DNA from: a virus
Length of the DNA stretch: 26,921 nucleotides
Direction: 5' to 3' (one strand)
Virus record (IMG/VR): IMGVR_UViG_3300005617_000284
Span: 1 to 26,921 of that record
Below the pieces are notes generated by a model. That model had not been told where the DNA came from and ran no database searches. It saw only the letters and a program-made list of their open reading frames with translations. The translations under genes were made by a program, and so were the position numbers. Positions 1 through 26,921 of the stretch are shown here, one piece after another (positions within the stretch are counted from its first letter, which is position 1; every line of letters starts with the position of its first letter).

Positions 1-172
1 GGATGCTCTCGCCCAGCCAGTGCACATTCCAGCCCGGATACCGCTTCTCGAGATCCTGGCAGGCCTGCAGGGCGCCGTCGGGCCAGCGGAGCCGCTCGGC
101 GAGCAGAACCTTGTTCTGTGCACGGAGCGCACGGTCGGATGGCCATTTCGGGGCCGGAGGCGTCGGCATCAC
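1..172 (-). CDS. Partial hypothetical protein, cut by the left window edge
   Basis: The minus strand is open from a GTG at 172 to the window edge, giving about 57 residues that begin V-M-P-T-P-P-A-P-K-W-P. It continues as a charged helical stretch rich in Trp, Arg and Glu (RLRWPDGALQACQDLEKRYP, then GWNVHWLGE). An AAGGAG Shine-Dalgarno sequence lies 8 nt before this GTG, which is why it is preferred over the GTG at 181 (overlapped by the SD) and the ATG at 169. I recognise the general look of small actinobacterial proteins with a WP.GAL..C..LE..YPGW pattern, but no function can be given. It is divergent from the HTH gene at 339, and the two share the 173-338 control region. The C-terminus is not in the window. 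Confidence 0.6.
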   Translation of the reverse strand, partial: MMPTPPAPKWPSDRALRAQNKVLLAERLRWPDGALQACQDLEKRYPGWNVHWLGESI

Positions 173-260
173 GACGATCACTCCTTCGCTGCGGTCGAAG
201 GGCGGGACTCCGGGCCGGGGCCGCAGTGCCAGCCGACCCGGAGCGCCTAAGCCACGGACG

Positions 261-285
261 GTACACGTGTGCACGGTACGTGTAC
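261..285. promoter_or_regulatory. Perfect 8-bp inverted repeat, operator candidate
   Basis: GTACACGT (261-268) and ACGTGTAC (278-285) are exact inverted repeats separated by 9 bp, with a second small palindrome GTGCAC in the centre. The site lies between two divergent genes, 89 bp from the nearest coding start on the left and 53 bp on the right. Size and spacing suit a dimeric repressor or an autoregulating HTH protein. The binding protein is not known; the HTH protein encoded at 339 is one candidate. Confidence 0.45.
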
Positions 286-326
286 ATGGAGTCACCCGTT
301 TTCACATACTGTGCATACGCGCCTCA

Positions 327-332
327 TACGTT
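327..332 (+). promoter_or_regulatory. TACGTT -10 box of a leaderless gene
   Basis: TACGTT fits the actinobacterial TANNNT -10 consensus and ends 6 nt before the ATG at 339, so transcription would start at or next to the A of the start codon. No Shine-Dalgarno sequence is seen before that ATG, which supports leaderless translation. A second TANNNT match, TACTGT at 307-312, could give a short leader instead. No convincing -35 is visible. Confidence 0.45.
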
Positions 333-338
333 CAGCTC

Positions 339-542
339 ATGCCGAAGGTGCAGCTCATGGGCGCGTGGGAGATCCGACAGCGCCTCGGCTATTCACGCGG
401 ATGGGTGGAAAGGCTGATCAGCCGCCGCGACTTTCCCGAGCCGTACGCGGTACTCCGCATGGGCAGCGTCTGGGACGCCGGGGACGTCGAGGCGTGGATC
501 CGCGAGCACCGGCCGGAGCTGGACGAGCCCGACGAGGGCTGA
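339..542 (+). CDS. Small HTH DNA-binding protein, excisionase/AlpA-like
   Basis: This 67-residue protein has the layout of a MerR-type/HTH_17 (AlpA or Xis-like) winged helix. It contains WEIRQRLGYSRGWVERLISR (about residues 10-29) as helix-turn-helix, then DFPEPYAVLRMGSVWDAGDV as the wing, and an acidic C-terminal helix WIREHRPELDEPDEG. Such proteins act as excisionases, directionality factors or small transcription regulators. The ATG at 339 is chosen because the HTH starts right after it and because TACGTT sits 6 nt upstream; the open frame further upstream looks non-coding. It faces the minus late operon and ends just before a bidirectional terminator. Whether it is an excisionase or a regulator cannot be told, because no integrase is in view. 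Confidence 0.72.
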   Translation: MPKVQLMGAWEIRQRLGYSRGWVERLISRRDFPEPYAVLRMGSVWDAGDVEAWIREHRPELDEPDEG

Positions 543-556
543 CCCCCGGACACGAA

Positions 557-588
557 GAAAGCCGCCCTCCCGGAGGAGGGCGGCTTCT
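557..588. terminator. Bidirectional intrinsic terminator
   Basis: A perfect 10-bp GC stem GCCGCCCTCC (561-570) / GGAGGGCGGC (575-584) with a CGGA tetraloop is flanked by AGAAA on the left and TTCTCT on the right. It lies between the convergent stops of the HTH gene (542, plus) and the last lysis-region gene (622, minus), so it can end both transcripts. Confidence 0.8.
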
Positions 589-621
589 CTATGTGCTCCC
601 GGCTGGCCGGGGTGATCGGGG

Positions 622-855
622 TTACTGCATGAGGTGCTGCGGGGGAATCGGGTCGGAGCCGTTCACCGTCCCGGTGTTGCGGGCGAAGTAGACGCCGACC
701 GCGGTCATGATGCCGAGGCCGACCGCGCCGCCGATCAGGCCGGCCCAGCCTTCCTGCGAGGTGGGCTTATCGCCGTTGATCAGCGCGGCCCAGACGGCGG
801 ATACGGCAGCACCAGCGCCGGCCACGACGGCTTTCTTGATGCGCGCGAGGTTCAT
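622..855 (-). CDS. Two-helix small membrane protein, putative holin
   Basis: The protein has 77 residues. After a basic start (MNLARIKK) there is a hydrophobic stretch at about residues 9-26 (VVAGAGAAVSAVWAALI), a polar loop with NGDKPTSQEG, and a second helix at about 38-57 (GLIGGAVGLGIMTAVGVYFA), then a short polar tail. Size, two-helix topology and location at the end of the lysis region fit a class II holin, which would release the endolysin through the inner membrane. The ATG at 855 has GGAGG 4-5 nt upstream; the frame continues further upstream but without a ribosome site. It is the last gene of the minus operon before the terminator at 557-588. It could also be an unrelated small membrane protein. 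Confidence 0.65.
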   Translation of the reverse strand: MNLARIKKAVVAGAGAAVSAVWAALINGDKPTSQEGWAGLIGGAVGLGIMTAVGVYFARNTGTVNGSDPIPPQHLMQ

Positions 856-874
856 GGTTCCTCCGAACATGCGT

Positions 875-880
875 TCTAAT
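875..880 (+). promoter_or_regulatory. TCTAAT -10-like hexamer of a leaderless gene
   Basis: TCTAAT lies 6 nt (GAGGGG) before the ATG at 887. It deviates from TANNNT at position 2 but keeps the same spacing, and the same GGGG before ATG, as the clear cases at 4044 and 11889. The GAGGGG itself is too close to the ATG to serve as a normal ribosome site. Confidence 0.3.
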
Positions 881-886
881 GAGGGG

Positions 887-1165
887 ATGGAGCGGGTCGA
901 CCTGACACGGCTGGACGGCACGACCCGGCATCAGACCTGGCGGTGTGGCTGGGTGTACGGGCCGTTCGTCACGCACGTCTGTGTGGGTGAGCTGGCCGAT
1001 GGCAGGTGGTTCGCCGAGCGGTACGGCCGGGCAGCGTCGGTGCGGGACCTGCGCGAGGGTGCGTGCGTGTACGCGGGACCGGACGCCGAGCACTACGCGC
1101 GGGGCACGGCGCGGCGGTGGATGCGGACCGTCGGCGGGGAGTGGGTGGAGGCGCCAAGCCCGTGA
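887..1165 (+). CDS. Hypothetical small soluble protein, moron-like
   Basis: This 92-residue protein is rich in aromatic and charged residues, with no membrane segment. A beta-like first half contains RHQTWRCGWVYGPFVTHVCV and ELADGRWFAERYGRAASV; a second half has DLREGACVYAGPDAEHYARG and ends in EWVEAPSP. The alternating hydrophobic pattern and normal third-position GC suggest a real gene. The gene is on the plus strand, divergent by 31 bp from the holin-like gene and against the direction of the late operon, with a -10-like box 6 nt before the ATG. This is the arrangement of a moron expressed independently of late genes. No function is recognised. Confidence 0.6.
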   Translation: MERVDLTRLDGTTRHQTWRCGWVYGPFVTHVCVGELADGRWFAERYGRAASVRDLREGACVYAGPDAEHYARGTARRWMRTVGGEWVEAPSP

Positions 1166-1174
1166 CCTGCGGCG

Positions 1175-1180
1175 TATGGT
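1175..1180 (+). promoter_or_regulatory. TATGGT -10 box upstream of a structured intergenic segment
   Basis: TATGGT matches TANNNT and is identical to the box in front of the plus-strand gene at 4056. Here no ATG follows at 6-7 nt; a start near 1187 would give a transcript into the hairpin-rich segment. There is no clear -35. Confidence 0.3.
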
Positions 1181-1186
1181 CCGTTC

Positions 1187-1447
1187 GGTCGGATCGGATC
1201 GCCCGATCAGGTGGCACATATTCAGGCGCTTGCACCTGAATTTTCAGGGTGTCACGCTGGTGGGGTCAGCGAGGGCAGCGGGTGGTGCCGGCCGGTAGCT
1301 GAACGGCGAAGCCGCTGGGCCGGCCCGACGGGGCGAACCGCAGGCGAGTGTGGGGGCTTGGATCCCCCCGGTGGGCCGCTACCGAGCGACGGCGGGAGTG
1401 CGGCGAGCAAGCGCGTGAGGGCCTGGCGGTCACCAACCGCCGGGCCC
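1187..1447 (+). ncRNA. Putative structured non-coding RNA or complex regulatory segment
   Basis: The stretch between the stop at 1165 and the stop of the minus gene at 1457 has no convincing coding frame but many nested inverted repeats. These are GATCGG/CCGATC (1192-1197/1203-1208), TTCAGG/CCTGAA/TTCAGG (1221-1248), GCCGGCC/GGCCGGC (1287-1293/1318-1324) enclosing CGGC-GAA-GCCG, GGGGG/CCCCC (1352-1356/1364-1368) and CGGT/ACCG (1369-1384). The last is a 12-bp stem at 1419-1447. In that final stem the only non-Watson-Crick position is U1424-G1442, a wobble pair in plus-strand RNA but a C-A mismatch in minus-strand RNA, which favours a plus-strand transcript. A 92-codon plus frame crosses the region but shows no family. 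The RNA is inferred only. Confidence 0.35.
1419..1447. terminator. GC-rich 12-bp stem-loop, possible terminator
   Basis: GGGCCTGGCGGT (1419-1430) pairs with ACCGCCGGGCCC (1436-1447) around a CACCA loop. It could end the putative plus-strand RNA or, on the minus strand, lie 10 nt past the stop of the gene at 1457. There is no T-tract on either side, so efficiency is uncertain. Confidence 0.4.
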
Positions 1448-1456
1448 TGCGTGCGT

Positions 1457-1738
1457 TCACCGCTCCGGGCAGCCGAAGCTGACCCGTAGCTTGTGGATCT
1501 CCGCGGCCACCTTCTCGCCGAGCTCCGTCGTCGGCTTCGGCGGCCCCTCGTACGCCTCGTCGAGGTCGGACAGCAGGGCACACCAGCGCCGGTCGGACTC
1601 GACCCGGACCGCCGCGGCGCGCCGCTCGGCCTGCTTCTGCACGAAGGTCGTGTAGCCCACGCCCGCGAACGAGACCACCAGCACCGCCACGAACGCCAAC
1701 GTGATCGCGTACCAGAACCGCACGTACGGCGTGCTCAC
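1457..1738 (-). CDS. Small single-span membrane protein of the lysis region
   Basis: This 93-residue protein has one strong N-terminal transmembrane helix (about residues 9-28, WYAITLAFVAVLVVSFAGVG). A charged, probably coiled-coil region follows (FVQKQAERRAAAVRVESDRR) and then a soluble tail with CALLSDLDEAYEG and a late Cys. The two Cys (about residues 53 and 90) could pair if the tail is outside the membrane. It starts at a GTG overlapping the upstream stop (GTGA, 1735-1738), so it is probably translationally coupled to the preceding membrane protein. Possible roles are accessory holin, spanin-like factor or lysis regulator. The topology resembles an Rz-like i-spanin, but the host would be Gram-positive with no outer membrane to fuse, so that is unlikely unless it is mycolate-bearing. 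Confidence 0.65.
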   Translation of the reverse strand: MSTPYVRFWYAITLAFVAVLVVSFAGVGYTTFVQKQAERRAAAVRVESDRRWCALLSDLDEAYEGPPKPTTELGEKVAAEIHKLRVSFGCPER

Positions 1739-1995
1739 GGCTCACCCTCCGCCGAGGAGGACGAACGCGAGGGCGATCCCGACCGCGGCGAGGACGACGA
1801 CCGACCACGACCAGCGCCGCTCGAAGGCCGCAGCTGCCACACCCGGATGCCGCCCGCTATGCCCAGCAGGCCCATGCAGGTGGTGAGCAGCTGCCCGTTC
1901 ACGTGCCCGCTGACGATCTGATACGTGATCCCGCCCAGGCCCACCAGCACGCAGCCCGCGTCCCGGACGTACCCAATCAGCTTCTCGGGGCTCAC
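1735..1995 (-). CDS. Small holin-like membrane protein with Arg/Ser tail
   Basis: The 86-residue protein has a short N-terminus (MSPEKLIGYVRDA), hydrophobic helix 1 at about residues 13-28 (AGCVLVGLGGITYQIV), a short polar turn SGHVNGQ, and helix 2 at about 35-50 (LLTTCMGLLGIAGGIRV). A low-complexity tail very rich in Arg and Ser follows, ending EGEP. Two helices and a highly charged C-terminal tail are typical of phage holins. It starts 5 nt after the endolysin stop at a GTG without a clear ribosome site, so coupling to endolysin translation is likely, and its end overlaps the next gene by GTGA. Holin is the best guess, shared with the proteins at 622 and 1457. Confidence 0.65.
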   Translation of the reverse strand: MSPEKLIGYVRDAGCVLVGLGGITYQIVSGHVNGQLLTTCMGLLGIAGGIRVWQLRPSSGAGRGRSSSSPRSGSPSRSSSSAEGEP

Positions 1996-2000
1996 TCACG

Positions 2001-2837
2001 TCACGCGGCCGGCCGGTCGACCAGGATCCGCAGGGCGCCGATGATCGCATCCTGCAGCTCGGCCTCGGTGACGGCCGCCGGGAGCGGCAGCAGCGGGGCC
2101 AGCGCGGCGGCGAGCGCGGTCACATCGACCGTGGCCGGCTGGGCCACGGCGGTGCGGACGGCCTGTACGCCGGCGGCGATCGCCGTGACGTCGCTCTGCA
2201 GGGCCTGCAGGTTCTGCCAGGTGTAGGTGCGATCCGCGCCGGGGCTGCGCGGGTAGCTGGAGTTCAGCGCGGCGTCACCCACGGGGCTGTGCTGGCCGCC
2301 GCCGCTGGCCCACGCCGCGTTCGTGATCAGCGCGTCGAGCCGCGCTTCGATCCAGTCCTTGTCGTCGGCGGAGAGCGACACGAGATCCTCCAGGCGGTAG
2401 TCGAAGCTGGTGTTGTTGTCGGCGGCCTGGGTGAACTGGCCGGTGAAGTGGATGTGCTCGGTGTGCGCGGACGCGCCGGTGTATGTCTCGCCCGCCCAGC
2501 CGTTCGACGCCCGGTAGATCTTCCGGTTGTAGATGAGGTAGCGCAGGACGTTCGAGACGCCGGGCAGCGCGCGGATGTGGTCGACGACCTGCTGCGCGGT
2601 CACCCCGGGCGTGCGCAGGTCGGAGTCCATGTCCCAGGCTCGGACCTCGGGGGTCGAGTCCGGGTCGCCGTTCCACTCCGGCGTCGAGCCTGCGGTGTCG
2701 TCGGGGTTGTGGCTGCTCGTCTCGGCCTGGTGGGCGGCGTCGCCGATCGTGCCGTCGCTGGCCTTGTCCCGGCCAGGGAAGGCCGCGTTGACCTGGTTGC
2801 GCAGGTTCTGCAGGCCGAGGGTGAGGATCCAGCCCAT
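2001..2837 (-). CDS. Endolysin, M15-like zinc peptidase
   Basis: This 278-residue protein has an N-terminal domain with the zinc-site pattern of M15 (D-Ala-D-Ala carboxypeptidase or L-Ala-D-Glu endopeptidase) enzymes. His43 lies in SSHNPDD, Asp69 in VRAWDMDSD, and His128/His130 in AHTEHIHF, with a conserved Trp nearby. It is expected to cut peptidoglycan stem peptides at lysis. The second half (residues about 155-278) is helical and Ala-rich with a WQNLQALQSDV coiled segment and is not a known wall-binding domain; it may serve for oligomerisation or tail association. The ATG at 2837 has GGGAGG 4 nt upstream. It is followed directly by holin-like genes, the normal lysis-cassette order. No signal peptide is seen, consistent with holin-dependent release. 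Confidence 0.8.
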   Translation of the reverse strand: MGWILTLGLQNLRNQVNAAFPGRDKASDGTIGDAAHQAETSSHNPDDTAGSTPEWNGDPDSTPEVRAWDMDSDLRTPGVTAQQVVDHIRALPGVSNVLRYLIYNRKIYRASNGWAGETYTGASAHTEHIHFTGQFTQAADNNTSFDYRLEDLVSLSADDKDWIEARLDALITNAAWASGGGQHSPVGDAALNSSYPRSPGADRTYTWQNLQALQSDVTAIAAGVQAVRTAVAQPATVDVTALAAALAPLLPLPAAVTEAELQDAIIGALRILVDRPAA

Positions 2838-2849
2838 GGGTCCTCCCTT

Positions 2850-3449
2850 CTAGACGGGGTAGACGATGCTGCCGGAGATGTAGTCGGACGCCGCCCACGT
2901 CCACGGGACAGTGGCCCCGACGATCCCGGAGTTGGTGACCATGCCGAGAAACGAACCACCGCCGGCGTCGAGGTAGCAGGTGCCGGCCGAGAAGGCGCCG
3001 CTCGAACTGTCGGCGAGTTGGATGGTCCCGACGGCCGGATGCAGGGAAGACCCGAACGGCGTCGCCCCGGTGACCGGCACGGAGACCTGGTAGTTACCGG
3101 TGCCCGCCGCGACACCGCTCGTCCCGAACTTGAAGAAGAAGGTATAGGCGATCGAGTCCGGGAAGTACGTGTAGAAGCCCGTCGCCGTGCTGCCGGTGCC
3201 CAGCGTCGGCGATGTGCCGGTCGACGTCAGCGTCGGCGTGATGGTGGACGAGCGGGACGAGCAGACGGGCTTCCAGGCGCCGAAGTCGAACTTCTGCACC
3301 TTGTGGGTGTCGGTCTCGTAGATGTGCATCCCTGTGGGCGGGCTCGACGGGCGCGTCCCCGACGTGCACGGCACGATCGTCTGCTGCAGCAGCGGGTTGA
3401 AGTAGGTGGACGCGCCCGGCACATCACCGGTGACCAACAGGGTGTACAT
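2850..3449 (-). CDS. Tail-tip or fibre-like structural protein
   Basis: The 199-residue protein is beta-rich, with many Ser, Thr and Gly and few charges. It has a Tyr/Phe-rich middle (GFYTYFPDSIAYTFFFKFG) and a repeated alternating pattern down to the C-terminal DYISGSIVYPV. Composition, and the place between tail-tip genes and endolysin, suggest a virion surface or receptor-contact protein. No family name can be given. The ATG at 3449 shares its A with the upstream stop (TGATG), so it is translationally coupled to the gene at 3449-4021. Three Cys residues are spread out and form no clear metal motif. Confidence 0.6.
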   Translation of the reverse strand: MYTLLVTGDVPGASTYFNPLLQQTIVPCTSGTRPSSPPTGMHIYETDTHKVQKFDFGAWKPVCSSRSSTITPTLTSTGTSPTLGTGSTATGFYTYFPDSIAYTFFFKFGTSGVAAGTGNYQVSVPVTGATPFGSSLHPAVGTIQLADSSSGAFSAGTCYLDAGGGSFLGMVTNSGIVGATVPWTWAASDYISGSIVYPV

Positions 3450-4021
3450 CAGGCTCCCATCCCGTCGACGAAAGCGCGGACGTTGGCGACGACCTGCGCG
3501 CCGATCTGCCGCGCCGCCGCCTGCTCGTACTGTTCGTCGCCGGTGCGGCAGGCCCAGTGCACGTCCACGAACACGCACGCCCAGCCGGTCTGACCCGCCC
3601 GGGCTGCGGCCCGGGCGACCGGGTCGAGGCCCGGCCCGATCGCGAGCTTCGCGACCATGTCGCCGTGCTTGATCGGCCTGTGGCAGCCGGGGCACAGCTG
3701 GCCGATCGCCTGCGGATCGGGCGGGCCGGGGCTGTTCGCGTCGGGCGCGGCTGCGATGTAGCCCTCGATCTCGGTGATGTGGATCAGCTGGCCCATGCCG
3801 TCGACCCGGGCGAAGAGCACGTCGTCGTCGTCCGGGAGGTTCCCGAGGCCGCGGCGGATCGCGTAGCCCTGCGCGCGCGGGTCGCCGGGGTTGTCGCGCC
3901 AGGAGACGCCGTCGCCGAGCCGGTCGTACCAGTCGACGACGTCGGCCTGGTGCCCACCCAGCTCCGCGGCGTCGTGGCGTAGCCGAACCTTCTTGCCCGC
4001 GTACGGGCTGGGATCGCGCAT
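3449..4021 (-). CDS. Hypothetical protein with zinc-ribbon-like C-terminus
   Basis: This protein has 190 residues. The N-terminal part has a small basic beta domain (PYAGKKVRLRHDAAELGGHQ, then DVVDWYDRLG). A middle acidic segment (LPDDDDVLFARVDGMGQLIH) is followed by a C-terminal putative metal site: CPGCHRPI, then HGDMVAKLAIGPG, then VHWACR. The CxxCH...HWxC arrangement suggests a structural zinc site. Its place after the tail hub and before the tail-tip protein suggests a tail accessory or assembly role, but this is inference. The ATG at 4021 is the best start, as the frame upstream runs into the divergent plus-strand gene's promoter. A GAGAGG sequence lies about 11 nt upstream, a rather long spacing, so the start is not certain. 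Confidence 0.6.
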   Translation of the reverse strand: MRDPSPYAGKKVRLRHDAAELGGHQADVVDWYDRLGDGVSWRDNPGDPRAQGYAIRRGLGNLPDDDDVLFARVDGMGQLIHITEIEGYIAAAPDANSPGPPDPQAIGQLCPGCHRPIKHGDMVAKLAIGPGLDPVARAAARAGQTGWACVFVDVHWACRTGDEQYEQAAARQIGAQVVANVRAFVDGMGA

Positions 4022-4043
4022 GCAGCGGCCCGCCTCTCGGTCG

Positions 4044-4049
4044 TATGGT
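4044..4049 (+). promoter_or_regulatory. TATGGT -10 box of a leaderless gene
   Basis: TATGGT fits TANNNT and ends 6 nt (TCGGGG) before the ATG at 4056. The TCGGGG gives no normally spaced ribosome site, so a leaderless mRNA starting at or next to the ATG is likely. It lies in the 34-bp divergent gap with the minus gene starting at 4021. Confidence 0.5.
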
Positions 4050-4055
4050 TCGGGG

Positions 4056-4274
4056 ATGACGGATCGGGAGGCACTGCTGGCGCTGCTGGCACGCTTCGGG
4101 CTAAAGCCGTTTACCGGCACTGAGGCCGATGGCTGGTCGAACCTGGATGCGCCAAAGGCGAACCAGGTCATGCTGGTCGCGCATGTCGGCGGCGTAGAGG
4201 GCTACAGCGACTTCCACGCCAGGTTCGCCTTTGACGCCAATGGCAAGTTCGAGGACCTCGGCATCTGGGAGTAG
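4056..4274 (+). CDS. Small acidic hypothetical protein, moron-like
   Basis: The 72-residue soluble protein begins with a helix (MTDREALLALLARFGLKPF) and continues with a predicted beta part that includes NQVMLVAHVGGVEGYSDFHA and ends with ARFAFDANGKFEDLGIWE. Alternating hydrophobic residues and the well-formed ends suggest a real alpha/beta mini-protein. It is on the plus strand, wedged between two tail genes of the minus operon, 34 bp from the divergent start at 4021 and 8 bp from the convergent stop at 4283. The TATGGT box 6 nt before the ATG points to its own leaderless transcript. Its slightly lower G+C than neighbouring tail genes fits later acquisition. Function unknown; the N-terminal helix and beta sheet could suit an inhibitor or immunity-type protein, but nothing proves it. 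Confidence 0.65.
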   Translation: MTDREALLALLARFGLKPFTGTEADGWSNLDAPKANQVMLVAHVGGVEGYSDFHARFAFDANGKFEDLGIWE

Positions 4275-4282
4275 GCGCCCCG

Positions 4283-5572
4283 TCAGTAAGCGATTGCGTT
4301 TTGGCCGACGCGGCCGAGGATCGGGTCGCCGACCGTGAAGAAGCTGTACCGGTCGGCGTCCTGCAGGACGAACGCCGAATCCCAGGCCGTGCCCTCCGAC
4401 GACATCTCGATGCCCCGGATGAAACACGACTTCTCGATCGCCGAGCCGCCGCCTTTCGGCCGTCGCCGCACCGTGACCCGATCCGAGAACCGCGCCCCGA
4501 GCAGCAGCGGCCAGACCACCGCCTCGAGCGCCGGGTCCGGGCGGCGGAAGGAGATTTTCGAGAAGCGCCGGCGGGGCTGCGCGAACTGGTACAGCACCCA
4601 TTGCGCCCACTGCAGCGCGATCGCGTCGGACTGCACGAGCAGGTCATCACGCGTGTGGGTTTTGCGCAGGTACCGGCCCGTCGACGCCGAATCCTCGACG
4701 TGCTGCAAGGTGCCGCCGACCGCGGTCGCGTCGACGGAGTTGACCAGCGTCTCGTCCGGTGTCGTCGTCGTCAGGTCGGCGTACGGCAGCTCACCCGAGA
4801 TCAGGTAGCCCGCCGGGTCGTCACCGAACAGGGCCTGGCTCGTGGTCGCCCGCGAATCGGTGAGGACGAAGCGGCGGTTGCGGAAGACGACCCAGCCCTG
4901 CCGGTCCATGTACAGCGAGCCCTGCTCGGAGTCCTGCACGACCTGCATCTCTCCCAGCATGCCGCCGTCGAGCGTCGTCGCCTGCAACGTCGTGTCACCG
5001 GTTGAGATGTCCCGGTCCGTCGACGGCCAGCCGTAGACGTCGAGGATCCGGGTGATCCGCGCGCCCGAATCCTCACCGGCGCCGACCGCGCCGACCGCGG
5101 TACGGCTCTCGGCCTGGAACACCTTGAAAGCGTCCGTCGCGGTCAGCGTGCACGTCGACCAGAACGGGCCGTCGTAGTCGGTCTTCCAGTCGTCGGCGAG
5201 ACCGTAGTACAGCGGGTAGTCGATACCCGCCCACGTGCCGACGATCCGCACCCGCACCATCGGCGTCAGCAGCGTCTGCCCCGCCACCACGTACGGGCCG
5301 GCCAGGTTGTCCGGGTCGAATCGCCGGTCGCCGTCGTTGAGGACGATCGAGCAGGTACCGGCGTCGTACCGCAGGGTCGGGTCGTCGCCGTTGGTCGCGC
5401 CGATCCGGAACGACCAGGAGCGCAGGTAGTCGGTGATCTCCGTCCACACCGTGTCCGGGCCGATCTGGTTGACCGTGCCCACCTGGCCGAGCGTCGGATG
5501 CCCGACGGTGAAGTACGAGCCGCTCGTTGGCGTGCTGAAGCCGACGTAGACCCGGATCGTGGGCAGGGGCAT
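4283..5572 (-). CDS. Minor tail protein, tail hub/distal tail type
   Basis: This 429-residue protein begins MPLPTIRVYVGFSTP, followed by WTEITDYLRSWSFRIG and TCSIVLNDGDRRFDP. This is the pattern of actinophage minor tail proteins that resemble baseplate-hub (gp27/Dit-Tal) domains, where an early D-R-x-F/Y-D-P segment is common. Its position directly after the tape measure gene in transcription order agrees. The middle part is mixed alpha/beta with YADLTTTTPDETLVNSVDAT; the C-terminus ends FTVGDPILGRVGQNAIAY. The ATG at 5572 abuts the tape measure stop (5573). It probably joins the tail tube to the tip complex. The GDP.LG element appears both near the N-terminus (GHPTLGQVG) and at the C-terminus (GDPILGRVG), a small internal similarity. 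Confidence 0.75.
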   Translation of the reverse strand: MPLPTIRVYVGFSTPTSGSYFTVGHPTLGQVGTVNQIGPDTVWTEITDYLRSWSFRIGATNGDDPTLRYDAGTCSIVLNDGDRRFDPDNLAGPYVVAGQTLLTPMVRVRIVGTWAGIDYPLYYGLADDWKTDYDGPFWSTCTLTATDAFKVFQAESRTAVGAVGAGEDSGARITRILDVYGWPSTDRDISTGDTTLQATTLDGGMLGEMQVVQDSEQGSLYMDRQGWVVFRNRRFVLTDSRATTSQALFGDDPAGYLISGELPYADLTTTTPDETLVNSVDATAVGGTLQHVEDSASTGRYLRKTHTRDDLLVQSDAIALQWAQWVLYQFAQPRRRFSKISFRRPDPALEAVVWPLLLGARFSDRVTVRRRPKGGGSAIEKSCFIRGIEMSSEGTAWDSAFVLQDADRYSFFTVGDPILGRVGQNAIAY

Positions 5573-8500
5573 CTACAGCACCTTCTGCCCATTCACCCGA
5601 AGCTCGCCGCCGCCCTGCAGATACGCGCCGAGATAGTTGATGACCTCGGCGCCGATCTCACGCGGATGCGAGCCGACCGCAGCGTTGATCGTGAGGTTGA
5701 CGTTGGTCACCCCGCCGCCGCTTCCGCCGCCCTGCCAGTTCGGGATGACCTTCTCCGTCTGGTAGTTCTCGCCGAAGGAGTAGGTGCGGCCGGATGCGCC
5801 GACACCGAAGATCGGCTCGGTTATGCTGCCGCCATGCTTCATCGCCCAGTGGTCGTGGGCGTTGCCGCCGGCGAAGTTGTGCTGGTTCTCGACGAGGGCC
5901 GAGTACTGGTGGCGGCGGCCGTTCTTGATGTTCAGGCTCTGCCACGGGGTGATCAGCTCACGGGTCGCCGCGAAGTAGTGCGCGTTGACCCACTCGGCGA
6001 GCGCTCTGCTCGGGGCGAAGTCCACCGCCCGGCCAACTGCGTGGTAACTGCGGTTACCGGTGATCGTGATCGCGCCCGGCCGGTAATCGGAGTAGATGCC
6101 GATGCCCGGGAAAGCAGCACGGACAACCCGCTCCATCCACTTGTAGCCCGGCCCGCTACCACCGCCCGGCATGGCCGGGATGATCGCGTTGAGCGCCTCC
6201 GCCTTCGACGGAATCCTTGTCATCGCGGCCGAAACGGGGAACGGCCACACCCGGCCCCCGGTGGCGTAGCCAGGCCACTTTCCGGTCTGGTTCATGTAGT
6301 CCAGGCCGCCCGGGTTGGCCGCTTCCAAGCTGCGGCGCGACGACTGCTGGATGACATGCTCGTCGCGGTGAACGACGCCTGCGGGTTCCCATTTCGAGCC
6401 CGGCCCGGTCCAGCCGCCCTCGGCGAACACGCCGCGGTCCTTCGCCGCCTTCGCGTCGCCGGCGAGCGCTCGGGCTGCTGACGTCGAGATCGAGACGCCT
6501 TTCCTCAGGGCGTTCTGCTCGATGTTCAACGCCCGCAGCTTGATCATCGCGGCTTCGTCGCCGGTGACCGACACGTTGGCCCGGTATGGCCCAGCGAAGT
6601 GATTGGCGGCCGTGTACGCCTTGTCGAGGTCTGTCTTCGCCTGCTTCGCGCCCGGGGCCGACGCGTCGGCCGCGTACTTCCCGGCGAACTTGTCGGCCGA
6701 CGTCTTCGCGGTCTTGAACTGCTGCTCGACCTGGGCGATCTGACCCTTGGTCAGTCCGGCCGCCTTCAGGGTGGCCACGAACGCCGGGCTGAGTTTGCCG
6801 TTGAACGCGCTGCTGAGATTGCCGACCGCACCTTGCAACCCCAATGCCGCCTGGGCCAGATCGATGTCAGCGGCGCGCGCCTCGTCACTCTTACGACCGT
6901 GCGCCTTGACGGCGTCGGTGTAGGCCTTCTGCGCGTCTTTGAGCTTCTTCTGCGCGTCGATCAGCGCGAACATCGGGTCGGTTTCGGCCTTCAGGGTGGA
7001 GAACAGGGCGCCGAGCGCCTCCCGCTCACCCCGAGCCGCGCCGGCAACGGCATCGGCAGTTGACTTGTACTTCTCCTGGCCCGCCGCGCCGATAGCCAGC
7101 GCTGAGTTCAGGTCGCCGACTTTGCCGGTCGTGGATTTGCTGGCGTTTCCAGCGGTTTCGACGGCGGCGGCGTACTGGGGGAACTGCTTGCGGAACTCCT
7201 CCATCGACACCTTGCCGGTGGCGAGTTGGGAGGCGAGCGCCTGGAAGGCCTGGTTCGCGGCGGTGGCGTTGCCGCTGGACACCATCTGGGCCAGCGCCGC
7301 GTCGACAGATGCGATCCGCTCCCTCGTCTGGGTGAGCGAATCGTTGGCGCCCTTGAGACCTGGAACAATCGATTCCAGGCCACCCTGGATGTTACGGGCC
7401 CACGTGCTCTTCCCGCCGGTGTCGGCGACCAGGTCAAAGGTCTTCTTGAGGTCGCCCAGATTGTCGCCGAGCACGCGGGATGTCTCACCTGCGGTCTGTC
7501 CGGTCTGGGCGTACTTCTGCAGGCCGACGGCCAGCGCGTCGATCTGCGGATTCAGGTCTTTCTGGAAATGACCGATGACCTCGCCTGCGACCTGCAGGGC
7601 GGCGAACACGATACTCGCCTTGCCTGCGGCGCCGGCGAGTTTGCCCATGCTCGCCGAAGCGCGCTCGCCCACCGGCCCCATGGCTTCCAGTTCTGCCCGC
7701 ACCTCAGCCGTCTGCTTGCGCAGCTTGACCCACCCGGCGCCCAGCACCAGGGCAGCACCACCGACGCCCGCCAGGACGGTGATGGTGCTGCCGACGAACG
7801 GCGGCAGCGACGCGAACGCGTTCACCAGTTCGTTGACCGACTTGACCAGGATGCGTATGCCGCCATTCGCGCCGGAACCGGACTGGATCGCGAGAGTCTC
7901 GATCGAGCCCTTCAGTCGCTCGAGATCGCCGGCCAGGTTGTCGGTCTGGATCTGGGCGGTCTTCGCTGCGTACCCGGCATCGTCGACGGCTGACCGCCAC
8001 TTCTTCACGCCATCGGCGCCATCGGAGTACAAGACCGAGGCAGCGCGGATCGCGTCGTTGCCGAACAGCTGCCCGAGCGCCTGCTGCCGCTGCGCATCCG
8101 TCAGCCCCTTGAGCCGGGTCTGCAGCACCTGGGCGACACCCGAGATCCCGATGAACTTGCCCTGTGCGTCGTAGAACGAGATGCCGAGGTCGTTCATCAG
8201 GTCGCGGGTCTGCTTCGACGGGTTCGCGATCGCCAGCAGCATCGTCTTGAACGACGTCCCAGCGTCGGAGCCCAGCAGGCCCGCCGAAGCGAACTCCGCC
8301 AGCGCGCCAGTGGTGTCTTCGATGCTCAGCCCGAACTGCGAGGCGACGAGACCGCTCTGATTCAGCGCCGCGCCCATGTCGTGGACGGAGCCCTGGGCCT
8401 TGCCCGCGCCGGCGGCGAGTAGGTCGGCGATGTGCGGGATGTCCTTGCCGGACAGCTTGAACTGCGTCATGGCGCTGGCCGCGGTCTCGGCCGCTTCGCC

Positions 8501-8950
8501 GACGGACAGTTGCCCAGCCGCGGCGAGAGACAGCGCGCCCTTGAGCCCGCCGTTGAGCACGTCCGCCGTCGATACGCCCGCCTTGGACAGCTCGGTAATT
8601 GCGTCGGCGGCCTGCGTCGCCGAGTATTGCGTGTCCTTGCCCGCCTGCAGGGCGGCTGCACGGAGAGCGCCGAGATCCTTGACGGTGCCGCCCGAACCGA
8701 GGATCGCGGCGTGCACACCGGACATCGCCTTGTCGAAATCGGCGCTCATCTTCAGAGCCCCGACCGCCAGACCTGCCAGGCCTATACCGGCGATTCCCGC
8801 CGCGTCGGCAATCTTGTCGAGCTTGCCGCGCTGGGCCGCCTTGTCGAGCTTGCCCTGAAAGTCCTTCGTCGCCGCGCCGGCCCGGCCGAGCGCTGAGGTG
8901 TATTGGGAGATGTCAGCGGTGAGCTTCACTCCTACGGTGCGCAGCGCCAC
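5573..8950 (-). CDS. Tape measure protein with M15-like peptidase domain
   Basis: The protein has 1125 residues. Residues about 65-270 are a TP901-type tape measure core (ADFDKAMSGVHAAILGSGG; QAADAITELSKAGVS; AFASAGLLGSD-type segments). A hydrophobic segment near residues 380-402 (STITVLAGVGGAALVLGAG) may insert in the host membrane. Long Ala/Lys/Gln helical parts follow. Residues about 925-1045 carry an M15-like zinc peptidase signature: SYHAVGRAVDF with His970 and Asp977, and AHDHW with His1034. The C-terminus is Gly-rich, then a short beta part. The protein sets tail length (roughly 1.5 angstrom per residue predicts about 170 nm) and probably trims peptidoglycan during DNA entry. GTG start, 3 nt after the upstream stop. 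Family assignment is firm; the peptidase specificity is not. Confidence 0.92.
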   Translation of the reverse strand: MALRTVGVKLTADISQYTSALGRAGAATKDFQGKLDKAAQRGKLDKIADAAGIAGIGLAGLAVGALKMSADFDKAMSGVHAAILGSGGTVKDLGALRAAALQAGKDTQYSATQAADAITELSKAGVSTADVLNGGLKGALSLAAAGQLSVGEAAETAASAMTQFKLSGKDIPHIADLLAAGAGKAQGSVHDMGAALNQSGLVASQFGLSIEDTTGALAEFASAGLLGSDAGTSFKTMLLAIANPSKQTRDLMNDLGISFYDAQGKFIGISGVAQVLQTRLKGLTDAQRQQALGQLFGNDAIRAASVLYSDGADGVKKWRSAVDDAGYAAKTAQIQTDNLAGDLERLKGSIETLAIQSGSGANGGIRILVKSVNELVNAFASLPPFVGSTITVLAGVGGAALVLGAGWVKLRKQTAEVRAELEAMGPVGERASASMGKLAGAAGKASIVFAALQVAGEVIGHFQKDLNPQIDALAVGLQKYAQTGQTAGETSRVLGDNLGDLKKTFDLVADTGGKSTWARNIQGGLESIVPGLKGANDSLTQTRERIASVDAALAQMVSSGNATAANQAFQALASQLATGKVSMEEFRKQFPQYAAAVETAGNASKSTTGKVGDLNSALAIGAAGQEKYKSTADAVAGAARGEREALGALFSTLKAETDPMFALIDAQKKLKDAQKAYTDAVKAHGRKSDEARAADIDLAQAALGLQGAVGNLSSAFNGKLSPAFVATLKAAGLTKGQIAQVEQQFKTAKTSADKFAGKYAADASAPGAKQAKTDLDKAYTAANHFAGPYRANVSVTGDEAAMIKLRALNIEQNALRKGVSISTSAARALAGDAKAAKDRGVFAEGGWTGPGSKWEPAGVVHRDEHVIQQSSRRSLEAANPGGLDYMNQTGKWPGYATGGRVWPFPVSAAMTRIPSKAEALNAIIPAMPGGGSGPGYKWMERVVRAAFPGIGIYSDYRPGAITITGNRSYHAVGRAVDFAPSRALAEWVNAHYFAATRELITPWQSLNIKNGRRHQYSALVENQHNFAGGNAHDHWAMKHGGSITEPIFGVGASGRTYSFGENYQTEKVIPNWQGGGSGGGVTNVNLTINAAVGSHPREIGAEVINYLGAYLQGGGELRVNGQKVL

Positions 8951-8953
8951 AAC

Positions 8954-9325
8954 TCACCTCTCCCGGATCGTGGTGCCCCACAGGCGGGCGTTGGCGTTGC
9001 GGAGCGGCTTCTTGCCGTCGTCGGTCAGGCTGTTGACGGTCTCTTCGATCGCTCGGGTCGCCCGGCACATCGACTGGTCGACCGCGAACTGCGGACCCGT
9101 CGCCTCGTCGGAGGTGCACACATCGAGCGGCCGCCCGCATTTCGGGCACAGGCCCTCGCGGTAGATGACCAGGGCGATCAGCTCGGCCCGGTCCTGCTCG
9201 GTGTACAGGGGCTCCCGGGTCGTCACCGACCGGACGAGGCGGCCCCGCCGGTACTCGTACTCGGTGACCTCGGCCGGTTCACGCCCGTCGAGCCGCGACG
9301 GAGGGACGCCTTGCCGCTCGGCCAC
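8954..9325 (-). CDS. Tail assembly chaperone, downstream (frameshifted) part
   Basis: Read from the GTG at 9325 it has 123 residues: a charged N-terminus, EYEYRRGRLVRSVTTREPLY, a helix TEQDRAELIALVIYREGLCP, a CPKCGRPLDVC metal-like motif, and a helical end with LTDDGKKPLRNANARLWG. Its position between the first chaperone and the tape measure gene matches the gpT-like partner of long-tailed phages. Its frame is -1 to the upstream gene and is open without stop back to the CCCTTTC site at 9373-9379, so most of the functional product may be a fusion of about 310 residues. Independent initiation at the GTG 2 nt after the upstream TAG is also possible, but no clear ribosome site is present, which favours frameshifting. 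Confidence 0.72.
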   Translation of the reverse strand: MAERQGVPPSRLDGREPAEVTEYEYRRGRLVRSVTTREPLYTEQDRAELIALVIYREGLCPKCGRPLDVCTSDEATGPQFAVDQSMCRATRAIEETVNSLTDDGKKPLRNANARLWGTTIRER

Positions 9326-9327
9326 TT

Positions 9328-9885
9328 CTACTCGGCGGCGGAAGCCCGCATCAGCTCCGAGGCGTCTGACGAGAAAGGGATATCCACGTCACCCCGGTTG
9401 AGGTACCAGGCCGCGCCGGCCAGATCCTCGAACTGGTTCTCGGTGAGCGTGTCCATGAGCTGTAACCAGGTCTCGTCGTCGAGTTCTGGGTCAACGATGC
9501 AGAGGCGAGTCAGCGGCTCGAATCCGGTTTCGATGTTGAAGCCGTAGACCAGGTCTTCGCGCTTGGGCTCGTTCTTGTCGTCGAGCCGGATCGGGTACTC
9601 GGCCTTGAACGCGCGGAACTTCGGCGCCGGCAGAGCGCGGAGCCGGAACTCGGCGACGCTGCCCTGCATCTCGGCTTCGAGGGCCTGGATGCGTTCGGCG
9701 ATCTCGGCGGTTCCGTTGCCTGCCAGGCTGTTGCCTGGCCGCTTCTTGGCCTTCTCGAGCTCGCGTTCGGCTGCCTGATGGTCGGCGACCAGGTCGCCGC
9801 GTAGGCAGATCTCGACGGTGCGCTCGGGCAGCTTCGCTCCGGCGAGCATCGCCTTGAAGTTCTTCAGGGTGGCCTTGCCGCTCAT
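9328..9885 (-). CDS. Tail assembly chaperone, upstream part (gpG-like)
   Basis: This 185-residue, mostly helical, acidic protein starts MSGKATLKNFKAMLAGAKLP. It has a helical hairpin around residues 30-80 (HQAAERELEKAKKRP; AEIAERIQALEAEMQGSVAE) and a conserved-looking RALPAPKFRAFKAEYP. Its C-terminal part is LTENQFEDLAGAAWYLNRGD. It precedes the tape measure gene by one gene, the classic chaperone location. These proteins bind the tape measure protein and recruit tail tube subunits. It starts with ATG overlapping the upstream stop (ATGA) and ends in TAG 2 nt before the next GTG. A slippery CCCTTTC lies 14 codons before its stop. Confidence 0.8.
   Translation of the reverse strand: MSGKATLKNFKAMLAGAKLPERTVEICLRGDLVADHQAAERELEKAKKRPGNSLAGNGTAEIAERIQALEAEMQGSVAEFRLRALPAPKFRAFKAEYPIRLDDKNEPKREDLVYGFNIETGFEPLTRLCIVDPELDDETWLQLMDTLTENQFEDLAGAAWYLNRGDVDIPFSSDASELMRASAAE
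9373..9379 (-). other. Candidate programmed -1 frameshift site CCCTTTC
   Basis: On the minus strand the heptamer C-CCT-TTC has the X-XXY-YYZ form in the reading frame of the upstream chaperone (Pro170-Phe171). A -1 slip puts the ribosome in the frame of the gene ending at 8954, with no stop between; the new residues are LVRRLGADAGFRRRVE, then the known downstream protein. The shifted frame matches by coordinate arithmetic. A downstream stimulatory structure was not resolved. Confidence 0.6.
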
Positions 9886-10121
9886 CGGTGCGTCACCACC
9901 GTCTCGACGATCGTCGGGCTCGCTCCCTGTGCATTGGTGCGGATGCGCCGGACAGTGATGCGGTCCGGTGTCACCTCGACCGAGTGCAGGTCGGGCGCGT
10001 CGAAGCCGAGCGCGTTCAGTAGGTCGCGCACCTGGTCGATGTCAAGGCTCGTCTCGCCGAGCACGGGGTCGTAATGCAGCGTCCAGCCGCATCCACAGGA
10101 TCCAGTCGCCACGCCGGTCAC
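9882..10121 (-). CDS. Small hypothetical protein between tail tube and chaperone genes
   Basis: With the GTG at 10121 (GTGA overlap with the upstream stop) the product has 79 residues; a GTG at 10139 would add six residues and a 22-bp overlap. It contains a small Cys pair in GSCGCGWTLHYDP, a helix IDQVRDLLNALGFDAPDL, and a beta part VEVTPDRITVRRIRT ending VETVVTHR. No family is recognised. Both neighbours are overlapped, so it is co-translated with them. It may be a small tail assembly factor or an unrelated passenger gene. Confidence 0.55.
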   Translation of the reverse strand: MTGVATGSCGCGWTLHYDPVLGETSLDIDQVRDLLNALGFDAPDLHSVEVTPDRITVRRIRTNAQGASPTIVETVVTHR

Positions 10122-10504
10122 CGCCCGCACGTCGGGCACTTGGCGTCCAGGTACTTCTGGACGATCAGCGGCGGCGGCACCTTCATCGGCTTGGTGATGG
10201 TGGTTTCTTCGAGCCGGTTCGCGCCGTAGCGGATGACGAGACCACCGACGCCGTCCTTAGGTGCAACGCGGACACGCACGCGGGTGGTGATCGTGTGCCC
10301 GCCGAGCGGCGTGCCATCGCCGTCTCGGTAGCTGCAATCCGGGCGCTCATCGGCTGGCACGAGCGCCGGGTCGATGCCGTTGTCACGCAGCCAGTCACAG
10401 ATGGCGGTGCGGAGCTCAGGGTGGGCGTTGGGTTCTCCGTGACCGAGGGCGACGAATTCCCCGACATCGGCCTTGAGGGTCACTTTTACTTCACGACTTG
10501 CCAC
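10118..10504 (-). CDS. Hypothetical protein with C-terminal CPTCGR
   Basis: The 128-residue protein has the N-terminus VASREVKVTLKADVGEFVAL, then a helix with HPELRTAICDWLRDNGIDP, a basic beta region TITTRVRVRVAPKDGVGG, and ends DAKCPTCGR, half of a zinc ribbon. The GTG at 10504 is well placed behind AGGAGAG (3 nt gap AAC). It is the first gene after the terminator and large hairpin downstream of the major tail gene, so its expression is probably reduced compared with the tube protein. Function not recognised; it and the next gene form a two-gene insert between tube and chaperones. Confidence 0.6.
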   Translation of the reverse strand: MASREVKVTLKADVGEFVALGHGEPNAHPELRTAICDWLRDNGIDPALVPADERPDCSYRDGDGTPLGGHTITTRVRVRVAPKDGVGGLVIRYGANRLEETTITKPMKVPPPLIVQKYLDAKCPTCGR

Positions 10505-10534
10505 GTTCTCTCCTACCCGAACGTCCCGAACTGA

Positions 10535-10571
10535 GTGCCCGGCCGCCGGTTCGGGAGCGGCGGCCGGGCAC
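10535..10571. repeat. 13-bp perfect inverted repeat hairpin
   Basis: GTGCCCGGCCGCC (10535-10547) and GGCGGCCGGGCAC (10559-10571) pair perfectly around an 11-nt loop. It lies right after the T-tract terminator in the minus direction. It may be a second stage of termination, an RNA-stability element or a regulatory hairpin before the ribosome site of the next gene. Confidence 0.7.
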
Positions 10572-10572
10572 G

Positions 10573-10595
10573 AAAAAACCGCCCCGAGAGGCGGC
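10573..10595 (-). terminator. Intrinsic terminator after the major tail gene
   Basis: On the minus strand a GC stem (GGCGG/CCGCC arms at 10590-10594 and 10579-10583) is followed by six T residues (10578-10573). It is 19 nt past the stop of the major tail protein gene and is the only hairpin in the window with a true T-run. It would cut expression of downstream tail genes relative to the abundant tube protein. Confidence 0.8.
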
Positions 10596-10613
10596 GTCTG
10601 GTTGGGTTGCGGA

Positions 10614-11108
10614 TCAGGCGACGGCGGCGCGCAGCGACGGGCCGGTGCCGGCGGCACCCGCGGTGATCTTGATCGGCAGCTCGTACCGCTCGACCGAGTT
10701 GGGCTCCGGGTCCATGCGCGCGACCTCGGCGATCAGCGCCGGGTACACCTCGACCGCCTGGGCCGACGCCCAGGCGGTCGACTGGGTGACCGAGCGGCGG
10801 ATCACCAGAAAGCCCGCGGTATCGCGAACCAGGGTGGTGAAGATCGTGTCGGTGCCCGACTGCTTCTTCAGCCGAAGTCGGCTGTTCGAGAACGAGCTCC
10901 GGCCGTTGACCACGGCGTTGAACGTCGAGGCCAGCGACGACACGTCCACATCGGCAGTGTCCGGCTGGAACCCGGACAGGCCGTCGGCGGTCAGCGTCGC
11001 CGTCAGGTCAATGCCCGCGTTCAGCTCGCTCGTGGTCGGGGCGTTCTGGTTGCTGATGCTGGTGACCCAGTACACCCTGGTCTTGCCATCAGCGGTGATG
11101 TCCGGCAT
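10614..11108 (-). CDS. Major tail (tube) protein
   Basis: This 164-residue beta-rich protein begins MPDITADGKTRVYWVTSISN and has SELNAGIDLTATLTADGLSG, a typical start of actinophage tail-tube proteins. It continues with RSSFSNSRLRLKKQSGTDT and DTAGFLVIRRSV and ends PSLRAAVA. Size, order (two genes after the tail terminator group, before the chaperones) and the following strong terminator all fit the tube subunit. The ATG at 11108 has AAGGAG within the end of the preceding gene, a strong site befitting an abundant protein. It assembles with the tape measure protein and chaperones into the tail tube. Confidence 0.85.
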   Translation of the reverse strand: MPDITADGKTRVYWVTSISNQNAPTTSELNAGIDLTATLTADGLSGFQPDTADVDVSSLASTFNAVVNGRSSFSNSRLRLKKQSGTDTIFTTLVRDTAGFLVIRRSVTQSTAWASAQAVEVYPALIAEVARMDPEPNSVERYELPIKITAGAAGTGPSLRAAVA

Positions 11109-11112
11109 CTAC

Positions 11113-11469
11113 CTACTCCTTCTTGTCGCCGCTGGTGGCGGACTTGGCGGGCTTGGGCGCCGGCGTTTCCGCCGGGGCGGTCTCCTCGATGACCGGCCAG
11201 TGCGCCGTCGCGGCATTCACCGGATTCGGCGGCGCTCCGGGTGTCCAGCCGCGGCCGGTCCAGGCGTCGAGTTGCGCGGCTTCCCAGGCCATCCGGGCTG
11301 CGCCGAGGTCGGGGTTCTCGTTGCGCATCCAGACGAAGTCGTGCCGGTCCGGCGCGGTCGCCTCGGACCAGCCGTGTACGCGCTGCCAGCGGTCACGCTC
11401 GTCGAGGCCCTCGACCAGGGCCCGCGTGCCGTCGGCGTCGGCGATCCAGTAGCTCTGCTTGTCGGCCAC
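11113..11469 (-). CDS. Conserved tail-region hypothetical protein
   Basis: The 118-residue protein has a compact N-terminal domain of about 75 residues. That domain includes ADADGTRALVEGLDERDRWQ, VHGWSEATAPD, DFVWMRNENPDLGAARMAWE and AWTGRGWTPG. A Pro/Ala/Lys-rich flexible tail follows, ending KSATSGDKKE. Proteins of this look are common directly before actinophage major tail genes, but no function is known to me. GTG start 1 nt after the preceding stop. The flexible tail may be a linker or an interaction tail. Confidence 0.68.
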   Translation of the reverse strand: MADKQSYWIADADGTRALVEGLDERDRWQRVHGWSEATAPDRHDFVWMRNENPDLGAARMAWEAAQLDAWTGRGWTPGAPPNPVNAATAHWPVIEETAPAETPAPKPAKSATSGDKKE

Positions 11470-11470
11470 G

Positions 11471-11809
11471 TCAGACCCTCTTCAGTTCGTAGGTGACACC
11501 GGTGAGTGCGCCGGAGAACGTCACGGTCGCCAGGCCGGTCGCCGGATTCACGGCGGAGTTCGGGATCAACGTCTCCCGCGTGCCGGTGGCCGGGGCTGCC
11601 AGCGTCGGCGGCGATCCCGCGTTGGCCGAGGGCGTCGTGCCGGGATCGAGGACGACCACGTTCGTCGCGGTGCCGGTCGTGATGACCCGCAGCAGCACGC
11701 CCGCCGGGCCGAAGCTCGACTGGGCGATCGTGTCCGAGGCGGATGGCGTGATGGCGGCAGGCGTGCTCAGTGCACCCGCGCTGACGGTTTGTGAAGCCTG
11801 GAGCGCCAC
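11471..11809 (-). CDS. Beta-rich virion protein, decoration-like
   Basis: This 112-residue protein is built of Ala, Thr, Ser, Val and Gly with almost no charge. It begins VALQASQTVSAGALSTPAAI, followed by TPSASDTIAQSSFGPAG, VLLRVITTGTATNVVVLDPG, and ends GALTGVTYELKRV. The pattern resembles small head-decoration or head-fibre domains with one beta sandwich. The GTG at 11809 is chosen because AAGGGGG lies 7-8 nt upstream; the frame upstream overlaps the promoter of the plus-strand gene and looks non-coding. Location before the tail tube gene also allows a tail surface role. Confidence 0.6.
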   Translation of the reverse strand: MALQASQTVSAGALSTPAAITPSASDTIAQSSFGPAGVLLRVITTGTATNVVVLDPGTTPSANAGSPPTLAAPATGTRETLIPNSAVNPATGLATVTFSGALTGVTYELKRV

Positions 11810-11827
11810 GCGGCGCACCCCCTTATT

Positions 11828-11850
11828 GGACAGAAATCGGACAGGAAATC
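11828..11850. repeat. Adjacent direct repeat GGACAG(G)AAATC
   Basis: GGACAGAAATC (11828-11838) is followed directly by GGACAGGAAATC (11839-11850), two copies differing by one inserted G. It lies in the gap between the minus gene starting at 11809 and the leaderless plus gene at 11902, so it may be a protein-binding site for either direction. Confidence 0.45.
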
Positions 11851-11888
11851 CGCCGAATGACCGACGGTGATCTCTTGCGTGCGCGCCG

Positions 11889-11894
11889 TACCCT
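11889..11894 (+). promoter_or_regulatory. TACCCT -10 box of a leaderless gene
   Basis: TACCCT matches TANNNT and ends 7 nt (GCGGGGC) before the ATG at 11902, the same architecture as at 327 and 4044. There is no normally spaced ribosome site before the ATG. No clear -35. Confidence 0.5.
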
Positions 11895-11901
11895 GCGGGG
11901 C

Positions 11902-12078
11902 ATGGCATCGACGAGCGCAGAATCCCGCTGGCGGCTATCCAGCGTCGGTAACCGAGTGATGTGGGCGGTCGTGGCCGCATTCCTGACCTGGCTCGTCTTC
12001 CACGGCGCGGTACTGCCCATCGCCGTAGGCCTGGTGGTCTTCGCGGTCCTGACTGCGGTCGTCGCTTCCCGGCGCTAG
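11902..12078 (+). CDS. 58-residue two-helix membrane protein, moron-like
   Basis: A polar start MASTSAESRWRLSSVGNRV is followed by two adjacent hydrophobic helices at about residues 19-35 (VMWAVVAAFLTWLVF) and 38-54 (VLPIAVGLVVFAVLTAVV). The protein ends in ASRR, a membrane hairpin with basic ends. It is on the plus strand inside the minus tail operon; its TAG overlaps the TAG of the convergent tail terminator gene in a shared CTAG (12075-12078). A TACCCT box 7 nt before the ATG indicates its own leaderless transcript. A membrane moron in a lysogen could act in superinfection exclusion; this is inference from size and context only. Confidence 0.65.
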   Translation: MASTSAESRWRLSSVGNRVMWAVVAAFLTWLVFHGAVLPIAVGLVVFAVLTAVVASRR

Positions 12079-12515
12079 CTCGAGGTCGCGGTCCACCCGT
12101 AAAGGTCGACCTGGTCGAAGACCGCCACGCCTGGGATCTCTTCGTTGCGCTGCGGCGGCTGGCCCTCGATCCAGCGGACCGGGTTGCATGAATAGCCCGC
12201 CACCGTGAGCGTCTGGTCCAGCACCGCGGCCCGGACCCGGCCGGCCACCGCCCGCGCCGCCCGCGCGCCTTCCGGGTCAGCGCCGACGCAGTGCACGATG
12301 GCCCGGGCGTTGATGACCGTGCTGGTCAGCGTTAGTGACAGCCACTCGGGCGCGGTGAGCCCGTCCGGTGTCTCGATCGAGAAGTAGACGAGCGCGTACG
12401 GCGCAGTACCGCCGTCGTCGACCTTGCCGTCGTAGACGACCAGCGACGGTGAACCTGCAGCGGCACGGACCAGCGTCAGGAAAGCGTCGCAGTGGTCCTG
12501 GATCGGCCAGCTCAC
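12075..12515 (-). CDS. Tail terminator protein
   Basis: The 146-residue alpha/beta protein begins VSWPIQDHCDAFLTLVRAAA, then PSLVVYDGKVDDGGTAPYAL, with central TLTSTVINARAIVHCVGADP, helix ARAARAVAGRVRAAVLDQ and ending VFDQVDLYGWTATSS. Order after head closure and gp10-like genes, and this N-terminal helix-sheet-helix layout (as in lambda gpU and HK97-type tail terminators), support the call. It caps the tail tube and joins it to the head. The GTG at 12515 overlaps the upstream stop (GTGA). Its stop overlaps the convergent plus-strand gene. Confidence 0.72.
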   Translation of the reverse strand: MSWPIQDHCDAFLTLVRAAAGSPSLVVYDGKVDDGGTAPYALVYFSIETPDGLTAPEWLSLTLTSTVINARAIVHCVGADPEGARAARAVAGRVRAAVLDQTLTVAGYSCNPVRWIEGQPPQRNEEIPGVAVFDQVDLYGWTATSS

Positions 12516-12898
12516 AGCCCGAGCGCCTTCACGGCCAGGTCTTCCATCGCCCGCTCGAACCGGGGCTGCTCGGCGTCGGCCGCCGGCCGCATGAACGGGA
12601 TCGGCGGGTTGTTGACCGTGCCGTACTCGGCGATGTTGCCGAGCGCGCCCTGCCCCTTCGCATGGTTCGGGCCGATCTCCGCGGCCGGGCCCTTCAGGCT
12701 GCGGTACGTGTCGAAGTCGATCGACCAGGGCAGCTTCCGCAGACGCTGGTGCCCACGGATCCGCCGGGCAGCGTCCTTCTTGATGTTGATCGCGCCGACG
12801 AACACGACCTTCGCCGCGTCGGCGGGCGCCACCCGGGACGCCTTGTTGATCGCGTCGGCGAGGACGGTGATCTCGTGCGTGTCGAACTCGATGCCCAT
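12512..12898 (-). CDS. HK97 gp10-like head-tail (neck) protein
   Basis: This protein has 128 residues. An N-terminal helix (ITVLADAINKASRVAPADAA) is followed by VFVGAINIKKDAARRIRGHQ, a typical neck-protein basic helix. Then come TYRSLKGPAAEIGPNHAKG and the characteristic NIAEYGTVNNPPIPFMRPAA (an E-x-G-T ... P-x-x-F-x-x-P-A pattern of gp10 family proteins) and a C-terminal helix. It works with the tail terminator in joining head to tail. The ATG at 12898 shares its A with the upstream TAA (TAATG). Confidence 0.82.
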   Translation of the reverse strand: MGIEFDTHEITVLADAINKASRVAPADAAKVVFVGAINIKKDAARRIRGHQRLRKLPWSIDFDTYRSLKGPAAEIGPNHAKGQGALGNIAEYGTVNNPPIPFMRPAADAEQPRFERAMEDLAVKALGL

Positions 12899-13296
12899 TA
12901 GCTCCCCGTCCTCTCGATGCACTGAACGCGCCGGGCGGAAGCCTCGGTCTTGTGCGCGAGGTCGTGGATGCGGAAAACGCGGCCGGGCAGGTCCGGATCC
13001 TGCGAGGTGACCATGGTGACCTCGTCGCCGACCTTGAAGCCTGCCGTTGACATAGGAAACTGGACTTCGAGCCGGAGCAGCAGCAAGTGATCCTCGCCGA
13101 TGTCCTCGCGCTGCGCCTGCGCCTGCGCCTGCTGAACGCGGCAGACCCCGGCATAGAGCTGCGTGTAGGGCTGCGTCGGGTAGCCCGTCACCGGGTCCGT
13201 TACGCCGCCTGCGTTCGGGCGCCGGACGGTGCACGTGTCGGCCATGCCCGCCAAAGCGGCAGCCTGAGCGCGAGCGAGGACCGACGTGCGGGACAT
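12898..13296 (-). CDS. Head-closure-like protein, DUF6093 type
   Basis: In this 132-residue protein an N-terminal helix SVLARAQAAALAGMADTCTV leads into a beta barrel. The barrel has TVRRPNAGGVTDPVTGYPTQ, LYAGVCRVQQAQAQAQ, LLLLRLEVQFPMSTAGFKVG, DEVTMVTSQDPDLPGRVFRI and ends RRVQCIERTGS. The SPP1 gp16 or DUF6093-like plan (DTCTVRRP...DPVTG...Y...CRV) is seen in actinophage neck proteins. It closes the portal channel after packaging. The ATG at 13296 is 1 nt behind the upstream stop. The QAQAQAQ run is coded by a short GCCTGCGC-type repeat. Confidence 0.75.
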   Translation of the reverse strand: MSRTSVLARAQAAALAGMADTCTVRRPNAGGVTDPVTGYPTQPYTQLYAGVCRVQQAQAQAQREDIGEDHLLLLRLEVQFPMSTAGFKVGDEVTMVTSQDPDLPGRVFRIHDLAHKTEASARRVQCIERTGS

Positions 13297-13297
13297 G

Positions 13298-13780
13298 TCA
13301 GACCGTGATCCGCAGGATGCCGTTCGCCGACCAGACGATCGTGAACGTCCCCGCCGTGACCGACTGCGAGCCGCCGAAGTAGTTGAAGCAGGCACCCTGC
13401 TTCGCCACGGTGCCGCCGGAGATCGTGTTGTCGTAGACGAGGCAGCCGAACACGCTCGCGAGGGTCACATTGCCGCCGCCGGCCAGGTCGGCCGCGTCGA
13501 ACATGGCCACACCGGAGGACGGGGTCGTGAACGTCTTCGACGCCAGCGCCCGGCCACCGGAAACCCAGTTCGTCGCGTCGGTGACCTCGTTGGTGGTGGT
13601 CCACACACCGGTGTTGAAGCCGGTCGAACCGACCGCGGCGTCCTTGTCCGGGGTGATCGAGTTGTTGTGCAGCGACACGTTCACGGTGTCGGAGTCCAGG
13701 CCTGTCCAGCTGGTGCCGGACGACTGGAAGCAGGGACCGACCAGGAACTCCCGGAAGATCGCGCTCGCGCTCCACGCCAT
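13298..13780 (-). CDS. Beta-rich structural protein of the neck/decoration group
   Basis: The 160-residue protein begins MAWSASAIFREFLVG, then has SDTVNVSLHNNSITPDKDAA, TNEVTDATNWVSGGRALASK, and ends VIWSANG-type strands (FTIVWSANGILRITV). Low charge, abundant Thr/Ser/Gly and alternating strands indicate a virion protein. Similar proteins occur in many actinophage structural operons without a known role. The ATG at 13780 is followed by a well-formed start; two Cys (GPCFQS, FGCLVY) plus one near GACFNY are present. Confidence 0.6.
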   Translation of the reverse strand: MAWSASAIFREFLVGPCFQSSGTSWTGLDSDTVNVSLHNNSITPDKDAAVGSTGFNTGVWTTTNEVTDATNWVSGGRALASKTFTTPSSGVAMFDAADLAGGGNVTLASVFGCLVYDNTISGGTVAKQGACFNYFGGSQSVTAGTFTIVWSANGILRITV

Positions 13781-13783
13781 GGG

Positions 13784-13978
13784 TCAGCCCTTCAGTTCGG
13801 CGCGCAGTCGCGCGATTTCGGCCCGCCGGTCGTCCAGCGTCTGCTGCATTCCGGCGATCTTCTGCTCGATGACGTCGGCCGACTTCTCGGCCTCGGCCAG
13901 TCCGACCATGCGCTGAGCGCGCTGCAGGTCGGACTCTTCCTCCGGCGACAGCCCCGGACCGATCGACACCTGGGTCAC
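13784..13978 (-). CDS. Small coiled-coil protein
   Basis: The protein has 64 residues. After VTQVSIGPGLSPEEESDLQ the rest is one long helix with coiled-coil features: AQRMVGLAEAEKSADVIEQ and KIAGMQQTLDDRRAEIARLR. Start chosen at the GTG at 13978, with GAGGAGC 5 nt upstream; the longer open frame upstream overlaps the next gene and is not needed. It may be a virion linker or scaffolding-type accessory protein. It ends 3 nt before the next gene. Confidence 0.6.
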   Translation of the reverse strand: MTQVSIGPGLSPEEESDLQRAQRMVGLAEAEKSADVIEQKIAGMQQTLDDRRAEIARLRAELKG

Positions 13979-13980
13979 GG

Positions 13981-14292
13981 TCAGCTCCTCAAGCTCAGCT
14001 GGGCGGTCGGGGCGAAGACCGCGGCGTCCGTACCGTCGTCCCGGGTCGTGACCACGGACATCACCGGGCGGCCGTTGCCGTCGGTCTGCACGAGCTCGCC
14101 GCGCACGTAGTCGCCTCGCTCGACGGCTTCGACCTTGCAGCGGGTTCCGGCCGGGACCATCGGCGCGGTTAGGCCGGCCAGGCCCCCGCAGGGGTGGAAG
14201 CGGGTGTGCGGCTGCTGCTCCTGGGTGACCTCGGTGAGATCGCAGTTCGGGCACTCCCAACGGCGCTCGGCCGCCAGCGCGAACACGCCCAT
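13981..14292 (-). CDS. Small protein with zinc-ribbon-like N-terminus
   Basis: This 103-residue protein (start ATG at 14292, with AGGAG 5 nt upstream, preferred over the GTG at 14295) begins MGVFALAAERRWECPNCDLT. Then come HTRFHPCGG and a conserved-looking GLTAPMVPAGTRCKVEAVER; the second half is beta (VRGELVQTDGNGRPVMSVVT) and ends FAPTAQLSLRS. CPNC plus HxxxHPC suggests a bound zinc. It is present within the accessory structural block, so it may be a minor virion protein or an assembly factor. Function unknown. Confidence 0.62.
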   Translation of the reverse strand: MGVFALAAERRWECPNCDLTEVTQEQQPHTRFHPCGGLAGLTAPMVPAGTRCKVEAVERGDYVRGELVQTDGNGRPVMSVVTTRDDGTDAAVFAPTAQLSLRS

Positions 14293-14300
14293 CACGTCTC

Positions 14301-15194
14301 CTAGGGCCGCAGGGTGACGCCCGAGTACGGGCGGGTCGTGGTGCCGGTGAAAGGCCGCGGGATGAGCTTGCGGACACGCGCGTCGAACGCCTGCCCGGTC
14401 GCAGCGGCAACCCCGGCGAACGCCGAGCCGGGCGCGCCGATCGTCACCGTCGCGTCGTAGGCCACCGCCGTGGCGGCCGCGACCCCTGCGAATGTGGTGA
14501 TGGTGATCGTCGCGTCGTGCGCCGTGCCCGCGCCGACCGCTTCAGTAGCCGAGGCGTTGGTCGACGCCGACGTGGACACCGTGGCGTCCAGCGCCGCGCC
14601 GGTCGCGGTCGCTTCCGCAGCGTTCACGCCGAGGGCTGCGACCGCGTCGAGCGCGGATCCGGCACCAACCGCCTCGGCCGCGTTCGCTGCGATGCCGACG
14701 GATGCCGAGTTCGCCGCGCCGGTCGCGGCCGCTTCTGTCGCGTTGGCCCCGATCGCGGCGGTGGCGTCGGCCGCCGATCCGGTGGCCGCGGCCACGTCGG
14801 CGGGGGCGTTCGTGGAACCGGAGGTGGAGACCGTGGCGTCGTAGGCGGTGCCGGTCGCGTCGGCCGAACCGGGTAGCGCGGCGATGGCCGCGACGGCATC
14901 GGGGGCTGACCCGGTCGCGGCCGCCTCGGCTGCGTTGGCCGCGACCGAGGCAACGGCGTCGAGCGCGGCGCCGGTCGCGGTGGCCGCTGCGGCGTTGACG
15001 CCGACGGCCGATACGGCGTCAAGAGCGGTTCCGGTGCCGGTTGCCTCGGCGGCGTTGACCCCGAGTGCTACGGATGCGTCGAGGGCGGAGCCCGTACCGG
15101 CCGCTTCAGTGGCTGGGGCGTTCGTGGATGAGGTCGAGGCGAGTTGCCGCTTGATGATCGGCCTGGCTGGAAAGCTGCGACCGAGACGTGCCAT
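14301..15194 (-). CDS. Ala-rich repeat protein, fibre-like
   Basis: The 297-residue protein has three parts. Residues 1-24 are a basic head (MARLGRSFPARPIIKRQL). Residues about 25-275 are twelve copies of a repeat whose core is T-G-x-A-x-D-A followed by V and N-A-A-E-A. The core Asp position falls at 39, 59, 79, 99, 119, 143, 163 (Ser in this copy), 183, 203, 227, 247 and 271, so the period is 20 residues with three 24-residue steps. Residues 276-297 are a basic, Thr-rich tail (RPFTGTTTRPYSG). Such strict spacing suggests a solenoid or a fibre on the virion. Ser and Thr are frequent, so it is also a possible glycosylation substrate. No known name. Confidence 0.72.
   Translation of the reverse strand: MARLGRSFPARPIIKRQLASTSSTNAPATEAAGTGSALDASVALGVNAAEATGTGTALDAVSAVGVNAAAATATGAALDAVASVAANAAEAAATGSAPDAVAAIAALPGSADATGTAYDATVSTSGSTNAPADVAAATGSAADATAAIGANATEAAATGAANSASVGIAANAAEAVGAGSALDAVAALGVNAAEATATGAALDATVSTSASTNASATEAVGAGTAHDATITITTFAGVAAATAVAYDATVTIGAPGSAFAGVAAATGQAFDARVRKLIPRPFTGTTTRPYSGVTLRP
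14370..15122. repeat. 60-bp-period coding repeat (12 units)
   Basis: This is the DNA behind the Ala-rich repeats. Units are 60 bp, with three 72-bp steps, and show strong local similarity such as GCCGCGCCGGTCGCGG-type runs at several places. The array could expand or contract by recombination and is a likely site of strain variation. Confidence 0.6.
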
Positions 15195-15220
15195 GGGTTA
15201 CCGCCCCTCGGCCGCCGGTC

Positions 15221-15721
15221 CTACTCTTCCCAGATCACGTAGCAGATCGCATTGACCGCGGTGCCGAACGTCACCCGCACGCGCAGGAACTTCGACGCGG
15301 CGACCTCGGGTTCACGGCCGAGGGGGAACTGCTTCACGTACTGGTTCGTCGGGGCGATCAGCTGGTAGTCCAGCACCCGCGACGCGGTCGTCGTGCCCTC
15401 GGCGCTGGCGGTGTATCCGGTCGCCGAGGTGCCGAGTGTGACCAGGCTGGCGACGTCGTTCGGGGCGTTGTACTTCATCACCCCGGCCGCCACGTGCGCA
15501 GTCACCGTCGCCGCAACGTCCGTCTCGATCAGCTCGACCTTGCCGGGCGTTGCCGCGGCCGACCCGTCGAAGGAGATGCCCCACTCGACCACGCGCAGCT
15601 GCTCGGTCGACGGGGTGGCGATCTGCAGCAGGGTCTTGATCGCGGTTCCGGTCGTGACCGGGGTGATGGCCGCCGTGGTCGGCATCGCCGCGTTGTAGGC
15701 GACGTACGTCTTGGCCGGCAT
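15221..15721 (-). CDS. Beta-rich virion structural protein
   Basis: This 166-residue protein begins MPAKTYVAYNAAMPTTAAIT, then VTTGTAIKTLLQIATPSTEQ, LRVVEWGISFDGSAAATPGK, VELIETDVAATVTAHVAAGV, and ends LRVRVTFGTAVNAICYVIWE. The arrangement TAIKTLLQI...LRVVEWGISFDGS...KVELIETD is common in actinophage structural proteins of unknown role, probably a beta-sandwich decoration protein. ATG start at 15721. The next gene downstream starts 27 nt after its stop. Confidence 0.65.
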   Translation of the reverse strand: MPAKTYVAYNAAMPTTAAITPVTTGTAIKTLLQIATPSTEQLRVVEWGISFDGSAAATPGKVELIETDVAATVTAHVAAGVMKYNAPNDVASLVTLGTSATGYTASAEGTTTASRVLDYQLIAPTNQYVKQFPLGREPEVAASKFLRVRVTFGTAVNAICYVIWEE

Positions 15722-15730
15722 GGCGACTCC

Positions 15731-16435
15731 TCAGTAGATGCTGGCGCGGTTGACGGCCTGGCGAAGAATGAGCGGCCGCGGCGCTAAGAACGACGCACCG
15801 GCTGAGGCCTGGACCTCAATCGCGGCGGTCACGTAGGTCATGCCGGTCGGCGCGCTCAGCCCGTAGCTCTGACTGCTCGTGCCCGTGCTGCTCTGGTAGG
15901 CGTGGTAGTCGCACCCATTGCTGCCGACGTGGTCATCGCGGACGCCTTCATCGGTGGCCGATGCGAGATAGGCGCGGGTCGCTGGATCTATCGACTGGGC
16001 GTCACCCGCGCACCAGGAGATGATGCTCGTCCCAGCCGACGGGGTGATCGACCCGGACGCTGCGCCGGTGGAGGCCGACGTAGCCGTGACCGGCGTCGCG
16101 GCGAGCTGCGCCCCTGACCAGCGTTCGACGACCATCGAGCCGCGGAGGCTCACCGACGGGGTCGAGGAGACCGTCATCGACCCGGGCGAGCCGGAAATGA
16201 CGGCGGTGTAGATCGCGGCCCATTGATTGAAGCCGCCAGGCGCGTTGGTGACCCGTGACGTGTAGGTCTGGCTCCCGCCGGTCGGGGCGCCCAGCGGCGA
16301 GCCGGTGTCCCACGTGACCAGCTTGATGACCAGCACCTCGCCGTTCGACGGCGTGAAGCTGGGCGTCACCAGGGCTGAGGTGCCCTGCGGGCTGATCTGG
16401 ACGTAGTACGGGGTGGTGACCAGCGTCGGAGCCAT
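15731..16435 (-). CDS. Beta-rich virion structural protein
   Basis: The 234-residue protein is rich in Ser, Thr and Gly. It begins MAPTLVTTPYYVQISPQGTS, then FTPSNGEVLVIKLVTWDTGS, FNQWAAIYTAVISGSPGSMT and WSGAQLAATPVTATSASTGA, and ends AGASFLAPRPLILRQAVNRA. The layout (short N-terminal strand, GEVLVIK strand, Y-rich middle) is typical of actinophage accessory surface proteins with a lectin-like or Ig-like fold. No family name is certain. The C-terminal FLAPRPLI...R segment may be a docking tail. Confidence 0.62.
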   Translation of the reverse strand: MAPTLVTTPYYVQISPQGTSALVTPSFTPSNGEVLVIKLVTWDTGSPLGAPTGGSQTYTSRVTNAPGGFNQWAAIYTAVISGSPGSMTVSSTPSVSLRGSMVVERWSGAQLAATPVTATSASTGAASGSITPSAGTSIISWCAGDAQSIDPATRAYLASATDEGVRDDHVGSNGCDYHAYQSSTGTSSQSYGLSAPTGMTYVTAAIEVQASAGASFLAPRPLILRQAVNRASIY

Positions 16436-16453
16436 CGGTCACCTCTCGCCGGG

Positions 16454-16774
16454 TCAGCCGGAGTAGTTGACGCCGGTGATCTGCTGGCCGTTGAAGAAGA
16501 AGTTGTTCGTCGAGGGGACGGTCTTCAGGTTGTGCGCGACCGCCCACAGCCCGTTCGTCGAATGACCGAGGTCGTTGATCGCGGCGCGCAGCAGGGTTAC
16601 CTCGCCGGAGCTGTAGGTGAGGTTCGTCAGGAACGTGTCGTTCGGGATGATGTTGGTGTTGGCCAGCCACAACGACATCTTGTTGGCCTCGTTGAGCGCG
16701 TTCCACACCTGCTCCACCACCGCCGCGGCGCGCAGGTCGATGTCGTTCTTCGTGATGCCGCGTCCGACGGCCAT
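16454..16774 (-). CDS. Conserved hypothetical structural-region protein
   Basis: This 106-residue protein has a helical N-terminal half (RGITKNDIDLRAAAVVEQVW, NALNEANKMSLWLANTN) followed by a helix in SGEVTLLRAAINDLGH and an aromatic/Asn-rich end (PSTNNFFFNGQQITGVNYSG). It is likely a small assembly or neck-associated protein next to the head-tail adaptor gene. ATG start at 16774; a ribosome-like AGGAG lies about 10 nt before it. Function unknown. Confidence 0.6.
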   Translation of the reverse strand: MAVGRGITKNDIDLRAAAVVEQVWNALNEANKMSLWLANTNIIPNDTFLTNLTYSSGEVTLLRAAINDLGHSTNGLWAVAHNLKTVPSTNNFFFNGQQITGVNYSG

Positions 16775-16800
16775 GACGGGTCCCCGTTCAGGAGAAGGGC

Positions 16801-17337
16801 TCAGGCGGCGAGAGTGCCGCGGTACATGCGCGCGAGGTCCCGCGCCGAGGCGGTGAGCTGCAGGCCGCCGCCGGTCGTGGCGTACTTGACCGCGTAGTCG
16901 TCGATGGACTCCGCGACCACCGCGCCGACCGGGATGTCGTAGGCCTGCGCGGCGACGTCGAGCACCTCGGCCTTAACGTCATCGGAGGGTGTGGCGTAGC
17001 CGTGAGTCAGGTCGATCTCGACCTTGTCCGGCGGGATCGCGCAGGAGGTGCCGAACCCCTGAGCGCGCCACAACGTCCGTTTGATCAGCGTCCACCCGGT
17101 GACGGTGACCCCGTTGATCCGAACGGCCGTCACGGAGATGACTGGGCGGAAGGGGAGGTCGATCGACGGGCACGGCGTTCCGAGCGTGGTGTAGGTGGCC
17201 GTGGTCGGCTCGAACCAGGTGTCCGCCTCGCGGGAGAACAGCGCCGAGGCGAGGGTGAGCACCTGGTTGGCGCTGTAGGTGTCGACGTCCTTCTGCAGTT
17301 TTCCAGCCAGCTCGACGTCCGTCGCGTACTGAGCCAC
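16801..17337 (-). CDS. Head-tail adaptor (connector) protein
   Basis: The 178-residue protein begins MAQYATDVELAGKLQKDVDT, then a helix ANQVLTLASALFSREADTWF, CPSIDLPFRPVISVTAVRIN, VEIDLTHGYATPSDDVKAEV, and a helical end LTASARDLARMYRGTLAA. The order of an N-terminal helix pair, a central beta insert (P-F-R-P-V-x-x-V-x-x-V-x-x-x-G) and H-G-Y before further helices is that of HK97 gp6/SPP1 gp15-type adaptors. These form the ring under the portal. The GTG at 17337 has AGGAGG 5 nt upstream. It is separated from the capsid genes by the glycan cassette. Confidence 0.78.
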   Translation of the reverse strand: MAQYATDVELAGKLQKDVDTYSANQVLTLASALFSREADTWFEPTTATYTTLGTPCPSIDLPFRPVISVTAVRINGVTVTGWTLIKRTLWRAQGFGTSCAIPPDKVEIDLTHGYATPSDDVKAEVLDVAAQAYDIPVGAVVAESIDDYAVKYATTGGGLQLTASARDLARMYRGTLAA

Positions 17338-17346
17338 GGCAGCCTC

Positions 17347-18231
17347 CTAGCCCTTGAGAGCCCGGGCGACGCCCTCGGCGAGAGCCACGGTCGGCTTGTA
17401 GTACTGGTGGAACCGCGCCGGATCACCAACCCGGTAGGCGACCCCGGCAGGCTTGTCCGTCAGGAACTCGAACCGCGGCTGGTAGCCGACCGTTTCGCAT
17501 GCCATCGCAGCCAACTCGGCCATCGACGTACCGATGCCGGTGCACAGGTTGACCGGATCCTCGGTGCCAGACTCGACGACCGCGAGCGCGCCGGCTACGA
17601 CGTCGTCGATGTGGATCCAGTCCCTGGCCTGCCGGCCGTCGCCCCAGATCGTGAACGGGTCTTCCTTGCGCCGGGCCCGCTCAACCAGCGCCCGGAACGG
17701 GAAGTCCTCGGTCTGGTCCTCGCCGTAGCCGGAGAACGGCCGGACCACGGTGACCGGGAGACCCTTGCGTCGCGCGGCGGCGGCAAGGCGTTCGCCGGTG
17801 AGCTTCGTCCATCCGTAAGCAGCGTCAGGCTCCTCGGCATACTCGGGGTCGAGCATGTCCTCAGCAAGCGGCACGCCGGTCGGGACCTGGTAGATCGTCG
17901 GGTAGGCCGCCGAGCTGGACAGGTAGAGCACCCGGCCCTGACCGGTTCGGACCGCCCAGTCGAACATCGCGCTGTCGAGGTGAACGTTGCGGGCGAAGTG
18001 CTCGGCCTCGCCGTCGATCGCCGCCCGGTGCGGGGCTGAGGCGGCGGCGTGCACGACCAGGTCAAAGCGGCTGGCTTCCGTACGGAAAACGTCTAGAGCA
18101 TCGATGCCACAGACGAAGTCATCCGGGCCGTAGGCGAGGTCACAGCTCGATACCTTCCACCCGCGCCGCCGCAGATCAGCCGTCATGTGCCGCCCGACGA
18201 AACCCGCCGAGCCGGTCACCAGGACCCTCAT
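17347..18231 (-). CDS. NAD-dependent epimerase/dehydratase (extended SDR)
   Basis: This 294-residue protein has the Rossmann motif GSAGFVG at residues 7-13 (GxxGxxG) and an H-A-A-A segment at 61-64. It has the catalytic triad of extended SDRs: Ser106/107 in SSSAAY, and Tyr139 and Lys143 in AAYGWTKLTGE. RPFSGYGEDQ and GDGRQARDWIHIDDV (the R-D-x-x-H-V/I-D-D motif) confirm a nucleotide-sugar epimerase or dehydratase. Substrate and product cannot be read from sequence. The ATG at 18231 overlaps the methyltransferase stop (ATGA). It is the last gene of the glycan cassette and would supply the modified sugar donor to the two glycosyltransferases. Confidence 0.85.
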   Translation of the reverse strand: MRVLVTGSAGFVGRHMTADLRRRGWKVSSCDLAYGPDDFVCGIDALDVFRTEASRFDLVVHAAASAPHRAAIDGEAEHFARNVHLDSAMFDWAVRTGQGRVLYLSSSAAYPTIYQVPTGVPLAEDMLDPEYAEEPDAAYGWTKLTGERLAAAARRKGLPVTVVRPFSGYGEDQTEDFPFRALVERARRKEDPFTIWGDGRQARDWIHIDDVVAGALAVVESGTEDPVNLCTGIGTSMAELAAMACETVGYQPRFEFLTDKPAGVAYRVGDPARFHQYYKPTVALAEGVARALKG

Positions 18232-18791
18232 CGGCACGCCCAGATCTGGTAGGCGTAGACGCCGCCGCACGGCCGCAGGTCGACGGTCGCGTGGATGTCC
18301 GGCTGGAACCCGGCGTCCCGCAGCATCTTTTCCACAGCCTCGGCGTCCCAGCCCCAGACGTGCTCGGGATTCTCGTCGTTGTCCTCGCCGTCGGGCGTGG
18401 ACAGGATCAGCCGGTTGGTCTTGGTGCGGATCTGTCGCAACACCGCGTCGGGGTCGTCGAGGTGCTCGATCGTCTCCGAACAGATGAACAGGTCGACCGG
18501 CTCGATCTCACCTAGGGTCTGCTCGATCGGGCCGGTGTGCTCGTAGCCGGGCGCGAAGTCGCCGAGGATCAGGCGGGCCCCGTGGGAGTCCTCGAGACGC
18601 CGGGCGATCAGGGCGTTGCCGCACGACAGGTCAGCCACCGTCCCGCCCTGAGGCAGCAGGTGGTGGGCCATCGCCGAGGTCACATCGACCCGGAACAGGT
18701 GGTCTTCCCACCGCCGGTGGTCGTGCGGCGTCGCGTACAGCTTCGCCAGTTCGTCGGCTGTCGGCATCGGGCGCAGCCGCTTACGCATCAT
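18228..18791 (-). CDS. SAM-dependent class I methyltransferase
   Basis: In this 187-residue protein motif I is VADLSCGNALIA (about residues 52-63, with D54 and the SCGN loop). A conserved acidic LILGDFAPGY (about 74-83) would contact SAM, and CSETIEHLDDPDAVL (about 104-118) is the E-H-x-x-D-P element typical of Methyltransf_11/23-type O- or N-methyltransferases acting on small molecules or sugars. STPDGEDNDENPEHV follows, as in sugar O-methyltransferases. The likely role is methylating the transferred glycan or sugar donor. ATG start at 18791 (ATGATG, overlapping the upstream stop). Confidence 0.82.
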   Translation of the reverse strand: MMRKRLRPMPTADELAKLYATPHDHRRWEDHLFRVDVTSAMAHHLLPQGGTVADLSCGNALIARRLEDSHGARLILGDFAPGYEHTGPIEQTLGEIEPVDLFICSETIEHLDDPDAVLRQIRTKTNRLILSTPDGEDNDENPEHVWGWDAEAVEKMLRDAGFQPDIHATVDLRPCGGVYAYQIWACR

Positions 18792-19471
18792 CGCAGCGCC
18801 TGCACTTTCGCCAGGTCAGCCGCGAAGTGCTCGGTCACATACCGGCCGTACGCCTCCGCGTCCCGCTGGTACATCGACGGCTGGTTGACCCGAACGTGGC
18901 CCTCGTCCCAGTCGGCCTTACCGGCGACCGGGTGCATGTGCTCCACCACGACATCCGGCAGGTACCGCAGACAGCCGGCGGCCTCGCCGAGGTCCCGCCA
19001 GTAGTTGTCGACGTAGAGGTGGGTCAGCGGCGGCGGGGCCATGTGCCCGAGCGCGCGGACGATGTCGGAGGTCATGGCGACCTGGGTGGGTATGCGTTCA
19101 CCCTGCAGCAGGTCGTTGCCGTAGACGATGCCGGTGCCGAGCTCGCGCAGGGCCTCGACGTAGAGCTGATCCCATTTCCGGGTACGCGGGCGGTGGTCGT
19201 CACCCATGAAACCGATGGCGTATGTCTCGTTGACGAACAGATTGGCGGCCACGTTCAGGGTCTTTACCATCGTCGACGGCGCCGGCGCCCAGTGCACCGT
19301 AGTCCACGGGTAAGAACTCAACGCCTCGGCGTAGGAGAACCGGGTGGGGTCATCGGCGTCGACGGCGAAAACTAGGCGGGCACTGGCGACCGTGTCGGTG
19401 AACGCCAGTGCGAGATCCCGGGCCGCGGCCGGGCGCCCACGCGACGGGACGATGACGACGAGGTCGGTCAT
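18788..19471 (-). CDS. Glycosyltransferase-like protein (GT-A type)
   Basis: This 227-residue protein begins MTDLVVIVPSRGRPAAARDL, the usual nucleotide-binding start of GT-A enzymes. An acidic FAVDADDPT comes near residues 35-43, and a metal-binding-type motif GFMGDDHRPR (D91, D92, H93) is present. A late HMHPVAGKADWDEGHVRVN resembles the His/Asp acceptor-side region. It is likely to transfer a sugar from an NDP donor to a virion protein or to a first sugar. Shorter than many family-2 enzymes but complete. ATG start at 19471 overlapping the upstream stop (ATGA); second glycosyltransferase of the cassette. Confidence 0.78.
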   Translation of the reverse strand: MTDLVVIVPSRGRPAAARDLALAFTDTVASARLVFAVDADDPTRFSYAEALSSYPWTTVHWAPAPSTMVKTLNVAANLFVNETYAIGFMGDDHRPRTRKWDQLYVEALRELGTGIVYGNDLLQGERIPTQVAMTSDIVRALGHMAPPPLTHLYVDNYWRDLGEAAGCLRYLPDVVVEHMHPVAGKADWDEGHVRVNQPSMYQRDAEAYGRYVTEHFAADLAKVQALR

Positions 19472-20274
19472 GCCGGCGCTCCGGCGGTCTCCTGCTTCGC
19501 CATCGCCGCGAGTTCCTTCTGCGCGGTCCGGAAGGCGACCTGCCGCCAGTAGTCCTCCTCGCTCAGCCACAGATGCTTGAAGTGCGTCGTCGGGACGCCG
19601 GTGTGCACGTAGACCGGGATCTGCAACGCGCCCGCGCGCAGGCAGAACGACAGGTCCTCGCCGATCAGTTGGCCCGTGGTCGTGTTCGGGATCCGGTCGT
19701 ACCAGGCCCCGGACTCCGGGTGATCGGCGATCTTCTCGAACACCGACCGGTGGATCAGGATGCACGCCGCGCCGGTACCGCCGACCCGGGTGACCGTGTT
19801 GATCGGGTAGTCCCAGCGGATTTGCCAGCCGTACTGGTCCTCGCCGTCGTCGCCCTTGACCTTCGCCCAGTCCATGACCGTCGGCGTCGCGGTGCACCGG
19901 TAGCCGCCGAGCCCGTCGGAGTCGTCCTCACGGTTCGAGAACGCCAGCGCCCCGACGATCGGCCGGTCCACCGGATCGGCCGCCTCGAACAGCCGGTCGA
20001 CCGTGTCGGCGGCGAAGCCCATGTCGCAGTCGATCCACCACAGCCAGTCGGCCTTGCCCTCGTCGAGGAACGTCCGGACCGCCGTGTTGCGGGCCTGCAC
20101 GAGACCGTCGGTGCCGTGCCGCATCGCGATGAACCCGCCCGCGGCGAGCCGCCGGTTGTTCTCCCGGTCGTAGCCGACCATCTCGACGATGCTGCGGTGC
20201 CACGAGTAGATGACCTGATCGCCGCACACGTATGCGGCGGTGACGGCCTGATCGCGGCCGGGAAGCTCAGCCAC
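19468..20274 (-). CDS. Glycosyltransferase (GT-A type, DxD)
   Basis: The protein has 268 residues. GLVQARNTAVRTFLDEGKAD (about 57-76) leads to WLWWIDCDMGFAADTVDRLF with the D-x-D motif Asp82/Asp84. VGGTGAACILIHRSVFEKI and IGEDLSFCLRAGALQIPVYV follow, with the E-D pair that usually carries the catalytic base in inverting GT-A enzymes; HTGVPTTHFKHLWLS ends the core. This arrangement is typical of phage glycosyltransferases. The GTG at 20274 overlaps the previous gene by 8 bp. It probably attaches the first sugar to a capsid or tail protein. Donor unknown. Confidence 0.82.
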   Translation of the reverse strand: MAELPGRDQAVTAAYVCGDQVIYSWHRSIVEMVGYDRENNRRLAAGGFIAMRHGTDGLVQARNTAVRTFLDEGKADWLWWIDCDMGFAADTVDRLFEAADPVDRPIVGALAFSNREDDSDGLGGYRCTATPTVMDWAKVKGDDGEDQYGWQIRWDYPINTVTRVGGTGAACILIHRSVFEKIADHPESGAWYDRIPNTTTGQLIGEDLSFCLRAGALQIPVYVHTGVPTTHFKHLWLSEEDYWRQVAFRTAQKELAAMAKQETAGAPA

Positions 20275-20530
20275 GGCGCACGTTCCGCCGCTCGCCCGGC
20301 GCCGCCGTGGCCTGCTCCACCGGCGCCGCCGTGGCCTGCTCCACCGGTGCGCCATAGCCCTCGGGCTCGGTGCTGAAGTTCAGCCCGTACCGGGCGTCGG
20401 TGGAGAACAGGCCCGGATGGGCGGCCACGATCGGGTCGGTGGCCGGCCAGTGCGAGCCCTTGTCGACTCGGAGCTGCCCGCCGCCGGGCGTGACCACCAT
20501 CGTGGTTGTCGTTGCGTAGACGATGTCCAT
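20267..20530 (-). CDS. Small hypothetical protein leading the glycan cassette
   Basis: This 87-residue protein has a compact N-terminal beta domain (MDIVYATTTTMVVTPGGGQL, RVDKGSHWPATDPIVAAHPG, LFSTDARYG), the common layout of small head-region proteins that follow actinophage capsid genes. The tail has the octapeptide APVEQATA in tandem (two copies) and ends RRNVRRG. The ATG at 20530 has GGGAGAG 6 nt upstream. It is first after the hairpin at 20552-20587 and overlaps the first glycosyltransferase by 8 bp, so it may be a virion protein rather than an enzyme. Confidence 0.6.
   Translation of the reverse strand: MDIVYATTTTMVVTPGGGQLRVDKGSHWPATDPIVAAHPGLFSTDARYGLNFSTEPEGYGAPVEQATAAPVEQATAAPGERRNVRRG
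20298..20345. repeat. 24-bp tandem repeat, two copies
   Basis: A 24-bp unit beginning GGCGCCGCCGTGG occurs twice in direct succession (20298-20321 and 20322-20345) and codes for the doubled APVEQATA of the gene at 20267-20530. Recent duplication is likely because the copies are identical. Confidence 0.8.
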
Positions 20531-20551
20531 CTCAAACTCTCCCAGGTGTGC

Positions 20552-20587
20552 GGAAGCCCCCGAGAACCTGGGATCCCGGGGGCTTCC
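20552..20587. terminator. 11-bp perfect stem-loop between capsid and glycan genes
   Basis: GGAAGCCCCCG (20552-20562) and CGGGGGCTTCC (20577-20587) pair perfectly around a 14-nt loop. The hairpin lies 31 nt past the stop at 20619 in the minus direction and has no T-run, so it is best seen as an attenuator or mRNA-stability hairpin lowering expression of the glycan genes relative to the capsid. Confidence 0.55.
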
Positions 20588-20618
20588 TGGCCTGCGGTGC
20601 GCTACCGCAGGTTGCGTG

Positions 20619-20840
20619 TCACTCGTAGCCGAGAGCCCGCAGGTCTTCGCGGGCGTTCTTCTCGGCGTCCTTGTCGTCGTTCATCTGCGCCGTCTGGATC
20701 TCGGCGAGCAGCTGGTGCACGGCCGGGTCGGAAGACTCGGCCGCCGGCGCGAGGTTTGCCCGCGGCGCGGCACCGGCCGCGGGCTTGTCGGCCGGCTTGC
20801 TGTCGGTGGTGGTGCTGGTCTTGCTGGTGGCGTCCGCCAT
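20619..20840 (-). CDS. Small acidic protein after the capsid gene
   Basis: The 73-residue protein has a low-complexity N-terminal half (MADATSKTSTTTDSKPADKP; AAGAAPRANLAPAAESS) and a C-terminal helix (DPAVHQLLAEIQTAQMNDD, KDAEKNAREDLRALGYE). The ATG at 20840 is preferred (AAGGGAAG upstream); the frame extends further upstream without a better site. Small proteins of this kind often follow actinophage capsid genes; scaffold or decoration are possible roles, but neither is proven. Confidence 0.6.
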   Translation of the reverse strand: MADATSKTSTTTDSKPADKPAAGAAPRANLAPAAESSDPAVHQLLAEIQTAQMNDDKDAEKNAREDLRALGYE

Positions 20841-20891
20841 CGGGCTTCCCTTCAGGTGCGGGAGATCGGTCGTAAGCACCGATACCCGCTC

Positions 20892-22370
20892 CTACGTGTT
20901 GACCAACAGCCGGAAGCCCAGGTCGTTCACGGAGTTGCCGCCGATCCGCGCGTACGCGAACCAGCCGCGCTGGCCGGTCGGCCGGTTGTTCGTGACGTCG
21001 AACAGCTGCGGGACCAGCTCGACGGACATGCCGCCGCGGCGGGCGATCACGTAGTTCGACCAGTCGCCGACGACCGCGAGCTCGGTGGTCGCCGAGGTGG
21101 AGGTGGTGACGTCGTTCATGTACGGCGACTCGTAGACGCCCTTGCCGAACAGGGTGTCCGCCCACTCGGCCGGCAGGTTGTCGGTGTACGCGTGGAACAC
21201 GTTCGCGGTGCCGAGCTGCCGGATCGCGTTGTTCACGCCGACCGACATCATCCAGTTGGCGTTGCGGCGGAACTTCTGCGGCAGGGCCTTCCACACCGCG
21301 TACGGGTCGGCGGTGCCGAGCGCGCCCGAGGTGGTCACGCGGACGCGGACGTTGGTGTTCGCCGACAGCTGGGTGACGATGCCGTTCGGCTCGCCGGTGC
21401 CGGAGCCGCGGGTGAACTTGTCGACCAGCAGCTCGTCGTAGCCGGACGCGAGCAGGTTCTGCATCTCGTCGGCGAAGCCCGGGTAGTCCTGCCCGACCTC
21501 GATCGAGTACGGGATGAAGCCGCGGGCCATGTAGACCTGAACGGTCGGCTGCGCCAGCGTCGGGGAGTTGTCGGTGACCGCCACACCCTCGGACTGGAAC
21601 GCCCAGGACACGCCGGCGGAGCTGACGCCCTTCCAGATGTTCGTGTTGACGTCGACCTGCTTGGCGAGGCTCAGGAACGGGTTCCCGGATCCCTGCGCGG
21701 TCAGGATGATCGACGGGTCGATGAACACCGGGATGCCGAACCCGCCGGCCGTGGTGGTGCCTTCGGACATGGCCCGGTACTCGTTGTAGGCGAGCACGGC
21801 GTTGCGCTCGTCGTCGGTGAGCATCGGGTGCGGTTCGGAGACCAGCTTCATCCATGCCGACCGGTAGTCCTCGTTCTCGGTGACGAGGATCCGGCGGGCG
21901 ATGTCGGTGTTGCGGCGCACGGCCTTCTCGACCTGGTCGATCTGGTCGGTGGCCAGGTGCCGGGTGGAGTTGCGGTCGTCGAGGATCCGCAGCGCCCGGT
22001 CACGGGCCTCCGGCACGGTCAGCCGGCGGACGTCGGCGCCCGGGTCGTCGAGGCCGTAGCGGATGTTCGCCAGCGCCCGCTCCACGGCCTTCGGCTTGCG
22101 CCGGAAGATCTCCTGGATGTTGCGGTGCTCCTCGATCTTCGAGATCGCGAGGTCGCGGAGCTTCAGGCCGTAGTTGAAGGCCTTCTGCTCGTCGGGGGTC
22201 TTGTCGCGCAGCTCACCGTCGTCGTTCTGGTGGATCGAGCGCAGGTGCGCGTCGAGCACCTCCACGTACGCGGCCAGCTCGTCGGGGGTCTTGCCGCGCA
22301 GCTCGTCGGGAGTGCCGGCGTCGAGGTCCGCGGGGTCCTTGCCGCGCAGCTCCTCGAGGATGTCCGTCAT
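20892..22370 (-). CDS. Major capsid protein, HK97 fold
   Basis: The protein has 492 residues. Residues 1 to about 195 are a highly charged helical region (delta-like scaffolding domain). It contains three related motifs, TPDELRGK (20-27), KTPDELAAY (27-35) and RDKTPDEQKAF (55-65), and a long coiled part to about 195. The HK97 core then follows: GTTTAGGFGIPVFIDPSIIL (about 204-223), a strand with FQSEGVAVTDNSPTLAQP, helix YPGFADEMQNLLASGYDELL, RGSGTGEPNGIVTQ, and C-terminal SVNDLGFRLLVNT. It self-assembles into the head; the protease encoded next to it probably removes the N-terminal region. Start ATG overlaps the protease stop (ATGA). Confidence 0.92.
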   Translation of the reverse strand: MTDILEELRGKDPADLDAGTPDELRGKTPDELAAYVEVLDAHLRSIHQNDDGELRDKTPDEQKAFNYGLKLRDLAISKIEEHRNIQEIFRRKPKAVERALANIRYGLDDPGADVRRLTVPEARDRALRILDDRNSTRHLATDQIDQVEKAVRRNTDIARRILVTENEDYRSAWMKLVSEPHPMLTDDERNAVLAYNEYRAMSEGTTTAGGFGIPVFIDPSIILTAQGSGNPFLSLAKQVDVNTNIWKGVSSAGVSWAFQSEGVAVTDNSPTLAQPTVQVYMARGFIPYSIEVGQDYPGFADEMQNLLASGYDELLVDKFTRGSGTGEPNGIVTQLSANTNVRVRVTTSGALGTADPYAVWKALPQKFRRNANWMMSVGVNNAIRQLGTANVFHAYTDNLPAEWADTLFGKGVYESPYMNDVTTSTSATTELAVVGDWSNYVIARRGGMSVELVPQLFDVTNNRPTGQRGWFAYARIGGNSVNDLGFRLLVNT

Positions 22371-23170
22371 CGGAGGATCCTTCGGATTCGAAGCGCCTCG
22401 GTGTCGAAGCGCTGACGGGATGAGAGGGCTGGCCCGCGGCCGTTGCCTGGCTCGGTACCGGGTTCACCGCGTCCCGCACCCTGTGCAGGCCCCCCGGTGA
22501 GGTCTTCGATGCCCGCGGCCGCCACACGCCGCAGGTCGGCGGCGAGTTCGCGGATCATGGCGCGGTGCTCGTCGGGGGTCAGCTGCGCCAGCAGCGACCG
22601 CACGCCGACGGACGTCGAGTCGTAGGCGGGGAACACGACCGGGCCGAGTTCGTACAGCGGGTCGACGCGCAGGATGGTGCGCTTCAGCGGCCCGCGCTCG
22701 CCCGGGTTCCACAGCAGCTGCTCGAGCTCGCCCGCGTTGACCTTCGCGCCGGCGGCGTCGGTCCACCGCTCCTCGGCGACGGCGAACCGGAACGACATGC
22801 CGGTGATCGCACGGCCTTCGATGGCCTGCCGGATCGGCTCCACCAGGTCGTTGTCGAACAGCCGCGCCTGTACGAACAGGCCCTGTTCGTCCTCGTTGAG
22901 CTGCTCGATCGACCCGATCGGCACCGAACCGGTGCGGGCGTCACGACCGTGGTCGAATTGCAGGACCGGCATCCGGGAGCGGAGCGTCCGCTTGAACGCG
23001 CCGGGGGCGATCTCCTCGTCGAACTCGCCCTCCCACGACTGGATCCGGGTCGGCGAGTTGAACACCGCGCCGTAGCCCTCGAGGGTCCGGCCGTCGCCGC
23101 CCGTGCCGGTGGAGCGGAACTCGGCGGCCCGCAGCAGAATCGGGGCCTTCTCGATCAGGGTGCTGGTCAC
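22367..23170 (-). CDS. Prohead protease, HK97 family (S78)
   Basis: This 267-residue protein contains the expected fold elements RTLEGYGAVFNSPTRIQSW and APGAFKRTLR. The presumed catalytic His74 is in LQFDHGRDART and Ser126 in ITGMSFRFAV, the usual H...S spacing. WNPGERGPLKRTILRVDPLYE and LGPVVFPAYDSTSVGVR follow. The C-terminal 70 residues are Arg/Gly-rich and disordered, as is common. It cleaves the capsid N-terminus during maturation. GTG start at 23170 in a GTGA overlap with the portal gene. Confidence 0.9.
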   Translation of the reverse strand: MTSTLIEKAPILLRAAEFRSTGTGGDGRTLEGYGAVFNSPTRIQSWEGEFDEEIAPGAFKRTLRSRMPVLQFDHGRDARTGSVPIGSIEQLNEDEQGLFVQARLFDNDLVEPIRQAIEGRAITGMSFRFAVAEERWTDAAGAKVNAGELEQLLWNPGERGPLKRTILRVDPLYELGPVVFPAYDSTSVGVRSLLAQLTPDEHRAMIRELAADLRRVAAAGIEDLTGGPAQGAGRGEPGTEPGNGRGPALSSRQRFDTEALRIRRILR

Positions 23171-24537
23171 GCTGACCCTCCTGTCGGGGCGGTGTTGGGT
23201 GGCGTGGAGCCAGGCGTCTGCAACTGGACGCTCACCAGCCCGGAGTGGACCAGGAGCTGCATGTTCTGGCCGATCACGGCGGCCTTGGCCGACTCGGGCG
23301 TGAACCCCTCGCGGACCAGCTGACCGATCGTGGTGGCGTTGATCTGCGCGATCTCGGCGGCGTCCTTGGCGTCCTCACGCAACAGCGGCACGTCGGTCGT
23401 GTCGAACCACAGCTCGGCGTCCGACGGCACCCGCAGAAGCGGCGCCAGCGCCGCAGAGACGTCCTGCAGCGTCGGATACACCCACGAGTCGGCGAAGATC
23501 CGTCGGGCCATGCCGAAGTTGCCCGCGTTCAGGCTGGACCCGGCCAGGCCCTCGGAGATCTGCAGCAGCGGCGCCGGGACCCGGCCGAGCATCGCGATGC
23601 GGGTTTCGCCCGCGCCCTGGGTGGCTTTGAAGTCGAGCTGCTTCAGGTCGGCGCCCACGACGGTCGCGTCGGCGCCGGCGGCCAGGTACAGCGTCCGGTA
23701 GGCGTTGGCGACGCCGGCGTGGTTGTTCTCCATCGCGTCGACGATCTCTTTGAACTGTTCTTTGGTCGCTGCGGTGATGCCCTTGACGACCATGTTCGGC
23801 GTCGCGCCGTTCTCGAAGAACCGCAGTTTGTGCTGGGTCGCGGCCCGGTCGCCCTGGATGTCCTGCAGCGCGGCGGTGACCCACGACTGGCCCATGCCGG
23901 GCCGTTCCGGGTCGGGCAGCGGCGACCAGTGCGCGATGTCCTGCGGCAGGATCGTCTGCGGCTTGGTTCGGCCGGAGCCGATGCCGCCGTTCTGGTAGAC
24001 GTAGCCGATGATCTCGCCGTCGAGCGCGGTGGCGGCGTCCTCGGGCTCCTGGTCGGATCCGTAAACCACGGCCATCCAGTCCGGGCGCAGCACCCGCAGC
24101 CGAGACGGCTGGCGCAGCACGAACGCGTTGCCGGTCAGCCCGGAGTGCCACTCCATGAGCGCCAGCAACTCACCGGTCGTAGCGTTCGGCCACGGCTGCT
24201 CGAGCGCCGACAGCTCCGAGGTTCCGAAGATGCGCCGCGGGGTCCGGGACCCGGGCCGGTTGCGGAAGACGAACCGGGCCTGCGACAGGATCAGTGCCCG
24301 CACCATCTGCGCGGCGAACGCCGGCGGGCACGACCGCAGCGCGGCCGCGTAGCCGGGCAGGGTCGCGGCGACGGCCTGGACGCGCTGGCCTGCGAGGGTC
24401 TGGTTCAGGCCGAGCGGGTAGGTGTTGCCGTTGTAGTTGAACTGGGACGGGATCAGGTACTCACCGAGCCACTGATCCGTCGAGAAGCGGCTTTCGTCGC
24501 GACCGCGGGCAGCGGCGATCCTCTCGAGCAGGCCCAC
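23167..24537 (-). CDS. Portal protein (HK97-type)
   Basis: This 456-residue protein begins MGLLERIAAARGRDESRFS. It has VRALILSQARFVFRNRPG, then ALMEWHSGLTGNAFVLRQPS (typical portal wing region), RVLRPDWMAVVYGSDQE, DIAHWSPLPDPERPGMGQSW (near the common H-W-x-P motif) and AAGADATVVGADLKQLDFKA. It also has VPAPLLQISEGLAGSSLNAG and ends in a flexible Gly/Pro-rich tail. It forms the dodecamer through which DNA enters. GTG start at 24537 with CGGAG upstream. Length and order (terminase, portal, protease, capsid) are standard. Confidence 0.9.
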   Translation of the reverse strand: MGLLERIAAARGRDESRFSTDQWLGEYLIPSQFNYNGNTYPLGLNQTLAGQRVQAVAATLPGYAAALRSCPPAFAAQMVRALILSQARFVFRNRPGSRTPRRIFGTSELSALEQPWPNATTGELLALMEWHSGLTGNAFVLRQPSRLRVLRPDWMAVVYGSDQEPEDAATALDGEIIGYVYQNGGIGSGRTKPQTILPQDIAHWSPLPDPERPGMGQSWVTAALQDIQGDRAATQHKLRFFENGATPNMVVKGITAATKEQFKEIVDAMENNHAGVANAYRTLYLAAGADATVVGADLKQLDFKATQGAGETRIAMLGRVPAPLLQISEGLAGSSLNAGNFGMARRIFADSWVYPTLQDVSAALAPLLRVPSDAELWFDTTDVPLLREDAKDAAEIAQINATTIGQLVREGFTPESAKAAVIGQNMQLLVHSGLVSVQLQTPGSTPPNTAPTGGSA

Positions 24538-24554
24538 CGGTCACTCCGTTCGTT

Positions 24555-24770
24555 TCAGGGGCGATCGGCGGTGCGGGCCTCCTGCCAGCCCACCTTCACG
24601 GCCGCGCCGCACCAGGCGGCCACGAACCAGATGCCGGCCAGCGTTTTGAAGCTCAGCCAGCCGACCCCGAACAGCAGGGCGGCTATCACGGTCAGGACGG
24701 TGCGCCAGAAGTGCGTCTGGCGGGCCTCGATAGTGATCCGCTCCGTCAGGGCGTGGTCGAAGGACGTCAC
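24555..24770 (-). CDS. Small two-helix membrane protein
   Basis: The protein has 71 residues. A soluble N-terminus (MTSFDHALTERITIEARQTH) is followed by helix 1 at about 22-39 (WRTVLTVIAALLFGVGWL) and helix 2 at about 44-60 (LAGIWFVAAWCGAAVKVG), then QEARTADRP. It lies between terminase and portal genes; the GTG at 24770 has AGGAGA 3 nt upstream. A membrane protein here is unusual for a purely structural operon. It may be an accessory or passenger gene; no function is recognised. Confidence 0.65.
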   Translation of the reverse strand: MTSFDHALTERITIEARQTHFWRTVLTVIAALLFGVGWLSFKTLAGIWFVAAWCGAAVKVGWQEARTADRP

Positions 24771-24777
24771 GGGTCTC

Positions 24778-26379
24778 CTATCGCCACGACGCGAAGAACG
24801 GCTGGACCTGCTCCGGCACGAGCGCGCCGTCCTCGATGGCCTGCCCGCGGGCGGCGTAGGCGAGCACCGCGGCGACCGAGGCGTCGATGAGTTGGCCGGT
24901 GCCGCGCTTGGCCATCTTCAGGTAGTACTGCGGGATGTCGGTGTCCTCGCCCGGCCGGGGCTTCTTCTTCGACCCCTTCACCAGGACCGCGTTCTTCGCG
25001 TGCCGGGTCAGCGCGTCACCGCCGTCGTTCTTGATGTCGCCGCCCGCGAACGCCGTGGTGAACCGCTCGATGGCCTTGTCCATGCGCTGCTCGACGTTCG
25101 TCGGGAACTCGACGATCTGCTTCGGCCACTGGCCGGCCCAGGTGTCGAGGTAGTCCTGCCACCGGTAGGGGTCGGCGAATAGCAGCGTCACCTCGTACGC
25201 GGCGAACGTCGCCTTCACGGTCTCGTCGACCTCGGCCGTCGGCACCCGCCACTGCAAGGCGTCCTTCGGCCGCTCCCAGGTGTGCAGCTCGAACAGCTTC
25301 CCGTCGGACATGCGGCAGGCGATCAGCGAGGTGGCGTCCCGGAACTTCGAGCCGTCGAATCCCAGCGCGATCTGCGTGCCCGGCGTCAGCGTCTCCGGCT
25401 CGGCCAGGGCATCCCAGCGGATCGGATCCACGAACACCGACTCGCCGACCACGATCTCGTTCAGGAAGAACCGGCGCCGGTCTGCCTCGAGGTGCCGCGG
25501 CGACCGGACCTCGTGCATGATCCGGCCCTTGAGATTCACCCAGCCGCCCCGCTCCCGGGCACTGTCGCCGTACTGACGCAGCAACTCCGCGTATAGGGCA
25601 TCGTCGTCGGTCAGATCCTCGACGCGCCGCGGCTCGACCGTGTCGATCAGCACCCGGTCGTCGGGGTTGTCGTGGGTGACCTGTGCCTCGGAGCCTTCGG
25701 TCGGGTCCCACGCGTTCGTCAGCTCGAGCCAGCGACCGTCCATGCCGGCGACGTTCCGCTTCACCGCGCCGGCCACCTTGCGGTAGCCGCCCTGCAGCGT
25801 GAACAGGTGCGACTCGGTCATCGTCAGGAACGTCAGCGGCGCACCCAGCCGGGCCTTCGCCGACGTGGTGACCGGCTCGACCTTCCCGCCGCCGGGCAGC
25901 GTGCACCGGGTCAGGCCCACGTCCAGCCCGGACAGGTCGGCGAGCGGGCCCATCTGCCCCATGGCGACGAAGGGCCGCCACGTGTTGTCGGTCTGGTCCT
26001 CCGACGTGCCGAGACAGACGATCAGCGGCGTCGGGTACGGGGAGCCGACCGGCTCGCCGGCGGCGTTCCATCCGTCGAAGCGGGTCGGGCCGAGTGCCTC
26101 CGCCCAGATCATCGCCGCGCCGAACGGGTCCTTGCCCCACTTCTGCGACCGGCGCAGCTGGGCACCGGTGTAGCGCAGGGCGTCAGGGGCCGGCCAGGGC
26201 GCGGCGTACGGGTAGAGGCGGTAAAAGTGGACCAGGAAGCGCCACATCTCGTCGGTGAGCTTGTACGGCTGGCCCTGCAGGTAGCCGTCGGGGACGACGC
26301 AGTTCGCCTCGATCCACTCCCCGACGTCGAAGCCAAGGGTCGGCCACTCGCCATCCTCGGACGGGCCACGCCACGGCAT
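24778..26379 (-). CDS. Terminase large subunit
   Basis: This protein has 533 residues. The ATPase N-terminus shows a Walker A-like RRSQKWGKDP (about 76-85, a deviant form with G-K-D), a Walker B-like LTFLTMTES (about 182-190, Glu189 as catalytic), and the arginine-rich EEDR-type stretch. The nuclease half has an acidic ALGFDGSKFRDATS (Asp342), FADPYRW (Asp403) and NDGGDALTRHAKNAV (Asp452, Asp455), forming the RNase-H-like metal site. It packages DNA into the prohead. The ATG at 26379 (TGATG with the small subunit stop) is preferred over the longer open frame. This phage group tends to keep the WGK motif, though family limits cannot be tested here. Confidence 0.92.
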   Translation of the reverse strand: MPWRGPSEDGEWPTLGFDVGEWIEANCVVPDGYLQGQPYKLTDEMWRFLVHFYRLYPYAAPWPAPDALRYTGAQLRRSQKWGKDPFGAAMIWAEALGPTRFDGWNAAGEPVGSPYPTPLIVCLGTSEDQTDNTWRPFVAMGQMGPLADLSGLDVGLTRCTLPGGGKVEPVTTSAKARLGAPLTFLTMTESHLFTLQGGYRKVAGAVKRNVAGMDGRWLELTNAWDPTEGSEAQVTHDNPDDRVLIDTVEPRRVEDLTDDDALYAELLRQYGDSARERGGWVNLKGRIMHEVRSPRHLEADRRRFFLNEIVVGESVFVDPIRWDALAEPETLTPGTQIALGFDGSKFRDATSLIACRMSDGKLFELHTWERPKDALQWRVPTAEVDETVKATFAAYEVTLLFADPYRWQDYLDTWAGQWPKQIVEFPTNVEQRMDKAIERFTTAFAGGDIKNDGGDALTRHAKNAVLVKGSKKKPRPGEDTDIPQYYLKMAKRGTGQLIDASVAAVLAYAARGQAIEDGALVPEQVQPFFASWR

Positions 26380-26783
26380 CAGCCGACGGCCTTGATCCTC
26401 GCCCTCGCACCTTGCGAGGCGGACTCCTGGCGCTTCTCGGCCATCTCGTCGGGCGCGACGACCCACAGCAGCAGGCGCATGGCTCTCGGGGTCAGGCCGA
26501 GACGGTCCTCAAGCTGCCGGGCCTCGGACATCGCGTCCTTCTCGAGCAACTCGGCCGCCAGCACGCAGCGGGCGTAGCGGGCGACCACGCGGGTCCAGCC
26601 GAAGCGTTCCCACATCACCGCCTGCGGCGTGGCCCACAGCTCGGTCCAGATGTCGAACTCGGCGGCGGTCGGCGCGCCGTACAGCGGCCAGTCCGGCAGA
26701 TCGCCCTTACGGCCCTCGGCAGGAAGCGTCACCACGCCACGCCCACGGGCGCCGCGCTGGGGGGCCATCTTGGGAGGATTCAT
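26379..26783 (-). CDS. Terminase small subunit
   Basis: The 134-residue protein starts with a basic N-terminus (MNPPKMAPQRGARGRGVVTL). Then come DLPDWPLYGAPTAAEFDIWT, a helix pair (LWATPQAVMWERFGWTRVVA, RYARCVLAAELLEK) and MSEARQLEDRLGLTPRAMRL. The pattern PTAAEFDIWTELWATPQAVMWE...WTRVVARYAR...RQLEDRLGLTP..M is characteristic of actinophage small terminases. It recognises the packaging start and hands DNA to the large subunit. The ATG at 26783 is preferred because GGGAGG lies about 9 nt upstream. Confidence 0.88.
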   Translation of the reverse strand: MNPPKMAPQRGARGRGVVTLPAEGRKGDLPDWPLYGAPTAAEFDIWTELWATPQAVMWERFGWTRVVARYARCVLAAELLEKDAMSEARQLEDRLGLTPRAMRLLLWVVAPDEMAEKRQESASQGARARIKAVG

Positions 26784-26921
26784 GACGGAACACCTCCCAC
26801 TATGACGAGCTTCGCGTAACTGCCGGAAGTTCACTAAGCGTGACGTAACTACCTTGCGTGATGCCAGATTTTGATTGCGCCGTCAATAAAAGTTGGGCAA
26901 GCGCCAAGACATCTTTCGCCA
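26784..26921 (-). promoter_or_regulatory. AT-richer leader upstream of terminase; possible cos/promoter region
   Basis: No gene is visible from 26784 to the window end; the region has lower G+C than the rest. CGTAACTnCC occurs twice on the plus strand (26815-26824 and 26844-26853, 29 bp apart). On the minus strand TTGACG (26886-26881) is a -35 candidate but no good -10 follows. Location just before the small terminase gene is where a cos or pac site and the late promoter are usually found; neither is proven here. Confidence 0.4.

Follow-up and report, generated by a model that had tools for sequence, protein, structure and literature searches.

Four small genes in this viral sequence face a minus-strand late operon from the plus strand, each with a promoter-like hexamer just before its start codon. 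How such genes are expressed, and whether they share a role, is the question raised by this locus. We analyzed the whole stretch of 26,921 nt (the window), which derives from an actinobacterial temperate phage. The best similarity to known phages (75% matches) was confined to the tape measure of Arthrobacter phages. No near-identical known phage was found, genes 887, 4056, and 11902 (named by their start positions) had no phage matches, and scans of genome contigs for host prophages found none. The four open reading frames, 339, 887, 4056, and 11902, encode 67, 92, 72, and 58 amino acids, respectively, and PADLOC identified no convincing defence family among their proteins. We consider it likely that they are four leaderless units read by the host polymerase, with distinct roles that would include an SOS-controlled gene (887) and an exchange slot (4056).

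The hexamers, their spacings, and the ATG codons all lie where the preliminary description placed them, on the plus strand: TACGTT at 327 to 332 (6 nt before ATG 339), TCTAAT at 875 to 880 (6 nt before ATG 887), TATGGT at 4044 to 4049 (6 nt before ATG 4056), and TACCCT at 11889 to 11894 (7 nt before ATG 11902). Three of these are TANNNT boxes; TCTAAT, although grouped with them as TANNNT-like, is not. Among 820 candidate ATG/GTG starts of open reading frames of at least 40 amino acids in the window, 4 are preceded by TANNNT at 6 to 7 nt. Three are genes 339, 4056, and 11902; the fourth, a frame at 5834 that falls within the tape-measure gene, was rejected as a leaderless gene. As reported earlier, a normally spaced ribosome site is absent, with an SD-like core 4 to 12 nt before the start in 0 of the 4 genes. 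Such a core precedes 20 of the 35 assigned minus-strand late genes, and TANNNT was found in the 25 bases upstream of none of those 35.

We then turned to related phages and compared 40 occurrences of the same gene families and slots. The start codon is preceded by TANNNT at 6 to 8 nt in 30 of the 40 (shuffle mean, 1.0; maximum, 6), counting instances that are not independent, since the phages are related, and some 339-family starts that were picked among in-frame candidates. The remaining 10 instances have TCTAAT or TCTACT at 6 nt, and no instance has TANNNT at spacings of 0 to 5 or 9 to 23 nt. Within the gap, 37 of the 40 sequences are distinct. The GGGG or GGGGC before the ATG, shared by three of the four genes and initially read as part of their design, is not a conserved element, as CAGCTC, CGGTTG, CGAGTT, and GACGCG are found as well; the gap sequences of the 887 family are G-rich. 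An SD motif at normal spacing occurs in 2 of the 40 instances, in both cases as AAGG inside the -10 box TAAGGT. Conservation of the hexamers where the genes occur had been named beforehand as a point on which the proposal could fall, and the relatives keep both the hexamers and the box-to-start spacing. These comparisons strongly support the predicted leaderless transcription from host-type -10 boxes. pN/pS was <1 in all testable pairs, pointing to purifying selection on genes 339, 887, and 11902, with 4056 excepted.

Gene 339 (339 to 542, plus strand) is a predicted leaderless excisionase/AlpA-like helix-turn-helix (HTH) gene. Its product matches phrog_66 (E = 3e-5), and a match to Pfam HTH_17 falls below the cut-off of that model. 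All 19 members of the family carry TANNNT at 6 to 8 nt. In relatives, the homologues adjoin the integrase gene and in most cases are accompanied by a paralogue, and integrase and repressor lie opposite the late operon, on the other strand; the window stops short of the integrase. A terminator-like hairpin with T-rich sides on both strands (559 to 586) separates gene 339 from the end of the late operon (z = -4.8; 0 of 200 shuffles fold equally well). Gene 339 had been taken for a moron in the late operon, a placement that we withdraw: it sits beyond this hairpin, in an integrase/excisionase-like module that it probably closes. A second in-frame ATG at 357, with an AAGG-like motif upstream, was rejected as the start: relatives do not conserve this Met, having VVG and LYG instead, but they do conserve the distance from the box to the first start.

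Gene 887 (887 to 1165, plus strand) belongs to a family present in 12 loci (pN/pS, 0.14 to 0.55), and searches of PHROG, Pfam, and NCBIfam found no match for its product, including no homology to known antirepressors. Its -10 box is overlapped by CGAACATGCGTTC (864 to 876), a LexA (SOS) operator form and the sole site of LexA type in the window. The box reads TCTAAT instead of TANNNT because this site, of the form CGAAC-RNRY-GTTC, overlaps it. A LexA-type site occupies the same slot in relatives and persists there even though the accompanying repressors fall into three or more dissimilar groups. Each of nine genomes has a single GAAC-RNRY-GTTC, at the 887 slot. One half of the LexA-type site is decayed in L035-L037. 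A scan of all viral contigs for the composite promoter yielded 46 matches, versus 2 for reversed half-sites. The site also matches the ChIP-derived LexA consensus of Streptomyces (PMC9380542). A LexA-type operator on the -10 box makes it probable that gene 887 is not constitutive and is silent until DNA damage.

Downstream of gene 887 lies a weak candidate terminator (1220 to 1246, plus strand), a 7-bp stem followed by TTTTC with a z score of only -1.5, whose flank is conserved in L016 and L060. We rejected TATGGT at 1175 to 1180, with the noncoding stretch after it, as a fifth unit: the box is not conserved (TATCCG and TATCAG in homologues), and what looked like further copies of the stretch, in L023, in L050, and at another position in L060, are chance matches.

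Two other accounts of the 887 site deserve consideration. Gene 887 could encode an SOS-induced antirepressor or induction factor that lifts a non-self-cleaving phage repressor, by analogy with Tum of 186 and the Gifsy antirepressors. In Gifsy prophages, too, a gene that is not in the immunity region bears a LexA-type site (PMC3121763), and five putative repressors of relatives have only HTH domains in Pfam and no peptidase S24. However, one 887 family goes with dissimilar repressors, its position in L111 is occupied by an unrelated gene, gene 887 adjoins a holin-like gene, and structure searches with the 887 model returned no significant match, so that we regard such a function as rather unlikely. 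It is less probable still that GAAC-N4-GTTC is the operator of a phage regulator (a repressor or Xis-like protein) and not of host LexA. HTH-type phage regulators are encoded in all these genomes, but each genome has one site of the RNRY form and none at the immunity region, the site type is identical beside dissimilar repressors, and its fit to the Streptomyces consensus favors LexA.

Gene 4056 (4056 to 4274, plus strand) lies between two late genes and is replaced or absent in relatives; an identical copy was found solely in L006/L014. Five relatives retain its promoter flank (4022 to 4049, plus strand), -10 box included, although their cargo differs. Across phages, the slot holds two unrelated open reading frames, a tRNA that starts exactly 6 nt after the box, and RNA-like pieces. 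Neither the window nor the L002 and L011 slot RNAs had an Rfam match. Based on this exchange, gene 4056 alone among the four reads as a clear moron. The same flank also serves the opposite gene as its start region, and this role alone could account for some of the sequence conservation.

Gene 11902 (11902 to 12078, plus strand) encodes a small membrane-like protein and is predicted to be leaderless, with TACNNT at 6 to 7 nt in six records, the window included. Homologues in the same slot are 34 to 95% identical (pN/pS, 0.13 to 0.72), and the stop codon overlaps that of the convergent late gene. By these comparisons, this small gene is conserved and its slot is fixed. No terminator is visible after 4056 or 11902.

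The preliminary description had treated the four genes uniformly, as morons expressed constitutively or in the lysogen. All four do have the box and spacing in common, and all lie on the strand that faces the late operon, like the integrase and repressor of relatives. This unity is nonetheless quite improbable, given that 339 belongs to an int/xis module beyond the late operon and that the -10 box of 887 carries a LexA-type operator. In relatives, many repressor-like genes and HTH genes share the box design, which is therefore no marker of morons. The moron label holds for 4056, whose cargo is exchanged, and the four genes do not form one functional set. We give almost no credence to the view that the TA-containing hexamers arose by chance, with translation of the four genes relying on leadered or read-through transcripts. 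A sigma-70 consensus scan, which requires a -35 element, found no promoter, and the lack of a -35 consensus would suit chance, but the spacing histogram and shuffles, the absence of such boxes at late genes, and the tRNA at an equal distance from its box argue against it.

In the explanation that we favor, for which we infer transcription start, LexA binding, expression state, and protein functions, the main RNA polymerase of the host would read the four plus-strand genes as single leaderless transcription units, independently of the opposing SD-led late operon, and the -10 placement would put the transcription start at, or 1 to 2 bases from, the start codon. The plus-strand lysogeny module would comprise a repressor, an integrase, and two excisionase-like HTH genes, with 339 last and ending at the hairpin. 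Host LexA on the -10 box would keep 887 off in the lysogen, and DNA damage would switch it on. At slot 4056, the promoter would stay fixed while cargo swaps between phages, and 11902 would be a conserved small membrane-like gene under its own leaderless promoter. More tentatively, the late operon may contain fixed promoter slots in which selection keeps the -10 box, in one case with a LexA operator, while unrelated protein-coding or tRNA-like units replace the cargo behind it. If so, the first base of a newcomer would fall at the transcription start and the newcomer would be expressed without a leader. The SOS slot would then let the response of the prophage to DNA damage change.

These results suggest a sequence rule for such phages, in which late genes are SD led and the genes opposite the late operon are leaderless and host promoted. 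The rule would predict which phage genes can be expressed in a lysogen and fix start codons that gene finders may misplace. From a LexA-boxed gene one would predict, for actinobacterial prophages with repressors that show no domain for self-cleavage, a function triggered by the SOS response. A promoter that stays in place as its cargo turns over offers a way for morons to be swapped while keeping expression.

Every element of this arrangement has precedent, including Corndog gene 53 and LexA-controlled prophage genes. Morons of lambdoid and other temperate phages are extra genes between late genes, variably present and with their own promoters. Slot 4056 resembles them in its position, its variable presence, and a predicted promoter of its own but differs in that the promoter stays while the cargo changes, a tRNA can be the cargo, and no terminator is visible. 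LexA-controlled prophage genes include the Gifsy antirepressors and Tum of 186 (PMC3121763), and prophage genes belong to the LexA regulon of S. venezuelae (PMC9380542). Gene 887 likewise has one LexA-type site at its promoter and lies outside the immunity region; it differs from the Gifsy and Tum cases in that the gene is predicted to be leaderless, with the operator on its -10 box, and lies in the late region of an actinophage, and in that its product showed no homology to known antirepressors. Another close case is promoter PL2 of Cluster O mycobacteriophages, at Corndog gene 53 (PMC4351075). As far as the accessible part of that account goes, PL2 is a prediction for non-temperate-looking phages with SigA-like -35/-10 elements, described without the LexA site or cargo exchange of the phage studied here (PMC4351075). 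In actinobacterial TA-led leaderless genes, TANNNT lies ∼12 bp upstream of the start codon (a gap of 6 to 8 nt), with no SD and no -35 consensus, and the phage genes agree with them in box position and in both absences (PMC3160421, PMC3898074). TA-led genes are known from bacterial chromosomes, whereas here the design follows a phage strand rule and includes one member with TCTAAT.

Record lookup gave the window as an IMG/VR virus record, and its minus strand carries a siphophage morphogenesis operon in which profile searches identified terminase, major head protein, major tail protein, and tape measure. Sequence reading gave four short plus-strand ORFs facing this late operon, at 339-542, 887-1165, 4056-4274, and 11902-12078. 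The -10-like hexamers and gaps of all four lie exactly where the preliminary description placed them, 6 to 7 nt before the ATG, and, as it also held, all four are without a normally spaced ribosome site (SD-like motif at 4 to 12 nt in 0/4). Among the 35 assigned minus-strand genes, 20 have such a motif at that distance and none has TANNNT in the 25 bases upstream. TANNNT precedes the start of an ORF of ≥40 aa by 6 to 7 nt at 4 of 820 candidate starts in the window; three are genes under study and the fourth lies inside the tape-measure gene. In raw counts irrespective of codon use, the plus strand has 17 TANNNT sites and the minus, late-coding strand 8, about a twofold difference.

Comparison among relatives, which were found among viral contigs and then read, is a stronger test than counts within the window. 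The set held 40 instances from the four gene families and two slot replacements. TANNNT stands 6 to 8 nt before the start in 30 of these, which are not independent counts because the phages are related, and the remaining 10 have TCTAAT or TCTACT at 6 nt; TANNNT at spacings of 0 to 5 or 9 to 23 occurred in none of the 40. Some 339-family starts were picked among in-frame candidates, and for 887 and 11902 the start is set by protein matches that run from residue 1. With 37 different forms of the gap, the comparison shows conservation of box and spacing but not of gap sequence. The GGGG before the ATG, previously proposed as a shared element, is not fixed among relatives, although gaps in the 887 family are G-rich. 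Purifying selection acts on the ORFs where pairs are comparable; 4056 was left out of this test because its sole other copy is identical.

Upstream of the 887 -10 box lies CGAACATGCGTTC (864-876), the sole CGAACN4GTTC in the window. GAACN4GTTC occurs at the 887 slot in nine genomes, window included, with five spacers (ATGC, GCGT, ACGT, GTGC, and GTGT) that all fit RNRY, the spacer form of Bacillus LexA sites. Six of the nine have no further GAACN4GTTC, and three have one extra copy elsewhere, with spacers outside RNRY (AGCT, TCGT, and CGCT). The second half of the site has decayed in contigs L035-L037. In Streptomyces venezuelae, ChIP-seq gave a LexA consensus of tCGAAC-N4-GNNCGa, and the LexA targets with the strongest induction include prophage genes (PMC9380542). 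The site persists across relatives whose putative repressors form at least three dissimilar groups, which argues for 864-876 as a putative host LexA operator and against a phage repressor as its ligand.

Judging from position, the most likely course is that host RNA polymerase uses the boxes to start transcripts on or close to the start codon and that ribosomes then initiate on the leaderless message. LexA should block the 887 promoter until DNA damage. The 887 product might then be an SOS-controlled factor that lifts repression, for which Gifsy prophages offer a precedent (PMC3121763), and Pfam gives only HTH domains for the putative repressors. However, a single 887 family occurs with dissimilar repressors, and the gene is replaceable in its slot, so this possible role stays a minority reading. 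The modeled 887 protein has four strands and a helix (mean pLDDT, 75), and structure searches returned no significant match to it. In the relative G010 (L023:18541-19104), loss of the middle of the 887 homologue has put the conserved C-terminal portion out of frame; the promoter and the LexA-type site have been left intact. From 887 to the late gene ending at 1457 runs a noncoding stretch (1166-1456), with both ends conserved in L016, L060, and L022, a variable middle, and a strong 13-bp hairpin at ∼1415-1450 (z, -3.9).

Scanning all viral contigs for CGAAC-RNRY-GTTCTANT-N6-RTG gave 46 matches, against 2 for a control with reversed half-sites. They include the 887 family and a different gene in the same slot (L111:9793-9978), where the LexA-type leaderless promoter and neighbors are as at 887 and the cargo is an unrelated 61-aa ORF (MESDGYLDEDTRRW...). 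A large group of low-GC contigs has CGAACAAGTGTTCTATTAT, which we take to be a Bacillus-type SOS promoter, and a few matches are unrelated. In six high-GC contigs, the gene behind the composite promoter encodes a protein with an HExxHxERG-type motif, and one of these proteins has a weak Peptidase_M78 score. These ImmA/IrrE-like proteins, each behind the LexA-type/-10 composite with a 6-nt gap (L106:1813-2280, L072:4587-5024, L077:10800-11252, L078:1210-1671, and in L088 and L101), are encoded upstream of an integrase where readable and have homologues in Mycobacterium and Gordonia phages that carry a metallo-protease annotation. The arrangement suggests a repressor-cleaving peptidase under SOS control in these six contigs.

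At 4056 the promoter is kept and the cargo exchanged: the 28 bases at 4022-4049, -10 included, are nearly identical in several relatives, and the downstream sequence is unrelated. Because this flank partly coincides with the start region of the opposite gene, it could be conserved for either of two reasons. The cargo is a 72-aa ORF in the window and L006, a different 104-aa ORF (MTDQEALEV...) in L045/L063, and in L016 a tRNA (1638-1715, minus strand; Rfam, 30.3 bits; threshold, 29) that starts exactly 6 nt past TAAGGT, the place of the ATG in the window; it has a putative four-base anticodon, and ARAGORN assigns it no amino acid. The slot of L043 (near 5660-5856) contains a tRNA-like element bearing a TTCGAAT arm, L002 and L011/L044 have pieces without Rfam match or tRNA call, and such a unit is absent from the slot in L018. 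Slot 11902 holds homologous small membrane-like proteins in six records, window included, each with TACNNT 6 to 7 nt before the start; the 11902 stop codon overlaps that of the convergent late gene.

The four genes had been proposed as a set of morons expressed constitutively or in the lysogen, from which 339 must be removed. Gene 339 encodes a small HTH protein that hits an excisionase/regulator PHROG; genes of this kind come in twos, ∼1 kb apart, in most relatives, and 8/13 records contain a tyrosine integrase. In the related genome G002, a repressor-type HTH gene comes first on the strand equivalent to the window's plus strand, followed by integrase and two Xis-like genes, the second being the 339 homologue. 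Since a strong hairpin with T-rich sides (559-586) also separates 339 from the late operon end, the gene belongs to the lysogeny module. Among relatives, repressor-like and divergent HTH genes likewise have TANNNT 6 to 8 nt before the start, and therefore the design marks the lysogeny side generally. At 6 to 7 nt, such pairs in L047 (17561-17842, minus; 18048-18452, plus) and L056 (14722-14949, minus; 15168-15602, plus) suggest a leaderless immunity switch. Overlapping near-palindromes upstream of 339 (GTACACGTGTGCACGGTACGTGTACAT, 261-287) might serve as operators for a phage regulator; L016 has a related, yet different, arrangement. The promoters of 339, 4056, and 11902 are without visible restraint, which makes their expression in the lysogen plausible.

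Actinobacteria are well known to have leaderless TANNNT genes (PMC3160421, PMC3898074), and prophage genes under LexA control are known (PMC3121763). Within the literature covered, a LexA-type operator fused to a leaderless promoter is new for the late region of an actinophage group, as are promoter slots that seem to outlast their cargo. For Cluster O mycobacteriophages, a leaderless gene opposing the structural operon was already a published prediction (PMC4351075).
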